A DNA stretch of 64,000 nucleotides from Tardiphaga sp. vice304 (GTDB lineage: Bacteria; Pseudomonadota; Alphaproteobacteria; Rhizobiales; Xanthobacteraceae), in NCBI RefSeq assembly GCF_007018905.1, contig NZ_CP041402.1, positions 1,600,001 through 1,664,000 of the forward strand. The letters run 5' to 3'. Positions 1 to 64,000 of the stretch are shown here, piece after piece (within the stretch, counting starts at the first letter, position 1; every line of letters starts with the position of its first letter). The notes under the pieces were generated by a model. It did not search any database. It saw only the letters and a list, made by a program, of their open reading frames with translations, and had not been told where the DNA came from. The translations under genes and the position numbers were made by a program.

Positions 1-1003
1 TGTAGCCCACATAGACCCTGCGATCGAATGACATGAGCAGGCGCCTGATCTCTCCGTTGACGCGCTTCGGATCGTAATCCTGCTCGAATGTGCCATCCTC
101 AAGAATGGGCTGATCGCCGGTATCGACCGACGCCTGGTCGGACTCGTCGTCGATGACAAGAACCGGCGCTGCCTTTGCTGGCCCGGGAAGTCGTGCGATC
201 CAGCTATTAAGATTCTCCAGGACCTTCGCATTCTTCTTGACGATGAATACGCAGGGCTGACTGACCGGTGAAAAATTGAACTGGTCGGCCATGCGTTGGT
301 TGAAGTCGCCATTCGCATCAGCCATGGTCAGGCTGTCGACGGTCAGCTGCGGATTGAAGTTGCCAACCCCGATGATCCGCAGAGGCTGGTTCGGCACCCG
401 AGTCTTGGGATTCGTGTCGTAGCCAAGAAAGTCCTTGTCAAAACGCTTCTGGGTCTGAAGACGCAGTATCTTGTGCATGCCGGCAAGTACGATGATGATG
501 CGGTAGCCCGCATCTGCCGCACGGTTCACGACTCCCGCGTAACTGGCGGTTTTTCCGGACTGCACATCGCCGACGACGAGCCCGCGCCAGTCCCAGCTTC
601 CCGGGCGCTTCGGATCATCCATGACCTCCAGAATCCGGGCGGTGCTCTCCTGCAGTTGCTGGATCGACTCGACCGGCCACCCGTCTTCCTCCAGCTTGTA
701 GAGATAGCGCTGCATGAACGGGCCGGGCTGCCGACGTGCCCCGAGATACCAGGGGGCAGGTCTCTCCTTGTCCTGCAGCGCCAGCGCCGGACCCTGCTCT
801 GTTACGAAGATCGTCCAGAGCATCCGTTCAGCGGCCTCCTTCTGCTCGGAAGTAACGGCCTGCCTGGTCATCAGCGTGAATGTCTGAGCATCCAGGTCCA
901 CAATTCTGGCAATGCCCTCCCGATTGATGACCTCGCCGGATTCTTTTTGCACCTGCAGGATTTTTCTTGCTCTGAGCGCGAGTGCCTCAACGATGTCTGT
1001 CAT
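1..1003 (-). CDS. Z1 domain P-loop protein of a MORC/Z1/Dcm/Vsr system (partial, 3' end beyond window)
   Basis: The reverse strand is open from an ATG at 1003 to the window edge (334 codons, C-terminus missing). A P-loop GDVQSGKT lies at about residues 145-152 and a Walker B-like VLVIDDESDQAS near residue 275. Both are hallmarks of the Z1 domain found in restriction-modification-like operons. The start overlaps the stop of the ATPase gene upstream by ATGA, so the two are probably translationally coupled. Known from the family: Z1 proteins accompany MutL/MORC-type ATPases, Dcm-type methylases and Vsr nucleases and are thought to supply the motor or effector activity. A role in restriction is inferred from context. 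Confidence 0.85.
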   Translation of the reverse strand, partial: MTDIVEALALRARKILQVQKESGEVINREGIARIVDLDAQTFTLMTRQAVTSEQKEAAERMLWTIFVTEQGPALALQDKERPAPWYLGARRQPGPFMQRYLYKLEEDGWPVESIQQLQESTARILEVMDDPKRPGSWDWRGLVVGDVQSGKTASYAGVVNRAADAGYRIIIVLAGMHKILRLQTQKRFDKDFLGYDTNPKTRVPNQPLRIIGVGNFNPQLTVDSLTMADANGDFNQRMADQFNFSPVSQPCVFIVKKNAKVLENLNSWIARLPGPAKAAPVLVIDDESDQASVDTGDQPILEDGTFEQDYDPKRVNGEIRRLLMSFDRRVYVGY

Positions 1004-2493
1004 GTCGCTTCCCTCATCCTCCGCACGAGTTCCGCTCTCAGCTCGGTCAGGTCACCGGGAAGACTGACGAGTAGCATGTTTGCGCGCTGATCCGGGGTCA
1101 TGGATGCCGGCAGAGCCTTTCCAAGTTCAAGAAGCTGATTACTCAGCTGCGCGATCTCGTTTGCATCCATTGGCGTTACCGCTGTGGCTTCCGTTTCGGA
1201 CACGTCAAGCCAGATACGCTCAATCGGTACGCTTCTTTCGATGATCGACAGCATGGCATTCAGAGGGCGGACGCCGCCTGCGCTGTTTCGAAAGGCTACG
1301 ACCAGAGGATGTTCGCGGTTGATCCTGTACTGAAGGCCTTTCGGACCTTTCAGTGCCAGCCAGACCGTGGGCGCCGCGTGCGGGAGCCCGCGCGCGTGAG
1401 CGCCCTGACCTCGGAAGGCAAAGACCTCGCGGGCCTCCTGACGGCAACGACCGCCGATGGCTGTCAGCCGCGCCCGGAGCGTGCCGGGCGGACGCGCCTG
1501 GGATTTACGAACGTCGATTCGCCAGTCCCTGTCCAGATCGGTGGGAAGATCGACCTCGATGCGCGCGAGACGGCTCGCCTCATCGCGGGTCCACGTACGA
1601 ACACCACCGAGACCGAGCCAGCTGCCGGCGACGAGCATCCGCTTTCCGCGATAGACGTAGAAGCCCTGACGAGCTGCCCAGCCGCCATGGCCTCCGGCAG
1701 TCTCGTATTCCGCTTCATTTGCAAATCGATCGCGGTGCGGGAGTACATAGGGTCTGACGGTGAAAGCGGAGCCCGCATGGCGAATCCGTTCGGATGGCAG
1801 CTCGCGCGTTGAAGGATGCCCGGTCTGAAACGGGTCCCAGGCCTTTATCGCACGTCCGTTGCAGATGATGGCAAGTCTCGTTGCATCACCATCGATGAAC
1901 CGATGGAAAACCATGCCAAGGTGGGCGCGGAGATCCTCAAGGCGAAGGTAGAAGGTCTCTTTCGCAAGCCCCGACAGGCCTCCCAGGGAATCCATTCGAT
2001 CCCACAGAACGACAGTGCCATGTTCAAGCTGGGCCAGTTTGGTGACCAGGGGGTGCTTTGGCATGACTGCCGGAACGGTCGCGAACCATCCGCGTTTCGC
2101 TATTTCGTCAACGTCCAGAACCAGCGCCGATGTCTTGCTCACTGTTCTGCTGATAATCGTGATTTGGCGGCACTGGGACAGCGACGCTGTCTTCAGTCCC
2201 AGTCCGAACCTGCCCAGATCGCTGGCCGTTCGCGTAGAGGCTGGACCCGTACCGCCGAAGCGCAGCGCTTCGGCCAGCGTCGTACGGTCCATCCCGTTGC
2301 CGTTGTCGAACAGCGCGACCTGCGGGTGACCGTCATTCCACTCGATTTCGAGTTCAATGGTCGCGGCCTCTGCCGCGATGCTGTTGTCAATCAGGTCGGC
2401 GATCGCCGTTTCCGGAGAGTAGCCGAGACCCCTGAGGGACTCGACAAGAGCTGCGGCCGACGGAGTGATCTCGACGGGCCGCTCTTTTGCCAT
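1000..2493 (-). CDS. GHKL (MutL/MORC-like) ATPase of a restriction-modification-like operon
   Basis: The 497-residue protein starts with a GHKL ATP-binding fold. The N-box-like ADLIDNS is at 32-38, the G1 box DNGNGM at 63-68 and the G2 box GRFGLGLKT at 94-102. These form the Bergerat nucleotide-binding pocket. The rest of the chain is not recognisable to me but has the length of the bacterial MORC/MutL homologues described in restriction-modification operons. It starts 2 bp after the methyltransferase stop and overlaps the Z1 gene by ATGA, so it is the third gene of a four-gene operon (vsr, dcm, this gene, Z1). Probable role: an ATP-dependent clamp coupling recognition to nuclease or Z1 action. 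Confidence 0.85.
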   Translation of the reverse strand: MAKERPVEITPSAAALVESLRGLGYSPETAIADLIDNSIAAEAATIELEIEWNDGHPQVALFDNGNGMDRTTLAEALRFGGTGPASTRTASDLGRFGLGLKTASLSQCRQITIISRTVSKTSALVLDVDEIAKRGWFATVPAVMPKHPLVTKLAQLEHGTVVLWDRMDSLGGLSGLAKETFYLRLEDLRAHLGMVFHRFIDGDATRLAIICNGRAIKAWDPFQTGHPSTRELPSERIRHAGSAFTVRPYVLPHRDRFANEAEYETAGGHGGWAARQGFYVYRGKRMLVAGSWLGLGGVRTWTRDEASRLARIEVDLPTDLDRDWRIDVRKSQARPPGTLRARLTAIGGRCRQEAREVFAFRGQGAHARGLPHAAPTVWLALKGPKGLQYRINREHPLVVAFRNSAGGVRPLNAMLSIIERSVPIERIWLDVSETEATAVTPMDANEIAQLSNQLLELGKALPASMTPDQRANMLLVSLPGDLTELRAELVRRMREAT

Positions 2494-2495
2494 CT

Positions 2496-4001
2496 CTAGG
2501 CAACCTGACGATCATCAGTCTGATCTGCAGACTGTGCTGCCCTATCCAGCTGTTCACGAACGACGCGGGCGACAGCCAGGCCGAGCAGCGGTGGCACCGC
2601 ATTTCCGATCTGCCGGAAGGCAGCATTCATGGCACCTGAAAAGACAAAACCATCCGGAAAAGACTGAAGCCGTGCAGCTTCGCGCACGGACACCGTCCGG
2701 CACTGCTGACCGTCATAATGGATATGCGAATAAGTGTCCTTGCCCATGTGAGCCGTCAGCGTGCGCGACGGCTTCGCCGGATCAAGCTTCCACCACTTGT
2801 TCGGAAATTTTGCGGGATCGTAAGGCGGGACCATTGCACTTCTGAGATCGCGATAGGCCGCAGAGTTCTTGTGAACGCCGGTGAGGCGCTTTTTACGCAG
2901 GGCCTCCTCGAACATCTCCTCGGCAAGCTTTCTCGCCAGCGGATAGTCGGCACCATGATCCATGGCTTCGAAAATTGGAAAGTCGCGAGGCGTCAGACGA
3001 ACGAGATGACCATCCGTGCCGGCGTCGCGGCCGAATCCATCCCAGCTCCGCATGAGGCCGGCGTATTCCGAAAGTGCTTTCTTGCTCTCGCGATACGGCA
3101 GGGTGTCGGTAAGCTTGCGTCGGCGGATCACTCGCGGTTCGCTGACATGCTCGGTGATCCGGGGAAGGTCTGCCAGAGCCTGCCTCGCCCCCACAGCCGG
3201 CTTCAATGTGTCGGACGGTTGGTGAAGCTGGTGGAAGCGCCCGCTGGTCTGATCGACGTGTTTGAGAGCAACCCGGCGGGTCCCCTGATAACCGCTCGGC
3301 AGCTCGGCGAAGTGAGTGGGCACGGGGAAGCGAGGGTTCTCTCCAGTGACGCGGGCGAGGGCTACAATGAACAGGCGTTCTCTGATCTGCGGCACACCGA
3401 AGTAGGCAGCGTTGAGAAGTGTGTATCCTGTCGAATACCCGGCAGCTTCCAGATGCTCGCAGATCTCCTCCGGAACGTTGTGCCCGCCGAAATTGAGAAT
3501 ATCGGGAACGTTCTCGATGATGATCGCGAGCGGTTGCGTATCCTCAACGTATTTCAAAAACCGGCGATAGAGCGCGGCGCGCGGGTCCTTCTGGAAAGCG
3601 TCCTCTTCACCGCCGGACATGGAGCGAAGCTTTGACCGGCCGATACGGGCAAAGGCTTGGCAGGGCAGACCGGCGGCGAGGACGTCAAACGAGTCCGCCG
3701 TAGCAGTCGACAGCTCAAGTTCAGCTACCAGCTCATCTGCCGATACCGTCTCCATGTTTCGCGGAGCGGCCCAGGGGCCTGCCACGTCGTGACCATTGGC
3801 GAAGTTGAGGGCGTAGCTTTTTGCGGCTTCGGGATCGATCTCGATGTGGGCAGCAAGTTCAAATCCTGCGGTCTGCAAGCCCAGGGAGAGGCCGCCGCAA
3901 CCGGAACAGATCTCGAGCGCGCGCGGACTTCCACCCGAGCGCAACCGGGAGAGCTTTCTCTGGCGAATCAGTAGCGCATCTGCGGCAATCATCGGGGACA
4001 C
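2496..4001 (-). CDS. C5 cytosine-specific DNA methyltransferase (Dcm family)
   Basis: This 501-residue protein transfers methyl from S-adenosylmethionine to C5 of cytosine. Family motifs are in the usual order: motif I CSGCGG at 32-37, the catalytic PCQ loop at 113-115, ENV (motif VI) at 163-165, QIRERLF (motif VIII), and RQIGNAVPP (motif X) near the C-terminus. The target-recognition region between motifs VIII and IX is long, so specificity cannot be read. The start overlaps the end of vsr by 13 bp, and the ATPase gene follows after 2 bp. It should protect host sites cut by the operon nuclease and create the deamination-prone 5-methylcytosines that Vsr repairs. Confidence 0.93.
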   Translation of the reverse strand: MSPMIAADALLIRQRKLSRLRSGGSPRALEICSGCGGLSLGLQTAGFELAAHIEIDPEAAKSYALNFANGHDVAGPWAAPRNMETVSADELVAELELSTATADSFDVLAAGLPCQAFARIGRSKLRSMSGGEEDAFQKDPRAALYRRFLKYVEDTQPLAIIIENVPDILNFGGHNVPEEICEHLEAAGYSTGYTLLNAAYFGVPQIRERLFIVALARVTGENPRFPVPTHFAELPSGYQGTRRVALKHVDQTSGRFHQLHQPSDTLKPAVGARQALADLPRITEHVSEPRVIRRRKLTDTLPYRESKKALSEYAGLMRSWDGFGRDAGTDGHLVRLTPRDFPIFEAMDHGADYPLARKLAEEMFEEALRKKRLTGVHKNSAAYRDLRSAMVPPYDPAKFPNKWWKLDPAKPSRTLTAHMGKDTYSHIHYDGQQCRTVSVREAARLQSFPDGFVFSGAMNAAFRQIGNAVPPLLGLAVARVVREQLDRAAQSADQTDDRQVA

Positions 4002-4402
4002 AGCATTTCCTTCAACCTCTTGTGAAGGCCGTCAGAATCCGTGGTCTCACACTCCCAGATGATTGCGACGCGCCACCCCATTCCCTCCAGCCCCGCCTGC
4101 ACGCTTCTGTCGCGTGCCACGTTCTTCTCAAACTTCTCGTGCCAAATTTGTATATTTGATTTAGGCACATAGCAATAAGGGCACCCTTCATGCCTGTGCC
4201 AAAAACAGCCATGGACGAACAGGGCGGTCTTCCTGCCCGGGAAGACCAGGTCCGGCGACCCGGGAAGCTTTCTGACATGCAGGCGAAAGCGGAAGCCGAG
4301 CCGGTGTGCCGCGCTGCGCACGACCAGTTCGGGCTTCGTGCCTTTGCCGCGAATGCGGCTCATCATCTCGGACCGGCGCGCCGGGCTCACAATATCTGCC
4401 AC
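3989..4402 (-). CDS. vsr: Very short patch repair endonuclease
   Basis: Vsr nicks 5' of T:G mismatches produced by deamination of 5-methylcytosine. The signature is clear: VSPARRSEMMSRIRGKGTKPE near the start, SPDLVFP with the catalytic Asp, and FVHGCFWHRHEGC with the zinc/catalytic His-Cys cluster. I chose the GTG at 4402 (giving VADIVSPARR) because it matches usual Vsr starts and length (about 137 aa). An in-frame TTG at 4462 would add 20 residues. The 3' end overlaps the methyltransferase by 13 bp, the standard dcm-vsr pairing. It is the first gene of the operon, so the promoter should lie in 4403-4700. Confidence 0.9.
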   Translation of the reverse strand: MADIVSPARRSEMMSRIRGKGTKPELVVRSAAHRLGFRFRLHVRKLPGSPDLVFPGRKTALFVHGCFWHRHEGCPYCYVPKSNIQIWHEKFEKNVARDRSVQAGLEGMGWRVAIIWECETTDSDGLHKRLKEMLCPR

Positions 4403-4789
4403 TACATCACATCCCTGGTCGCATCGCAGATGAGCTGGTCTATTGCTTGGCAAGGTTGCCAATAACAGTTGCCGGCGCGCTTGATCGCTCCTGGAAGCTC
4501 TCGCATCGATAACTTATGAAACTGACGGCTCACGCGAGAAAAGAATATATTCCTTCATGGTATTCATGAAGGAAAGTTGACGAGAAATCTCGAAAATCCT
4601 TGCCTGAACGTCAAGCTTTTGCGATTTCCGCAAAGGCAGACTCGCCCCGTTGCGGGGCACTAATATGCCGCGCCGATGGTACACGTTGGGTACATCTTAG
4701 GAACTTATTTCATAATAGGAAGAAACGCCGTGAGACAAAATCAATAGGTTCCATAACATTCGATAGACGAGCTATCTCAGCAACGGCCG
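4403..4789. other. Intergenic region between the defence operon and the recombinase module
   Basis: No convincing gene is seen. The stretch is more AT-rich than its surroundings around 4530-4590 and 4700-4760, and it must hold the promoter of the leftward vsr-dcm operon. Short ORFs here have no recognisable product. It may also contain one end of the element carried by the serine recombinase, but I could not identify an att core. Confidence 0.4.
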
Positions 4790-5619
4790 CTAGTCTATCC
4801 ATGCCAAAGGCAGCGTCTTCCATGCATGCTGCCGTTTGATATCGGTGGGCTGGGTCCCATCCAGGATAGCTGAAACCAGGCTGGGCGACAAAAACGCCAA
4901 GCGAAGCTCCTGCCGAACGACCTTGGGGTGGATGTTTTGCGCCGCAGCGAGATTTTCGATGGTGTCGTAAGCACCGTCCTGCAGTGTGTGTAGCCAGTGA
5001 CGCGCCCGAACCATCGATTGGATCAAGCTCTCGTCCGGTTTCCAGTTGTCGGTGTTGTGGTTCTCGATGAGAGATGACGAGCCCGTCGTCCGGCTCTGCC
5101 AAGGCAGAGCAATATCTCCGGGAGTACGGCCGGCAGCCGGGAGGTCATCCGGGGACGCCATCTTGATCAGCACCTCACTGCGGCTGACGATGATGCGGTC
5201 GACCAGTTGTAGGGCGGCGCGACTATCTGCTTGTGGTATCGCGCTGGTCGGCGTTCGCGACGGTAATGCCGCAAGTACGTAGTCCTCGATTTCCTGGGCG
5301 GGGACCCGGCCCAAAGATCCGACCTCGGACTTGCGGCCGCGCAACAGAGCCGAGCTTACGTAAAAGCGATACCGGACCCCATTTTTCGCCGAGAAGCTTG
5401 GGGTCATGCGGTTACCGCGGTCGTCATACAGCTTTCCCATGAAGAGCGCTTCACTGGCGGTCTGGCTGGCTTTCCGGCGGATCGAGTTGGACCGAAGAAG
5501 CGCTTGGACTGCGTCGAACACCTTGCGGTCGACGATCGGTTGATGCTCGCCTGGAAACCACTTGTCCTTGTGGCCGGTCTCGCCGACATAGACCCTGTTT
5601 TTGAGAAAGTGAGCGAGCG
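4790..5619 (-). pseudogene. Large serine recombinase, C-terminal part (split by IS21)
   Basis: This is the 3' portion of a site-specific recombinase gene (AHFLKNRVYVGE, then a recombinase and C-terminal DNA-binding region, ending at 4790). The 5' portion is at 8257-8976. Joining the sequence left of 5620 to that right of 8261, with one copy of CGAGCG removed, gives FTYGPLAHFLKNRVYVGE in one frame. The gene was therefore intact before the IS21 insertion. The full product would be about 518 residues. This half has no catalytic domain and is presumably non-functional. Confidence 0.9.
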
Positions 5620-5774
5620 TGTAGCGCGACAATCAGGATGAGAATCCCGCGACAATCAGGATGAGAATGCGCCGCTGCTGGGGTGACGAAGGGAGGGCGT
5701 AGCCCGACCGGAGGCACCCCAGCAGCGGCGTGTCGGCCCGAAGGGGCCTCATTGGCGGTAACGGCGGCTGGTAA

Positions 5775-8122
<2,348 letters not shown>

Positions 8123-8256
8123 TTGTCGCTCCACGACAATCAACTCTACAGCACGCGATTATCGCTTGCGTTATCGTCAGGCCGCGACAATCATCCCCAC
8201 GCCGCGACCGCTAAATTGCCATCCTGATTGTCGCGCTTCCCATCCAGATTGACGCG

Positions 8257-8976
8257 CTACACGAGCGGACCGTAGGTGAACGGAATGCCGCCGTTGTACT
8301 TGGCGACTCTGGTGGTCCGGCGCTTTGTCACGATGCCCCGGGCATTCAGGTCCGCGACCAGTTTGGCGAAGCTCTCCAGCTCCAGATAGCGCTTGAAGAT
8401 TGTGCGGACGGTTTCGGCCTCATCCTTGTCGATGACCAGCTTCTTGTTCACGGCCCGGTAGCCGAGCGGCACTGTGCCGCCGGTCCATTTGCCCTTCCGC
8501 CGGCTCGCCGCGATCTTGTCCCGGACACGCTCGGACGACAGCTCCCGCTCAAATTGGGCGAAAGACAACAGCACGTTCAGCGTCAGCCGTCCCATGGAAG
8601 AGGTCGTGTTGAACTGCTGCGTCACGGCCACAAACGAGATCGACTTGGCATCGAAAGCCACGACCAGCTTGGCGAAGTCAGCGAGCGAGCGTGTCAACCG
8701 GTCGATCTTGTAGACGACAATGACGTCGACCTTTCCGGCGTCGACGTCCTTTAGCAGTCGCTGAAGTGCCGGGCGGTCAAGATTGCCACCCGAGTAAGCG
8801 GGGTCGTCATAGCGCTCGGCGAGGGCCCGCCACCCCTGCGAGGCCTGACTCTTTATATACGCCTCACAGGAGTCACGCTGGGCATCGAGCGAGTTGAATT
8901 CGAGGTCCAGCCCGTGCTCGGTCGATTTCCGGGTGTAGATGGCGCAGCGGAGCGGCTTGATCGGGCTAGAGGCCAT
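8257..8976 (-). pseudogene. Large serine recombinase, catalytic N-terminal part (split by IS21)
   Basis: The fragment keeps the whole resolvase/invertase catalytic domain: AIYTRKSTEHG with the nucleophile Ser at residue 18, then YKIDRLTRSLADF and ERELSSERVRDKIA, and the start of the recombinase domain. It stops at GPLV because the reading frame runs 2 codons into the IS21 end. The gene overlaps the DUF2924 gene by 11 bp. DUF3489-DUF2924-recombinase is a recurrent cassette on alphaproteobacterial genomic islands and prophage remnants. The catalytic half alone might still be expressed but lacks most of the DNA-binding region. Confidence 0.9.
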
Positions 8977-9541
8977 GGCGACGCTTCTTGATGCGGATTT
9001 TCACCTCTGCCAGTTCCACGTTCCGCTTCCGGTAGTCACTGCCGCCGCCGAGCGGTGGCTTTCGCACCGACGGTTCCTTGACGTCCTGCTTGACCCGCAA
9101 ACCGAAGAAGCGCGGCCCGTTCCAGCGGGTGCCGGTGATCAACTGAGCGACTTCCGAGAGATTGCCGTAGATCTGGCCGTCAAAGGCAAAGCCGTCCGCC
9201 AACACGGTCACCCGGTAGCTCTTGCCCTTCCACTGGCGCACGAGGGTTGATCCTGCCTTGATGCGTGGAGGCAGCACGAGCTTGCCGGTCGGCTTCGCGG
9301 CATAGGACTTGATCAGTTGGTCGAGCTGCCGCTGGACGGGGCGGGGAAGACCGCCATATGCCCTCTCCTGAATGCGCTGGGCGATGCTGCGTCGGAGCAG
9401 ATCCGGTCCGTATGCCTGCGGCGGATCGGTACGGAACAGCTCCCGGTAACGGCCGCGCAACTGGATGATCGGCACGGCCGGGAGCCGATCTAGCTCGGCC
9501 TCGACTGCTGGATCGCGATGTTTGGCGTTGGTCACCGGCAT
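8966..9541 (-). CDS. DUF2924 family protein
   Basis: This 191-residue protein is of the DUF2924 type (LRGRYRELFRTDPP at the start, then LVRQWKGKSYRVTVL and LITGTRWNGPRFFGL). The family is regularly found directly upstream of serine recombinases on islands; its biochemical role is unknown to me. The ATG at 9541 overlaps the preceding stop by one base (TGATG), with a GTG one codon earlier as alternative. The 3' end overlaps the recombinase gene. The tail is lysine and arginine rich (KIRIKKRRHGL), suggesting nucleic-acid binding. Confidence 0.8.
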   Translation of the reverse strand: MPVTNAKHRDPAVEAELDRLPAVPIIQLRGRYRELFRTDPPQAYGPDLLRRSIAQRIQERAYGGLPRPVQRQLDQLIKSYAAKPTGKLVLPPRIKAGSTLVRQWKGKSYRVTVLADGFAFDGQIYGNLSEVAQLITGTRWNGPRFFGLRVKQDVKEPSVRKPPLGGGSDYRKRNVELAEVKIRIKKRRHGL

Positions 9542-9912
9542 CACCGCTGACCGACCGGCTTGGCGATCTTGTAGACCCGGACCTCGTCAACCATCTCCGA
9601 TGAAAGCTTGAGATTCAGCTTCTTCTTCACGACCCCGGCCAGAAATCCGCGCACGGAATGGGGCTGCCAATCAGTGGCCTTCATGATCGCAGCGATGGTG
9701 CTGCCCGTCGGCTGGCCGAGCATGGTCAGGACCTTCTGCTGCTTGGACGAGATGGCGGCCGGTTTTGCTGGGGAAGCGGAGGAGGGAGACGGGGGCTTGG
9801 TCGGGCGGGCTTTGCTTGCCGATGCCGGTTTCTTAGCGGCCGAACGGCTGGGGTTTGCTATCGCATGAGCCGGTTTTGCGGGGGCTGATTTCTTATTTGC
9901 CGTGGTGGCCAT
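9541..9912 (-). CDS. DUF3489 family protein
   Basis: This 123-residue protein begins with an Ala/Lys/Pro-rich low-complexity tail and ends in the conserved DUF3489 domain ([31 protein letters not shown]), which resembles a small winged helix. The ATG at 9912 follows a good AGGAGAG site; an upstream GTG would add 14 residues. It is the first gene of the three-gene recombinase module and is coupled to DUF2924 by TGATG. A DNA-binding or accessory role in site-specific recombination is inferred. Confidence 0.78.
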
Positions 9913-9997
9913 CTTGCTCTCCTGTTCGACGACAGCATCCGCTGCCACCGACACAGCCCCGCGATGGCGGGGCCAAGGAGAGCCAAACTAGACCTGC

Positions 9998-10219
9998 TTA
10001 CTCTCGGCTGAGCCGGCTAATCAACGAGGCGGCGTCATGTAGGCGGCCAGCCTCGTAGAGCATCTGGTCGATCTCCATGGAAAAAGTGATGCCCTCCGTG
10101 ACGCTGCCCGAGGCAGCGCAGATGTCGGCGGCCCTGCCGATGCGGGCCGCATCGGCCAGTCGAATGGCGATTTCGCTCAAGATGAATTTAAAGGCGGGGT
10201 CGATTGCTGCGCGGTCCAT
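9998..10219 (-). CDS. Small conserved hypothetical protein
   Basis: The 73-residue product is preceded by a strong GGAGG site. It is predicted helical and acidic, without recognisable domain (SEIAIRLADAARIG, MLYEAGRLHDAASL). It lies upstream of and in the same direction as the DUF3489 module, so it probably belongs to the same island. Function unknown. Confidence 0.55.
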   Translation of the reverse strand: MDRAAIDPAFKFILSEIAIRLADAARIGRAADICAASGSVTEGITFSMEIDQMLYEAGRLHDAASLISRLSRE

Positions 10220-10394
10220 GGCGTCCTCCCTGAACTGGACGTAGTACCGCTCTGGTGCCGCCGAAAGTCGAGCGATTGTCGAGCAATCTTGTGGCTCTTA
10301 CTGGCTCCGCCCGATCATGAAATGATCGATGAAAACGCCGCTGAACCCATCCCCACGGCTAGCGAACCGACTTCCTGGGTCTGCCAGCCACCTT

Positions 10395-10640
10395 CTAGGT
10401 CGGTTCGCCCGCCACGAAGGCCTTAAGCAGCTTGACAGGATCGGCGTCCAGGGCCCGAGCAATGGCAATAAATTCGATCAGGTCGATCCGGCGCTCTCCA
10501 CCCTCGTATTTTGCGATGAAGGACTGAGGTTTCCCGAGCTTCGCGGCCAATGGCTGCTGTCGAACGCCGGCATTCTCCCGCACAGCAACAAGCATGGCGA
10601 TAAGCCGGGCGTATTCCGCCGATTTGAGGGACTTCTGCAT
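10395..10640 (-). CDS. XRE-family transcriptional regulator
   Basis: This 81-residue protein is one Cro/C1-type helix-turn-helix (RENAGVRQQPLAAKLGKPQSFIAKYEGGERRI, cited here as residues 20-51) with a short C-terminal extension. It is transcribed divergently from the HNH nuclease gene. A perfect 6+6 palindrome lies 38 bp upstream of its start at 10678-10692. Autorepression, and control of the neighbouring gene, is inferred. Confidence 0.85.
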   Translation of the reverse strand: MQKSLKSAEYARLIAMLVAVRENAGVRQQPLAAKLGKPQSFIAKYEGGERRIDLIEFIAIARALDADPVKLLKAFVAGEPT

Positions 10641-10677
10641 GCGCCGCCAGGGCCGGGAATTGGCGGCGGCAAATTTG

Positions 10678-10692
10678 ATCCTAGAATAGGAT
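10678..10692. promoter_or_regulatory. Candidate operator (ATCCTA-GAA-TAGGAT)
   Basis: A perfect inverted repeat with 6-bp arms and 3-bp spacer sits between the divergent XRE regulator (start 10640) and HNH gene (start 10777). Position and symmetry fit a binding site for the XRE dimer. Binding itself is inferred. Confidence 0.5.
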
Positions 10693-10776
10693 TATCCCAA
10701 AACTGGATAGTGCGGCCCACAAGCATTATTGTCTGCGTCGACCACGCAATTGGGCTGGCACAAACTTGGGCGTACA

Positions 10777-11529
10777 ATGAACGATGCACTCAGAGCCGCT
10801 GTATTCGCACGTGATAAAGCTATCTGTTCGTTTTCCGGTCTTTCCGTCTGGTATCTCGATCATGGCACGGCGCCTTTTTCGCACGCCGACTGGGTCGATC
10901 ATGTCAAACCGAAGTCGCGAGGTGGAAAGGACACCTTAGAAAATCTGGTCTGCGCTTCATTTTTCTACAACTGCAAGAAGCTCAACAATGGATCAGACTG
11001 CCAATATCTTTTCAGCGAGGGCGCACCGACCGAAATCTTTTACTTTACACACGGAGAGCTTTCATCCCAGCAAGCCTCGCTACTGAACAGCCATAAGAAT
11101 ATCACGGCCCCCGACTGGTACTTCAATAGAGCGATCTACAATGTGATGGTTGCCATCCAGAATGACCTTGCCAAGGTAGACGCAACGCGCGACCGCGAGT
11201 ATTGGTTGACCTCAGCCCGCAAGCGGATCGAAACCTGGAAGAAAATGACTAGCGCAATTTCCTCGTTCGAATCACGAGGGCTTGTGCGTTTCCCAGATGC
11301 CGAAGATATAAATTTGATGCTTAGCCTTTGCTCTGCCCCATATGAAAAATGGGGGAAAATATACAAGCAACTGCTGAAATGCACGCGCGACAATGAAAAT
11401 ACACTGGCAAAGTTTCTAAAGGCGAAAAGTGCGTCTGCTCGGAAGCGCACAGTTTTGGAGGCCGAAGCAAAGCGCTTCGTGACAGCACCATTGATCGAGG
11501 TGATCCGCAAAAATGCAGGTCTGTTATAG
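10777..11529 (+). CDS. HNH endonuclease family protein
   Basis: The 250-residue protein has an N-terminal HNH nuclease module: AVFARDKAICSFSG, DHVKPKSRGGKDTLEN with the first His and Asn, and a following NLVCASFFYNCKKLN. The remaining 150 residues are helical and unassigned. The ATG at 10777 begins at the conserved ALRAAVFARD block; an upstream start would add 16 unrelated residues. It faces the XRE regulator, a layout seen in controlled nuclease genes on islands. It may be a defence or mobile-element nuclease; the target is unknown. Confidence 0.7.
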   Translation: MNDALRAAVFARDKAICSFSGLSVWYLDHGTAPFSHADWVDHVKPKSRGGKDTLENLVCASFFYNCKKLNNGSDCQYLFSEGAPTEIFYFTHGELSSQQASLLNSHKNITAPDWYFNRAIYNVMVAIQNDLAKVDATRDREYWLTSARKRIETWKKMTSAISSFESRGLVRFPDAEDINLMLSLCSAPYEKWGKIYKQLLKCTRDNENTLAKFLKAKSASARKRTVLEAEAKRFVTAPLIEVIRKNAGLL

Positions 11530-11535
11530 AAGATT

Positions 11536-11558
11536 CGGCGGCGCTTTAAGCGCCGCCG
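11536..11558. terminator. Hairpin between convergent genes
   Basis: A near-perfect GC stem (CGGCGGCGCT / AGCGCCGCCG) with a very short loop lies between the ends of the convergent HNH and DUF5681 genes. There is no strong T tract, so it may act as a bidirectional terminator or a transcript stabiliser. Confidence 0.5.
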
Positions 11559-11583
11559 CTGATGTCAGCATCACTTGCCATGT

Positions 11584-12342
11584 CTATTTCTTACCGAGCA
11601 GCTTTGTTTTCAGCGCCTTGATCCTGTCGTCGTCGACCTCTGATCGAAAATCGATGTCCCACGGTAAACCAAGAGACCGCGAAATAGTCCCAATCATCTT
11701 CCAGACGAACTTCAGCTCCTCGTGGGTATCACGCAGATCGGTGTCACTCGTATCGGAGGCCAGAATGTCATTCATCATCGTCTGCCACCATTTGAGCAGG
11801 CTGAGCATGAGAGACAACAATTCGTCTTCGTCCGGCGTGGTTGAAATGCACGCATACTCCTCCTTTTCGAAATCGAGCACGATCGTATCAGGGTGAGGAC
11901 ACCCAGGCGGCAATTTTAACCTGCGAGTTCCAGCCTCCGTGAAGCGCTTTTCCCAAGACATCTTATATTCTACAGCCAGCGCGAAGCGCTCCGCCTTCTT
12001 TTTCGCGCGCCTTTCCTGAGCAAGGGACAGGCCTTCAAGTGCAATTTTCTGAGCGCGCGTATCACCGCTCGCTGCCTGACGGTTCAGTTTCCTAACAATT
12101 ACGCGCGCCGTCGGCATCGATGTCTCCTTTCCATTGTCTTTGACTGCCATAAACCGAGCGCCCTCTTCCTCAAAAATCTGCGCAAGGTCGTCCGGGGCAG
12201 GGTCCTTGTTCTTCGCGCCCTTTGGCCGACCGTTCGGATTCGGTGACTTTCCCGGTTTGAACTGATGGTCCTTCGGCGGTTTCCCATAACCGACTTCGTA
12301 ATCGCTGGATGTCGGCGGCGTTCTGGAGCCCTTCTTCTTCAT
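11584..12342 (-). CDS. DUF5681 family protein
   Basis: The 252-residue protein has the conserved DUF5681 N-terminal block (KPPKDHQFKPGKSPNPNG, then GRPKGAKNK). The domain is common next to phage-type methylases and packaging genes and has been compared with small terminase or ParB-linked proteins. The ATG at 12342 starts it correctly; a longer frame upstream only overlaps the methyltransferase. The separation from the methyltransferase stop is 7 bp, so they form an operon. Function not established. Confidence 0.75.
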   Translation of the reverse strand: MKKKGSRTPPTSSDYEVGYGKPPKDHQFKPGKSPNPNGRPKGAKNKDPAPDDLAQIFEEEGARFMAVKDNGKETSMPTARVIVRKLNRQAASGDTRAQKIALEGLSLAQERRAKKKAERFALAVEYKMSWEKRFTEAGTRRLKLPPGCPHPDTIVLDFEKEEYACISTTPDEDELLSLMLSLLKWWQTMMNDILASDTSDTDLRDTHEELKFVWKMIGTISRSLGLPWDIDFRSEVDDDRIKALKTKLLGKK

Positions 12343-12349
12343 GGCGCGC

Positions 12350-13669
12350 TCACAGAACGTTGAGAGCGGCAAGCCGCTCGGGCGCCAACTCGTCGAACGT
12401 AACGCCGGTGTCGGCGTGGACCGCATCTTTTTTAGTAATTGCCTGCCAACGGCGAATAGCCGTGTCGACGTAGGCGGGATCAAGTTCCAGGCCATAGGCA
12501 TGCCGGCCAACGCGCTCGGCCGCCAGGATGGTCGTGCCTGACCCACAAAACGTATCGAGCACAATATCGCGACGCTTTGTGCAGTCCCGCATCGCGTCGC
12601 TCACCAGTGCGACGGGCTTAACGGTAGGGTGATCGCGCAGATCGTCCATGCGCCCCTTGCGGAAGGTGTTGACGCCGGCATACGGCCAAACGTTGCTGCG
12701 GGAACGACCATGGCGCCCCAGCTCAACGTTGTTCAAGTGCCCCTTATCGCCAACCCGCAAGACCAGGATTTCCTCATGCTGGCTGCGGTAAAAACTACCC
12801 TGGCCGGCATTGGTCTTGGTCCAGACCGCCGTATTGATGTGAGCACCATAGATGCCATTCGCGACCATCGTCAGTTCAGCGAGGTTTCGCCAATCCATGC
12901 ACACATAATGAAGAGAGCCGTTGCTTGAGACCCGCACTGCGTTGGACAGGCAAGAGGTCAAGAACTCGCGAAATTCCGCGGGCGTCTGCTCGCCGGAGGC
13001 CTCGGCGAATTCGCGATGCTTCGTCTTCCCGCGGCCAACAACGCTGGCAACCGAGACGTTATAGGGCGGATCCAGGAAGGCCATCGACGCACACGCACCA
13101 CCCATGAGGCGATCAAGATCCGTCTCATTCCGGGCATTTCCGCACAGCAAGCGGTGAGGACCGAGAAGCCAAAGATCGCCAAGCCGGCTAATCGGCTTCG
13201 AAATGACATTGTGAAATTCGTCGTCGGGGTCGCGCTCGGGGCCGCCGAAGTCGACCATCAGCTGATCGATCTCGGGGATATCGAAACCCGTTAGCGTGAT
13301 ATCGCTGCCCTCAATCTCGAGCTGTGCGCTAAGTTCGGGAATCTCAAAAGCCAGCTTCTGACGATCCCAGCCGGCATTTTCGGCAATCTTGTTATCCGCC
13401 AGCATAAGCGCCCGCTTGCGGGCATCCGACAAACCGGTCACGGTGATGACCGGTACAACGCTCAGCCCAAGGCTCCGAGCAGCCTCCAGCCTTCCGTGAC
13501 CGGCAACGATGACGCCGTGTTCGTCGGCAATGATCGGGTTCGTGAAGCCGAACTCGGCGATGCTGCGGGCAATCTGGCCCAGCTGCTTCTTGGAGTGCGT
13601 ACGGGCATTCCGCTCATTCAGGGTCAATGCCAAAATTGACGTCTCAGCCTTATAGGTGATGGCAGACAT
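12350..13669 (-). CDS. ParB-like nuclease domain / DNA N4-N6 methyltransferase
   Basis: The 439-residue protein fuses a ParB/Srx-like N-terminal domain (GHGRLEAARSLGL at 57-69) to an amino-methyltransferase. Catalytic motif IV DPPYN is at 200-204 and motif I DTFCGSGTT near 375, an order of the beta class. A good AAGGAGCGG site precedes the ATG at 13669. Such fusions are typical of prophages and integrative elements, where they methylate adenine or cytosine without a dedicated restriction partner. Its operon partner is DUF5681, 7 bp downstream. Sequence specificity cannot be read. Confidence 0.88.
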   Translation of the reverse strand: MSAITYKAETSILALTLNERNARTHSKKQLGQIARSIAEFGFTNPIIADEHGVIVAGHGRLEAARSLGLSVVPVITVTGLSDARKRALMLADNKIAENAGWDRQKLAFEIPELSAQLEIEGSDITLTGFDIPEIDQLMVDFGGPERDPDDEFHNVISKPISRLGDLWLLGPHRLLCGNARNETDLDRLMGGACASMAFLDPPYNVSVASVVGRGKTKHREFAEASGEQTPAEFREFLTSCLSNAVRVSSNGSLHYVCMDWRNLAELTMVANGIYGAHINTAVWTKTNAGQGSFYRSQHEEILVLRVGDKGHLNNVELGRHGRSRSNVWPYAGVNTFRKGRMDDLRDHPTVKPVALVSDAMRDCTKRRDIVLDTFCGSGTTILAAERVGRHAYGLELDPAYVDTAIRRWQAITKKDAVHADTGVTFDELAPERLAALNVL

Positions 13670-14302
13670 AACCGCTCCTTCGGCGCAGAAGGCTCTGCGC
13701 TGCGAGTTAATTGCAAAGGGTGAAAGTCAGCCCGAATTCATCGCCACGCATTGCGGCTCGACGGCTTCTTTATCGGAGCGCTTCGCTCGCGAATTAGAAG
13801 GGGGCCCGGCATTGCCGGCAGACCTGGTAAGCGAGTTAGCAGCGGAGCCGTTGGCTATCGCACTGTGGCTTACAAACCTACGATACAAGTTCTTTCTAAA
13901 AGGTGCAACGAATGATCTTTACTCTCTTTGCGTGAGTAAAGATTCGCGTAATGGAGCGATATGGAACGGCGGCTCATGGCGGATATTGTTGAAAAAGTCG
14001 CTTTCCGCTCCGGTTCGAAATTTCCTAGCCTCGCTGGTGTGCCTCGCTCATAGTGACCTGAGGGACCGCATCGCATCCCGCAAAATCGATCACGGGTCAT
14101 CGAGAGTTGGCAGAAGCAGCGTCCAACGACGGATGAGACTGAACGCGGGTTTTGGCAAGATTTTTGAGGTCGATCAATTTTCGACTTTTTCAACAGTATC
14201 GGCGCCAAGCGGCCATCGGGATCTGTTTCCAGAAAACTCTCCGCACGCTGCATCGAACTTGGTGCATTCGTCCGTCTTTAGAATCCCAAGTTAATCTCGC
14301 TC
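13670..14302. other. Intergenic region at the island edge, with an IS-like inverted-repeat pair
   Basis: No convincing gene was found; ORFs on both strands here have no recognisable product and overlap each other. The segment holds the promoter of the methyltransferase operon and a pair of long inverted repeats (13984-14000 and 14182-14198), described separately. Confidence 0.5.
13984..14198. repeat. Inverted-repeat pair bounding a 215-bp segment (possible MITE or IS remnant)
   Basis: TATTGTTGAAAAAGTCG at 13984-14000 and the complement of TACTGTTGAAAAAGTCG at 14182-14198 match at 16 of 17 positions. The TGTTGAAAAAGTC core resembles insertion-sequence termini. The inside holds no transposase, so it is either a miniature element or the ends of a deleted IS. 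Confidence 0.5.
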
Positions 14303-15091
14303 TTACCTGCCAGCTTCTGAGAGCTTGGGCTCTTGTCCGTCGACCGGCGAGATTGCGGTGAGATCGAACGACTCCCCGCGCAGCAACGACAGTGTGGCCA
14401 GCGCGCGGTCTCGGTCGCCTTCGAGGAGTTGGCCGAGGTGGGTCACGGCTGCGTTCGGCTTGCGCTGCCGTATGGTCCTCAATGTTGCGACCATGAGGTC
14501 GGCACTCATGCGGCGGATGTCACCCGTTTGATAATCCAGCGGCGTCTTCCAGATGGTTTCCCAGACCGTCTGATTTGCGAGATCGGTGAGAAGCTCGACC
14601 AGCAACTCGTTCCCCGAACCGCGCGCGATCGTTTTCACGGCGCGCGTCGTAATATACGCGAAGGCGACAGGATCATTGACCTCCACCATTGCTTTCAGTT
14701 CGTCGCAACGGCGCTCCAGCGTGTCGACAAAGCTTTCGACCGGCGAGGTCGCCATCGTGCGCACCGCCAGCATCGACAGCGCGGCCCGGACATTGAACAG
14801 GTCGGCAACCGACTTCAGCGACAAGGGCCGGATATACGCGCCACGGCGCGGACGAACATCGACGAGGCGGCGGCGCTCGAGGATACGGATGGCTTCGCGG
14901 ATTGGCCCGCGACTGACGCCGAAGTCGCGCGCCAGATCAAGTTCGACCAGTCGATCGCCGGCTTTGCGCCGGCCTGACACGATTTCGGCACCGAGTTCTT
15001 CCGCGACCTGATCGGGAAGCGTGCGCGGTTCAAACCGCTTTGCCTGATCTTCCTCGTGGCCCGTCAATGGCGTGCGGAGCGTCGCGTCCAT
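14303..15091 (-). CDS. GntR family (FadR/FCD type) transcriptional regulator
   Basis: The 262-residue protein has an N-terminal winged helix (LPDQVAEELGAEI, DFGVSRGPIREAIRILE) and a C-terminal FCD ligand-binding domain (LFNVRAALSMLAVR onward). It is divergent from the ABC transporter / acyl-CoA operon and shares its intergenic region, which contains an ATTGTTGACAAT palindrome. It most likely represses that operon until the transported acid or its CoA ester is present. Family assignment is clear; the effector is inferred from context. Confidence 0.9.
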   Translation of the reverse strand: MDATLRTPLTGHEEDQAKRFEPRTLPDQVAEELGAEIVSGRRKAGDRLVELDLARDFGVSRGPIREAIRILERRRLVDVRPRRGAYIRPLSLKSVADLFNVRAALSMLAVRTMATSPVESFVDTLERRCDELKAMVEVNDPVAFAYITTRAVKTIARGSGNELLVELLTDLANQTVWETIWKTPLDYQTGDIRRMSADLMVATLRTIRQRKPNAAVTHLGQLLEGDRDRALATLSLLRGESFDLTAISPVDGQEPKLSEAGR

Positions 15092-15154
15092 GACTTCCTC
15101 CCGGTCGCTGATGTCTGCTCATCCATCATATGGTTCATTTTAGCGCATTAGTCT

Positions 15155-15166
15155 ATTGTTGACAAT
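15155..15166. promoter_or_regulatory. Candidate FCD/GntR operator (ATTGT-TG-ACAAT)
   Basis: A perfect 5+5 inverted repeat with 2-bp spacer lies in the divergent region, 64 bp upstream of the regulator start. FCD-type GntR proteins are known to bind TTGT-N2-ACAA-like palindromes. Binding by the neighbouring regulator is inferred. Confidence 0.5.
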
Positions 15167-15272
15167 TGACAGTTCATGCCGTTTCATCGTTGGGCTGACG
15201 CGCAAGACTCCGGCCAAAGCCGGGCTGCGATCGACGTTCCCGGCACAAGATCGGGAATCGCCAGGGAGGTGA

Positions 15273-15424
15273 ACATGGAGATGACGTCAGCTCTGACGTT
15301 TGCGTCGCCAAACCCATCGTTGACCGGGAGCGCCGCGGCCAACCCCGCGCGCCGGCTTATGGCCTTGTTGCGCACTTGTCGCCTTATGGATGTTGCAAGA
15401 CGCCGGTTGGACGTGCCGCAATGA
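15273..15424 (+). CDS. Possible 49-aa leader ORF of the ABC transporter operon
   Basis: ATG at 15273 follows an excellent GGGAGGTGA site, and the frame ends with a TGA overlapping the ATG of the first transporter gene (ATGA at 15421). The peptide (MEMTSALTFASPNPSL...) has no recognisable family. Good ribosome binding plus stop-start coupling suggest a translated leader, but it could also be the remnant of a lost first gene. Confidence 0.35.
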
Positions 15425-16470
15425 CAGGCCTTGCCGATATTGCTCTAACCGCCCTGCCAGCTGACGCAGCTCAGGCGTCAGTCAACGCGGTGTCGCTCCT
15501 CGAGGTACGTAATCTCTCGCTGTCTTTTGCTACGGGCCGAAATGCGCTGTCGATCACGCGAGACGTCAGTTTCTCGATAGCACCCGGAGAGCGCGTTGGG
15601 CTTGTAGGCGAAAGCGGCTGCGGCAAGACGGTGACCGGCCTGTCGCTGCTTCGACTGTTGCCACCATCCGCCCGCATCGAGGGAGATATCCTGTTCAACG
15701 GCGTCAACCTTGCGACGCTGTCGCCGCGCCAACTGCGCGCGGTGCGCGGTCGCGACATCGCGATGATCTTCCAGGAGCCGATGAGCGCGCTGGATCCGGT
15801 TTTCACCGTCGGCGAACAGATCAGCGAAGCCTACCGTACGCATTTCCCGGTCAGCCGGGCGGAAGGGCGCGAGCGTGCCATCGCCGCGCTGCGCGAAGTC
15901 GGCATTCCCGCGCCGGAGCGTCGCTGCGACGAATATCCGCACCAGATGTCGGGCGGCATGTTGCAGCGGGTCATGATCGCGATGGCGCTGATCTGCAAGC
16001 CTAAGCTTCTTGTCGCCGACGAACCCACCACGGCGCTCGACGTCACCGTGCAGGCCCAAATCACCGACCTGTTGCGCTCGCTCAGCGAACGGACGGGAAC
16101 GGCGCTGGTTTTCATCACCCATGATCTGGGCGTCGTTGCCGAGACCTGCACCCGCATGATCACGATGTATGCTGGAGAGGTCGTGGAAGATGCGCCGGTC
16201 GATGACGTGCTGACGCGACCGCGGCATCCCTATACGTCCGGCCTGCTGCGCTCGCTGCCGGGGCTCAGCCAGCGCCGTGGCGTCCTCGCGTCGATCCCGG
16301 GCCGCGTGCCGTCGCCTAGCGCCATGCCCCCCGGTTGCCGGTTTCGGTCGCGGTGCCCGCATGCCATCGCAGGCTGTGAGCAGGAGCAACTCCTGCTCGA
16401 TATCGACGAGGATCGTGCGGCACGTTGCTGGCGCGCGCCCGAACTCGAATTGCCAGGGGCGGTAAACTGA
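15421..16470 (+). CDS. Peptide-type ABC transporter ATP-binding protein (DppD/OppD-like)
   Basis: This 349-residue ATPase has Walker A GESGCGKT, signature MSGGML, Walker [13 protein letters not shown] and the C-terminal oligopeptide-transporter extension with cysteines ([17 protein letters not shown]). It is one of two ATPases energising the importer encoded by the next genes. ATG 15421 is preferred because it overlaps the leader stop; an upstream GTG would add 15 residues. It overlaps the next gene by TGATG. The substrate could be a peptide, but the acyl-CoA genes downstream suggest an organic acid or acyl compound. Confidence 0.92.
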
Positions 16471-17510
16471 TGTCGTCGCTTACGCATGACAACCCGGTCG
16501 TCAAGGACCGCCGCGAGGTTCTTGCGGTGCGGGACCTGCGCATCCTGTTTCCGACGCGTGACGGGCGCGACACGGTCAAGGCCATCGACGGGATGGATTT
16601 CGAGGTACGCAGCGGCGAGACGTTTGGCGTGATCGGCGAGTCCGGTTCCGGAAAAACCACGCTCGGGCGCGCGCTGGTATCGCTGTTGCCGCCAACGCAC
16701 GGCCATATCCTGCATGACGGCACCGATCCGGCGACGCTCGGCACCGGCGCATTTCGAAAACATCGCCGCGACTACCAGATCATCTTTCAGGATCCGAACG
16801 CGGCGCTCAATCCGCGCATGACGATCATCGACAGTGTGGTCGAGCCGCTCGAGATCATGGGCGACGGCGACCATGTTTCGCGTCGTCGCCGCGGCATCAA
16901 GGTGCTGGAGCGCGTCGGCCTCGCCCCCGAGGTAGCGGACCGCTATCCGCATCAGTTATCCGGTGGCCAGAAACAGCGCGTCAATATCGCGCGCGTGCTG
17001 ACGCTGCGGCCGAAGGTGATCGTCTGCGACGAGGTTGTGGCAGCCCTCGACGTTTCGATCCGCGGCGACGTGCTCAACCTGTTCGCCGACCTACAGCGCG
17101 AATTTGGGCTGACCTACGTTTTCATTACCCATGACATTGCTGTGGTTTCGCATATCTCGGACCGCATCGCCGTTACCTATCTCGGCAAGCTGATGGAGCT
17201 TGGCGACGCGAAGGATGTCGTGGAGCGGCCGCTGCATCCCTATACGCGGGCGTTGCTTTCGGCCGAGCCGATCCCGCTGCCGTCAAGCATGCGCGTCGAT
17301 CGTCGCATTATCCTGGAAGGCGAGATTCCGAGCCCGGTCTCGCCGCCCTCGGGCTGTCGCTTCCGTACGCGTTGCCCCTCGGTGCAGCCGCGCTGCGCGG
17401 AGGAAATGCCCGCCTGGCGCGAGGTGAAACCGGGTCATCGTGTGGCCTGCCACTTTGCGACGGCCGACGGGCCGCCGCCCGACAATCAAAAAGCGCAACG
17501 CGCATCATAA
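16470..17510 (+). CDS. Peptide-type ABC transporter ATP-binding protein (DppF/OppF-like)
   Basis: This 346-residue second ATPase has Walker A GESGSGKTT, signature LSGGQKQR, Walker B VIVCDEVVAALD and the terminal CRFRTRCPSVQPRC cysteine region. The ATG at 16470 shares its A with the preceding TGA. Together with the first ATPase it forms the heterodimeric motor of the Dpp/Opp-class importer. Coupling across the two genes implies equal expression. Confidence 0.92.
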   Translation: MSSLTHDNPVVKDRREVLAVRDLRILFPTRDGRDTVKAIDGMDFEVRSGETFGVIGESGSGKTTLGRALVSLLPPTHGHILHDGTDPATLGTGAFRKHRRDYQIIFQDPNAALNPRMTIIDSVVEPLEIMGDGDHVSRRRRGIKVLERVGLAPEVADRYPHQLSGGQKQRVNIARVLTLRPKVIVCDEVVAALDVSIRGDVLNLFADLQREFGLTYVFITHDIAVVSHISDRIAVTYLGKLMELGDAKDVVERPLHPYTRALLSAEPIPLPSSMRVDRRIILEGEIPSPVSPPSGCRFRTRCPSVQPRCAEEMPAWREVKPGHRVACHFATADGPPPDNQKAQRAS

Positions 17511-17527
17511 AACTGGGAGGAGACACC

Positions 17528-19081
17528 ATGCGAACGATCGACCTCGGGAACGCGACGTTGCGTCGCCGCGATATTCTCGCGCTGATGGGCGGCGCCGCGG
17601 CGACTGGCGCGCTTGGATTGCCGGCGCTGGCGCAGGACGCCAAGAAGGGCGGCGTGTTGAAGGTCGCAGCGCCCGCCAATCCGTCCTCGCTCGATCCGGC
17701 GACCGGCGGCGCCGGTTCGGATCACAGCATCCTGTGGACGATGTATGACACGCTGGTCATCTGGGATTACGAGACGCTGAAGCCGAAGCCCGGCATGGCG
17801 AAGTGGTCGTTTCCCGATCCGAAGATCATGGTGCTCGACATCACGGCCGGCATCAAATTTCACGATGGAACCCCGCTCGATGCCGAGGCGGTCAAGTTCA
17901 ACCTCGACCGTAGCCGCACCGACCAGCGTTCAAATATCAAGCCCGACGTGTCCAGCATCGAAGCGGTCGAGGTGACCGGCCCGCTGCAGGTCACCCTGAA
18001 GCTGAAGAACCCGGATACCGCGCTGCCCGCGATCCTCAGCGATCGTGCGGGCATGATGGTGTCGCCGACCAACATCAAGGCGCTCGGCAACGACACCGAT
18101 CGCAAGCCGGTGGGCGCGGGCCCGTGGAAATTCGTTCGTTGGAACGACAACGAAATCATCGTGGTGACACGTCACGAGGATTACTGGCAGAAGGGCCGGC
18201 CCTATCTCGATGGCATCGAGTTCAACATCATTCCCGAGAACGCCACGGCGTTGCGCTCCGTGGTGGCCGGGCAGAACGATATGGCGTTCCAGTTGCCGGC
18301 GCGGCTGAAGCCGGTGATCGAACGCGCAAAGAGCCTTTCCGTCGTAAGTTCACCGACGCTGTACTGCATCCAGCTCTACCTCAACTATGGCCGTTCGCCG
18401 CTCGACAATCTCAAGGTCCGCCAGGCGATCAATTTCGCGCTTGACCGCGATGCCTTCGTCAAGGCGACCTTGAGCGGACTGGGCGAGCCCGCCCGCATGA
18501 CGCTGCCGAGTTCGCACTGGGCCTTCAACAAGGATGTGGCGGGGACCTATCCGCACAATCCCGACAAGGCGCGCGAACTGCTCGCCGAGGCCGGATACAA
18601 GGACGGCCTCGAACTGACGATCGGCGGCTACATGGATCAGGATTCCGTGCGCCGCGGCGAGGTGATCCAGGACCAACTCGGCAAGGCCGGCATCCGTCTC
18701 AAGTTCACCCGAGGGACGATCGCCGAAATCAGCGCGCAGTTCTTCGCTACCGAGAAGAAGTTCGACCTCCTTGTGTCGGCATGGACCGGTCGTCCGGACC
18801 CGAGCATGACCTACGGGTTGAGCTTCGACAAAGGCGCATACTACAATGCCGGGCGCACCGGTGACCCGGAGCTTTCGAAACTGATCCAAGAAAGCCGCAT
18901 CAGCGAGGATCTCGCCAAACGCGCCGAAGTGTTCGCCAAGATCCAGCGTTTCACGGTTGAAAACGCCCTGTCGGCGCCGCTCGCCTTCCAGTTCGAGCTT
19001 GATGCCTTGTCGGCCAAGGTCAAGGGCTTCTCGCCGAACCTGCTCGGCAAGCCGAAGTTCGAGAACATCTCCCTCGGGTAG
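17528..19081 (+). CDS. ABC transporter periplasmic substrate-binding protein (family 5, DppA-like)
   Basis: The 517-residue protein starts with a twin-arginine type signal (RRRDILALMGGAAATGALG, cleavage after PALAQ) and continues as an SBP family 5 protein (FHDGTPLDAEAVKFNLDR, DYWQKGRPYLDGIEF, KVRQAINFALDRDAF). ATG 17528 follows GGGAGGAG. It captures the substrate in the periplasm and delivers it to the permeases encoded next. Ligand type is not readable, although such proteins in Bradyrhizobium-like bacteria often bind non-peptide ligands. Confidence 0.92.
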   Translation: MRTIDLGNATLRRRDILALMGGAAATGALGLPALAQDAKKGGVLKVAAPANPSSLDPATGGAGSDHSILWTMYDTLVIWDYETLKPKPGMAKWSFPDPKIMVLDITAGIKFHDGTPLDAEAVKFNLDRSRTDQRSNIKPDVSSIEAVEVTGPLQVTLKLKNPDTALPAILSDRAGMMVSPTNIKALGNDTDRKPVGAGPWKFVRWNDNEIIVVTRHEDYWQKGRPYLDGIEFNIIPENATALRSVVAGQNDMAFQLPARLKPVIERAKSLSVVSSPTLYCIQLYLNYGRSPLDNLKVRQAINFALDRDAFVKATLSGLGEPARMTLPSSHWAFNKDVAGTYPHNPDKARELLAEAGYKDGLELTIGGYMDQDSVRRGEVIQDQLGKAGIRLKFTRGTIAEISAQFFATEKKFDLLVSAWTGRPDPSMTYGLSFDKGAYYNAGRTGDPELSKLIQESRISEDLAKRAEVFAKIQRFTVENALSAPLAFQFELDALSAKVKGFSPNLLGKPKFENISLG

Positions 19082-19142
19082 ATCCTCGGTTAATCTCTGG
19101 GCGCCGCGATCTCGCGGCGCCTCATTCGGATGTAAAATCTGC

Positions 19143-20099
19143 ATGTTGAATTCCGCACGTTTCCGCATCGTCGGCCGGCGCCTGCTGCAGACGATCCCCG
19201 TAGTCGTATTGTCGACTTTCATCGTGTTCGGCCTGCTCAAGCTGGTGCCGGGTGACGTTGCCGTGACGTTGGCCGGCGACAATGCGTCCGACGAGCGCAT
19301 CGCCGAGATCCGCGAGCTCTACGGTCTGAACAAGCCGTTCTTCCTGCAATACGGATCGTGGCTGTGGAAAGCCGCGCATGGCGATCTGGCGCATTCGTTG
19401 ATCTCCAACGAGTCGGTGCTGACCTCGATCCAGCGCTGCCTGCCTCACACGCTGTTGATCGTGTCGCTCGCACTGCTGACGGCGCTGGTGATCGGGATTC
19501 CGCTCGGCATTGCCGCGGCAGTCAAGCCGGGCTCGTGGATCGACGGTGCCGTGATGGCGATCGCGTCACTTGGCGTCGCGGTGCCGAACTTTTGGCTCGG
19601 CATGTTGCTGGTTGCGTTTTTTTCGCTGCAACTGAACTGGCTGCCGGCGACCGGCGCGGTATCGCTGATGACGGATCCGTGGGCTGCGCTCAGCCACGCC
19701 ATCCTGCCTGCGTTGGCGCTGGCGTCCGGCGGGGTCGCTGAAGTGGCGCGGCAGCTTCGCTCCTCGCTGGTCGAGATCCTCTCTTCCCAGCAGGTGCGGA
19801 CGCTGCATGCCAAGGGTCTGCCGCCGTCGTCGATCCTGTGGCGCCACGGCTTGAAGAACGTGAGCGTCAACCTGCTCACCGTTGTCAGCCTGCTGGCAAA
19901 CCGCATGCTTGCGGCGACCGTGGTGGTCGAGGCCGTGTTCGCGATTCCCGGCATGGGCGGGCTGATCGTCAACGCCGCCATGCACAGGGATTTTCCCGTC
20001 GTTCAGGGCGTGGTGTTCACCATGGTGCTGATCGTCGTCACGCTCAACCTCCTGACCGACATTCTTTATAGCGTGCTCGATCCGAGGATCTCCTCATGA
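19143..20099 (+). CDS. ABC transporter permease (DppB-like)
   Basis: The 318-residue membrane protein has six predicted hydrophobic segments, the N-terminal LLQTIPVVVLSTFIVFGLL helix, an EVARQLRSSLVEIL coupling region, and the family ending TDILYSVLDPRI. It pairs with the DppC-like permease, which it overlaps by ATGA. The ATG at 19143 is 61 bp after the binding protein; the longer upstream frame is a shadow of that gene. Confidence 0.92.
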   Translation: MLNSARFRIVGRRLLQTIPVVVLSTFIVFGLLKLVPGDVAVTLAGDNASDERIAEIRELYGLNKPFFLQYGSWLWKAAHGDLAHSLISNESVLTSIQRCLPHTLLIVSLALLTALVIGIPLGIAAAVKPGSWIDGAVMAIASLGVAVPNFWLGMLLVAFFSLQLNWLPATGAVSLMTDPWAALSHAILPALALASGGVAEVARQLRSSLVEILSSQQVRTLHAKGLPPSSILWRHGLKNVSVNLLTVVSLLANRMLAATVVVEAVFAIPGMGGLIVNAAMHRDFPVVQGVVFTMVLIVVTLNLLTDILYSVLDPRISS

Positions 20100-20971
20100 C
20101 CGACACCGGCATCCCCGCCGGGCGCCGGCCCGGGCGTCTCTCCGGCTTTGCGGGCTGGCTCGTTAACGACATTCGCGGTGCGCTCAGCCTGGCTATGCTG
20201 GTCACGTTGTTGCTGATTTCGCTACTCGGCCCGTGGATCTCGCCCTATGCGCCTGCGGCGCAGGACCTTGACGCCGCGATGGCGCCGATGTCGGCGGAGC
20301 ACTGGCTCGGCGCCGACGATCTCGGCCGCGATACGCTAAGCCGACTGATCTATGGTGGCATGGCTTCTCTCTATGCGAGCTTCCTCGCGGTGATCATTGC
20401 CGTTCTGATTGGCGTGCCGGTGGGCATCCTCGCCGGCTATCTCGGCGGCTGGGTCGATACCGTGATCAGCCGCATCATCGACAGCTTCCTGTCGTTTCCA
20501 GCGATCGTGCTGGCCATCGCCGTCACCGGCGCGCTGGGCATCGGGCTCACCAACGGCATGATCTCGGTCGGCATCGTGTTCGCTCCGCAATTGGCGCGGC
20601 TGGTCCGCGCCCGCACGCTGGTGGTGCGCAACGAACTTTACGTCGATGCCGCGCGCTGCTTCGGCGGATCGACCAAGCGCATTCTGTGGCGCCACGTTCT
20701 GCCGAACGCGATCCAGCCGGTGATCGTGCAGGTGACGCTGCTGCTTGCCGCGGCGCTGCTGGCGGAGGCGAGCCTCAGCTTTCTCGGGCTCGGCATCCAG
20801 TCACCGGACCCGAGCTGGGGCGCAATGCTCGCGCGTGCCTATCAGAACATGGAGATCGCACCGGAACAGATGTATCCGCCGGGCATCGCCATCCTCGTTA
20901 CGGCGCTGGCGTTCAATACGCTAGGGGAGTCGCTGCGCGTCGCGCTCGATCCCACCATGAAGCGCAACTGA
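20096..20971 (+). CDS. ABC transporter permease (DppC-like)
   Basis: The 291-residue permease shows the DppC family N-terminal soluble motif (HWLGADDLGRDTLSRLIYG) followed by the binding-protein-dependent transport domain with RARTLVVRNELYVDAARC as the EAA loop equivalent. It completes the importer. The next gene starts 23 bp later, so uptake and CoA activation are co-transcribed. Confidence 0.93.
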   Translation: MTDTGIPAGRRPGRLSGFAGWLVNDIRGALSLAMLVTLLLISLLGPWISPYAPAAQDLDAAMAPMSAEHWLGADDLGRDTLSRLIYGGMASLYASFLAVIIAVLIGVPVGILAGYLGGWVDTVISRIIDSFLSFPAIVLAIAVTGALGIGLTNGMISVGIVFAPQLARLVRARTLVVRNELYVDAARCFGGSTKRILWRHVLPNAIQPVIVQVTLLLAAALLAEASLSFLGLGIQSPDPSWGAMLARAYQNMEIAPEQMYPPGIAILVTALAFNTLGESLRVALDPTMKRN

Positions 20972-20994
20972 TCCAATCAAGAAGGAAGACGGTC

Positions 20995-22710
20995 ATGACC
21001 GCAAGTACCGAGGAAGCCGACTATCTCGCTGCCCTGCATGACCTGTGGGACAAGGCATGGCCCGAGCGAACGCCGCGCAAGCCACAATATCCGCATGGCG
21101 AGATCCCGCTGACCGAATATCTGCGGGCTTGGGCAAAGACGCGGCCCGATCACCCCGCGGTGATCTTTTACGGCCACGTCACCACCTATGCCGAGCTGGA
21201 TGCGCAGAGCGATCGGTTTGCGGCGCTGCTGATGCAGAAGGGCGTCGGCAAGGGCGACCGCGTCGCCGTATTCCTGCCGAACTGCCCGCAATTCCATATC
21301 GTGTTCTTTGGCATCCTGAAGCTCGGTGCGATCCATGTGCCGGTCAGCCCGCTGTCGCGTGCCTTCGAACTGGCCTACGAACTGAACGATACCGATGCCG
21401 AGGTGATCGTCGCGCTCGACCATCTGGCGTCAGTGGTCGCGCAGGTCAGGGGCGAGACCAAGCTGCGTGATGTAATCGTCACCAGTCTTGCCGAGGTGAT
21501 TCCGGAGGCGCCCACTATTCCGGTGCCGGAATCGGTGCGCGCGCCGCGCGTCCCTGTGCCTGGCGCCACCGATCTGCTGCCCGCGCTGGCGGCCATGCCT
21601 GCGCCGAAGCCGCTGCCGCCGGCGTCGCTCGATGACGTCGCCGCGCTGAACTATACCGGCGGCACCACCGGCATGCCGAAGGGCTGCGTGCATACCCAGG
21701 GCGACATGGTCTATACCGCGGCGGCCAATCACGGCATCTCCGTCGTTGCGAACGAAGACAGTGTCTTCCTGTCGTTCTTTCCGGAGTTCTGGATTGCCGG
21801 CGAAAATCTCGGCCTGATTTTTCCGTTGTTCACCGGCGCCACTCTGGTTCTGTTGGCGCGCTGGGACGCGGTCGGCACGTTGTCGGCGATTGATCGCTAC
21901 AAGGTCAACGTCACGGCGATGCCGGTCGACGGCGCCATCGAGCTGATGGAGCATCCGCGTTTCGGGGAATTCGATTTGTCGTCGCTCAATCAGGTGCGCG
22001 TCGTTTCGTTCGTGAAAAAGCTCAATCCCGACTACCGTAAACGCTGGAAGGACCTCACGGGAACGATCCTTACGGAATCATCGTGGGGCATGACCGAAAC
22101 CCATACCTCGAACACGTTCACGGTAGGCTTTCAGGGGGACGATTATGACCTGACCTCGCGGCCGATCTTCGTCGGTTTGCCGGTGCCGGGCGCGGAGTTC
22201 AAGATCACGGACTTCGAGACAGGCGACCTCGTGCCGCTTGGCAGCGACGGTGAAATTCGCGTGCGTACGCCGTCGCTGCTGAAGGGCTACTGGAATAAGC
22301 CGGAGGCGACCGCGGAGGCGCTGGTCGATGGCTGGCTGCGCACCGGCGACATCGGCACCATCGATCCCCAAGGGTTCTTGCACTTTCTGGGCCGCCGCAA
22401 GGAGATGCTGAAGGTCAAGGGCATGAGCGTATTTCCACCGGAGATCGAGGCGCTGCTCGGGCAACATCCCAAGGTTCTCGGATCCGGCGTTGTCGGACGC
22501 GAGGATGCCAGCAAGGGGCAGGTGCCGGTCGCCTTCATACAGCTCAAGCCGGAGATGATCGGTACCATCACCCCGGAAGAGGTGCAGGCGTGGTGCGCCG
22601 AACGGATGGCCGTCTACAAGGTGCCGGAAGTCCGCTTCATCACAGCACTGCCGATGACCGCCACCGGCAAGGTGAAGAAGCAGGAACTCGACGCCAGCGC
22701 GCCCCTTTAG
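20995..22710 (+). CDS. AMP-binding acyl-CoA synthetase
   Basis: The 571-residue ligase activates a carboxylic acid as acyl-AMP and then acyl-CoA. Motifs: A3 loop YTGGTTGMPKG, A5 SSWGMTETH, A7 GWLRTGDIG, hinge GRRKEMLKVKGMSVFPPEIE, catalytic Lys in TATGKVKKQEL. ATG 20995 has a GAAGGAAGA site. The upstream extension of the frame is a shadow of the permease gene. Position between the importer and the carboxylase indicates that it makes the CoA ester that the carboxylase uses. Chain length is not predictable. Confidence 0.92.
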   Translation: MTASTEEADYLAALHDLWDKAWPERTPRKPQYPHGEIPLTEYLRAWAKTRPDHPAVIFYGHVTTYAELDAQSDRFAALLMQKGVGKGDRVAVFLPNCPQFHIVFFGILKLGAIHVPVSPLSRAFELAYELNDTDAEVIVALDHLASVVAQVRGETKLRDVIVTSLAEVIPEAPTIPVPESVRAPRVPVPGATDLLPALAAMPAPKPLPPASLDDVAALNYTGGTTGMPKGCVHTQGDMVYTAAANHGISVVANEDSVFLSFFPEFWIAGENLGLIFPLFTGATLVLLARWDAVGTLSAIDRYKVNVTAMPVDGAIELMEHPRFGEFDLSSLNQVRVVSFVKKLNPDYRKRWKDLTGTILTESSWGMTETHTSNTFTVGFQGDDYDLTSRPIFVGLPVPGAEFKITDFETGDLVPLGSDGEIRVRTPSLLKGYWNKPEATAEALVDGWLRTGDIGTIDPQGFLHFLGRRKEMLKVKGMSVFPPEIEALLGQHPKVLGSGVVGREDASKGQVPVAFIQLKPEMIGTITPEEVQAWCAERMAVYKVPEVRFITALPMTATGKVKKQELDASAPL

Positions 22711-22785
22711 TCGAAACTCGCCATGTCCCACGGGGGAGCGGCGGATGCCGCTACCCCGACCGCGTCTGTTGTCACGGAGAATTCA

Positions 22786-25700
22786 ATGCCCTTCCGCAAG
22801 CTCTTGATCGCCAATCGCGGCGAGATTGCTATTCGCATCGCGCGCGCCGCCGCCGATGCGGGCCTCGCGACTGTCGCGATCTATCCGGCCGATGATGCGA
22901 TGTCACTGCATGTGCGCATCGCCGATGAGTCCAGGGAAGTTCCCGGGCGCGGTGCGCGGGCCTATCTCGATATTGAAGGCGTCGTCGAAGCGGCGAAGGC
23001 GATGGGCTGCGACGCGCTGCATCCCGGCTATGGATTTCTCAGTGAGAACGCCGAACTCGCGAGTCGTTGCGGCGAGGAGGGGATCACCTTTGTTGGCCCG
23101 TCGCCTTCAGCACTGCGACTGTTTGGCGACAAGGTCGCGGCTAAAGACCTCGCCATGCGCTGCGGTGTGCCGATCATCGCGGGCACCACGGGCCCCTCGA
23201 CGCTGGAGGAGGTCAAGGCCTTCTTTGCCTCGCTTGGCAGCAAGGGCGCGGTCATGATCAAGGCGATGGCCGGCGGCGGCGGCCGCGGCATGCGGATGGT
23301 CGAGAATGCGGCGGATCTCGACGACGCCTATGCGCGCTGCCAGTCGGAGGCGAAGGCGGCGTTCGGCAGCGACGGCGTCTACGTCGAGCGCCTGATCCGC
23401 GATGCGCGGCACATCGAGGTGCAGATCATCGGCGATCGTCACGGCCACATCAGTCATCTTTGGGAGCGCGAATGCAGCGTGCAGCGCCGCCACCAGAAGC
23501 TGGTAGAGGTGGCGCCGAGCCCGTCGCTTTCCGACGCGCTGCGTGGCCGAATTCTGGATGCCGCCAAGAAATTGGCCGCGGAAGCGAGTTACGACAGCCT
23601 CGGCACGTTCGAGTTTCTGGTCGATAACGAAGCAGGCGACGGCGATGGCGCCTTCGCCTTTATCGAGGCCAATCCGCGGCTGCAGGTCGAGCATACGGTG
23701 ACCGAGGAAGTGCTGTCGATCGATCTGGTGCGTTCGCAACTTGCGGTGGCCGATGGCGCCACGCTGGCATCGCTTGGCCTAGATCAGGCCGCGGTGCCGA
23801 GCCCGCGCGGCTTCGCCATGCAATTGCGCATCAACATGGAGACGATGGACGCGACCGGTGCGACGCAGCCCACCGGCGGCACGCTCGCCGTATTCGAACC
23901 GCCGTCGGGTCCCGGCGTGCGCGTCGATACGTTCGGTTACGCCGGCTACAAAACGAGTGCGGCTTTCGACTCGCTGCTGGCCAAGGTCATTGTTCATACG
24001 CCCTCCGTGTGGGCAGACGTCGTCGCCAAGGGCGCGCGCACGCTGCGCGAGTTCCGCATCGAGGGGGTTGCAACGAATATCTCGTTCATCCAGGCGATCC
24101 TGGGTAATGCCGATTTCAAGGCCAACCAGATCAGCACCAGCTTCATCGATCGCAACGTGGCGGCTTTGGTCGGCGCTGCTCAAGCCACCGGCACGCCGTT
24201 GTTCGCCGCGATAAGTGCCCCCGCGCTGGTCACTGCGTCTGCGGACGTTGTGCGCGCGGCACCCGAGGGCGCTGTGGCGGTAGCTGCGCCGTTGCAGGGC
24301 ACGATCGTGTCAATCCCCGTTGCCGAAGGCGACGTGGTGCGTCCCGGTCAGCAAGTGGCAATTATCGAATCGATGAAGATGGAGCATCTGGTCACCGCGC
24401 AGCAGGGCGGGCGCGTGGTGCTGATCGCCGCCGCCGATGGCGACACGCTGATGCAGGGCAACGCCATTCTCTACATCGAGCCGCAGGACGTTGCTGGCGA
24501 CCTGGCGGCCGAGGAGGCTGAGGTCGACCTCGATCATATCCGGCCGGACCTCGCCGAGATGTTGGCCCGCCAGGCTCATACCTATGACGAGAACCGTCCG
24601 CAATCGGTCGAGCGCCGCCGCAAGACCAACCAGCGCACCGCGCGCGAGAACATCGCACAACTCGTCGACGAAGGCTCCTTCATGGAGTATGGCAGCCTCG
24701 CGATCGCCGGCCAGCGCCGCCGACGGGCGGTCGACGATCTCATCAAGAACACGCCGGCCGACGGCCTGGTCTCTGGCGTCGCCACGGTCAACGCCGCGCA
24801 ATTCGGCGAGCACGACGCGCGCTGCATGGTGATCTCCTATGACTACACCGTGCTGGCCGGCACTCAGGGCCACATGAATCATAAGAAGATCGACCGCATG
24901 CTGTCTCTGGTCGAGCAATGGCGGCTGCCGCTGGTGTTCTACGCCGAAGGTGGCGGCGGCCGTCCCGGCGACACAGACCGGCTCGGCCTGACCGGCCTTG
25001 ACGGTCCGTCCTTCGTGCAATTCGCGAAACTCTCCGGACTGGTCCCGGTGATCGGCGTGGTCTCCGGCTATTGCTTCGCCGGCAACGCCGCGATGCTCGG
25101 TTGCTGCGACGTGATCATCGCCACGAAGAACGCGTCGATCGGCTTGGGCGGGCCAGCCATGATCGAGGGCGGCGGCCTCGGCGTCTATCATCCGGCTGAG
25201 GTTGGGCCGGTGTCGTTCCAGTCGCCCAACGGTGTTGTCGATATTCTCGTCGAGGACGAGGAGGAGGCAACGGAAGTTGCCAAGAAATACCTGTCGTATT
25301 TCCAGGGGCCGGTTGCCGACTGGCGCGCGCCCGATCAAAGGCTGCTGCGGCGCGCGATCCCGGAAAACCGGCTGAGAGTTTATGATATGCGCGCGGTGAT
25401 CGACCTGATTGCCGACGAAGGCTCCGTGCTCGAGATCCGTCGCGAGTTCGGCATTGGCATGGTGACCGCCTTCATCCGGATCGAAGGCAAGCCGTTCGGT
25501 TTGATCGCGAACAACCCCAAGCATCTCGGCGGCGCCATCGACGCCAATGCCGGCGACAAGGCGGCGCGCTTCCTGCAGCTTTGCGACGCCTTCGACATTC
25601 CGATCGTTTCGCTGTGCGATACGCCAGGTTTCATGGTGGGGCCCGAAGCCGAAAAGACCGCGATCGTGCGTCACGTCGCGCGCATGTTCGTGACCGGCGC

Positions 25701-26094
25701 CAGCATCACGGTGCCGTTGTTCGGCATCGTGCTACGCAAGGGCTACGGCCTCGGCGCACAGTCGATGATCGGCGGCGGCTTCCATGCCTCGTTCTTCACT
25801 GCGGCGTGGCCGACCGGCGAGTTCGGCGGCATGGGGCTGGAAGGCTACGTCCGGCTCGGTTTCCGCAAGGAAATGGAGGCGATTGCCGATCCGGTCGAGC
25901 GCGAGGCCTATTACAAGAAGAAGGTCGCCGAGCTCTATGCCAGCGGAAAGGCGACGTCGATCGCGTCGGTCTTCGAAATCGACAACGTCATCGATCCCGC
26001 CGAGACGCGACGCTGGGTGATGGCCGGCCTGCGTTCCGTACCGAAGCCGCCGGAGCGAGTGGGCCGCAAACGGCCCAACATCGATACCTGGTAA
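22786..26094 (+). CDS. Single-chain biotin-dependent acyl-CoA carboxylase (BC-BCCP-CT)
   Basis: The 1102-residue polypeptide carries all three activities of an acyl-CoA carboxylase. Biotin carboxylase: residues 1-450, with LIANRGEIAIRIAR and the ATP-grasp loop KAMAGGGGRGMRM. Biotin carrier: about 495-570, with biotin Lys531 in ESMKMEH. Carboxyltransferase: about 600-1095, with SVERRRKTNQRTAREN, GGGGRPGDTD and GGMGLEGYVRLGFRKEME. The order resembles the single-chain long-chain acyl-CoA carboxylases rather than the usual separate subunits. ATG 22786 follows CGGAGAAT and gives the canonical MPFRKLLIANRGE start; the ATG at 22723 has no ribosome site. Substrate is inferred to be the CoA ester made by the preceding synthetase. 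Confidence 0.92.
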   Translation: MPFRKLLIANRGEIAIRIARAAADAGLATVAIYPADDAMSLHVRIADESREVPGRGARAYLDIEGVVEAAKAMGCDALHPGYGFLSENAELASRCGEEGITFVGPSPSALRLFGDKVAAKDLAMRCGVPIIAGTTGPSTLEEVKAFFASLGSKGAVMIKAMAGGGGRGMRMVENAADLDDAYARCQSEAKAAFGSDGVYVERLIRDARHIEVQIIGDRHGHISHLWERECSVQRRHQKLVEVAPSPSLSDALRGRILDAAKKLAAEASYDSLGTFEFLVDNEAGDGDGAFAFIEANPRLQVEHTVTEEVLSIDLVRSQLAVADGATLASLGLDQAAVPSPRGFAMQLRINMETMDATGATQPTGGTLAVFEPPSGPGVRVDTFGYAGYKTSAAFDSLLAKVIVHTPSVWADVVAKGARTLREFRIEGVATNISFIQAILGNADFKANQISTSFIDRNVAALVGAAQATGTPLFAAISAPALVTASADVVRAAPEGAVAVAAPLQGTIVSIPVAEGDVVRPGQQVAIIESMKMEHLVTAQQGGRVVLIAAADGDTLMQGNAILYIEPQDVAGDLAAEEAEVDLDHIRPDLAEMLARQAHTYDENRPQSVERRRKTNQRTARENIAQLVDEGSFMEYGSLAIAGQRRRRAVDDLIKNTPADGLVSGVATVNAAQFGEHDARCMVISYDYTVLAGTQGHMNHKKIDRMLSLVEQWRLPLVFYAEGGGGRPGDTDRLGLTGLDGPSFVQFAKLSGLVPVIGVVSGYCFAGNAAMLGCCDVIIATKNASIGLGGPAMIEGGGLGVYHPAEVGPVSFQSPNGVVDILVEDEEEATEVAKKYLSYFQGPVADWRAPDQRLLRRAIPENRLRVYDMRAVIDLIADEGSVLEIRREFGIGMVTAFIRIEGKPFGLIANNPKHLGGAIDANAGDKAARFLQLCDAFDIPIVSLCDTPGFMVGPEAEKTAIVRHVARMFVTGASITVPLFGIVLRKGYGLGAQSMIGGGFHASFFTAAWPTGEFGGMGLEGYVRLGFRKEMEAIADPVEREAYYKKKVAELYASGKATSIASVFEIDNVIDPAETRRWVMAGLRSVPKPPERVGRKRPNIDTW

Positions 26095-26130
26095 GACACA
26101 CGCTTGATCGACCCTGACGGAGTAACCGTG

Positions 26131-26748
26131 ATGACATCAGACGCATTCGAAACGGAAATCGAAGACACGGCGGACGCGTTGATTGGTCCGTGGCGTCGGC
26201 CGCGCCAGATGCTCAACGCGCAAGTCTACGATTCCCATGCATCGATCCATGACGATGCGACGGCGCAGAAGCTTGGCTTCAAGGGCGGCACCATCGAGGG
26301 GCCGACGCATTTCAGCCAGTTCGCGCCGCTGTGCGAGCGGGTGTGGGGGCGGCAATGGTTCGAGACCGGCTGCATTTCGGCGCACTACCGAAGCGTCGTA
26401 TATGAGGGCGAGGCGGTTCAGGCTACCGTCGAGAAGCCGACGAGCGGCAAGCAGTATGGCGCGATCCGGATGCTGAAGCGCGACGGCACCGAGGTGTTGC
26501 GCGGTAGCGTCTCTGTCGGGCTGGATGCGCCGCCGTCGGCGCTCGATATCCGGCTGACGGAGCTGAAGCCGCTGACCGACGCTGTCATCCTGCGCGACGT
26601 CACGGTGGGCATGACCACCGCGCCGCAGGTGGTGCGAATGGATGTCGATCAGCACATGGGAGATTTATATCCGTTCTCGCTGTCCGAGAAGCTGAAGGTC
26701 ATCACCGAGCCGTCGTCCTATTACGCAACCCATCGAGCAAACGTGTAG
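26131..26748 (+). CDS. MaoC-like hotdog-fold hydratase/dehydratase
   Basis: The 205-residue protein has a hotdog-type block KLGFKGGTIEGPTHFSQFA near residues 45-63, resembling the hydratase motif of MaoC and R-specific enoyl-CoA hydratases. ATG 26131 follows GACGGAGTAACC. It lies 36 bp after the carboxylase and would act on its product or a derived enoyl-CoA. The C-terminus (SSYYATHRANV) is shorter than double-hotdog relatives, so a truncation is possible. Confidence 0.75.
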   Translation: MTSDAFETEIEDTADALIGPWRRPRQMLNAQVYDSHASIHDDATAQKLGFKGGTIEGPTHFSQFAPLCERVWGRQWFETGCISAHYRSVVYEGEAVQATVEKPTSGKQYGAIRMLKRDGTEVLRGSVSVGLDAPPSALDIRLTELKPLTDAVILRDVTVGMTTAPQVVRMDVDQHMGDLYPFSLSEKLKVITEPSSYYATHRANV

Positions 26749-26787
26749 CCGAAGCGTATCCGGTCAGACAGAAACGTAGTCAAAGAA

Positions 26788-26815
26788 AAATCCGCCAAAA
26801 AGGCGGGTTTCTCGT
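26788..26815 (-). terminator. Rho-independent terminator
   Basis: A CCGCC / GGCGG stem with a T-rich loop and a downstream T-rich run on the reverse strand lies just beyond the phasin stop. On the forward strand it also follows the MaoC-like gene, so it may serve both convergent genes. Confidence 0.6.
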
Positions 26816-26832
26816 TCACCGTCGGTAGTTGT

Positions 26833-27081
26833 TCAACTTTTAGGGGCGACCGGCTTGAAAGCCTCTTTGTAAAGGTCGCCAATCTTGGTCGCTTCGGAGA
26901 CAAAATTTTCGTATGCGGACTTGGTATATTCACTAGTCGCTTCCATAAAAGTCTGCGGGGACTTCAAGGTCGCGAGCTTTTCAAAGTAGGTCTTGCCTGC
27001 TTCCATAGAAGACTTTGCATAATCGGAATGTGCTGTAGCGATGGCCGCGAAATTCTTTTGGACGCTAGTAAAATCCGTCAT
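26833..27081 (-). CDS. Phasin family protein
   Basis: The 82-residue product (MTDFTSVQKNFAAIATAHS...) is amphipathic and helical with the phasin pattern of aromatic and small residues (AGKTYFEKLATLKSP, YTKSAYENFVSEATK). Phasins coat polyhydroxyalkanoate granules. ATG 27081 gives the family start; an in-frame ATG at 27093 is possible. Single gene, convergent with the acyl-CoA operon. Confidence 0.82.
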   Translation of the reverse strand: MTDFTSVQKNFAAIATAHSDYAKSSMEAGKTYFEKLATLKSPQTFMEATSEYTKSAYENFVSEATKIGDLYKEAFKPVAPKS

Positions 27082-27230
27082 TGGAAATCCCATTCTAGTA
27101 TTGCCAGAGCCATCTCCGTGCAACTGAAACTTGTTCTGGCACATGCTTACGCCTTAAGCAAAAGAAATTGTGCGACGCAACATAAAGCGGTACTTCTGGG
27201 ACTTGCAGTTTCACATCGACCGTCGCGGAA

Positions 27231-27545
27231 CTAGGTGGTGGACTCATAAGCTCTGAGCCAAAGCCTGGTCGATGCGATGAGAACAGCGGCGAGGAAGTTT
27301 CTGGCGAGTTTGTCGAAGCGGGTGGCAATGCGTCTGAAGTGTTTGAGTTTGCAGAAGAACCGCTCGATCAGATTGCGTTGCCATAGAGCCCGGGATCGAC
27401 CGAACGCTGAACCTTGCGGTCGCGCTGGGTCGGAATGTGGGGCTCTCCGCCGTGCTGGTGCACCATCTCGACGATGGTCTTGGCGTCGTAGCCGCGGTCG
27501 GCGACGAGAGCCTTGGCAGGTGGCAGCCCGTCGAGCAGCGAAGGG
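27231..27545 (-). pseudogene. IS5-family (IS427-type) transposase, 3' remnant
   Basis: On the reverse strand 27545-27370 reads LLDGLPPAKALVADRGYDAK and on to RSVDPGLYGNAI-stop, and the next frame continues RNLIERFFCKLKHFRRIATR to WLRAYESTT. This is the C-terminal half of an IS5/IS427 transposase with a shift between frames. The 5' half is absent; the sequence joins abruptly to an unrelated coding remnant at about 27546. Non-functional. Confidence 0.75.
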
Positions 27546-27708
27546 GGCTAACTTTCGCCTGATCGTGTCCGGCCCGATCGGCGTCAAGGAGATCGACCCG
27601 CTGATCCAGAATCTCCAGATCGACAAGGAAATCTTGGCCGATCAGGATGAAGGCCCGGACGATGACGACGGCGCGAACGCCACAGCGATCAAGCCGCCTC
27701 AGTACTAA
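27546..27708 (+). pseudogene. C-terminal coding remnant of an unidentified protein
   Basis: The forward frame GANFRLIVSGPIGVKEIDPL to ATAIKPPQY-stop looks like the genuine end of a gene (acidic EGPDDDDGAN tail) and is followed directly by a strong terminator. Its N-terminal part was replaced by the IS5 remnant. I cannot name the family. Confidence 0.45.
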
Positions 27709-27714
27709 ATGAAA

Positions 27715-27738
27715 GAGGCCGCCCACTGAGGCGGCCTC
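27715..27738. terminator. Strong hairpin (9-bp stem)
   Basis: GAGGCCGCC / GGCGGCCTC with a 6-nt loop, placed 7 bp after the stop of the forward remnant and 18 bp beyond the end of the convergent small secreted protein gene. It is likely a bidirectional terminator. Confidence 0.7.
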
Positions 27739-27756
27739 TCAGTGGCAATTCGTTAT

Positions 27757-28011
27757 TTACTTGGACATTCCCATTTCCATGGCTTTATTCATGTGCGTTT
27801 TGCAAGCAGCCATGTCCTTCTTGCCCATCATGTCCTTCGCCATGGTCATCTCCTTCATAGCCATGGTCTTCTTTTCGCCGGACGGCATCTTGTCCATGTC
27901 GGCGCTGGCCTTCGTCATGTTCGCATCAGTGCAATCCATCATTTGCGCCGAGGCTGGCGCAATCGAAAACAAAGCCGACACCGCAACAACTCCAAGTATT
28001 GCTTTAAACAT
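27757..28011 (-). CDS. Small secreted methionine-rich protein
   Basis: The 84-residue protein has a signal peptide (MFKAILGVVAVSALFSIAPA, cleaved after ASAQ) and a mature part of about 60 residues very rich in Met and Lys (KEMTMAKDMMGKKDMAAC). Two cysteines could form a disulfide. A GGAGAG site precedes the ATG. Met-rich periplasmic proteins often bind copper or act as oxidant sinks; that is inference only. Confidence 0.7.
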   Translation of the reverse strand: MFKAILGVVAVSALFSIAPASAQMMDCTDANMTKASADMDKMPSGEKKTMAMKEMTMAKDMMGKKDMAACKTHMNKAMEMGMSK

Positions 28012-28515
28012 TACTTCTCTCCAATGCCGAGGAATCTCGACACCGGCATAATGTTTCTATTCATGTCCGGTTCCGTACAATAATTCTGCTGTTATCCGCT
28101 CTGCCGCGGAGGTTTGAAACTAAGCGTGACGACGCTGACTGGATGGGCCATTTCAAACTAGGCCACTGCCAAAATCAAAATAGGCCACTGAGGGCCGAAC
28201 TAGGCCAGTACCCAAAATCCTTGGTTACTGGTCGGCCCATGTGGTCCGGAAACGGTCAGCTAAGCCTGAAAAGGGCCGCGTCATCCTTCGGGGTGGCGCG
28301 GCTTTTTTCGTTTCATGCGGCCTCGGGCATCTTTAGCAAACGCCATTTCGGGCCAGTGATCCCTATGCAAATTGATGCTTCGTCTCCTACGAGGCGCAGC
28401 CTCAGATAAACGTTGTGCTTCAAGTGCCGGCTTCAGTTGAAGTGATGATCGCCCGCGAAATTTAGGCAATGGAAACCCTGCGGAGCCACTATGCGTCTTG
28501 CCGATATGGGTCTGT
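28012..28515. other. Non-coding stretch with IS21-like end repeats and a terminator
   Basis: No gene seen. At 28145-28215 three spaced copies of a TAGGCCA(C/G)T motif occur, the pattern of IS21-type multiple terminal repeats, suggesting a decayed element end. A terminator is at 28275-28309. The remainder has no recognisable content. Confidence 0.4.
28275..28309 (+). terminator. Rho-independent terminator
   Basis: GCCGCG...CGCGGC stem with an inner CATCC/GGGTG extension is followed directly by TTTTTT. No gene ends immediately upstream, so it probably belonged to a lost gene. Confidence 0.6.
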
Positions 28516-28845
28516 CGTGAGCTGCACCCGGTTCCGAAGACACCAAGTTAAGTGTTTTATGGAGCTGGAGGTGTGTGATGGAGAGACGGAAGTTTACGCG
28601 AGAGTACAAGCTTGAGGCGGTCAAGCTGATCAAGGATCGGGGCGTGTCCTACGCCCAGGCTGCCGAAGACCTCGGCGTTCATCCGACGCAGCTGCGTGAA
28701 TGGGTCAAGAAGTTCGCCGACGACCCACAATATGTGTTTCCCGGCCAAGGTCAAATGAAGCCGGAGCAGCAGGAGATTACGCGTCTCAGGCGCGAGGTTG
28801 CCAAACTGAAGGCTGAACGCGACATCCCAAAAAAAGCCGGGCGGA
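28516..28845 (+). pseudogene. IS3-family element, left end and truncated orfA
   Basis: The left terminal sequence starting TGAGCTGCACCCGGTTCCG (28516-28556) precedes an orfA from 28578 (MERRKFTREYKLEAVKLI, HTH region SYAQAAEDLGVHPTQLREW, leucine-rich LRREVAKLKAERDI). The frame is broken at about 28845, where an IS30 remnant of opposite orientation starts. No orfB is present. The same terminal sequence recurs at 37747-37785. Confidence 0.75.
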
Positions 28846-28849
28846 TTCA

Positions 28850-29250
28850 ATCGGTCGTCGCAACAGGGCCATGGTTAGCGGATTGGAGGTTCCGGTCAAG
28901 CGCCTCCGCGGGTGTCTTCCAGCCGAACGTCTTGCGCGGTCTAGTGTTGAGGGTCTCGGCAACAGCAGCAAGCGTGTCGGTGCCGTGCACGCTGAGATCG
29001 GTCCCCTTGGGAAAATACTGCCGCAGCAATCCGTTGTTACTTTCGTTCGTTCCTCGCTGCCACGGACTTTGCGGATCACAGAGTAGACCTGCACGCCAGC
29101 ATCGATTTTCAATCGGGCGTGCTGTGCCATCTCGGCTCCCTAATCCCAGGTCAGCGAGCGACGGAGTTGTTCGGGCAAAGTTACGACGGTACGAGCGATC
29201 GCGTCGCGAACGGCCTCCGCGCCATGACTGTCATTCGGCCTGCAATATTG
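28850..29250 (-). pseudogene. IS30-family transposase, C-terminal remnant
   Basis: The reverse strand encodes [12 protein letters not shown], then a TAG where Gln is expected, then [12 protein letters not shown] and, after a frame change, [16 protein letters not shown] and [16 protein letters not shown]. These are the end of the IS30 catalytic core. The stop, the frame shift and loss of the N-terminus make it dead. Confidence 0.75.
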
Positions 29251-29278
29251 GCTCTGACGCAATTTTGGTGCAGGCGGA

Positions 29279-29935
29279 TCATGGAGCGCCGATTAGTCGG
29301 GCTTGGAGCAAGTCGAGCTTGGCGCGTCCATACATCTGACGCTTAACGAGCTTGAGTTTTGTTATTTGCCCTTCGGTCTGCCCGTTGGACCATGCCGATG
29401 TTATTGCAGCGCTGACCGCGGACTTGTCCCTGGTGACGCCGTTGGCGAACGACGCGACCAGGCTGCCGGTTGCACGCTCTAGCCAGGGTTGAAGGTCTGC
29501 GTGAGACTTCTTGCGGATCTTCGCATGGAACGCCGTGATGATTTCACGCGCTTCGACCAGCTGAGGAACACCGGACTCTACCGCCGCGACAGTCACGGTC
29601 TCCGCTTTTGATAGCGTATCGCGGCCGGTGGTCATCAGCCGAGCGACGGTTCTGGCCGACGGCAGTCGGTGCAGCGCCTGGTCATCGACCGTTTCTGCGC
29701 GCCGGCGACGTGTCGCCCATTCTGCAACGACCCGCAGTGAGCCTCTGAACCCTCGCGTCTTGAGGCGGCGCCACAGCTCGGCACCATTGTGATGACCGGC
29801 AAGCCATTGCGCATCGAGCCATTGCAGATGACGTTCGAGGGAGCTCTCTCGAATACGAAACACGTCGGATCGTTGCCCCCGCAGAATCCGACGGACGAGC
29901 CCTCGGCTATGTCCGCTGAGCCGTAAGCGTCGTCC
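29279..29935 (-). pseudogene. ISL3-family transposase, C-terminal part
   Basis: The open frame ends with WSNGQTEGQITKLKLVKRQ and MYGRAKLDLLQARLIGA, the highly conserved ISL3 C-terminus, and upstream codons to 29935 (GLVRRILRGQRSDVFRIRE) are still in frame. The N-terminal zinc-binding and first catalytic region are missing because the IS66 element abuts it. Confidence 0.8.
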
Positions 29936-31463
29936 TCAGGCCACGGCTCTGAGGTCTTGCTCTATGTAGGCCCACGGCAATAGCGCTTCGATATCGCGGT
30001 TGGGGTGACCGTTGGCGATCATGCTGAGGACGTCGGTTAGATAGCTAAGCGGATCGATGTCGTTGAGTTTGCAGGTCTCAATCAGGGAGGCGATGGTTGC
30101 CCAGTGCTCGGCACCACCGTCGGAGCCCGCGAACAAGGCGTTTTTCCGATTCAGCGTGATCGGGCGGATGGAACGCTCGACGGCGTTATTGTCGAGCTCG
30201 ATGCGGCCGTCGTCGAGGAAGCGGGTCAGGCCCTCCCAGCGCGACAGCGCATAGCGGATTGCTTCGGCGAGCTTGCCCTTCTGGCTGACCAGCCCGAGTT
30301 TTGCGCGCAGCCATGGCTCCAATGCGTCGATCAGCGGGCGGCTCTTCTGCTGCCGCACAATCTGACGCTCCACGGCACTGCGGCCGCGGATGTCGTTCTC
30401 GATCGCGTACAGCGCGGCGATGCGCTGTAGCGCTTCGCTGGCGATCGGCGCAGGTCCGGGGGTGGCCAGCTTGTAGAAGTTACGCCGCACATGGACCCAG
30501 CAGAATGCCAGTTGCACGTCGCCGCGCTCGGCCAGCCGGCGGTAGCCGGCATAGCCATCGACCTGCAAGATGCCCTTGAAGCTGTCGAGATGGGCGATCG
30601 GCCGCTCGGCTTGCGGTCTGGGGCGTAGACATAGGCCACGCCCGGCGGATCGGATCCGTTCCATGGCCGATCGTCGGCGGCATAGGCCCACAATTATCCG
30701 GTCTTGGTGCGACCGCGGCCAGGATCCAGCACCGGCAACGTGGTCTCGTCGGCAAACAGTTTGGGCCGCGCTTTGAGCTTGTCGAGCAGGCGTTGGTGCA
30801 GCGGACGCAGATGCCAGGCGGCATGGCCCACCCAGTCTGCCAGCGTGGATCGGTCGAGGTTGGCGCTCTGTCGAGCGTAAATCTGCGCCTGCCGATAGAG
30901 CGACAGATGGTCGGCATATTTGGAGACGAGCACCTGGGCGATGGTGGCTTCGGTTGGCAGCCCGCCTCGATCAGCCGCGCCGGCGCCGCGGCCTGTAAGA
31001 CGCCATCTTCGCATTGGCGACAAGCGTATTTCGGCCGGATCGTGACCAGCACCCGGAACTGCGCCGGCACGATATCCAGCCGCTCGCTCTTGTCCTCCCC
31101 GATCCGGTGCAACGCGCCTTGGCAGCAGCGGCAGGTCTTGTCGTCGATGTCGATGGTGGTCTCAATCCGCGGCAGATGCGCCGGCAGCGCGCCGCGATTG
31201 GCCCGTCGCTTCGCAGCTCCCGCCTGTCGTGCGGCCGGTGCCGCCTGCTCAGCTTCTGCTGCGTCATGCGCCGCCGCCTGCTCAACCTCTTCCAGACCGA
31301 GCAGCATCTGCTCCTCGGGCAGCGTCTCCGCCCGGCGGCCGAACTGGTGGCGTTGCAGGTCCCTGATGATCTGGCGCAGCCGATCGTTCTGCGCCCGCTC
31401 GGCGAGCAGCATCGCTTTCAGCGTCTCGGAATCATCGGGCAATGCGTCGCGCGGCATGATCAA
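29936..31463 (-). pseudogene. tnpC: IS66 transposase TnpC, frameshifted
   Basis: Pieces in three frames together give a full IS66 transposase: N-terminal leucine-rich region (31463 to about 30965), zinc-binding CRCCQGALHRIG and YACRQCED, the middle part (about 30965 to 30697) ending in a TAA after GRGRTKTG, then LWAYAADDRPW and, after another shift near 30615, the DDE core to LTDVLSMIANGHPNRDIEAL. At least two frameshifts and one stop inactivate it. Confidence 0.85.
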
Positions 31464-31534
31464 ATCAGATCATATTTACCGACATTTTGCGACACGTCCG
31501 ACGCGACTGATTCAATTCGTCGCAGTGCCAGCTA

Positions 31535-31891
31535 TCAACCCGGCTGTGCCGGCGTCACCGTCTCGCGCGCCGTGTGAACACGCCGCCAATCTAGCCCTTC
31601 GAGCAGCGCCGACAATTGCGCGGCCGATAAATGGATCACGCCGTCTTCCATCTTTGGCCAGCGGAAGATGCCATCCTCCAGCCGCTTGGAGAACAGGCAC
31701 AGACCCGTGCCGTCCCAATACACCAGCTTGATCCGATCCGCGCGCTTGGCGCGGAACACGTAGACCGCGCCAGAGAACGGATCCGCCGCCATGCTCTCGC
31801 GCACCAGTGCCGCCAGCCCATCGGCGCTCTTGCGGAAGTCTACAGGTCTGGTCGCGACCATGACGCGGACCGCGCCGGTCGGGCCGATCAC
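31535..31891 (-). CDS. tnpB: IS66 accessory protein TnpB
   Basis: The 118-residue protein is a complete IS66 Orf2 (RPVDFRKSADGLAALV, YVFRAKRADRIKLVYWDG, FSKRLEDGIFRWP). It overlaps tnpA by ATGA. It is required for IS66 transposition but its partner genes here are broken. Confidence 0.92.
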   Translation of the reverse strand: MIGPTGAVRVMVATRPVDFRKSADGLAALVRESMAADPFSGAVYVFRAKRADRIKLVYWDGTGLCLFSKRLEDGIFRWPKMEDGVIHLSAAQLSALLEGLDWRRVHTARETVTPAQPG

Positions 31892-32328
31892 GCGCCGGCT
31901 TTCAGCGCCCGCAATACCGCGGCGATGGTGTCCGACGGAGGGCCCGCGCCGATGCGTACCGTCACGCCGTCGATCGCAACCTCGATCGTTCCGGCGGACG
32001 GTTCATCCCGATGCTGTCGCCGCGTCTTGCGCTGCAGGTGTCCAGCCGTGCCGGACGGTGCCGCATCGATGACCGCAGGGACGAACTGCAGTTTGTCATC
32101 CCTGGAAACGACCGCTCGAGCTTCTTTGACCTGCCGGCGCCAGCCAAACAATTGCTGCGGCGACAATCCGTGCCGGCGTGCCACCGCGGAAACCGTGTCG
32201 CCGCTGGCCTCGACCTCCGCGACGACTCGCGCCTACTCCTCGTCACTCCATGTCCGACGGCGTCCCGCACCGGAGAACACCTCCAGCCGGCGAACCGGCT
32301 TGGTGATAGCACTATCCACTGTGTCCAT
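31888..32328 (-). pseudogene. tnpA: IS66 TnpA with premature stop
   Basis: From ATG 32328 the frame reads MDTVDSAITKPVRRLEVF to TWSDEE and then an in-frame TAG at 32233-32235, continuing after it as ARVVAEVEASGDTVSAVARR and the HTH end HGLSPQQLFGWRRQ. A restart at 32184 would make a 98-residue C-terminal piece without the full HTH. Confidence 0.82.
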
Positions 32329-32369
32329 TCTAAGCCTAGCGGTTGCAAAGAACTGAAACGTCGCAGATC

Positions 32370-32496
32370 TGTCAACGCCGGAGAGATTTTACAGCGGCTG
32401 GCCGGAGTAAAAGTGCAGCACGGACGCAAGCAAGAAGGCCCCCGATCGGGGGCCTTCTTGCTTTTCGCGTTTTATTCCTGAGGGGCCGCGTCCGCC
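32370..32496. repeat. IS21-type 3' end, copy A (127-bp direct repeat)
   Basis: This segment is almost identical to 33008-33134. Both contain, on the reverse strand, the end of an istB (APQE-stop), a 36-bp perfect palindrome (32428-32463 here) acting as terminator, and the TGCTGCACTTTTACTCCGG terminal sequence of the element. Confidence 0.75.
32428..32463. terminator. 36-bp perfect palindrome after istB, copy A
   Basis: A self-complementary sequence centred on CGATCG with arms reading AAGCAAGAAGGCCCCC. It lies directly after the istB stop and would fold into a very stable terminator hairpin in either orientation. Copy B is at 33066-33101. Confidence 0.7.
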
Positions 32497-33008
32497 GGCG
32501 GTTCTGACCGCGCTCGGCGTGACCGGCGCCTGGAGTCGGCGAGCCTGAAGCTGTCGCCGTTCATTTCGAGGATATGGACGTGATGCGTGAGGCGGTCGAG
32601 GAGCGCGCCGGTGAGCCGCTCGGAGCCGAACACGGATGTCCACTCGTCGAACGGCAGATTGCTCGTGACCAACGTGCTGCCTCGCTCGTAGCGCTGGCTG
32701 AAGACCTCGAACAGCAGCTCGACCCCGGTCACAGAGAGTGGTACATAGCCGAGTTCGTCGATGATCAGCAGCTTGTAGCCGGCGAGCTGACGCTGAAGAC
32801 GCAGTAGCCGTTTTTCGTCGCGCGCTTCGAGCAGTTCGTGGACCAGAGCCGACGCCGTGATGAAGCCAACCGATAGACCCTTCTGGCAGGCCGCCAAGCC
32901 GAGCCCGAGCGCGATGTGGCTCTTGCCCGTGCCGCTGTTGCCGACAGCAATGATGTTTTCGCGCCGCTCGACGTAGTATCTCCCGCGCGGCTCCGATCTG
33001 TCGCTGCT
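32472..33008 (-). pseudogene. istB: IS21-family IstB helper ATPase, 5'-truncated
   Basis: The ATPase core is present (AVGNSGTGKSHIALGLGLA Walker A, YKLLIIDELGYVPLS Walker B, VTSNLPFDEWTSVFG, DRLTHHVHILEMNG) and ends normally at 32472. The N-terminal 60 or so residues are replaced by a second copy of the element 3' end, so the open frame begins with IS-end sequence. istA is absent. This differs in sequence from the complete IS21 at 5.6-8.3 kb. Confidence 0.85.
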
Positions 33009-33134
33009 GTCAACGCCGGAGAGATTTTGCAGCGGCTGGCCGGAGTAAAAGTGCAGCACGGACGCAAGCAAGAAGGCCCCCGATCGGGGGCCTTCTTGCT
33101 TGTCGCGTTTCATTCCTGAGGGGCCGCGCCCGCC
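33008..33134. repeat. IS21-type 3' end, copy B (127-bp direct repeat)
   Basis: Near-identical to copy A at 32370-32496, including the 36-bp palindrome (33066-33101) and the last codons of an istB (reverse strand GAAPQE-stop at about 33112-33134). It records a second, otherwise deleted copy of the same IS21 element inserted in tandem. Confidence 0.75.
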
Positions 33135-33148
33135 AAGCCAAAGGTCGC

Positions 33149-33481
33149 AGTCAATACGAGGGTAACGTCAACTTGCCGGCATTTATTTCGGCAAAGATCT
33201 TAAAACCCTTTATTCCTAATGAGTTGTACGTGACGTCGAGCCAGATCGAGTTTCGGACAATGAAAAGCGGGAAAGCTTTTGGTTACCCGGCGGAATTGCT
33301 ACCAAAAATCGGCGGCGTTTTCATCGACGCGGATGAAGCTGGCAAGCTTACAGCCATGCAAAAGAAAATTGCGGCCAAAGCCCGCGTCTTTAAGCCCTGC
33401 TTAGGTCGTGATTTGCACGCCGCGAGGCCGCAGTATCTTCGTGTTTCCGTGAAACACGCTTGGCACAATCCACGGACCTAG
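33149..33481 (+). pseudogene. P63C/antirepressor-like domain fragment
   Basis: The forward frame SQYEGNVNLPAFISAKILK, continuing PFIPNELYVTSSQIEFRT and FGYPAELLPKIGGVFIDA, resembles the middle of phage-type P63C-domain proteins (FIAAKNLKPFI...GYEATVLPKICEVFL pattern). The start is lost at the IS21 end and the C-terminal part after about residue 70 is not family-like. I regard it as a gene fragment cut by the insertion. The TTG at 33173 is only a formal start. Confidence 0.5.
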
Positions 33482-33491
33482 GTTGGCAAAT

Positions 33492-33701
33492 ATGTCACGA
33501 GCGGTAAACTGCGCAGGCGCAATTCTGGCGGCGCTCGCGGAGGCCCAATCAAACTTGATTGGCAGAGCGGTTGTTCTAACCGATGGAAAGGCGGGAACGG
33601 TCGGGAGCGTGAATCTCGATGAGGATCACGGTCTTCGAATCACCATTGCTGGGCACGATGGGAATTGGCCAGTTTCGACTATTAAGATGACGGCGGCTTG
33701 A
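33492..33701 (+). CDS. Small conserved hypothetical protein
   Basis: The 69-residue product (LIGRAVVLTDGKAGTVGSVN, LRITIAGHDGNWPVSTIKM) has a beta-rich pattern like a PRC-barrel or SH3-like fold. ATG 33492 is preferred over TTG 33483. No family name can be given; it is convergent with the TadG-like gene. Confidence 0.5.
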   Translation: MSRAVNCAGAILAALAEAQSNLIGRAVVLTDGKAGTVGSVNLDEDHGLRITIAGHDGNWPVSTIKMTAA

Positions 33702-33777
33702 TCATCCCGCCGTAATCTTGAGCGACGATCGACTGATAGGACGCGGCATCTCCGACCGGCGAGGCACGTCACGATGA

Positions 33778-35208
33778 TCAATTGATGATATGCGCCGATA
33801 TCAGCGCCTGCTTGAACATCGCATTCAGCGCGGCGGTGATATCGTCCGGGGTGTTGGCTGTGAAGAAGAAGCCCGGCGACGCGCATTGCGTCAACGCACC
33901 GGGGATAGAGGGGATGATGGCGTTGACGTAATAGTCTTCGTTATTGCCAAAGCTGGTCGGATTCTGGATCGGCTGGTACGGGATATAGAGCACCGAGATC
34001 GTGATGCCGCGGTTCTTCATCGCCGTGCAAAGATTCTTGTCCACCACAGTGGCGTGATTGTCGCCAGACCAGTTGCCGCCCCACTGAATCTGGTTGTTCT
34101 GCGCGCCGTCCGTGATCAGAAAGACGAAGGGCAGCGTGTCGGTCGCGGTCGAACCCGTACCGACGCTGGTGATGAGCGTGTTCATTCGCGGAAATGCGTT
34201 CTCGAAATGCGTGCCGCCGGAGCCGAGCGTGGCATTCTGTCCGGTGTCTAGCAGGCTCGCCAGATTGGCCGCGGCGTAGTTGATCGTGGATGTGTTGCTG
34301 GACGATCCCGAAATGGCGCTCGTCAGCCCGAAATAGGCGTACAGATTTTGGATGTAGGGATACAGTCCGATCCGGAACTGGTTCGCCACCTTCGCCGTGG
34401 TGTTGGCGGTGATGAGCAGCTGCTGCACGGCATAACCGACTGCGTCCGCGCGCAGCTGAATGCAGGCGGACGTGCCCGGTGTCGAGCATGCCGTGACCGG
34501 AGTGTTGAAGGATTTTCCGGCCGTGCGCGAGAGCGAAAATCCCATGCACTTGCCGCCGGTGGAATATTTCTGGTCGGAATCCGCACAGGCGTTGGCGCCG
34601 GTGAAATGACAGGCGAAGGTGCAGCCATTCGGATAGGATTTGTAATTATCCGGATTAATGGCGGCGAGCCGGGTCTGTTCGGCGTCGGTTGATGGCAAAC
34701 CCATCGATCCCGACACGTCGAGCATCAGATAGAAATCGAGAAAGGTCGGCAGCGATGCCTCCGAACTTGACGACCCCGAAACGGTCATGGTGCGCCAGCC
34801 GGCAATCGCCATGAAGGTGGTCGCCACCTTGGCGGTGAACTGGACCGAAGCCCTTACGAATTTGCCGTCCTTGATCACGGTGATGGTGGGCGTCAGGTTG
34901 GTAACGCCGGCGATCGTCGATGTCCGACCCCCGAAGAATTTAGTGGCGTCGTCGCCGCCGGCGCTGACCGTGCCGTCGGTCATCATCGCCTGCGCGGCGA
35001 GGAAACCCGGGGACTTCGCGGAAACCGCGGCGACGCCGGCCGCGTCCGCGGCGCTCTGCAGCGCCGAGCGCACGCTGGCAGCGCGGCTGTAATCCACCGC
35101 GCATCCGATGGCGATGATTAACGGAACGACCGTGATGCCGAAGAGCAGCGCGATGCTGCCACGCTGATCCCGGCGAAAGCGGCCGATCAATCCAAGCCAG
35201 TCTGTCAT
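33778..35208 (-). CDS. TadG-like pilus assembly protein with vWA domain
   Basis: The 476-residue protein has an N-terminal TadE/TadG-type segment (FRRDQRGSIALLFGITVV, membrane helix residues 18-38) and a von Willebrand A domain with the MIDAS motif FYLMLDVSGSMG near residue 160, then FVFLITDGAQNN. Four to six cysteines in CTFACHFTGANAC may form disulfides. TadG-type pseudopilins act outside the inner membrane in Flp pilus systems or as stand-alone surface proteins. No other tad gene is nearby. Confidence 0.87.
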   Translation of the reverse strand: MTDWLGLIGRFRRDQRGSIALLFGITVVPLIIAIGCAVDYSRAASVRSALQSAADAAGVAAVSAKSPGFLAAQAMMTDGTVSAGGDDATKFFGGRTSTIAGVTNLTPTITVIKDGKFVRASVQFTAKVATTFMAIAGWRTMTVSGSSSSEASLPTFLDFYLMLDVSGSMGLPSTDAEQTRLAAINPDNYKSYPNGCTFACHFTGANACADSDQKYSTGGKCMGFSLSRTAGKSFNTPVTACSTPGTSACIQLRADAVGYAVQQLLITANTTAKVANQFRIGLYPYIQNLYAYFGLTSAISGSSSNTSTINYAAANLASLLDTGQNATLGSGGTHFENAFPRMNTLITSVGTGSTATDTLPFVFLITDGAQNNQIQWGGNWSGDNHATVVDKNLCTAMKNRGITISVLYIPYQPIQNPTSFGNNEDYYVNAIIPSIPGALTQCASPGFFFTANTPDDITAALNAMFKQALISAHIIN

Positions 35209-35589
35209 CTCAACTTACGCCCTTGCTGGTCGCAAATCACCATGACGCCTCCCGCCGGGTGTCCGCACGACGCAGCACGTTCTGGCTGCGTCGTAAGGAG
35301 AGAAGTACCACGGAGAGGTTAGAAGAAACCTAATTGAATGCAGAAAGCTACCTGTGCGGGGGGTATGGTATCAAATTGCCGGATGGATAGCAGTAGCCCT
35401 CGCGGATCGAGTCTGTTATCTAACGCCGGGACGCCCGCTGGACGCTGCGCGCTCTTGGGCAATGCTTGAAGCCAGCAAGTCTTGTTCAGCTGTCCAAAGC
35501 TGACGTCAGACTTTCAACGCACTGTCGAAGCTTGATAAGGGCTAAATCTGTAGGCTCATCTTCGATCGTTGAGTTGCCTAAAGCGCAGC
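35209..35589. other. Intergenic region upstream of the TadG-like gene, with a hairpin
   Basis: No gene seen. It contains a perfect 10-bp inverted repeat ACGACGCAGC / GCTGCGTCGT at 35267-35294 with an 8-nt loop, about 60 bp upstream of the tadG-like start, which could be in its mRNA leader. The rest is unremarkable. Confidence 0.4.
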
Positions 35590-35593
35590 AATA

Positions 35594-35620
35594 AAAAAGG
35601 CCCGCCGAAGCGGGCCTTTT
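35594..35620 (-). terminator. Rho-independent terminator of the stress-protein gene
   Basis: Stem AGGCCCGC / GCGGGCCT flanked by A and T runs (AAAAAAGG...CCTTTT), 6 bp beyond the reverse-strand stop at 35626. T run follows on the reverse strand. Confidence 0.75.
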
Positions 35621-35625
35621 GTATA

Positions 35626-36234
35626 TTAGCGCGGGCCGTACAGTTCACGCTCTTTACGAACCTCGTCCGCACCATAGGGCTTGCTTGCCGGATCGTACCC
35701 GGTCCAGCCGCTCTTCTGCCAAGCCGTGCTCCGATCGCGCAGGTTAACTGACGACTGGTTTAGGATGGTGTCAAACCGACTCAGCTCGGCATCCGGCACC
35801 TTAGCTGACACCAGGGTGCCCCCTCGGCGGACGCCTTCCGCATATAGCGGCGCCTCATCTTTCGGTACTCCGGCCTCGGTCAATGCGCCGACTACGCCAC
35901 CCGTTAACGCACCCGCGGCTGCGCCGACGGCGGTTGCAGCAAGCCAGCCAGCGGCGACGACAGGGCCGAGACCTGGAATTGCTAGAAGACCGAGGCCCGC
36001 CAGCAACCCGGCTGCGCCACCGAGACCTGCACCGACACCTGCTCCGGTACCAGCGGCTTCAGCACGGTCATCGACCCCGTCGCCGTCACGATCTTTTTTG
36101 CCGCCATACCAATTGTCTGAATTATTGGCGACAATGCTTATTTCTGAATGTGGTACGCCAGCGGCCTCAAGGCCTGTAACTGCCTGTTGGGCTGCGGCAT
36201 AAGTATCATAGAGTCGCGAGATGGTTACGGTCAT
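35626..36234 (-). CDS. General stress protein 17M-like (YflT-type) protein
   Basis: The 202-residue protein has an N-terminal alpha/beta module (TVTISRLYDTYAAAQQAVTG), a DRDGDGVDDR acidic stretch, a long Gly/Ala-rich hydrophobic centre (about residues 62-120), and a second module (LYAEGVRRGGTLVSAKVPD). This is the layout of proteins annotated as general stress protein 17M-like. The ATG at 36234 has an AGGAG site. It is followed by a terminator. Role in stress is by family name only. Confidence 0.72.
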   Translation of the reverse strand: MTVTISRLYDTYAAAQQAVTGLEAAGVPHSEISIVANNSDNWYGGKKDRDGDGVDDRAEAAGTGAGVGAGLGGAAGLLAGLGLLAIPGLGPVVAAGWLAATAVGAAAGALTGGVVGALTEAGVPKDEAPLYAEGVRRGGTLVSAKVPDAELSRFDTILNQSSVNLRDRSTAWQKSGWTGYDPASKPYGADEVRKERELYGPR

Positions 36235-36247
36235 CATAATCTCCTGA

Positions 36248-36562
36248 TTATTTGGCAGCGTTTACGTTGCCCTGAAAGTCCACGCTAATGGAGCTTGCCG
36301 AGCCGGCTTTGTTTGCTTTGCCCCGCCAGACGCCATTGTCGTCTTTCTTAAGGTCGGTGACGTCTGAGTAGCCGGCCTTCTCGATCGCGCTTTTCGCCTG
36401 TCCTTCGGTGAAGGAATTCCGACCCGCTACGGGCGCGTCAGAATTTTTTTGATCGCTATTGATGGGGTTATTGCCTGGCCCATCTTTCGCGGTCGGTGCC
36501 TGAGCAAATGCTACGCCAGAAGCTAAGACCGCTATTACGGTCATCGACATAAAACGTTTCAT
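36248..36562 (-). CDS. Secreted PepSY-like small protein
   Basis: The 104-residue protein has a signal peptide (MKRFMSMTVIAVLASGVAFA, cleaved before QAPTAKDG) and a short beta-rich C-terminal domain (AKSAIEKAGYSDVTDLKKDD, WRGKANKAG) resembling PepSY-type modules. GAGG precedes ATG 36562. It is upstream of and co-directional with the stress protein gene (13 bp gap), probably one operon. Confidence 0.7.
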   Translation of the reverse strand: MKRFMSMTVIAVLASGVAFAQAPTAKDGPGNNPINSDQKNSDAPVAGRNSFTEGQAKSAIEKAGYSDVTDLKKDDNGVWRGKANKAGSASSISVDFQGNVNAAK

Positions 36563-37102
36563 ATGTTTCCTCACGAGTTAGTGTTGGGCGCTTTCAACTC
36601 GCGCAGAGCTGGACGGTTCCCTTGGAACTTAGCCGAGCCGGAGTGTACGGTCGCGGGGAGGTCAACGTCGCGGCCGCCCAGCGGGATAGCGGCGGTTATA
36701 ATGCACTCCACTGATCGAATTCCGCGGTCTTGATGGCCGTCAATCCAATCATGACCATCTTGCCGTCGCGGTCGATGACCTATTCGATATCGACCGTTCA
36801 AATCCAAAGTCAACGTGGCGCCCGCGATCTGCGCCCATCGAAGGCTGAAAGGATGGGGTGCTCTCCATCGCCGCATCGCACGCAGCAATTGCCGCTCTGC
36901 AAACGGCAGCCGCGGAGGGGCCGGTCGTAACGTGACCTTCCCCTCGAATCACTTGGTGCCGCCAGTAGCGCGCTTGGAGACGACCCGCTTCCGATTGGTC
37001 CGCTGTGCACAACTTCCGGATCTGTGGACATCTGACATTCGACGCAGATACCGTCACAGTCTAAACGGGATCGCGCAGGTCGGTCGAAAACGGAGCGGGA
37101 GT
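36563..37102. other. Stretch without a convincing gene
   Basis: Several overlapping ORFs on both strands lack recognisable products, ribosome sites or family resemblance. The region presumably carries the promoter of the leftward stress operon near 36570-36650. Nothing else is supported. Confidence 0.35.
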
Positions 37103-37495
37103 GTGTCGCTGCAAGTGGCGATTGTGAAGGTACTGGCAAGCTATCCCGACGGCCGCGCCACGGTCGCCTCGATAAACTGTGACCTTGCGATTCTCGCCGG
37201 TGCTGGACCGGGTTGGACCGAGAGGCTTAAGCGGCTCGCGGCGCGCGTCCCGGATCTCGATATTTTCGGTCAAGGCATGGTCACGCGTGACGACGCTGGG
37301 TGGCAGCTAACCGACGCCGGCCGAGACGTTCTGCACGTGATGGAAGCGCCGGTTCCGGATATGCAATGCGCAGCGGTGCCTAGGTTGGGGATCGTCCCGG
37401 AAGCAGAACGGCCGCTTTCACCACTCAGGATCGTCCGCCTGAAAGATCGAAGTCGACGGCGCCGTCGGCCGGTGGCTTTGATTCAAACAGCTTGA
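37103..37495 (+). CDS. Conserved hypothetical protein with winged-helix-like core
   Basis: The 130-residue product begins at GTG 37103 after GGAGCGGGAG (VSLQVAIVKVLASYPDGRAT). The first 75 residues (LAARVPDLDIFGQGMVTR, WQLTDAGRDVL) look like a small winged helix, with a basic tail (KDRSRRRRRP). A longer upstream frame has no coding character. Function unknown. Confidence 0.55.
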   Translation: MSLQVAIVKVLASYPDGRATVASINCDLAILAGAGPGWTERLKRLAARVPDLDIFGQGMVTRDDAGWQLTDAGRDVLHVMEAPVPDMQCAAVPRLGIVPEAERPLSPLRIVRLKDRSRRRRRPVALIQTA

Positions 37496-37556
37496 ACCTG
37501 CACCACGTCGCAGCGCCGCACGGGCGTGACCATTGACGAAACGCGAGCCTGCACCG

Positions 37557-37721
37557 ATGGTGTCTTACGTAACTGAAATTCACAAGGATGGCGGGCGGCG
37601 GGGCATCACGACTCACGCCGGGCCTTTGGAAAAAGCCAAGGTGGAGGCCGCTGAGGCACTCAGGCAACACCGGGCCGAGTTCGTCCTAGTGATCGACCTC
37701 GACAACTTCGCCGAGGTTTAG
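37557..37721 (+). CDS. Small hypothetical protein
   Basis: The 54-residue product (MVSYVTEIHKDGGRRG, AEFVLVIDLDNFAEV) starts at ATG 37557; a TTG at 37533 is in frame. It is followed by IS remnants. Low complexity is absent, so it may be real, but no family is recognised. Confidence 0.4.
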   Translation: MVSYVTEIHKDGGRRGITTHAGPLEKAKVEAAEALRQHRAEFVLVIDLDNFAEV

Positions 37722-37746
37722 TCCTTCCATCGTGATACTTCAGGAC

Positions 37747-37785
37747 TGAGCTGCACCCGGTTCCGAAGACACCAAGTTAGGTGTT
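37747..37785. repeat. Solo IS3-type left end (39 bp)
   Basis: The sequence TGAGCTGCACCCGGTTCCG onward repeats 28516-28554 almost exactly, but no matching orfA follows. Instead a different IS3-family element begins at 37786. It is the leftover end of an element into which the second IS inserted. Confidence 0.65.
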
Positions 37786-37845
37786 TGGACTGCCCCTATA
37801 TCCGTAGACAAGCCCGGCCTATCCTTTGAGCATAGGAGGCAGCTT

Positions 37846-38130
37846 GTGAGTACACAGAGATTTACCCCGGAATTCAAGGAAGAAGCCGTCAAGCAGGTCA
37901 TCGACCGAGGCTATGGCGTGCCAGAAGTCGCGGCCCGTCTGGGCGTTTCAGCGCACAGTCTTTACAAATGGGTGAAGGCCGTTTCCTCCGACAAATCCGA
38001 GCAGCACTCGAAAGAGCTGCTCGAAGCCAAGAGCGAGATCTTACGCCTCCGCGCGCAGGTACGGCGGGTGGAGGAGGAGCGCGATCTGCTAAAAAAAGCC
38101 GCGCGGTACTTTGCCAGGGAGCCAGAGTGA
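37846..38130 (+). CDS. IS3-family transposase OrfA
   Basis: The 94-residue protein (GTG start after AGGAGGCAGCTT) has an HTH (GVPEVAARLGVSAHSLYKWV) and a leucine-zipper segment (EILRLRAQVRRVEEERDLL). Its stop overlaps the orfB GTG (GTGA). The A7 run before its end is a likely frameshift site giving OrfAB. Confidence 0.9.
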   Translation: MSTQRFTPEFKEEAVKQVIDRGYGVPEVAARLGVSAHSLYKWVKAVSSDKSEQHSKELLEAKSEILRLRAQVRRVEEERDLLKKAARYFAREPE

Positions 38131-38981
38131 AGTACCGCTTCATGATCGAGCATCGGCATGATTACGCGATGACGCTGATGTGCCGGGTGCTTCGTGTCGC
38201 CCGTGCCGGTTTCTATGCGTGGCTGCAAGAGTCTGTTTGCGATCACGCAAAGGAAGATACGCGATTGCTCGTCCTGATCCGTGCATCGTACCTGGCCAGC
38301 CGCGGGGTCTATGGCGCACGGCGGGTGTTCGGCGATTTGCGGGAAGCTGGCGAAAGCTGCGGTCTTCATCGTGTCGAGCGCCTCATGCGCAAACACAAGA
38401 TCAAGGCCGTACGTGGCTATAAATCGCCACGCGCGATCGTTGGTCGCCCGTCAATCATTGCGCCCAATCATCTGCAGCGCGCGTTCACCGTAGATGCGCC
38501 CAACACGGCCTGGGTGACCGACATCACCTATATCCGAACATGGCAGGGCCGGCTGTACCTGGCAGTGGTGGTTGACTTGTTTGCTCGCAGGGTCGTGGGC
38601 TGGTCGATGAGTGCCAGTCTCTCGCGAGAACTGGCCCTGGACGCGCTGCTCATGGCCGTATGGCGCAGGAAGCCTGACAGACGGGTCATCGTGCATTCCG
38701 ACCAGGGCAGTCAGTTTGGCAGTGATGACTTCCGTCGATTTTGTCAGGCGCATAACCTCGAGCCAAGTATGAGCAGGCGAGGCAATTGCTGGGACAATGC
38801 TGTAGCGGAGTCCTTCTTCAGCAGTTTAAAAAAGGAACGTGTCCGCAAACGCGTCTACAAAACCCGAGATCTGGCCCGAGCCGACATCTTCGATTACATT
38901 GAGGTGTTCTACAACCGAACCCGCCGTCACAGCCATCTGGGCGGCGTCAGTCCCGAGGCGTTCGAAAGCGCCGCGGCATGA
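38127..38981 (+). CDS. IS3-family transposase OrfB (integrase core)
   Basis: The 284-residue catalytic subunit has an HTH_21-like start and an rve integrase core with AWVTDITYIRTWQGRLYLAV (first D), VIVHSDQGSQFGS (second D) and WDNAVAESFFSSLK (E). It is normally made as an OrfAB fusion by frameshifting at 38091-38097. The frame is intact, so the element may be mobile. Confidence 0.92.
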   Translation: MKYRFMIEHRHDYAMTLMCRVLRVARAGFYAWLQESVCDHAKEDTRLLVLIRASYLASRGVYGARRVFGDLREAGESCGLHRVERLMRKHKIKAVRGYKSPRAIVGRPSIIAPNHLQRAFTVDAPNTAWVTDITYIRTWQGRLYLAVVVDLFARRVVGWSMSASLSRELALDALLMAVWRRKPDRRVIVHSDQGSQFGSDDFRRFCQAHNLEPSMSRRGNCWDNAVAESFFSSLKKERVRKRVYKTRDLARADIFDYIEVFYNRTRRHSHLGGVSPEAFESAAA

Positions 38982-39055
38982 GGCTGGGATTTTGTCCACG
39001 AGACCGGCAGCAGTCCACTCAACGCCGCCTCTCGCGAGATACGCCTCTTGCATCT

Positions 39056-39256
39056 TTAGAACGGCACCTTGTGAACTTCGTCTCCGTCCTCGTCGATTAC
39101 AACGACGTTGCGGGCGTCCTTGCTCGCCTGAATAAGTGCGAGCTGGTGGGCAATGAGTTCGGCCTGCTTCTTGGCTTGTTCTTCGTTTCTTAGCTCCACC
39201 CCTATAAGGTCGTCGAGCTTCGTGCCGTCTACGATAGGGAAGTGGAATCTGGGCAT
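39056..39256 (-). CDS. DUF6894 family protein
   Basis: The 66-residue protein starts MPRFHFPIVDGTKLDDLIGV and ends VVVIDEDGDEVHKVPF, the beta-hairpin plus helix pattern of the small DUF6894 proteins common in Bradyrhizobium-type genomes. GGAGGA precedes the ATG. A decayed relative is at 40861-41086. Function unknown. Confidence 0.75.
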   Translation of the reverse strand: MPRFHFPIVDGTKLDDLIGVELRNEEQAKKQAELIAHQLALIQASKDARNVVVIDEDGDEVHKVPF

Positions 39257-39298
39257 ATGTCCTCCGCGCGGTGCAATGCCTGGACCTGAGGGATGTTC

Positions 39299-39442
39299 CT
39301 AATCCGACCGTTTCTTGTCCGCCGCGACACGAAGCTGACCGGCTTCCTTCATCGCTTTTGAACGGGCAGGGCCGTGTGGAAGCTGACGCGCCGCCTCAAG
39401 GGCATCATGTGCCTTGGCATCAAGCTCCCAATATTCGCTCAT
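39299..39442 (-). CDS. 47-aa conserved hypothetical protein
   Basis: The short gene runs from ATG 39442 to TAG 39299-39301: MSEYWELDAKAHDALEA, ARQLPHGPARSKAMKEAG, then a basic end. The pattern EAAR-x-P-GP-R-x-A-x-KEAG-x-LR-AAD is one I have seen in small uncharacterised rhizobial proteins. Its ATG overlaps the stop of the zinc-ribbon gene (ATGA), strong evidence that both are translated. It lies below common gene-calling length limits. Confidence 0.6.
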   Translation of the reverse strand: MSEYWELDAKAHDALEAARQLPHGPARSKAMKEAGQLRVAADKKRSD

Positions 39443-39636
39443 CTCGGCGCCCGGAGAGAAGTCTCCACCCACTGTGCCGACACGGAATCCGATTGCCCAA
39501 GACTGACCGATTCAGTCTTCATCGTGTAGCAGCGTCCGCATTCATAAACGTGGCTCTCAAAACCCCTGACGCCGGGATCTACCCGCTGGAACTCCATGCG
39601 CCCCTGGCAACGTGGACATCTCGGTGTCTCGGTCAT
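39439..39636 (-). CDS. Small zinc-ribbon protein
   Basis: The 65-residue product has two Cys pairs, CPRCQGRMEF and YECGRCY, spaced 22 residues apart, consistent with a zinc ribbon. It is translationally coupled to the 47-aa gene by ATGA. Function is unknown. Confidence 0.65.
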   Translation of the reverse strand: MTETPRCPRCQGRMEFQRVDPGVRGFESHVYECGRCYTMKTESVSLGQSDSVSAQWVETSLRAPR

Positions 39637-39792
39637 TTCGGCCCCGATTTAAAGAGACTGAACCCCGGGTTCCTCCAAGAGTTCTATCACGGAACCGAAA
39701 GTTCCGCCTTGCCTTATGTTAACCATTTATTCTTATCAGGGCAAAACAAGGTTTGCCATGGGACTCGATTATATCCGCTGGAAATTGAACAC

Positions 39793-39996
39793 ATGCGGCT
39801 GCAAATTCGCCGCCAGCGCTCTGACATCCTTCGCCTTCAGCGGGCGGGTATCGACATCACGTCGGCCGAGGCCCTGCTGTCCCGGATGCAGGACAAGGTG
39901 GACGGGCTTTGCGCCGAGCGGGAACGTCTTGTGGGGGAGCAACGCCTCCGGCTCGGGAAGATTGTGAAGGGGACTCCAGCCCGGAGCAGGGCGTGA
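39793..39996 (+). CDS. Small coiled-coil hypothetical protein
   Basis: The 67-residue product (MRLQIRRQRSDILRLQRAG, AEALLSRMQDKVDGLCAERE) is helical and charged. ATG 39793 is chosen at the start of the helical pattern. Its stop overlaps the next ATG (TGATG), indicating an operon. Confidence 0.6.
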   Translation: MRLQIRRQRSDILRLQRAGIDITSAEALLSRMQDKVDGLCAERERLVGEQRLRLGKIVKGTPARSRA

Positions 39997-40220
39997 TGGA
40001 CAACCTGCGGCGTTTTCCGCCCTGGACTATGGAGGAGTGTGACCACGGCTTCACCGTCCGTGACGGCTCTGGATTGTTCTTGCTGACGGTCCCGCATCGC
40101 GAAGACTTGCACGTCCGGGGCTACCAATACGCCCAACAGTTTCTCTCACGGGACGAGTCGCGGAGGATTGCAAAAGCGATATCGCGGCTTCCTGATCTTC
40201 TCAGGCGTCCGCCGTACTGA
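39996..40220 (+). CDS. Small hypothetical protein
   Basis: The 74-residue product (MDNLRRFPPWTMEECDHGF, TVRDGSGLFLLTVPHRED) resembles small rhizobial proteins that begin with a PWTVEE-x-xxxCF-V-D block. It is coupled to the coiled-coil gene by TGATG. Function unknown. Confidence 0.6.
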   Translation: MDNLRRFPPWTMEECDHGFTVRDGSGLFLLTVPHREDLHVRGYQYAQQFLSRDESRRIAKAISRLPDLLRRPPY

Positions 40221-40436
40221 TTGCGATTTAGTAACCTTAGAAAAGCACCCGTCTGACCGGGAGGGGGCCACAATCAGACGGGCCAAGAGAAGCCTCGGGA
40301 GGAGCTAAGGCTTCGCGCGACAACCTGAGCGATCGCACGAAGTTCCAGCGACTGGAACTATATTAACCGGCAGAGTCGGCCACCCGGCGGACAGTCTTCC
40401 AGGTTCCTTCTACGCTCTGCCAGAGCGCGTTGACAT

Positions 40437-40800
40437 TCATCGCCGTGCTTTTGCCGACACCAGATCTTGCTGGGCGTTCAGGACGTCCACCGTCGTGCGC
40501 TGGCCGCCGCCGCCCTCGCGTTGCACGCCAGCCAGGGCGACGCCAGCGGCGCGAACTTCGGATTCGGCAGCGCTGACTGCGGCCTTGGCGCCTTCGTTGG
40601 AGACCCAGGCCGCGGTGGCGGCTGTGCGAGCCTGGTTGCGAACCATATCAAGTACCAGCCGGCTTTGCGTGGTGAGTTCCTTGCCCTGCTGAGGCTGCGC
40701 TGCGGCCAGTCCGCCGTCATAGACTGAGGCGGTGACCGCCGCCACGACCGAACCCTGGTTCCAAGCGTGGCGGGAACGGCTGAACATGGTTCGGGCCACA
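40437..40800 (-). pseudogene. TolC-like outer membrane efflux protein fragment
   Basis: The reverse frame SVYDGGLAAAQPQQGKEL, then AAWVSNEGAKAAVSAAESEV and GQRTTVDVLNAQQDLVSAKA, corresponds to the last third of a TolC-family channel (Y-xGG and GQRTTLDVLNAQQEL motifs). The N-terminal two thirds and the last part are missing, and the upstream open frame (40800-40973) is not TolC-like. It is a remnant. Confidence 0.7.
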
Positions 40801-40860
40801 CACTTAGCCGTCAAATCGGGCAAGTTGCAGTTCGAACAAGCCCCATTCGCAGGAAAATAG

Positions 40861-41086
40861 ATGCCGAATTTTCGTTTCCAGCTGGTCGATGCGACCACCG
40901 TCGCCGACCAAGGCGAACAGCCTTTCGAACAGGACAAGCAGGCTGTGGCCGCTGCGGCCGGCATGGCGCGCATGACCTGATTGTCGCCCGTCCCGAGCTC
41001 CGGGACCGCGGTTTCAAGATCCTGTCACCGACGAGACCGGGGAGGAGATCCATCTCGCTCCTCTCGATCCGATCAGACCTCTCTAG
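40861..41086 (+). pseudogene. DUF6894-like protein, frameshifted
   Basis: From ATG 40861 the sequence reads MPNFRFQLVDATTVADQGEQ to AAAAGMAR, then in the next frame HDLIVARPELRDRGFKIL, then in a third frame VTDETGEEIHLAPLDPI to a TAG at 41084. The parts in order give a DUF6894-type protein of about 75 residues, so two one-base indels have broken it. Confidence 0.6.
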
Positions 41087-41092
41087 GCGTGC

Positions 41093-41926
41093 TCAAGGCA
41101 CCATCGTTTGAGGGTCGAACACGGCCAATCTTCGCGTAACCGCCGATGTAAGGTCGCTCGATGAATTGTCGCTGAGAAAGCGGTCCAGCGTCGCCTCGAT
41201 CGACTCTTTCACAAGATCGGGACCCCGGTCGCTCATGTCGGTGTGCCGAGCATCGGTCTGGACGATGTCGATTCCGGCGGCTTTCGCCGCCTCCTCGTCC
41301 GGGACCACGCCGGGATCCGCCTTGAAGACGTTGTCGTGCGACCGGAAGGACAGGATCTTGAGGCGGGCGTCCGTCACGAACGGAACACGAAGGTTGTCCA
41401 AGGTAACGACTTGTTTCACCCGCGAGGCGTGCTGCTTCGCGTAGTACATCGAGATGTCGCCGCCATTCGAATGGCCCAACAATGTAAGGTCGCCGTAGTC
41501 CGCGTGGGGCTGCCGTTTTTCCATTTCGCCGAGCACGAAGTCGATGTTGGCCTCGCCCCGCTCGTAGATCTGCAGCCGCCCCGCATATAACGCGCCCTTC
41601 ACGGTGACCAAGGGGGCATCGCTCGGCAGGTCGTGCTGGATGCTGAGCACGAGATACCCCCGGGCCGCCAGCGCGTTCGCGATGAAGGAATATTCGGTGT
41701 TCTTGACAGTATTGCCTTGGCTGATCACCGCGACAGGCAGCGTCGAGTAGCCGGCGTCAGCCTTGATTTCGGCGTCGCGGCGGACGGCCACATCCACCAT
41801 GACGTCGCGGTTTCGCACTTGATCATGCAACTCCAGCGATTCATGGCGAATGGCTAATTTGCTGAAACAAAAATATCCGCCGATCGCGACAACGGCCAAC
41901 GATGCCGCGACTTTCCACTTGTTCAC
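41093..41926 (-). CDS. Alpha/beta hydrolase, membrane-anchored or secreted
   Basis: The 277-residue protein starts with a hydrophobic signal or anchor (VAASLAVVAIGGYFCFS) and carries an alpha/beta-hydrolase fold: oxyanion region VAVISQGNTVKNTEY, nucleophile elbow LLGHSNGGD (Ser about 152), and a late RHTDMSDRG with a candidate His. It resembles chlorophyllase/dienelactone-type esterases. Single gene; substrate unknown. Confidence 0.8.
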   Translation of the reverse strand: MNKWKVAASLAVVAIGGYFCFSKLAIRHESLELHDQVRNRDVMVDVAVRRDAEIKADAGYSTLPVAVISQGNTVKNTEYSFIANALAARGYLVLSIQHDLPSDAPLVTVKGALYAGRLQIYERGEANIDFVLGEMEKRQPHADYGDLTLLGHSNGGDISMYYAKQHASRVKQVVTLDNLRVPFVTDARLKILSFRSHDNVFKADPGVVPDEEAAKAAGIDIVQTDARHTDMSDRGPDLVKESIEATLDRFLSDNSSSDLTSAVTRRLAVFDPQTMVP

Positions 41927-42274
41927 CTATCGTCCCTAACTTCTGTCATTCATCATTGAGGAAGGCACACCCTTTACCTCTTATACCAAATCTCAGAAAT
42001 TGTGACTCGTTGACGATTCCCAAATCAGTTTCGCTCTGATTCATTGGTGGCGAACGATTGAGGTTCGTCATGTCTATCTGACCGACGTCCTCATGCGTAT
42101 CGTCGATGGTCACCCGATATCGATTAACTGCTGCCGTGAGCCTACAGAACGCAATACCTCAAGGCCGTGACCTAAGAACAGCGCTTACGATCGATCATCG
42201 CCCGGTGCACGATTACACGATGACGAACGACGTTCAGTACATTCCGCCGGAGGCACGGCTTCGTTCAATCCGGA
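41927..42274. other. Intergenic stretch with a short IS66 transposase remnant
   Basis: At about 42065-42120 the forward strand encodes VYLTDVLMRIVDGHPI, matching the conserved C-terminal end of IS66 transposases (YLTDVLTRI-NGHP). No other part of that element is present. No gene was recognised in the rest. Confidence 0.45.
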
Positions 42275-43624
42275 TCAGCGAGTCAGCCATTCTGCTGGTT
42301 GGTGGCCCGGGCCGTTTGAACAGTTGTTGCCGTCGCTAAAGGCCCAGGGCTTTCCGGGGCGAGTCAACCAAGCCAGAACAAACGTTAACGCCAGCGTGGG
42401 CAGGGCTGAGCCCCACTGGGGCGCCCATTTGGTGAGCGTATGGTAGAGCGCAATCCCGGCGAGCCACAGCAGTGCGGCCGTGATGTCTACTTTGCGCGAT
42501 GAAAGCTCAAACTCGGGTTTCCCCGAGCCGAGCCGGCCTAGTATCACGCCATACAGGGGCACAAAAACAGAGCTCAACATGAGCAAAAAGGGCTCGAGGC
42601 TGTGTATGGGAAGTACCAGTGCCAGACCCGTACACAGCACGGCCAGCAGCAGACCCCAGCGGCGGATGCTCCAAGCGGGCTTAAGGCTGTGCGCAGACAC
42701 CGAACCCGAATACACATCGCCATAGGCGTTGTCCAACTCGTCGATCAGGATCAAGCCAAGGGCAATTAGGCCGCCTTGTGCAAGCAGCAGGGCGCCGACG
42801 AGATGGGTGCCGGGCTCGGCTACGCTCACAACCATCACACCTAAAGTGTAGCACCAAATGTTGGCCATCGCATAACCCAACCAAGTTCCGCCAAAAGTGC
42901 CGCGGCGACTGCGGCCATAGCGGGCATAGTCGGCCACCAGTGGCAGCCAAGACACCGGCATGGCAATCACTAGATCCATCGCCGACATTAGGCCCATGCT
43001 GCCATTGCCCGGGCGAGCCCAAAACACATCAAACCCTTGAGCATGCAACTTCGAGCCAAATTGCCACGTCAGCCACAGCAGCGACGCAATCACCAGCGGC
43101 AGACCAAAGCGGCTCACAAAGCGGCGTACCAGTGTGACCATCGAGCCGGCCATCAGCGCCGTCAGCACGCCGCCCCACAGCAATGTGGTCAGCACCATGC
43201 CTGGTGGATCGTCGAGCGATAGGCCCAGGCTTTGCTTGCCAATGGCCGCAGTGCCCTCGCGCATGATTACCAGCTCAAATGTGGTCCAGCCAATCAGCTG
43301 CGCGATATTGAGCATCACAGGCAGCCGTGCAAACATGCTGCCGTAGGTGCGGTGCATCAATCCTGCACTCGACAGACCGCTGTCGCAGCCCAAGCTGGCG
43401 GTCCAAGCCAGCAGACCCCCACCGATCAGGGAGCCCAGCACAACGGCCATCGCGGCGTCGTGTGTGCCGACCGCAGGAACAAGATAGGCACCAATTTGCA
43501 CCACCAGCAAGCCAACGCCAAGGCTGAACCAGAGCGAAGCGTGCGTGTTCCAAGCGAAAATTCGGCTGGATGTCTCCAGAGGCGTCAATGCCTCGTTACT
43601 AGACGTTTTGGATATAGTTGCCAT
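42275..43624 (-). CDS. cytX: NCS1-family permease, probable hydroxymethylpyrimidine transporter CytX
   Basis: The 449-residue membrane protein has about 12 hydrophobic segments. The CytX-like features are ASLWFSLGVGLLVVQIGAYL, GLSSAGLMHRTYG and LNIAQLIGWTTFELVIM. NCS1 proteins of this type import the thiamin pyrimidine HMP. A fragment resembling the N-terminus of TenA (aminopyrimidine salvage) occurs at 50.3 kb next to a sequence similar to the upstream region here. No TPP riboswitch was seen upstream. The C-terminal 20 residues may be altered by a deletion. Confidence 0.72.
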   Translation of the reverse strand: MATISKTSSNEALTPLETSSRIFAWNTHASLWFSLGVGLLVVQIGAYLVPAVGTHDAAMAVVLGSLIGGGLLAWTASLGCDSGLSSAGLMHRTYGSMFARLPVMLNIAQLIGWTTFELVIMREGTAAIGKQSLGLSLDDPPGMVLTTLLWGGVLTALMAGSMVTLVRRFVSRFGLPLVIASLLWLTWQFGSKLHAQGFDVFWARPGNGSMGLMSAMDLVIAMPVSWLPLVADYARYGRSRRGTFGGTWLGYAMANIWCYTLGVMVVSVAEPGTHLVGALLLAQGGLIALGLILIDELDNAYGDVYSGSVSAHSLKPAWSIRRWGLLLAVLCTGLALVLPIHSLEPFLLMLSSVFVPLYGVILGRLGSGKPEFELSSRKVDITAALLWLAGIALYHTLTKWAPQWGSALPTLALTFVLAWLTRPGKPWAFSDGNNCSNGPGHQPAEWLTR

Positions 43625-43734
43625 CAGTAGGGTTCCAAGGTTGATCGATTGTTCGCCAGCAACTGATTGAAACGGGATTGATAAGCTGGACTTGCTTGAT
43701 GCCTCGGATTCCGATTGCCTCCTTTGCCGCAGCT
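43625..43734. other. cytX upstream region homologous to 50.35-50.39 kb
   Basis: On the reverse strand 43735-43690 reads AAAKEAIGIRGIKQVQ, similar to KKAIEIRGIEQVQEE at 50345-50395. It is a duplicated fragment of a coding end placed in front of cytX, and it is cut by the miniature element at 43735. Confidence 0.5.
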
Positions 43735-43855
43735 GGCATTATCACGTTAGCGCAGGCGTTTTCGGGTTTTGACGGAGCCCGCTAAGTTGAGAATGCTACA
43801 ACGCCATAGAATGAAACTGACGGAGTCTTGGAAATCTCGTTAACGTGGCAATGCC
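43735..43855. repeat. Miniature inverted-repeat element, copy 1 (121 bp)
   Basis: Ends are GGCATTATCACGTTAGCG and the complement of GGCATTGCCACGTTAACG. The inside is alignable with copy 2 at 44697-44828 (TTTTCGGGTTTTGACGGAGC, then CGGAGTCTTGGAAA). No coding capacity. The right end cuts a ferredoxin gene. The terminal sequence loosely resembles IS6-type ends; that link is inference. Confidence 0.65.
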
Positions 43856-43918
43856 ACCTCGACGCAGTCCATGTACTTGCACTTGATGCATTCGTCGTTG
43901 ACGATGTAGGTCAATCAG
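43856..43918 (-). pseudogene. Ferredoxin (FdxA-type) N-terminal fragment
   Basis: The reverse strand from about 43918 reads LTYIVNDECIKCKYMDCVEV and then enters the miniature element and stops. This is the beginning of a 7Fe ferredoxin (cluster motif C-x2-C-x3-C), truncated after about 20 residues. The expected ATG is a TTG here. Confidence 0.7.
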
Positions 43919-43948
43919 GCCTCCTTCCGGCAGATTGCAGAGGTCAAC

Positions 43949-44551
43949 TCATTCACCATGTGCGCCATCGCGATGCTCGCTCGTTGGCTGATAATGGACG
44001 CATAGAAGACCCGTGTCCTCGGGCTCGATCGGAACGCCGAACAGTAGACATTTGAGGGACGAGAGGGGTGCGTTCGTTTCGTCGCAGCAGGTTTTTCCAC
44101 CGAGGTGCGCGCAGTCCTGGCAAACCCCGAAGCGCCGATGTGCCCCACTCGCAGCGACAGTGGTCAGCACTTGGTGCAGGGCATGGTGCATCGCAGTCTG
44201 CTCTTCCGCGTCGAGCGAATTCACGGCGCGCACTAGAACTTCGAACGGATCGCGCGCAACCGCTTTATTACCTTTGCCCGTCAATCGGAGATTGACGCTT
44301 CGCCCATCCGCCGCGGATCGGCGTCGGACCAAGTACCCACCTGCCTCAAGCGCCTTAATGGTTTGCGTTGCCGTGCCACGGGTGGTCGCTTGAAACTCCG
44401 CGAATGCCGATGGATTCCGGGAGTATTGATTGGCGCGGGCGAAGTAGCGGAGCGCCATCCATTGGGCGGGACTGAGTTCGCCGTCATAGCCCTCGGCTTG
44501 CACGAGCCGCCCCACCAGTATCAGGAGTTCCGCCGTTTCACGCGCTAACAT
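43949..44551 (-). CDS. MarR-type regulator with C-terminal cysteine cluster (copy 1)
   Basis: The 200-residue protein has a MarR-like winged helix (LSPAQWMALRYFARANQ, TTRGTATQTIKALEAGGYLV, DGRSVNLRLTGKG) and an unusual 60-residue tail with six cysteines, FGVCQDCAHLGGKTCCDE then LKCLLFGVP and LLCVHYQ. All six are kept in copy 2 (51036-51614). The tail suggests an Fe-S cluster or zinc site. ATG 44551 is preferred over the longer start. It is divergent from sufB, and the promoter between them carries twin TTCGAA palindromes. Probable role: sensing iron-sulfur or redox status and controlling suf. Confidence 0.8.
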   Translation of the reverse strand: MLARETAELLILVGRLVQAEGYDGELSPAQWMALRYFARANQYSRNPSAFAEFQATTRGTATQTIKALEAGGYLVRRRSAADGRSVNLRLTGKGNKAVARDPFEVLVRAVNSLDAEEQTAMHHALHQVLTTVAASGAHRRFGVCQDCAHLGGKTCCDETNAPLSSLKCLLFGVPIEPEDTGLLCVHYQPTSEHRDGAHGE

Positions 44552-44590
44552 GATTGCCTCTTCGATGAATCCGTACAAGGATAATAGCGT

Positions 44591-44640
44591 TTCGAATTCA
44601 ACTTGACAACTGATTGGATGACAAATAGTTTTGTTTCGAA
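44591..44640. promoter_or_regulatory. Divergent promoter with twin TTCGAA palindromes (copy 1)
   Basis: TTCGAA occurs at 44591-44596 and 44635-44640, 44 bp apart. Between them is a rightward sigma70-like promoter, TTGACA (44603-44608), 17 bp, TAGTTT (44626-44631). The same arrangement with identical distances is at 51643-51692, upstream of the second regulator copy. Candidate operator of the MarR-type protein; rightward transcription would enter sufB. Confidence 0.65.
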
Positions 44641-44696
44641 AGTAATTATAGCGACAGAGAAGCTAATTAAGAACGACAGAAGAGAAATCTCGTACC

Positions 44697-44828
44697 GGTA
44701 TTGTCACGTTAGCGCAGCAAAAGAGTTTTCGGGTTTAGACGGAGCCCGTTAAGTGAATGAAAATGGTACAGCGCCATGGAACGAAACTGGCGGAGTTTGA
44801 AAGCAAATTCTCTCAACGTGACAATGCC
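44697..44828. repeat. Miniature inverted-repeat element, copy 2 (132 bp)
   Basis: Left end GGTATTGTCACGTTAGCG, right end the complement of GGCATTGTCACGTTGAG. Internal sequence is related to copy 1 (TTTTCGGGTTTAGACGGAGC, GAACGAAACTGGCGGAG). It sits in the leader region of sufB, 37 bp before the start codon. Together the two copies bracket the first marR-like gene. Confidence 0.65.
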
Positions 44829-44865
44829 AACCCGCGGTCCTTGAAACCGCAGCGGAGGAAGAAAA

Positions 44866-46344
44866 ATGCCGGCAGTTCAAGAGACCATCGAGCGAGTCCG
44901 TCACCTCAATGTCGACCAGTACAAGTACGGGTTCGTTACCGATATCGAGTCCGACAAGGCCCCGAAAGGGCTTTCTGAAGATACCGTTCGTTTCATCTCG
45001 GCCAAGAAGAACGAACCGGCCTGGATGCTGGCCTGGCGGCTGGAAGCCTATCGCCGCTGGCTGACCATGGAAGAGCCGACTTGGGCGCGTGTCCACTATC
45101 CGAGGATCGACTATCAGGATCTGTATTACTACTCGGCGCCGAAGCGCAAAGAGCTGGCTTCGCTCGACGAAGTTGATCCGGAAATCCTAAAAACCTACGA
45201 GAAGCTCGGAATTTCTCTTCGCGAACAGGAGATGCTCGCCGGTGTCGTGCGCCCCGAAAGCGAGCGCCGCGTAGCTGTAGACGCTGTGTTCGATTCTGTT
45301 TCGGTCGCAACGACGTTTCAGGCCGAGCTGAAAGCAGCTGGCGTCATTTTCATGCCGATCTCGGAAGCGATCCGTGAGCATCCGGACCTCGTGAAGAAAT
45401 ATCTCGGCACGGTGGTGCCGACCACCGACAATTATTTCGCGACATTGAATTCGGCGGTGTTCTCCGATGGCTCGTTCGTTTACTTGCCGCCGGGCGTGCG
45501 CTGCCCGATGGAGCTGTCGACTTACTTCCGCATCAACGAGGCAAACACCGGCCAGTTCGAGCGCACGCTGATCATCGCCGACAAGGGCGCTTATGTGAGC
45601 TATCTCGAAGGCTGCACTGCGCCGCAGCGCGACGAGAACCAGTTGCATGCCGCCGTGGTCGAACTCGTCACCCACGACGATGCCGAGATTAAATACTCGA
45701 CGGTGCAGAATTGGTATCCGGGCAACTCCGAAGGCAAAGGCGGCATCTACAATTTCGTCACCAAGCGTGGCGATTGCCGTGGCAAAAACTCAAAAATTTC
45801 GTGGACGCAGGTCGAGACGGGCTCGGCGATCACCTGGAAATATCCGAGCTGCATCCTGCGCGGCGACAATTCGCGCGGCGAGTTCTATTCGATCGCGATT
45901 TCCAACGGCTACCAGCAGGTCGATTCCGGCACCAAGATGATCCATCTGGGCAAGAACACCACCAGCCGGATCATCTCCAAGGGCATCGCGGCGGGCGTCT
46001 CGCAGAACACCTATCGCGGCCTCGTCACCGCGCATCGCAAGGCCACCGGCGCGCGTAACTTCACCGCCTGTGACTCGCTGCTAATCGGCGACAAGTGTGG
46101 CGCACATACCGTGCCCTATATCGAGGCGAAGAACTCTTCCGCGCTGTTCGAGCACGAAGCCACCACGTCGAAGATCTCCGAAGACGTGCTGTTCTATTGC
46201 GTGCAGCGCGGGCTGTCGCAGGAAGAGGCCGTCGGTCTCGTCGTCAACGGCTTCGTCAAGGACGTGCTGCAGCAACTACCGATGGAGTTTGCGGTCGAGG
46301 CGCAGAAGCTGATCTCGATCTCGCTGGAAGGGAGTGTTGGATGA
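44866..46344 (+). CDS. sufB: Fe-S cluster assembly scaffold SufB
   Basis: The 492-residue protein matches SufB over its whole length ([54 protein letters not shown] with the conserved Cys, [37 protein letters not shown]). With SufC and SufD it forms the SufBC2D scaffold that builds Fe-S clusters in the cytoplasm. GGAGGAAGAAAA precedes the ATG. It overlaps sufC by ATGA. The miniature element directly upstream probably replaced the original promoter. Confidence 0.97.
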
Positions 46345-47099
46345 CCGCGTTGCTCGAAGTCAAAAATCTCAAGGCTCAGGTCGAGGACAACGAGATTCTG
46401 CATGGGCTGACGCTCACCGTGAACGCGGGCGAAGTGCACGCCATCATGGGGCCGAACGGCTCCGGCAAATCGACGCTGAGCCATGTCATCGCCGGCAAGC
46501 CGGGCTATGAAGTTACCGGCGGCGAGATACTGTTCAAAGGCGAGGACCTCTTCGAAATGGCGCCGGATGTGCGCGCCGCCAAGGGCGTGTTCCTCGCGTT
46601 CCAGTATCCGGTGGAAATTCCGGGCGTGGCGACGATGACGTTCCTACGCACCGCGCTGAACGCCCAGCGCAAGTCGCGTGGAGAGAGCGAATTCTCGACG
46701 CCTGAATTTCTGAAGAAAGTCCGCGAGGTCGCGGGCAAGCTGAACATTCCGCAGGACATGCTGCGTCGTGGCGTCAACGTCGGCTTCTCAGGCGGCGAGA
46801 AGAAGCGCAACGAAATTTTGCAGATGGCACTGTTTGAGCCGAGCCTGTGCATCCTGGATGAAATGGATTCAGGCCTGGATATCGATGCGCTGCGCGTCGC
46901 CGCCGACGGCGTCAATGCTTTGCGCTCGAAGGATCGTGCGATGGTCATTATTACGCATTACCAGCGGCTGCTGAATTACATCATTCCCGACTTCGTGCAT
47001 GTGATGTCGAAAGGACGCGTCGTGAAGAGCGGCTGTAAGGAACTGGCGCTGGAGCTGGAGAAATCCGGTTACGCCCAGTTCGAAGACGTGGCGGCTTGA
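46341..47099 (+). CDS. sufC: Fe-S cluster assembly ATPase SufC
   Basis: The 252-residue ABC-type ATPase has Walker [10 protein letters not shown], signature [10 protein letters not shown] and Walker [14 protein letters not shown], and drives conformational change of SufBC2D. It overlaps sufB. The reading frame is intact and of usual length (250 aa). Confidence 0.97.
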
Positions 47100-47166
47100 C
47101 GCGTAAGCCGCAAAAGTGAGCGCCAGTTTTATAAGTGGAATACGCGTAATTGATAGAACGGTTTGA

Positions 47167-48498
47167 ATGATGAACGTTGCAGTGGCAAAGACAAACACCG
47201 GCCGGGCGCTTGGCGAAGCATTCACCGTCGAGCGCGAGCGGCTGCCCGGTTCGGGCATGGTCATGGATGCGCGACGGAAGGCGTTCGAGGATTTCGGGCG
47301 ATTGGGCCTGCCGCATCGCCGCGTCGAGGACTGGAAATACACGGACTTGCGCGTCTCTATGCGCGAGGTGCTTCCGCTCGCGGCGCCCCCGGATCAGGCG
47401 GCATTGACGCGAGCCGCTTCTGCCTTGAAGTCGCTGCCAGTGGAAGGCGCACGTCAACTTGTTCTGGTCGATGGCCTATTCGCGCCGCAGTTGTCCAATC
47501 TCGGAAAGCTGGAAAAGGGCCTTACCATCCGCGCGCTGCGCGATGTGCTGGAGTCCGGAAACGATGTTATCCGAAGTCAGCTTTTGCAGTCCGGCACTTC
47601 CTCTGATCCGATGATCGCGCTGAACACGGCGCTGATGACTGACGGCGTTGTCGTCGAGGTCGGCGATGGAGCTGAACTGGTGCAGCCGCTGCATATTGTC
47701 CATTTCGCCAGCGGCGGAAGCCCTGCGGCGATGGTCACACGCTCACTTCTGAGCGCCGGTGACAATACAAAGGTTACGCTGATCGAGAGTTTTATCGCGG
47801 CGGAAGGCGCAAAAGCCTATCAGGTCCACGACGCGCTGGTGGTATCCCTCGGCGCGAATGCGCGGCTCGATCATGTGCGTCTGATGCAAGATGCTCGCGA
47901 CGCCTTCAATATCTCGACTATCCTTGTTACGCTCGGTGCGAAATCCCATTTCAACACGTTCAACCTGACGGGCGGCGGCAACCTCAGCCGCTATCAGGCG
48001 TTCATCACGTTTGCGGGCGAGCATTCCCGCGTTGAGACCAACGGAGTCAACCTGCTCAACGGCACCCAGCATGGCGACACCACGCTGTTTCTCGATCATG
48101 CCGTGCCGAATTGCGCGAGCCGCGAAGTGTTCCGCGCGGTACTAGACGATCGCGCCCATTCGGTGTTTCAGGGCCGCATCGTCGTACGTTCCCATGCGCA
48201 GAAGACCGACGCCAAGATGATGACGCGCGCGTTGTTGCTCTCGGATGAGGCCGAATCCGAGAGCAAGCCCGAGCTGGAAATTTTCGCTGACGACGTGACC
48301 TGTGGTCACGGTGCGACGACCGGCGCGCTCGACCAAAGCCTATTGTTCTATCTGCGCGCGCGCGGCCTTTCCGAGAAGGAAGCGCAGGCGCTACTGATCG
48401 CGGCGTTTGTCGGCGAGGCGATCGAGTCCATCGTCGATGATAATCTGCGCGATATCGCTGTTGTCGTCGCGGAGCGATGGCTGGCGGCGCGAGGCTGA
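47167..48498 (+). CDS. sufD: Fe-S cluster assembly protein SufD
   Basis: The 443-residue protein has SufD features (RRVEDWKYTDLR at the start, EIFADDVTCGHGATTGALD with the conserved His, YLRARGLSEKEAQALLIAAF near the end). It is the SufB paralogue in the scaffold. ATG 47167 is used; an alternative is the adjacent ATG at 47170. The deleted sufS follows after 2 bp. Confidence 0.95.
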   Translation: MMNVAVAKTNTGRALGEAFTVERERLPGSGMVMDARRKAFEDFGRLGLPHRRVEDWKYTDLRVSMREVLPLAAPPDQAALTRAASALKSLPVEGARQLVLVDGLFAPQLSNLGKLEKGLTIRALRDVLESGNDVIRSQLLQSGTSSDPMIALNTALMTDGVVVEVGDGAELVQPLHIVHFASGGSPAAMVTRSLLSAGDNTKVTLIESFIAAEGAKAYQVHDALVVSLGANARLDHVRLMQDARDAFNISTILVTLGAKSHFNTFNLTGGGNLSRYQAFITFAGEHSRVETNGVNLLNGTQHGDTTLFLDHAVPNCASREVFRAVLDDRAHSVFQGRIVVRSHAQKTDAKMMTRALLLSDEAESESKPELEIFADDVTCGHGATTGALDQSLLFYLRARGLSEKEAQALLIAAFVGEAIESIVDDNLRDIAVVVAERWLAARG

Positions 48499-48500
48499 CG

Positions 48501-48619
48501 ATGCATCCGGCGGTCGCAAACGGCTCATACGATGTCGCGCGTGTGCGGGAGGACTTCCCGGCGCTGAGGTCGATACGCTGGCCGAGTCCATGGTCAAGGC
48601 ACGAGAGGTTTTCGCATGA
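48501..48619 (+). pseudogene. sufS: Cysteine desulfurase sufS, internal deletion
   Basis: ATG 48501 gives MHPAVANGSYDVARVREDFP, the expected start of SufS, but after about 21 codons the sequence jumps, in another frame, to AEVDTLAESMVKAREVFA-stop, the expected SufS C-terminus. Around 1.1 kb of coding sequence including the PLP lysine and active-site cysteine is missing. The suf operon therefore lacks its own sulfur donor; sufT still overlaps the remnant stop by ATGA. Confidence 0.85.
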
Positions 48620-49026
48620 GTGACGACACGCCCACCGTTGAAAAGCCCACCACAGAAAAGCTCGCGACTGGCGCGCAGCCCGCGCCGGCCGGAAAACCTT
48701 CCGCGCTGCCGGAGGCCGAGATCACCCGGCTCACCGACGAGATCGTGACCGCGCTCAAGACCGTCTACGACCCAGAAATTCCGGCCGACATCTACGAGAT
48801 CGGCCTGATTTACCGCATCGACATCGCCGACGACCGCACGGTGAAAGTCGACATGTCGCTGACCTCGCCCGGTTGCCCGTCGGCGCAGGAACTGCCGGTG
48901 ATGGTGGAGAACGCCGTTGCCAGCGTGGCGGGCGTCAAGGAAGCCAACGTGGCGGTGGTCTGGGACCCGCCCTGGGATCCGAGCCGGATGTCGGAAGAGG
49001 CGCGCGTCGTCCTCAACATGTGGTAA
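48616..49026 (+). CDS. sufT: SufT / DUF59 (MIP18-like) Fe-S assembly factor
   Basis: The 136-residue protein has a Pro/Ala-rich N-terminal tail (1-40) and a DUF59 domain (ALKTVYDPEIPADIYEIGLI, LTSPGCPSAQELP with the reactive Cys, VVWDPPWDPSRMSEEAR). SufT proteins assist Fe-S maturation. Its ATG overlaps the sufS remnant stop (ATGA), preserving operon coupling. Confidence 0.92.
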   Translation: MSDDTPTVEKPTTEKLATGAQPAPAGKPSALPEAEITRLTDEIVTALKTVYDPEIPADIYEIGLIYRIDIADDRTVKVDMSLTSPGCPSAQELPVMVENAVASVAGVKEANVAVVWDPPWDPSRMSEEARVVLNMW

Positions 49027-49113
49027 CCTAATCCTCGGCCTGAAGCCCCCACATTGAGGGAGCAATCGTTTGTTAAATTCAACCTGTTGCAATTTTCAAC
49101 TGGCTCGGAGAAC

Positions 49114-49488
49114 ATGATGGCCACAGCCCCGCTGAGACCCCAGATGATGCGGCTTACGGATGCTGCCGCAGACCGCATCAAATCCGTGATGGCTAATGCC
49201 GGCCGACCGATCGTTGGCGTGCGCGTGGGCGTCAAGAAGGGTGGCTGCGCCGGCATGGCCTACACCATGGAATATGCGGAGAAGGCCGGGCCGTTCGACG
49301 AGGTGGTCGAGGACAAGGGCGTGCGCGTCCTGATCGACCCCAAGGCGGTGCTGTTCCTGCTCGGCACCGAGATGGGCTACAAGGTCGAGAAATTGACGGC
49401 ACAGTTCGTGTTCAACAACCCGAACCAGACGTCCGCCTGCGGCTGCGGCGAATCGGTTCAACTCACTCCGGCGACCGAAACGCACTAA
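49114..49488 (+). CDS. sufA: A-type Fe-S carrier (SufA/IscA family)
   Basis: The 124-residue protein has the three A-type cysteines (KKGGCAGMAY and ACGCGES) and receives clusters from the SufBCD scaffold. ATG 49114 (ATGATG) follows GGAG; an upstream start would add 20 residues. It closes the suf operon; 76 bp later nuoI begins. Confidence 0.93.
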   Translation: MMATAPLRPQMMRLTDAAADRIKSVMANAGRPIVGVRVGVKKGGCAGMAYTMEYAEKAGPFDEVVEDKGVRVLIDPKAVLFLLGTEMGYKVEKLTAQFVFNNPNQTSACGCGESVQLTPATETH

Positions 49489-49564
49489 TTTCGACAAGGC
49501 GTCTTTCGATTGACGCGGACGACATCCGCGAGATGTTGCCGCCTTCCGGCGAAATGAGGACATC

Positions 49565-50053
49565 ATGAGTGTCAACGTCACAGCCCGTTCGCTTTTGCTG
49601 ACCGAATTCGTGTCGGCGTTTTTTCTCGCCATGCGTTATTTCTTCAAGCCGAAGCCGACGCTGAACTATCCGTTCGAGAAGGGGCCGATCTCGCCGCGCT
49701 TCCGCGGTGAACATGCACTACGCCGTTACCCCAATGGCGAGGAGCGCTGCATCGCGTGCAAGCTTTGCGAGGCGATCTGCCCGGCGCTGGCCATCACCAT
49801 CGAGGCCGGTCCGCGCCGCAATGACGGAACCCGCCGCGCCGTGCGTTACGACATCGATATGGTGAAGTGCATCTATTGCGGATTGTGCCAAGAGGCATGT
49901 CCCGTCGATGCCATTGTCGAGGGGCCAAATTTCGAATTCGCGACCGAGACGCGCGAGGAGCTGTACTATGACAAGGCGAAACTTCTCGCCAATGGCGATC
50001 GCTGGGAGCGCGAGATTGCGAAAAGCATAGAACTTGATTCGCCCTACCGGTGA
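49565..50053 (+). CDS. nuoI: NADH-quinone oxidoreductase subunit I
   Basis: The 162-residue protein is a complete NuoI with two 4Fe-4S motifs ([12 protein letters not shown] and [13 protein letters not shown]) and the C-terminal [15 protein letters not shown]. In complex I it carries clusters N6a/N6b. Here it stands without the other nuo genes except a nuoJ fragment, directly after suf, so it is a duplicated or translocated copy. Start ATG 49565 follows ATGAGGACATC. Confidence 0.95.
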
Positions 50054-50062
50054 GGTGAGGGC

Positions 50063-50262
50063 ATGATCCTTCCCGCGCTGTTCTTCTATCTGTTCGCCGG
50101 CGTATGCGTTGCATCCGCCGGTGAATGGTGATTGCGTCGCGCAATCTCGTGCACTCGGTGCTCTTTCTCATTCTGGCGTTGGTCAACGCATCCGGCCTGT
50201 TCGTGCTGATGGGCGCCGAATTCCTCGCAATGATCCTCGTCGTGGTTTATGTCGGTTAAGTA
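50063..50262 (+). pseudogene. nuoJ: NADH-quinone oxidoreductase subunit J, truncated and frameshifted
   Basis: ATG 50063 begins MILPALFFYLFAGVCVAS, the start of NuoJ. A one-base change at about 50120 shifts the frame, after which [20 protein letters not shown] and [12 protein letters not shown] follow and the gene ends at a TAA. The normal protein continues for over 100 residues; the rest is missing where the reverse-strand operon end begins. Confidence 0.85.
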
Positions 50263-50345
50263 GGGACAGGTGCTCGGTGTAGGCGCGCCACTCGGCGGAC
50301 GCCTCTGTCTTCAGGCGCTCAAAGAAGCTCTTGGTCTCCTCCTGG
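50263..50345 (-). pseudogene. TenA-like N-terminal fragment
   Basis: The reverse strand reads QEETKSFFERLKTEASAEW and RAYTEHLS before running into nuoJ sequence. This resembles the first 25 residues of TenA-type thiaminase II (FERLK-EASAEW-AYT-HPFV). Everything after is lost. The identification rests on a short stretch. Confidence 0.4.
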
Positions 50346-50776
50346 ACTTGCTCGATGCCTCGGATCTCGATTGCCTTCTTTACGAAGCAACGGGCACCAG
50401 ATGCGGACGCGAGCTTCCATAGAATGAAAGCACACGCCGCAGCTCGATCGCGTGGAAGGCACACGCGCCTCCGGGCTCGTCGGATCGCCAGAAAAGCCCC
50501 CAGAACCTGGGCCGCCAAGAAGAACCCGCAGACGAGAATGCCGGGCCGCATCTTGCTGACGCAAAGTGCAGCCAACATCAGGCGACCGGCGGCGACGTCG
50601 TCCTCCATGAGGGTCTCAAGTGCCTCACCGATAAGATGAATTGTCTGCGACGGCTCAAGTCCGAGGCGGTCGGCGAGTTCTTTGTAAGTCGTGAGGTTCC
50701 CGGTCTGGGCCTGATCTATGAGAGCTTGGCGGAGACGTTCTTTCAACATGCAACTCCGATCAAGTTCCTCGCTCAA
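50346..50776 (-). pseudogene. HTH-containing hypothetical protein (paralogue of 62994-63416), frameshifted
   Basis: The start reads MLKERLRQALIDQAQ, NLTTYKELADRLGLEPSQTI and HLIGEALETLMEDDVAAGR, similar to TYQELAKALGLTPPNTI in the 62994-63416 protein, then CGFFLAAQVLGAF. A shift near 50490 moves the matching part (GDPTSPEAR) to another frame. The TTG at 50776 overlaps the DUF6522 stop; ATG 50749 is an alternative. The family looks like a small winged helix with an unassigned tail. Confidence 0.55.
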
Positions 50777-51039
50777 GAGCTGTCCTCGCTGACGACCTCG
50801 CCGGTCGTCGTGACAATAAGCCGGAATACCCGATCTCGATAACGAAAGGTCAGGCGGAAGCGGCCCTCGTCCTCACCGATACCGCGCTCGCTCGTGCTGT
50901 AGACGATGCCGCGTCGCATCTCGACCATGAGCTGCTCAACCGGCAGTTTGAGACCCCGGGCGACCGGCGTCGCATCGACCTCGACGGCGCCCTCCGGCAC
51001 GCGGATGCTGGTGGCGATCTCATTCGCCGTGTCGGTCAT
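50773..51039 (-). CDS. DUF6522 family protein
   Basis: The 88-residue product (MTDTANEIATSIRVPEGAVE, LKLPVEQLMVEMRRGIVYS, RFRLTFRYRDRVFRLIV) matches the small DUF6522 pattern. ATG 51039 overlaps the stop of the marR-like gene, and its own stop overlaps the next start, so the three genes form a coupled operon. Function unknown; placement suggests a role in the regulon of the MarR-type protein. Confidence 0.7.
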   Translation of the reverse strand: MTDTANEIATSIRVPEGAVEVDATPVARGLKLPVEQLMVEMRRGIVYSTSERGIGEDEGRFRLTFRYRDRVFRLIVTTTGEVVSEDSS

Positions 51040-51614
51040 GAGCGCGCTCGCTCCTTGGCTGAAAGTTTGACGCACGGGAGTTCCGTTTCGTCAGGCTGCA
51101 TTGGAACGCCGAGCAGCAGGCATTCGAGGACCGATGAAGGCATGTTTGTTAAGCTGCAGCAGATGTCTCCGCCGATGTAGCAGCAATCCCGGCAGACGCC
51201 AAAGCGCCGATGCGACCCGCTCGCGGCTACGGCAGTCAGCACTTGTTGCAGGGCGTGAACGGCGGCGCGCTGTTTTGTATCGGGGGCCGCGACTCCCCGC
51301 ATTAGAACTTCGAACGGGTCGCGGCGAGTGCATCGCGACCATTGTCGGTCAGTTGCAGACTGACGCTGCGTCCATCGATCTCCGACTTCTGCCGGTGCAG
51401 GTAGCCGCCGGCCACAAGCGCTTTGATGCCTTTGTGTCGCGGTGCCGCGTGTGATCGACTGCTCAGCGAAGGCTGAGGGAGTGCGGGAGAGCTTGGCCCC
51501 GGCGAAGAAGCGGAGCGCCATCCATTGGGCCGGGCTCACCTCGCCGTAATAGCCTTCCCCCTGCATGATCCGCGCTGCTTGCAGCAGAAGGGCCGCCGTT
51601 TCGCGTGCTGACAT
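51036..51614 (-). CDS. MarR-type regulator with C-terminal cysteine cluster (copy 2, internally frameshifted)
   Basis: ATG 51614 after GGAAAGG gives a protein collinear with copy 1: YYGEVSPAQWMALRFFAGAK, then the tail FGVCRDCCYIGGDICCSL, LECLLLGVP and LPCVKL, with all six tail cysteines kept. Between about 51447 and 51325 the reading frame is shifted, so about 40 residues of the recognition-helix/wing region are replaced by unrelated sequence; the expected GIKALVAGGYLHRQKSE is in the neighbouring frame. A second indel restores the frame. DNA binding is probably impaired. Confidence 0.65.
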   Translation of the reverse strand: MSARETAALLLQAARIMQGEGYYGEVSPAQWMALRFFAGAKLSRTPSAFAEQSITRGTATQRHQSACGRRLPAPAEVGDRWTQRQSATDRQWSRCTRRDPFEVLMRGVAAPDTKQRAAVHALQQVLTAVAASGSHRRFGVCRDCCYIGGDICCSLTNMPSSVLECLLLGVPMQPDETELPCVKLSAKERARS

Positions 51615-51642
51615 GTTGACCTTTCCGACAAAGTAGTAGTCG

Positions 51643-51692
51643 TTCGAAATCATATTGACAAGTGGTCTGGCGGTTGTTAGTTTGGTTTCGAA
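51643..51692. promoter_or_regulatory. Divergent promoter with twin TTCGAA palindromes (copy 2)
   Basis: TTCGAA at 51643-51648 and 51687-51692 (44 bp apart) bracket TTGACA (51655-51660), 17 bp and TAGTTT (51678-51683). All distances equal those at 44591-44640. Rightward transcription would enter the gene at 51709 and then the Nfu gene; leftward, the marR-like operon. Confidence 0.65.
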
Positions 51693-51708
51693 ATGAGTTG
51701 AGGCGGGA

Positions 51709-52176
51709 ATGAACACCAGTCCAGTTGTCGACGATGCCGTCGAGCTCATGGTTCGGCTGGCTGTCACTGATCCCCACGTAACAGCAGCCGAGCTCGCCCT
51801 AGTGGCCCGTTCGCCGTCATCCACGGAGGCGCTGTTGGCTCGATTGCGGAGCGGCAATCCACAGGCGCGGTTACCGCTTGGCGCGACCGGCTGCGTTGAT
51901 CTCGGCTGCGGATATTTTCGAAGCCGTGAGCGGGGGGAAGTGCGACCCGGCCTTGCCGGCGATATCTCCGGATCTCCGACCCGGGGACGCGGTAATCGGG
52001 GTAAATCTGCTTCAAGCGGCGCTCAAGACCTATATTCTGATTTTCCTGCGCGGGGTCAGGCTCGCCGACCTGCTGCCTGACGCAGCGACCACACCTGCCG
52101 ACCGCACTCATTCGCCGAGCCGTCCCATCCCTCATCGGATGAGCTCTGCACTGATCAAGCAGACAACAAAGTGCTG
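51709..52176 (+). pseudogene. Unidentified protein, frameshifted
   Basis: ATG 51709 has a good GAGGCGGGA site (MNTSPVVDDAVELMVRLAV, HVTAAELALVARSPSST). Near 51880 the coding character moves to the next frame (LISAADIFEAVSGGKCDPAL, GVNLLQAALKTYILIFLRG). The pieces suggest one gene of about 140 residues broken by an indel. I do not recognise the family. It is the first gene behind the twin-TTCGAA promoter and lies 25 bp before the Nfu gene. Confidence 0.4.
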
Positions 52177-52200
52177 AAGAGCGCAGCGAAGGGATATGCG

Positions 52201-52752
52201 ATGCTCATCGAAACCGAAGCGACACCCAACCCAGCAACCTTGAAATTCAATCCTGGTCGGATGGTCGGCGGCGACTGTACACACCAGTTTTCCGATCGCT
52301 CCGCTGCAGCCGGCTCGCCGCTTGCCCGGCGCCTGTTCGCCATCGACCAGATTACGGCAGTCTTCTTCGGACCCGATTTCATCACAGCGACCAAGACAGA
52401 CGCAGTCGACTGGCCGACCGTCAAGCCCGCGGTGTTCGGTGCAATTATGGAGCACTACGTCGCAGATGATCCTCTGTTTGATGTCGAAACGGCAGAGACC
52501 GGTCACTCGGCAGCAGAGGAAGACAGCGATCTCGTCAACCAAATAAAAGAGCTTCTGGACACGCGCGTACGCCCCGCCGTCGCTCAAGACGGTGGCGACA
52601 TCGTCTTCCGCAGCTTCCAAGACGGGGTTGTCTATCTGCATCTGCAAGGCAGTTGCGCCGGATGCCCGAGCTCGACCGCGACGCTCAAGACTGGCATCGA
52701 AAACATGCTGCGTCACTACTTGCCGGAGGTCACGGAGGTTCGTTCAGTTTAG
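52201..52752 (+). CDS. NifU family (Nfu-type) Fe-S carrier protein
   Basis: The 183-residue protein has an Nfu N-terminal domain (MLIETEATPNPATLKFNPG, AVFFGPDFITATK) and a C-terminal NifU domain with LQGSCAGCPSSTATLK, whose CxxC binds a 4Fe-4S cluster. Nfu proteins deliver clusters to targets such as lipoyl synthase, which is also encoded (broken) at 60.6 kb. ATG 52201 begins the canonical sequence. Confidence 0.93.
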   Translation: MLIETEATPNPATLKFNPGRMVGGDCTHQFSDRSAAAGSPLARRLFAIDQITAVFFGPDFITATKTDAVDWPTVKPAVFGAIMEHYVADDPLFDVETAETGHSAAEEDSDLVNQIKELLDTRVRPAVAQDGGDIVFRSFQDGVVYLHLQGSCAGCPSSTATLKTGIENMLRHYLPEVTEVRSV

Positions 52753-52999
52753 CCGGCATTTCTCACGGTCACAAGGAATAGAGCCGCTCATCGGAATTTC
52801 TTACGACTGGTCAAGGAATTGAAGGCCAGGAGAAATGCAGGTTAGAGAGCCTGTCGGCGGCAGGGGCTGGTTGCTAACTAAGCTGACCTGTGGGTTCTGG
52901 AACGTCGTGTAGCAGGCAACGAAACAAGACGCGTGCCATGCCACGGGCACTGGACCGCAGAGAGGGCACTCGCTCAATCACCAATATGGACTGCAACTC

Positions 53000-53296
53000 A
53001 TGATCGAGCAGAGCGCGATGGAGACGGACAGTTATCCGAAGTTTCATAACGAGGCCGGAGCGCCAATCGTGCGCATTGGCTGACGTGAGTTCAAGTGCAT
53101 TGCGACAATGCCGCCACAAGATCATCCGCACGTCTATCTTAACATGGGTAATGCCAATGAGATCGTTTGCCCCTATTGCGCGTCGCTATTCCGCTTCGAT
53201 CCTAGTTTGGGCTTACGCGAAGCAGAGCCAGCGTCTTGCGGCTACAGTGATGCCGATTTCGAGGCTTGGGCGCGACAAGTACAAACCACAGCGTAA
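53000..53296 (+). pseudogene. Zinc-finger domain protein with in-frame TGA
   Basis: From ATG 53000: MIEQSAMETDSYPKFHNEAG, APIVRIG, then TGA at 53081-53083, then REFKCIATMPPQDHPHVYL, GNANEIVCPYCASLFRFDP. The parts before and after the TGA are in one frame and together match the small zinc-finger proteins related to the NDUFS6 family (FHN...IRIG-REF-C...DHPHVYL-MG...VCPYC). A sense codon (probably TGC) has become TGA. Restart at ATG 53108 would give a 62-residue zinc-binding part. Confidence 0.7.
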
Positions 53297-53379
53297 CCCG
53301 CTGCCAAGCCGAGCCATTGCGCGTCAGCGTGCGGCCTCTGGCTGCACGCTGACGCGTGAGCGTAGGAGCCACTAGATCC

Positions 53380-54408
53380 ATGAACGCCCAGCTGTCACCA
53401 GGCCTAACCAACACATCAATGGTCGACCCTTTCGGGCGCACCGTCAGCTATCTGCGCGTGTCGGTGACCGATCGCTGCGACTTTCGCTGCGTCTACTGCA
53501 TGTCGGAACACATGACCTTTCTGCCAAAGAAGGAGCTCCTGACGCTCGAGGAACTCGATCGGCTGTGCAGTGCATTCGTGGCGAAAGGCGTGAAGAAGCT
53601 TCGGATCACTGGCGGCGAGCCGCTTGCGCGCAAGAATATCCTTTGGCTGTTTGAGGCCCTTTCCCGGCACCTGAAAACCGGCGCGCTTGAAGAGTTGACG
53701 CTGACCACGAATGGTAGCCAGCTCCCGACGTATGCGCAGGCCCTCAAGGATTGCGGCGTTCGGCGCATCAATATCTCGCTTGACACGCTGCAGCCCGACC
53801 GTTTCCGCGCCATCACGCGGTGGGGAGATTTCTCGCAGGTAATGGCGGGCATCGAAGCCGCGGAGAAGGCGGGGCTCAAGATCAAGCTCAATGTTGTCGC
53901 CCTCAAGGGCGTCAACGAGGACGAGATCGAGGACCTGATCCAATTCGCGCACGGCCGCGGCATGGACCTGACGCTGATCGAAACGATGCCGCTCGGCGAC
54001 ATCGACGGCGACCGCACCGACCAGTACCTGCCGCTCTCCATCATCCGGGCGCGGCTGATGGACCGATGGACGCTGACCGACATCCCTTACAAGACCGGCG
54101 GCCCGGCGCGCTACGTCGAGATTAAGGAGACCGGCGGTTGCGTCGGCTTCATCACGCCAATGACGCACAACTTCTGCGAAAGCTGTAATCGCGTGCGCCT
54201 CACCTGCACGGGCATCCTCTACATGTGCCTCGGTCAGGATGACGCGGCAGATCTGAGAAAATCGCTTCGCGCGAACGGTGACGATGTGGCACTGTTCGAT
54301 GCCATCGACGAGGCGATCTCGCGCAAGCCCAAGGGCCATGACTTCGTCATCGACCGGCGCACGAAGAAGCCAGCCGTTGCGCGGCATATGTCCGTGACCG
54401 GGGGGTGA
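53380..54408 (+). CDS. moaA: GTP 3',8-cyclase MoaA
   Basis: The 342-residue radical SAM enzyme makes the first molybdopterin intermediate. The SAM cluster motif CDFRCVYC is near residue 33, ITGGEPL follows, and the C-terminal cluster ligands are in [23 protein letters not shown] 53380 follows TAGGAG. Intact. As a two-cluster enzyme it fits the Fe-S theme of the island; the other moa genes are not in the window. Confidence 0.95.
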
Positions 54409-54505
54409 TTGTGGGCGCAGCCATGTCAGGTCGAAAACGACTGTGGGCTGGCCGAACGGCGATGTCGCGCGTGACAGTTTGACGGAGCAAAGGAGACGAG
54501 TTCGC

Positions 54506-54792
54506 ATGGCCATGGATGCACTGGAGATCGAGCGCCTCATCAAGGCCGGACTGCCGGATGCCCAGGTGATAATCCGGAATCTGGCTTGTGACGGCGACCA
54601 TTACGAGGCGCATGTCGGCTCGAAGCTCTTAAAGACAAGACGCGCGAGCAACAGCACAAGACAGTCTACGACGCGCTTGAGGGCCGCATGGGCAGTGCGC
54701 TGCATGCGCTCGCACTGCAGACCTCTATATATACCCAAAGACGCTTAAACGCCGATCAGGCCGTAGCACCGAGTCACGGAGAAAGGAACGCC
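54506..54792 (+). pseudogene. bolA: BolA family protein, frameshifted
   Basis: ATG 54506 starts MAMDALEIERLIKAGLPDAQ, VIIRNLACDGDHYEAHVGS, a BolA/Fra2 N-terminus. At about 54632 one base is missing, and the family continuation KDKTREQQHKTVYDALEGR and MGSALHALALQTS is in the next frame. That frame has no stop before the glutaredoxin gene and runs in frame into it. BolA2-type proteins pair with monothiol glutaredoxins, the next gene. Confidence 0.8.
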
Positions 54793-55179
54793 ATGAGCGA
54801 GCAGGAAGCCCACGATTTGATCCGCAAGCAGGTCACCAGTAATGACATCGTGCTGTTCATGAAGGGCACCAAGCAATTCCCGCAGTGCGGGTTCTCGGGC
54901 CAGGTCGCACAGATCCTTGGCCATCTGGGCGTCGACTACAAAGACATCAACGTGCTCGACGATCCAAGAGTCCGCGAGGGTACCAAGTCCTACACGAACT
55001 GGCCCACAATCCCGCGGCTCTACGTCAAAGGCGAGTTCGTCGGCGGCTGCGATATCGTCCGCGAAATGTTTCAATCGGGCGAGCTGCAGGAGCTGTTAAA
55101 CCAAAAGGGAGTGCCGACGGCACGGCGCGTGGCCGGGGCCGAAATCCTATCCATGGGCGGAGTCCTGCCGCCTGATTGA
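54793..55179 (+). CDS. grxD: Monothiol glutaredoxin, Grx4 family
   Basis: The 128-residue protein has the CGFS active site (FPQCGFSGQVAQIL), WPTIPRLYVKGEFVGGCDI and the family start EAHDLIRKQVTSNDIVLFMKG. Grx4-type proteins bind a 2Fe-2S cluster with glutathione and BolA. The C-terminus is about 15 residues longer than usual (ARRVAGAEILSMGGVLP). ATG 54793 follows GGAGAAAGGAA. Confidence 0.93.
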   Translation: MSEQEAHDLIRKQVTSNDIVLFMKGTKQFPQCGFSGQVAQILGHLGVDYKDINVLDDPRVREGTKSYTNWPTIPRLYVKGEFVGGCDIVREMFQSGELQELLNQKGVPTARRVAGAEILSMGGVLPPD

Positions 55180-55240
55180 CGGCCAGCCGCAAGGCCACCG
55201 TCCCTCGCAACCCGTATCGCAAAAAAGGGAATCACGAGCC

Positions 55241-55573
55241 ATGACGACCACATCCATCACCGTCACCGAGCGCGCGGTCGAGCGCATCGCGCAGATCGTC
55301 TGCAACGAACCTGACAAAAAGATGTTTCGGATCAGCGTCGAGGGCGGCGGCTGTTCGGGCTTCGAGTACCGCTTCGATCTCGTGCCCAAGGCGGAGCCCG
55401 ACGACGCCGTGATCGAGCACGCTGATGCGAAGGTCCTGGTCGATTCGCTCTCGCTCGTCTATCTGGCGGGCTCGGAGATCGACTACGTCGACGACCTGAT
55501 AAGCGCGTCGTTCAAGATCAAGAATCCGAACGCGACCGCCGCCTGCGGCTGCGGCACGAGCTTCTCGGTCTGA
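55241..55573 (+). CDS. A-type Fe-S carrier (ErpA/IscA-like)
   Basis: The 110-residue protein has the A-type cysteines in EGGGCSGFEYRF and AACGCGTSFSV. It is closer to ErpA-type carriers than the SufA at 49.1 kb. It is 61 bp after grxD and 64 bp before the second bolA, so grxD-erpA-like-bolA probably form one operon. Confidence 0.92.
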   Translation: MTTTSITVTERAVERIAQIVCNEPDKKMFRISVEGGGCSGFEYRFDLVPKAEPDDAVIEHADAKVLVDSLSLVYLAGSEIDYVDDLISASFKIKNPNATAACGCGTSFSV

Positions 55574-55637
55574 AGCCGATCCGTCACGGGCACACTCGCG
55601 TGCTCGACACTCGCGCCAATGCTTGAGAGCTTCCTGA

Positions 55638-55912
55638 ATGTCTATCGCGGCGACCATCCGAGAGAAACTGATGATCGCGCTCCGGCCGACCCGGCTCGAC
55701 GTGATCAACGAGTCGCATGTGCATGCGGGCCACCGGAGCTCGCCCGGCACGGGCGAAAGCCATTTCCGCGTGCTCGTGATGTCGCCCGAGTTCGCCGGCA
55801 AATCGCGGGTCGACCGCCACCGGCTGGTCAACGACACGCTCGCCGCCGAGTTGAAAGGCCGGGTCCACGCCCTCACCATCCAAGCTTACGCGCCGGCGGA
55901 AAAGATGCCGGA
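55638..55912 (+). pseudogene. bolA: BolA family protein, C-terminus altered
   Basis: ATG 55638 gives MSIAATIREKLMIALRPTRL, HAGHRSSPGTGESHFRVLV, RLVNDTLAAELKGRVHALTI, a full BolA domain. The usual stop after QAYAP is missing and the frame runs on into unrelated sequence until 56189, near the IS630 element. The domain itself may still fold, so it could be functional with a foreign tail. Confidence 0.75.
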
Positions 55913-56190
55913 GGGTCAAAAAATTGAAACTGCCGTAAAGGCGGCAGTTGTCCGAGCTTCTTTGTTCGTACGGAGGTGCCGGAAGATCGTAGCAGCCGTG
56001 AAGAAGTTCGTCGACCTGCACAACAAGCTTGCCGCGGGCGCCGGTGCAGGGACAACAGGTCGCAAGCGACATCGGACACTCAAGCCCTTTTTTGCCGAAC
56101 CAGATTTATCAGGCTGCCCGCCAGCACCATTTCCACCTCGCGCGGCGTCATCGGGCGCTCGGTCTTCTACCAACGGCCGCGGGTTTTGAC
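55913..56190. other. Junction segment between bolA and IS630
   Basis: No gene is supported. A reverse-strand piece reads MTPREVEMVLAGSLINLV and stops soon after, perhaps a coding remnant. The forward continuation of the bolA frame has no family resemblance. Confidence 0.35.
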
Positions 56191-57240
56191 TCATTTTGGG
56201 ATTCCCAAATCGGGGAAACTCTGACTCGATTTGATTTGACGGCAAAGGAGCTCCGTGCGGCGGCGAGCCGAGAGAAGAATGGTTCCGCGGCGCGGCGGAT
56301 GCTGGCTCTTGCCATGGTGCTCGATGGGGCGGATCGGAAGTCGGCGGCGGAGAGCTGCGGCATGGATCGCCAGACCCTGCGGGATTGGGTGCATCGCTAC
56401 AACGCCGAGGGCTTGCGCGGCCTGCACGATTTGACGACGCCAGAGGTCCCAAGTCCCGATCCGGCCCGTCATGGGGTGGTGCGCTGGCGGCGTGTGGATT
56501 TGCGTGACGAGTTGGAACGACGGTTCGGCTTCGTGCTGCACGAACGCTCGGTCGGTAAGCTGCTGGCCAAGCTCGGCCACCGTCGGTTGTCGGTGCGTCC
56601 GCGCCATCTCCAAGCCGACGAAGAAGCCCCGGGAGGCGTTTAAAAAAACTCTGCCGCAAAGATCGCGATTGCGGCGCGGCTCCCCGACGACGCCAAAGAC
56701 AAACCCCATCGAAATCTGGTTCCAGGACGAGGCTCGAATCGGCCAGCAGGGGACGCTAACCCGGGTTTGGGCCAGACGGAGAACCCGACCGCGTGCGCCG
56801 CGTGACCAACGCTACCAGTGGGCCTACATCTTCGGCGCCGTTTGTCCGCAGCGCCGCGCAACGGCGGCGCTCGTCCTGCCCGTCGCCGATACCGATGCAA
56901 TGTCCATGCATCTCGCCGAAATCGGCCGCCGTGTCGCACCGGGAGCGCATGCTGCGCTCGTCATCGATGGCGCAAACTATCACGTCGCGGCGCGCCTCGC
57001 CGTTCCAGACAACATCACGCTCGTCCGCCTGCCGCCCTACGCTCCTTAGCTAAACCCAGTCGAGAATGTCTGGGAATATCTCCGCCGCAACAAGCTCCCA
57101 TCACCGTATTCGAAAGCTACGACGACATCGTCGACAAGTCCTGCGCCGCCTGGCGCTTCTTCGCCGATGACCCCGAACGCGTGGCCTCAATCACATCCAG
57201 AACTTGGGCGACGGTCAATCCCTTAGAGTCTGACTCATAA
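56190..57240 (+). pseudogene. IS630-family transposase, broken
   Basis: The element begins near the inverted sequence GACTCATTTTGGGATTCCC. The coding parts are ARRMLALAMVLDGADRKSAA (HTH), RDELERRFGFVLHERSVGK, a shift near 56640, IEIWFQDEARIGQQGTLTR (first catalytic D), AALVIDGANYHVA, then a TAG at 57048 after LPPYAP where LNPVE-NVWEYLRR should follow. One shift and one stop, plus a late shift, inactivate it. Confidence 0.85.
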
Positions 57241-57255
57241 TGAATTCGTTTGATT

Positions 57256-58080
57256 TCAGGCTTTTGCAAGCCGTCTTATAAGGACGCGAATGTGAGCGAC
57301 GAACGCCCAGGCAACGGCGCTGGCGATTGTGGTCTCGAAGTCCTTTGCCAATCTGCGGCAGCGACCGAGCCATCCGAACGTTCGTTCGACGACCCATCGG
57401 CGCGGTAGGATTTCGAAGCCCTGCTCCCTGTCGGATCGTTTTATGATTTCTATCGTCCAATTGCCGATGCGCTTCAAAGCTTGACGCAGCTTATCTCCGG
57501 CATAGCCACCATCGGCAAAAATATGGCGCAGCCACGGATAGCGATAACGTATCGAAGCAAGAACGCACGGGGCACCATCACGGTCCTGAATGCTGGCTTC
57601 GTGCACGACCAGCCCGACCAAGTTTCCTTGCGTGTCGGTGACGATGTGGCGCTTGCGGCCCTTGATTTTCTTACCTGCATCATAGCCCCGGGGGCCGCCG
57701 CTTTCCGTGGTTTTCACCGACTGGCTGTCAATCACTCCGGCCGTTGGGCTCGCCTCTCGGCCAGCCGCCTCGCGCGAGGCCATCACGAGCGTGTAGTTCA
57801 GCGACGCAAACAGTCCGCCGCGCGACCACGCGTAGAAATAGCCCTGCACCGTCGAGTAGGGCGGGAAATCCTTGGGCAACTGCCGCCATTGGCAGCCGGT
57901 CGACGCAATATACAGGATCGCATCCATCACCGTTCGCATATCTGTCGCACGCGGGCGACCGAGCGCCGAAGCAGGCGGCAGAAGCGGCTCCATCACAAAC
58001 CACTCGGCATCCGTCGTATCGCTTTCATATCGCAAGCTCGCCCGCCTATAGTGTCGGCGGGTGATTTCAGTCCAGACCAT
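57256..58080 (-). CDS. IS5-family transposase
   Basis: The 274-residue protein is a full DDE transposase of the IS5 group (LLPPASALGRPRATDMR, AILYIASTGCQWRQLPKDFP, GVIDSQSVKTTESGGPRGYD with first D, FADGGYAGDK with second D, RRWVVERTFGWLGRCRRL with E). Intact, probably mobile. It abuts the end of the IS630 remnant. Confidence 0.93.
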   Translation of the reverse strand: MVWTEITRRHYRRASLRYESDTTDAEWFVMEPLLPPASALGRPRATDMRTVMDAILYIASTGCQWRQLPKDFPPYSTVQGYFYAWSRGGLFASLNYTLVMASREAAGREASPTAGVIDSQSVKTTESGGPRGYDAGKKIKGRKRHIVTDTQGNLVGLVVHEASIQDRDGAPCVLASIRYRYPWLRHIFADGGYAGDKLRQALKRIGNWTIEIIKRSDREQGFEILPRRWVVERTFGWLGRCRRLAKDFETTIASAVAWAFVAHIRVLIRRLAKA

Positions 58081-58174
58081 CGTGCTCTCCCTCGAATCTT
58101 CGCAAATCCGAAGGAATCACAACTGGCTGAAATCACTCAGCTTCTTTTTCAGTCAGCCTCTGAGGCCTTTGGTA

Positions 58175-58345
58175 TTACTTATCGGCCTTTTTGTCCTCGA
58201 CATTCCGAAACGGTGCCATTTGACTGTCAGGAAAGCTGCGCGTGATCGTTAAGGGATCGCTCGCAGGAAAGGTTTGTTCAAGTTCTCGATTAAGCTGTTC
58301 GTGGAGGTCCTGGTGCTGCTCGCGCGTCTCCTTTTTCTTCGGCAT
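58175..58345 (-). CDS. Small hypothetical protein
   Basis: The 56-residue product (MPKKKETREQHQDLHEQLN, LEQTFPASDPLTITRSFPD) is charged. The FPASDPLTIT block is typical of small rhizobial proteins of unknown role. ATG 58345 is preferred; a longer frame upstream lacks a ribosome site. Confidence 0.55.
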   Translation of the reverse strand: MPKKKETREQHQDLHEQLNRELEQTFPASDPLTITRSFPDSQMAPFRNVEDKKADK

Positions 58346-58623
58346 AGCGGTAACCTCGGTTTCAGAACTCAAACGATAAAGCAATAATAAGCGCTTGGTA
58401 CTATAGACGCAAACGTAGATCATGCTTCCAGCGCGATTTCAAATTAGCGCTGACGCCAAGTCGCCGGCAAAATGACGTTCCCTCGTTTCACTATTTGACG
58501 TAAAAGGGCTCTCCCGCCATCGCCACCTCCAGGCCGCTCCGCCCGATGGCCAGCAATGGTTTTCCCCGGCACAACGAAGCGCTCCATATGCAGGGGATTG
58601 CTCACGCCGCTACCGGACCGGCT
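58346..58623. other. Non-coding stretch
   Basis: AT-richer segment at 58360-58450, otherwise unremarkable. It probably contains the promoter of the leftward small gene. Nothing else is recognised. Confidence 0.3.
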
Positions 58624-60208
58624 CTACCAAAGACCGAACCTCTTGCAGGCGCTGCTGGACGTAAATCTTCTCCGGCTGATTGCGTGAGAAGGCGACGTCG
58701 ATGCGAGTGAGCGCGCCGATCGACAAGTAATCCTGCCATTCGAGCTGGTATAGGAAGTCAAACGTGTAGTTGCGCTCACCGAAGAACAGCCAGCTCGGAC
58801 CCTTGGCTCCGGTCTCGAACCGCTCCTCGACAAAAGCGCGATAGGGGCAACGCCCATGCCAGCACCGATCATGATGATCGGACGTGCACCGTCTAACGGC
58901 AGGCGGAAATGGCGGTTCGGATTCACGTAGATCTTGGCGGTATCACCAATGCGGCGCCGGTCTCCGAGATGGGTCGAAGCGACGCCCTTGCGCGCCTTGC
59001 CGTACGAGTCCCACCGCACCGCGCCGACGAGAAGATGCGTCTCGCCAGGGTGCGCCTTCTGGCTCGATGCGACCGAGTAGAGCCGGCCCGGCAGCGGCCT
59101 CAGGAGGCCGAAGAGCTGGTCCGCTGACAGCTTCTCGGGAAATGCTTGGAGGAGATCTATCAGCTGGCGACCGGCCGCGAACTTGGCGAACGCCTCCTGC
59201 TCCTTGAGCTTGGCCACATCGGCGCGGCCGGTCAGCTTTGCATACGCCTCGACCAGCGGCCGCGACAGCGTCGTAACGTCGTACCTCTGGCGCAACTTCT
59301 GCAAAACCACGGCCTGCGAACCGAGCCCTGCCGCCGCGGCGACCTCGGCGACGAGGTCGGGATCGTTCTCAAGACTATGCCGATAGCGTCACCCGGCACA
59401 TAGGTGAAGCCAGGAGCATCGGAGGCGAGTTCGACGTGCCAAGTCTCGCGCGTCGAGCTGGTGCCATTGAGGTTAATCAACGCCGTGATCTCGGCTTCGA
59501 GCGGGGTCGTCGCGTGTAGAGCGGCTCGTCCTCGTCCGCCGGTTGCGCAGAGCTATTGAAGTCAACGTGCACGACCGTCAACGACGGCGCATCGGCCGGC
59601 GCAAGCTTGGTGGCGCGCCCTGCGTCCACTCGACTGCCTGCTTCGCGAAGTCGAGATCGAGATCGATGCGGTCGGCCGCACGAGAGGCGCCCAGCGCCTC
59701 GAGGCGCGCATCGATCGCGTTGCCGGTCGCGCAGAATTGCGTATAAGCCGTGTCGCCCAGCGCGAGCACCGCGAACCGGACGTCATCGAGCCGCGGCGCA
59801 CCGTCGCTCATCAGAGCATGATAGAAGTCGGCCGCGCGGCCCGGCGGTTCGCCCTCGCCCCACGTCGCCACATAGACGATGAGGTTCTTCGCATTGGCGA
59901 GGATGCCCATGTCGGCGTCCGCCATGTCGATGACGCGTGCATCGAGGCCGTGCTTCTGTGCGGCCTTCTTCGCCTTTATGGCGAGGCCTTCGGCATTGCC
60001 ACTCTCGGAGGCGTAGAGGACCGTGAGAGACGCCCGCGGCTTAGCGCAGCCGCCGGTGCCGCCAGAGCGCCCTGCACCGCCTCGAAGCCCGCGAAAAAGC
60101 CAGCGAGCCAGCTTCGCTGCAGCGGCGTCGTTCGCGCCACGACCTTGTTCAAAACGCCAATCTCCTCCCGAGAAAACGGAGCGTTCTTGGGGAGTAGCGG
60201 TACGGCAT
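58624..60208 (-). pseudogene. cysJ: Sulfite reductase-type flavoprotein (CysJ-like), multiply frameshifted
   Basis: Pieces in all three reverse frames together give a flavodoxin domain (LTVLYASESGNAEGLAIKAK, VYVATWGEGEPPGRAADFY), an FAD domain (TWHVELASDAPGFTYVPGD, GRLYSVASSQKAHPGETH) and the start of the NADPH domain ([15 protein letters not shown]), ending with [20 protein letters not shown] sequence near 58700. Shifts are visible near 60185, 60055, 59600, 59505, 59385 and 58855. A working enzyme cannot be made unless these are sequencing errors. Role: electrons for sulfite reduction. Confidence 0.82.
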
Positions 60209-60559
60209 AAATGCTTCCTCAAATTCATTATCTATTGGTCCGGCAGGGCGCCCGCGTATGGGCGTTGATGCATGGATCCCCGGTGGACGGGATGGGCTTA
60301 GTGCTGACGAAGGCCAAGCAGCTCACCGCCATCGAAGCCAGGATTCGCGCCGACCTCGTCGGCAGCGCGACCTTGGAAGACGTGCTAAAGAAATGCTCAC
60401 GTTTCTTGCCCGGGAACGACTGCTCGGTGTTTCATCTCGAACGCCGATTGGCCGTTCTCCTCGTGTTCGTTGAAGCCTGCTTCACGCCGGCCACGCTGAA
60501 TGCTTCGATTTTGTCGCCTCCGGTTTTCATGCTGTAAATTCTTTGAGTGATATGGATAG
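60209..60559 (+). other. Divergent region with an uncertain ORF
   Basis: The forward strand has an open frame (VDGMGLVLTKAKQLTAIEA, IRADLVGSATLEDVLK) whose second half is frame-ambiguous (MLTFLARERLLGV in the next frame). I do not recognise it; it may be a decayed gene. It also separates the divergent cysJ remnant and the convergent lipA end. Confidence 0.3.
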
Positions 60560-61518
60560 TTAAGGGTCACCTTGGGCCGGAAGAAGTAGCGCCTCGCGCG
60601 CGGCCCGTAGACGCGCGAAATCTTCGGCAGCGTGATAAGAGGAACGCGTCAGAGGCGAGGCCGAGACCATGAAGAAGCCCATGACATAGGCCATGGACTC
60701 AAAGCGCTTGAACTCCTCCGGCGTGACGAAACGATCGACGACATGATGCTTGGGTTCGGCTGTAGATACTGGCCGATGGTCAGGAAATCGACATCGGCCG
60801 CGCGCAGGTCGTCCATGACGTGGCGGACCTCGACCTCGCTCTCTCCCAGGCCGACCATGATGCCGGACTTGGTGAACATCGCGGGATCCAATTGCTTGAC
60901 CCGATCGAGCAGGCGCAACGAATTGAAATAGCGCGCGCCCGGCCGCACCGAGGCATAGAGCCGCGGCACGGTCTCCAGGTTGTGATTGAAGATATCCGGC
61001 TTGGCCGCAACGACGGTCTCTTCCGCACCGTGCTTGCGCAGGAAGTCCGGGGTCAGCACCTCGATGGTCGTGTTCGGGGTCGCTACGCGGATGGCTTGAA
61101 TCACTGCCGCGAAATGTCCCGCCCCACCATCGGCCAGATCGTCACGATCGACCGACGTAATCACGACATGCGCAAGCCCGAGGCGGGCCACGGCGGAGCC
61201 GACATTGGTCGGCTCGAAGGGGTCGAGCGCGCCCGGCTTCCCGGTCGCAACATTGCAAAAGGTGCAGGCCCGCGTGCAGAGCGCGCCCATGATCATCATG
61301 GTGGCGTGTTTCTTGGACCAGCATTCCCCGATATTGGGACAGGCCGCTTCCTCGCACACCGTGCGGAGATTGTTTTCGCGGATAATCCTGCGCGTCTCGT
61401 GGTAGGTGGACGAGGTCGGCGCCTTGACCCGGATCCAGGCAGGCGTGCGCTGAATCGGATTGTCCGGCTTGTGCGCCTTTTCCGGGTGACGGGGCCGGCT
61501 ATCAGTCGTTAATGTCAT
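60560..61518 (-). pseudogene. lipA: Lipoyl synthase, C-terminus frameshifted
   Basis: The first 245 residues are normal Lip[14 protein letters not shown] (auxiliary cluster CX4CX5C), [10 protein letters not shown] (SAM cluster), [15 protein letters not shown] and [10 protein letters not shown]. At about 60755 a missing base shifts the frame, and the expected [18 protein letters not shown] and the C-terminus to [13 protein letters not shown] at 60560 are in the next frame. LipA needs Nfu-delivered clusters. The shift removes the C-terminal part of the fold, so activity is doubtful. Confidence 0.88.
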
Positions 61519-61601
61519 TGAAAAACCCGATCACTTCTGTTGCCCATGTTGAGATGGATATGTGGGTGGTCATCGGCGACTCCCAGTACGTCGCAGGTTG
61601 T

Positions 61602-62987
61602 TCAAGCTGCTCTTTGTCCGTCCGGCGGGCGAGCATCGTCGTCGTCTCGACTGCCTATCCCGTCGGGTTCGAGGGTGGTGCGCATGCCGGTGATGAGTCG
61701 CGCGCCGCGCTCGAAGCTGACATAGGACCAGAGCCACTGCGTCATGACGATCAGCCGATTGCGCAGACTCATCAGGAAGTAGATGTGGGCGATGCCCCAG
61801 ATCCACCACGCAAGCCGTCCCTTGAGCCGCAAGCGCCCGAACGCGATGACGGCTGCCTTGCGGCCGACCGTCGCGAGCTGGCCTCGGTCCCGATAGCGGA
61901 AGGGGGGTGGCTCGGCCTTGCCGATCAGGCGCGCCTTGATAGCTTCGGCTACATAAGCGCCCTGCTGCTTGGCGACCGGGGCGATGCCAGGGAATGGCTC
62001 GCCCGCATTGTCATGAGCGAGCGCCGTGTCGCCGATGACGAAAACGTCGTCCATGCCGGGCGGCCGCAAATCGGTTCCGACCAACACACGGCCAACGCGA
62101 TCACCCTCCACGGCGAGCCAGGCGGCAACCGGCGAGGCGGCGATCCCCGCCGCCCAGATCACCGTGCCCGCGGACACGTTCTGGTCGCCCAGCGTGACCC
62201 CGGTCGCACTGCAACGCTTGACCGCCTGTTTCAGGCGGACATCCACGCCGAGGCGCCGAAGCACCTGCTCAGCATAGCGCGACAGCGGTTCCGGAAAGCT
62301 TGGCAGTAACCGTGGTCCGGCCTCAACCAGCAGCACGCGCGTCTGCCGTGGATCGATGGCGCGGAAGTCGGCCGCGAGCGCCTTGCGCGCCAGCTCGACG
62401 ACGGCGCCGGCCATCTCGACTCCGGTCGGCCCGCCGCCGACGATGACGATCGTCAGGAACCGTTCGCGCTCGCGCGCATCGGCTTCCATCTCCGCACGCT
62501 CGAAGGCGAGCAGCAGACGGCGGCGGATCTCCGTGGCGTCGTCGATCGCCTTCAGGCCGGGCGCGTGGGCGGCCCAGCTATCATTGCCGAAATAGCCATG
62601 CGTCGCCCCGGTCGCGAGCACCAGAACGTCATAGCTAATGTTGCGATCTGCCATGATTACGCGTTTGCGCACACGATCGACCCCGGTGACCGCGCCCAGC
62701 AGCACGCTTGTGTTGCGCTGGTCTCGGACCAGACCTCGAATAGGCCAGGCGATGTCGGCCGGCGACAGTCCGGCCGTCGCCACCTGGTATAGCAGCGGCT
62801 GAAAGAGGTGGTGGTTCTCGCGGTCGATCAGAGTGACCTCGACGGCTGCCTTGGCGAGCCGTTTCGCGGCGGTCAGGCCGCCGAACCCGGCGCCAACAAT
62901 GACCACGTGCGGCCGGCCGCCCGCGCTGCCGCGCGACACGAGCCTCAACCGGGTCGAATCCGATGCCTGATCCGAGTGAAGGCCCAT
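61602..62987 (-). CDS. ndh: Type II NADH dehydrogenase
   Basis: The 461-residue flavoprotein has two Rossmann motifs (VVIVGAGFGGLTAAKRLA for FAD, TIVIVGGGPTGVEMAG for NADH), DVFVIGDTALAHDN, and a C-terminal membrane-associating part (WWIWGIAHIYFLMSLRNR). It oxidises NADH without proton pumping and without Fe-S clusters. Intact, unlike its neighbours. It is 6 bp after the HTH-type hypothetical gene. Confidence 0.93.
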   Translation of the reverse strand: MGLHSDQASDSTRLRLVSRGSAGGRPHVVIVGAGFGGLTAAKRLAKAAVEVTLIDRENHHLFQPLLYQVATAGLSPADIAWPIRGLVRDQRNTSVLLGAVTGVDRVRKRVIMADRNISYDVLVLATGATHGYFGNDSWAAHAPGLKAIDDATEIRRRLLLAFERAEMEADARERERFLTIVIVGGGPTGVEMAGAVVELARKALAADFRAIDPRQTRVLLVEAGPRLLPSFPEPLSRYAEQVLRRLGVDVRLKQAVKRCSATGVTLGDQNVSAGTVIWAAGIAASPVAAWLAVEGDRVGRVLVGTDLRPPGMDDVFVIGDTALAHDNAGEPFPGIAPVAKQQGAYVAEAIKARLIGKAEPPPFRYRDRGQLATVGRKAAVIAFGRLRLKGRLAWWIWGIAHIYFLMSLRNRLIVMTQWLWSYVSFERGARLITGMRTTLEPDGIGSRDDDDARPPDGQRAA

Positions 62988-62993
62988 GCCTCT

Positions 62994-63416
62994 TTACCCG
63001 CTCTTGCCAGTGGTTGCCGTTGCCGCCCAGAACGCGACCGCGGCGGCGAACTCCCGCGCATGGAAGGCCCACGCCTCGAGTCCTGCTTCATCGCCGTCGA
63101 AGCGTCCGAGCCGCGCCGCGCAGTCGAAGAACCCTGGGGCCGGCAGGCCGCCCCGCGCCTTGCTGATGGCGATGGCCGCGATGAAGGGGCGGGCGGTCGC
63201 CGCATCCTCTGCCATGAGATGCTCCAACGCCTCCGCCACCTGATGAATGGTGTTCGGGGGCGTCAGCCCCAGTGCCTTGGCAAGCTCCTGATAGGTGATC
63301 GGAACCCGCCGCTCGGCAATCTTTTGAAGGTGCTTCCGAAGCCGTGAAGCGATCGTCTGAAGGCGGTTCCCATCGGTGTTCGTCGTTACAGCGAGGTCTT
63401 CTGGTATAAATGTCAT
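62994..63416 (-). CDS. HTH-containing conserved hypothetical protein
   Basis: The 140-residue protein has an N-terminal helix and winged-helix-like ITYQELAKALGLTPPNTI, then AEALEHLMAEDAATARPF, SKARGGLPAPGFF and a helical tail. It is the intact paralogue of 50346-50776. It lies just upstream of ndh with the same direction. Function unknown. The helix-turn-helix resembles alkyltransferase-like DNA-binding modules, but no active site is seen. Confidence 0.6.
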   Translation of the reverse strand: MTFIPEDLAVTTNTDGNRLQTIASRLRKHLQKIAERRVPITYQELAKALGLTPPNTIHQVAEALEHLMAEDAATARPFIAAIAISKARGGLPAPGFFDCAARLGRFDGDEAGLEAWAFHAREFAAAVAFWAATATTGKSG

Positions 63417-63479
63417 GACGCCTTCCTCACAAGATTGAACAGACTCACTTGATCGTTATTTGTTGGTGCGGTGCGCGGC

Positions 63480-63921
63480 TCAAGCCGTCCTCGCCTCTCC
63501 GCTCATGGCGCGGCGGGCGTCGGTGCAGATGCGCTCGACCATCGAGGCGAATCCATTCGAGCGCTGCGGCGTCAAGTGCTCGGCCAACCCGAGACGCCGG
63601 AACACGCCCTGCACATCGACCCGAACAATTTCATCCGCGCAACGGCCCGAGTAGATCGCAAAGAGCATGGCAATGAGGCCCCGCACGATATGGGCGTCAC
63701 TGTCGCCCCTGAGGATGAGGCACGACGCGGCCGCGGCGGGGGCGCCATTGACCTCGGTCGCGAGCCAGACCTGACTGGCGCAGCCGCGAACTTTGTTTGC
63801 CACCGTTCGCGCCGATTCCGGCAGCGGGGACAGGGTTGCGGCCGAGCTCAATAACGTAGCGATAGCGGTCCTCCCAGTCATCCAGCAGCTGGAAGTCCGC
63901 GAGGATGTTCTCGAGCGTCAT
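63480..63921 (-). pseudogene. sufE: Cysteine desulfuration protein SufE, frameshifted
   Basis: ATG 63921 starts MTLENILADFQLLDDWEDRY, RYVIELGR; near 63837 an extra base shifts the frame and PLPESARTVANKVRGCASQV (with the active Cys), DAHIVRGLIAMLFAIYSG and the C-terminus to 63480 follow in the next frame. SufE accepts sulfur from SufS, which is also deleted here. The start overlaps the stop of an upstream frame by ATGA. Confidence 0.85.
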
Positions 63922-64000
63922 GGGTTTTCCATCTCATCTGCGACAGGGGATATCACGTCGGCAGCCCCGGCCTCTGCGCCAGTCCCGATGTCGCTGTCGC
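63918..64000 (-). CDS. C-terminal end of an unidentified gene (partial at window edge)
   Basis: The reverse frame DSDIGTGAEAGAADVISPVA, DEMENP-stop enters from the right edge and its TGA overlaps the sufE ATG. Coupling suggests a real upstream gene, but 26 residues are too few to identify it. Confidence 0.35.
   Translation of the reverse strand, partial: DSDIGTGAEAGAADVISPVADEMENP

Follow-up and report, generated by a model that had tools for sequence, protein, structure and literature searches.

The two TTCGAA palindromes that stand before the second suf gene set of Tardiphaga sp. vice304 probably form the paired operator of a divergent, self-regulating locus, governed by a subfamily of MarR regulators with a four-cysteine tail. 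Comparison with related genomes shows the sites in the window (the whole 64,000-nucleotide stretch analyzed here) as a diverged form of the 15-bp pseudo-palindrome RTWKCGANTCGMWAY, a predicted operator that is paired upstream of members of this subfamily (Table 1).

Table 1. Features of the marR1–suf region and of the second twin site, in window coordinates.
Feature	Position	Strand	Basis and remarks
Second inverted-repeat copy, adjoining the end of marR1	43735..43856	+	78% identity
marR1, MarR-family regulator, 200 aa, CX2C-Xn-C-X15-C tail	43949..44551	-	PF12802, PF01047; four invariant Cys in a 20-row alignment
marR1 promoter, TTGTCA-N17-TATTAT	44581..44609	-	10/12; consensus scan
Putative operator B, AATTCGAAACGCTAT	44584..44598	-	Within the marR1 promoter, between -35 and -10; 13/15 to consensus
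Weak rightward promoter-like pair, TTGACA-N17-TAGTTT	44603..44631	+	-10 at 3/6; read from the sequence, not reported by the scan
Putative operator A, CTTTCGAAACAAAAC	44628..44642	-	Overlaps the end of the weak rightward -10; 12/15 to consensus
Inverted-repeat (MITE-like) element between switch and sufB	44697..44829	+	133 bp; copies elsewhere, ends read
suf leader	44827..44865	+	Also before the other suf set of the genome
sufB, second copy	44866..46344	+	TIGR01980 above cut-off; 91% identical to other copy
sufC (named by eye)	46344..47099	+	88% identical to gene of other suf set
sufD	47167..48498	+	TIGR01981 above cut-off; 68% to other copy
marR2, paralogue with two frameshifts	51060..51615	-	Profile match and three-frame reading
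Twin site of marR2	51643..51692	+	Scores 13/15 and 12/15; lacks a marR-ward promoter of 9/12 or better
nfu-like gene	52171..52752	+	Nfu_N and NifU domains above cut-off

The TTCGAA hexamers lie at 44591–44596 and 44635–44640 and again at 51643–51648 and 51687–51692, and each pair encloses TTGACA-N17-TAGTTT with equal distances at both places. A first-pass annotation had pointed out these twins and their matching distances, and both the positions and a genome-wide pattern search bear it out: the 5.79-Mb genome has the whole 50-bp pattern at two places and its reversed control at none. By itself, the hexamer shows no clear enrichment in the window (30 occurrences against 21.6 ± 4.5 expected, with 30 reached by 6 of 100 shuffles). 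The equal distances had been taken as a sign of selected or recently shared spacing. The two places agree at 35 of 50 bases (6 of 17 in the spacer; with the four named hexamers set aside, 11 of 26), and the adjoining genes, marR1 and marR2, are paralogous, with blocks of 72% and 76% nucleotide identity; the equal spacing thus reflects shared descent, and the two places are not independent. Selection as the cause was replaced by descent on the grounds of this paralogy and of spacing variants, since the hexamers are 43 rather than 44 bp apart in the marR3 copy and in most Bradyrhizobium copies.

All three marR genes of this genome lie within 21 kb. The first is intact, with its four cysteines, its promoter, and both sites, and carries a MarR winged-helix domain (PF12802 at 42.4 bits, cut-off 27; PF01047 at 26.2 bits, cut-off 24.6). 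In marR2, profile positions 61–96 match in another frame, and according to the three-frame reading the two frameshifts cancel; the second place (51643–51692) is that of a decaying marR copy. The earlier statement that a MarR-type regulator lies left of both places therefore holds for an intact gene at the first place and for a frameshifted one at the second. Its counterpart, Fe–S genes to the right of both, is correct for suf, and the frames to the right of the second place contain no Pfam family above cut-off. The third copy, marR3, lies just past the window between fdxA and a divergent rpoH, an arrangement also present on a Bradyrhizobium plasmid (fdxA and marR divergent from rpoH). Its protein is 90% identical to that of marR1, and a 789-bp alignment around the two genes, 92% identical, stops at the twin site. 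We also observed a DUF6522 gene directly behind a tailed marR at two distant loci (window 50773–51075 and L005 2034–2420).

The best-conserved promoter of the locus runs leftward into marR and contains one of the sites within its -35/-10 spacer. We compared 18 close upstream regions, namely the three own copies, G081, 13 scan loci (12 titled Bradyrhizobium, of which one is a MAG and six belong to B. erythrophlei GAS478, plus an Alphaproteobacteria MAG), and one plasmid. A marR-ward promoter of at least 9/12 that begins with TTGTCA and has a site in its spacer is found in 16 of them, the exceptions being marR2 and L034. An alignment of 13 regions, read by eye, has TTGTC invariant and both sites readable in 12, with the distant G121 excepted. 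The rightward promoter, which had been called a good one, was not confirmed: its -10 TAGTTT agrees with TATAAT at only 3 of 6 positions, it shares its -35 with the marR1 promoter, and the consensus scan finds the leftward promoter instead. A search of Rfam gave zero matches in 43600–44900.

To describe the operator, we set the consensus RTWKCGANTCGMWAY by eye on 26 more distant loci, where pairs such as ATATCGAGTCGATAC and ATAGCGAGTCGCTAC are seen, and then froze it, with a threshold of 13/15. The form of the operator core in the clade of the own copies is TTTCGAAA. At the threshold, at least two sites are present at 16 of the 26 training loci, the other 10 lack a pair, and shuffled sequences give none. 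The own copies score 12 and 13 (marR1 and marR3) or 13 and 12 (marR2), so that none of the three shows two sites at the frozen threshold and all pass only at 12. In the close set as a whole, 13 of 18 regions have pairs at 13, a number that rises to 16 when the threshold is lowered to 12 (shuffles at 12: mean 0.36, largest 3), and two exact TTCGAA lie 43, 44, or 47 bp apart in 15 of the 18; L034 has no pair, and L038 and L046 have TTGCGAA in one site.

The frozen consensus was also applied to loci that had not shaped it. A class-wide search of 385 genomes, 62 of them with a match, supplied 45 full-length loci new to the consensus, of which 30 have at least two sites, 10 have one, and five have none; shuffles gave no pairs and on average 1.36 loci with at least one site. 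Among 17 tail-less MarR controls (a set that omits four further tail-less matches and one stop-broken match of the same search), none has two sites and two have one. A phylum-wide search at E 1e-38, with matches in 19 of 398 genomes, added 16 loci, seven with at least two sites, four with one, and five with none, which leaves 9 of 16 without a pair at 13. Each of the seven loci from outside the class carries a site, and four of them carry two. In one branch, genus g25, eight loci (L008, L009, L027, L028, L202, L203, L218, and L220) have the tail but zero sites at 13. Start-to-start spacing ranges from 22 to 57 bp across the family, and 49 of the 57 values fall within 43–57 bp (compiled by hand, two three-site loci left out). 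As judged from sequence, the paired sites are restricted to the tailed MarR subfamily, which extends over several classes of the phylum. The marR1 protein would also resemble MarR regulators in general in having a palindromic operator in its own promoter region. The earlier proposal that the regulator binds the palindromes is thus likely on comparative grounds, with pairs upstream of the four-cysteine subfamily and absent at the 17 tail-less genes.

The tail fits CX2C-Xn-C-Xn-C in 44 of the 45 hold-out proteins and in 0 of the 17 controls; overall, 84 of 86 proteins fit the pattern, in 79 the last two cysteines enclose exactly 15 residues, and the four cysteines are invariant in the 20-row alignment. 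None of the best 60 of 73 matches in the PDB extends past profile position 146 of 185, and the tail alone has no match among solved structures at E up to 1. Six models of named MarR groups in NCBIfam match marR1, each with a score well under its cut-off (the best is 35.2, where 200 is required). An Rrf2 domain is absent, as Pfam at E up to 1 gives only MarR and winged-helix families, and PHROGs returned weak matches to families of unknown function. The tail may form a zinc site, an Fe–S cluster, or a thiol switch. A literature search, which covered few subscription papers, found no naming of a four-cysteine MarR subfamily, no paper on a MarR regulator with fdxA and rpoH, and none on a MarR gene divergent from RpoH in Alphaproteobacteria.

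The neighborhood of the tailed marR genes points to a recurrent divergent pairing with rpoH. In tblastn searches of 87 stretches, many of which span only ~1.5 kb per side (L032 is the own marR2 locus and L108 repeats L027), rpoH is present in 42, a secreted protein in 21, fdxA in 12, and sufB in none; all four are absent from the 17 control stretches. Frames resembling rpoH form a cluster in 12 of 14 stretches (the 13 scan loci and the plasmid), and fdxA is found in eight. The secreted protein (~250 aa, without Pfam or NCBIfam match) is encoded divergently from marR at L018, L020, L022, L024, and other loci, with a redoxin-like gene following it at L020, and at one locus the tailed marR faces a cytochrome P460 gene. 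All three distant RpoH proteins tested pass the cut-off of NF005693, and the own RpoH and that of L006 fit NF005143 better; we take the former to be RpoH2-like and the latter RpoH1-like. An RpoH-regulated gene for Fe–S protein metabolism is reportedly the subject of a paper on Sinorhizobium meliloti.

A tree of 85 proteins (L025 dropped; L033, L046, and marR2 not entered; L004 labeled by eye) places marR1 and marR3 as sisters (99/89) within a 15-row clade (100/93), with rpoH as the facing gene in 13 rows. Another 28 rows form a clade of their own (100/95) that faces rpoH throughout, and the rpoH label requires five changes on the tree against 28.8 in shuffles. Given this placement among rpoH-facing rows, rpoH is likely the older partner of the marR1/marR3 copy and suf a derived one.

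From the end of the twin site at 44640, 56 bp lead to the 133-bp inverted-repeat element, which is followed by the leader and sufB, 224 bp from operator A. A third copy of the element (G000:C1:1666040-1666147, 84% identity, one end cut) follows rpoH. In terms of MITE features, the ends of the element are inverted, its three copies lie close to marR1 and marR3, and a target duplication was not seen by eye; a search of plasmids gave no match. A match to this region was obtained in 89 of 149 family genomes, mostly to the suf leader (query 241–291), and we infer that these leader matches also precede sufB. We likewise infer that the marR1 block arrived flanked by inverted-repeat elements. The switch before suf looks like a capture, the suf-facing copy being a single case so far among the compared loci, and control of suf by the switch in this genome is plausible.

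The genes to the right form an Fe–S gene island, which runs from window 44866 to 64000 and on to ~8400 of L082 (G000:C1:1668400). It contains the suf set, nuoI, nfu, moaA, a glutaredoxin, an Fe–S biosynthesis protein, lipA, fdxA, rpoH, an Mrp-like gene, and a second nfu. Second copies elsewhere in the genome exist for sufBCD, the SUF-associated gene (67%), sufA (68%, by eye), lipA (72%), and nuoI (93%), and the other suf set also has cysteine desulfurase-like genes (by eye). FAD-binding and flavodoxin pieces at 58624–59310 and 59578–60228 resemble parts of a single reductase gene that has been broken. A repeat of 2.56 kb with 99% identity (window 5619–8181 and L082 17437–19999, ~72 kb apart) has, by eye, the look of an IS21-type element, and the island may be bounded by it.

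Such a setting raises the possibility, which we take seriously without favoring it, that the switch is a vestige here, one of several mobile, duplicated marR–operator blocks, and that suf is transcribed unaffected from its own or an element-borne promoter. Three marR copies within 21 kb, one of them frameshifted, would fit this, as would the inverted-repeat copies beside marR1, the 2.56-kb repeats around the region, and a second promoter-like pair (9/12) at 44797–44825, closer to sufB than the switch. B. erythrophlei GAS478 has six dispersed marR loci (L035, L038, L039, L040, L043, and L046), which suggests mobility. The intactness of marR1, with cysteines, promoter, and both sites preserved, argues against a vestige.

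The distribution of sites bears on how far control by the regulator might extend. The exact 15-bp pattern was found 17 times in 10 of 12 genomes, in every case beside a tailed marR gene; of the two genomes without an exact site, G032 has a marR with sites of 14/15, and G134 has no marR among the matches listed. With one mismatch allowed, the clade form occurs at five places in the own genome, all at the three marR loci (reversed control: one per strand). In six relatives, all 19 zero-mismatch places are at marR loci and the one-mismatch places are mostly scattered, with 0 to 7 places per genome for reversed controls. With the exact sites of the scanned genomes all at marR loci, these data suit a local one-locus switch rather than a broad regulon, although weaker sites may exist elsewhere. 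The original idea of a MarR-controlled Fe–S regulon, with twin TTCGAA sites before several operons, draws on suf and nfu to the right of two own copies and on fdxA beside marR3 and in 12 of the 87 stretches; we consider it improbable, as the sites are confined to marR loci in the scanned genomes, sufB is missing from all 87 stretches, and marR2 is broken. CGA/TCG-core palindromes suit several regulator families, and binding by a redox, iron, or SOS type regulator with marR as one target among others is highly improbable, given that the exact sites in 12 genomes stay with marR even where the divergent gene differs and that pairs accompany the four-cysteine tail and not the 17 other MarR genes.

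Under the preferred reading of an autoregulated twin operator, a MarR dimer would bind each 15-bp pseudo-palindrome. As one site lies in the -35/-10 spacer of the marR promoter and the other overlaps the end of the divergent -10, bound dimers would repress transcription either way. Oxidation, metal loss, or Fe–S damage at the cysteines would release the repressor. The marR–operator block was duplicated in this genome, leaving one copy that faces the second suf operon and may control it. A more far-reaching reading, which we hold less likely than not, is that this unnamed subfamily, with a metal- or Fe–S-binding tail, is a dedicated one-locus switch for RpoH, with RpoH1-like and RpoH2-like partners in separate branches, and that inverted-repeat elements carried the block before the duplicate suf set, wiring Fe–S assembly to it. 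If the tail holds a metal or an Fe–S cluster, a single short circuit would tie damage of this kind to a stress sigma factor. For rpoH genes in many Alphaproteobacteria, the results supply a likely regulator and an operator that can be tested, and the 15-bp pattern, with 17 of 17 exact sites in 12 genomes beside marR, is specific enough to search DNA for the switch.

Several known systems share parts of this arrangement. IscR, RirA, and other Rrf2 regulators control Fe–S and iron genes, and the present protein recalls them as a cysteine-bearing regulator near suf that possibly senses metal or a cluster; it differs in having a MarR domain instead of Rrf2, and suf is not its usual neighbor. The OhrR-type repressors, thiol-switch MarR proteins (PMC8226930), may be similar in their release via cysteine chemistry; here, however, the cysteines lie in an extra tail and four are invariant, and only one of 20 alignment members matches an OhrR model at 1e-5. 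The HucR/uricase locus, in which a MarR dimer on a palindromic operator between divergent genes controls both the regulator and its neighbor, is likewise a divergent autoregulated MarR locus, described with a single site as opposed to two here (PMC5487221). Compared with HucR-type regulators, the proteins described here carry a four-cysteine tail that lies beyond the solved structures among the matches listed, and their divergent partner is often a sigma factor.
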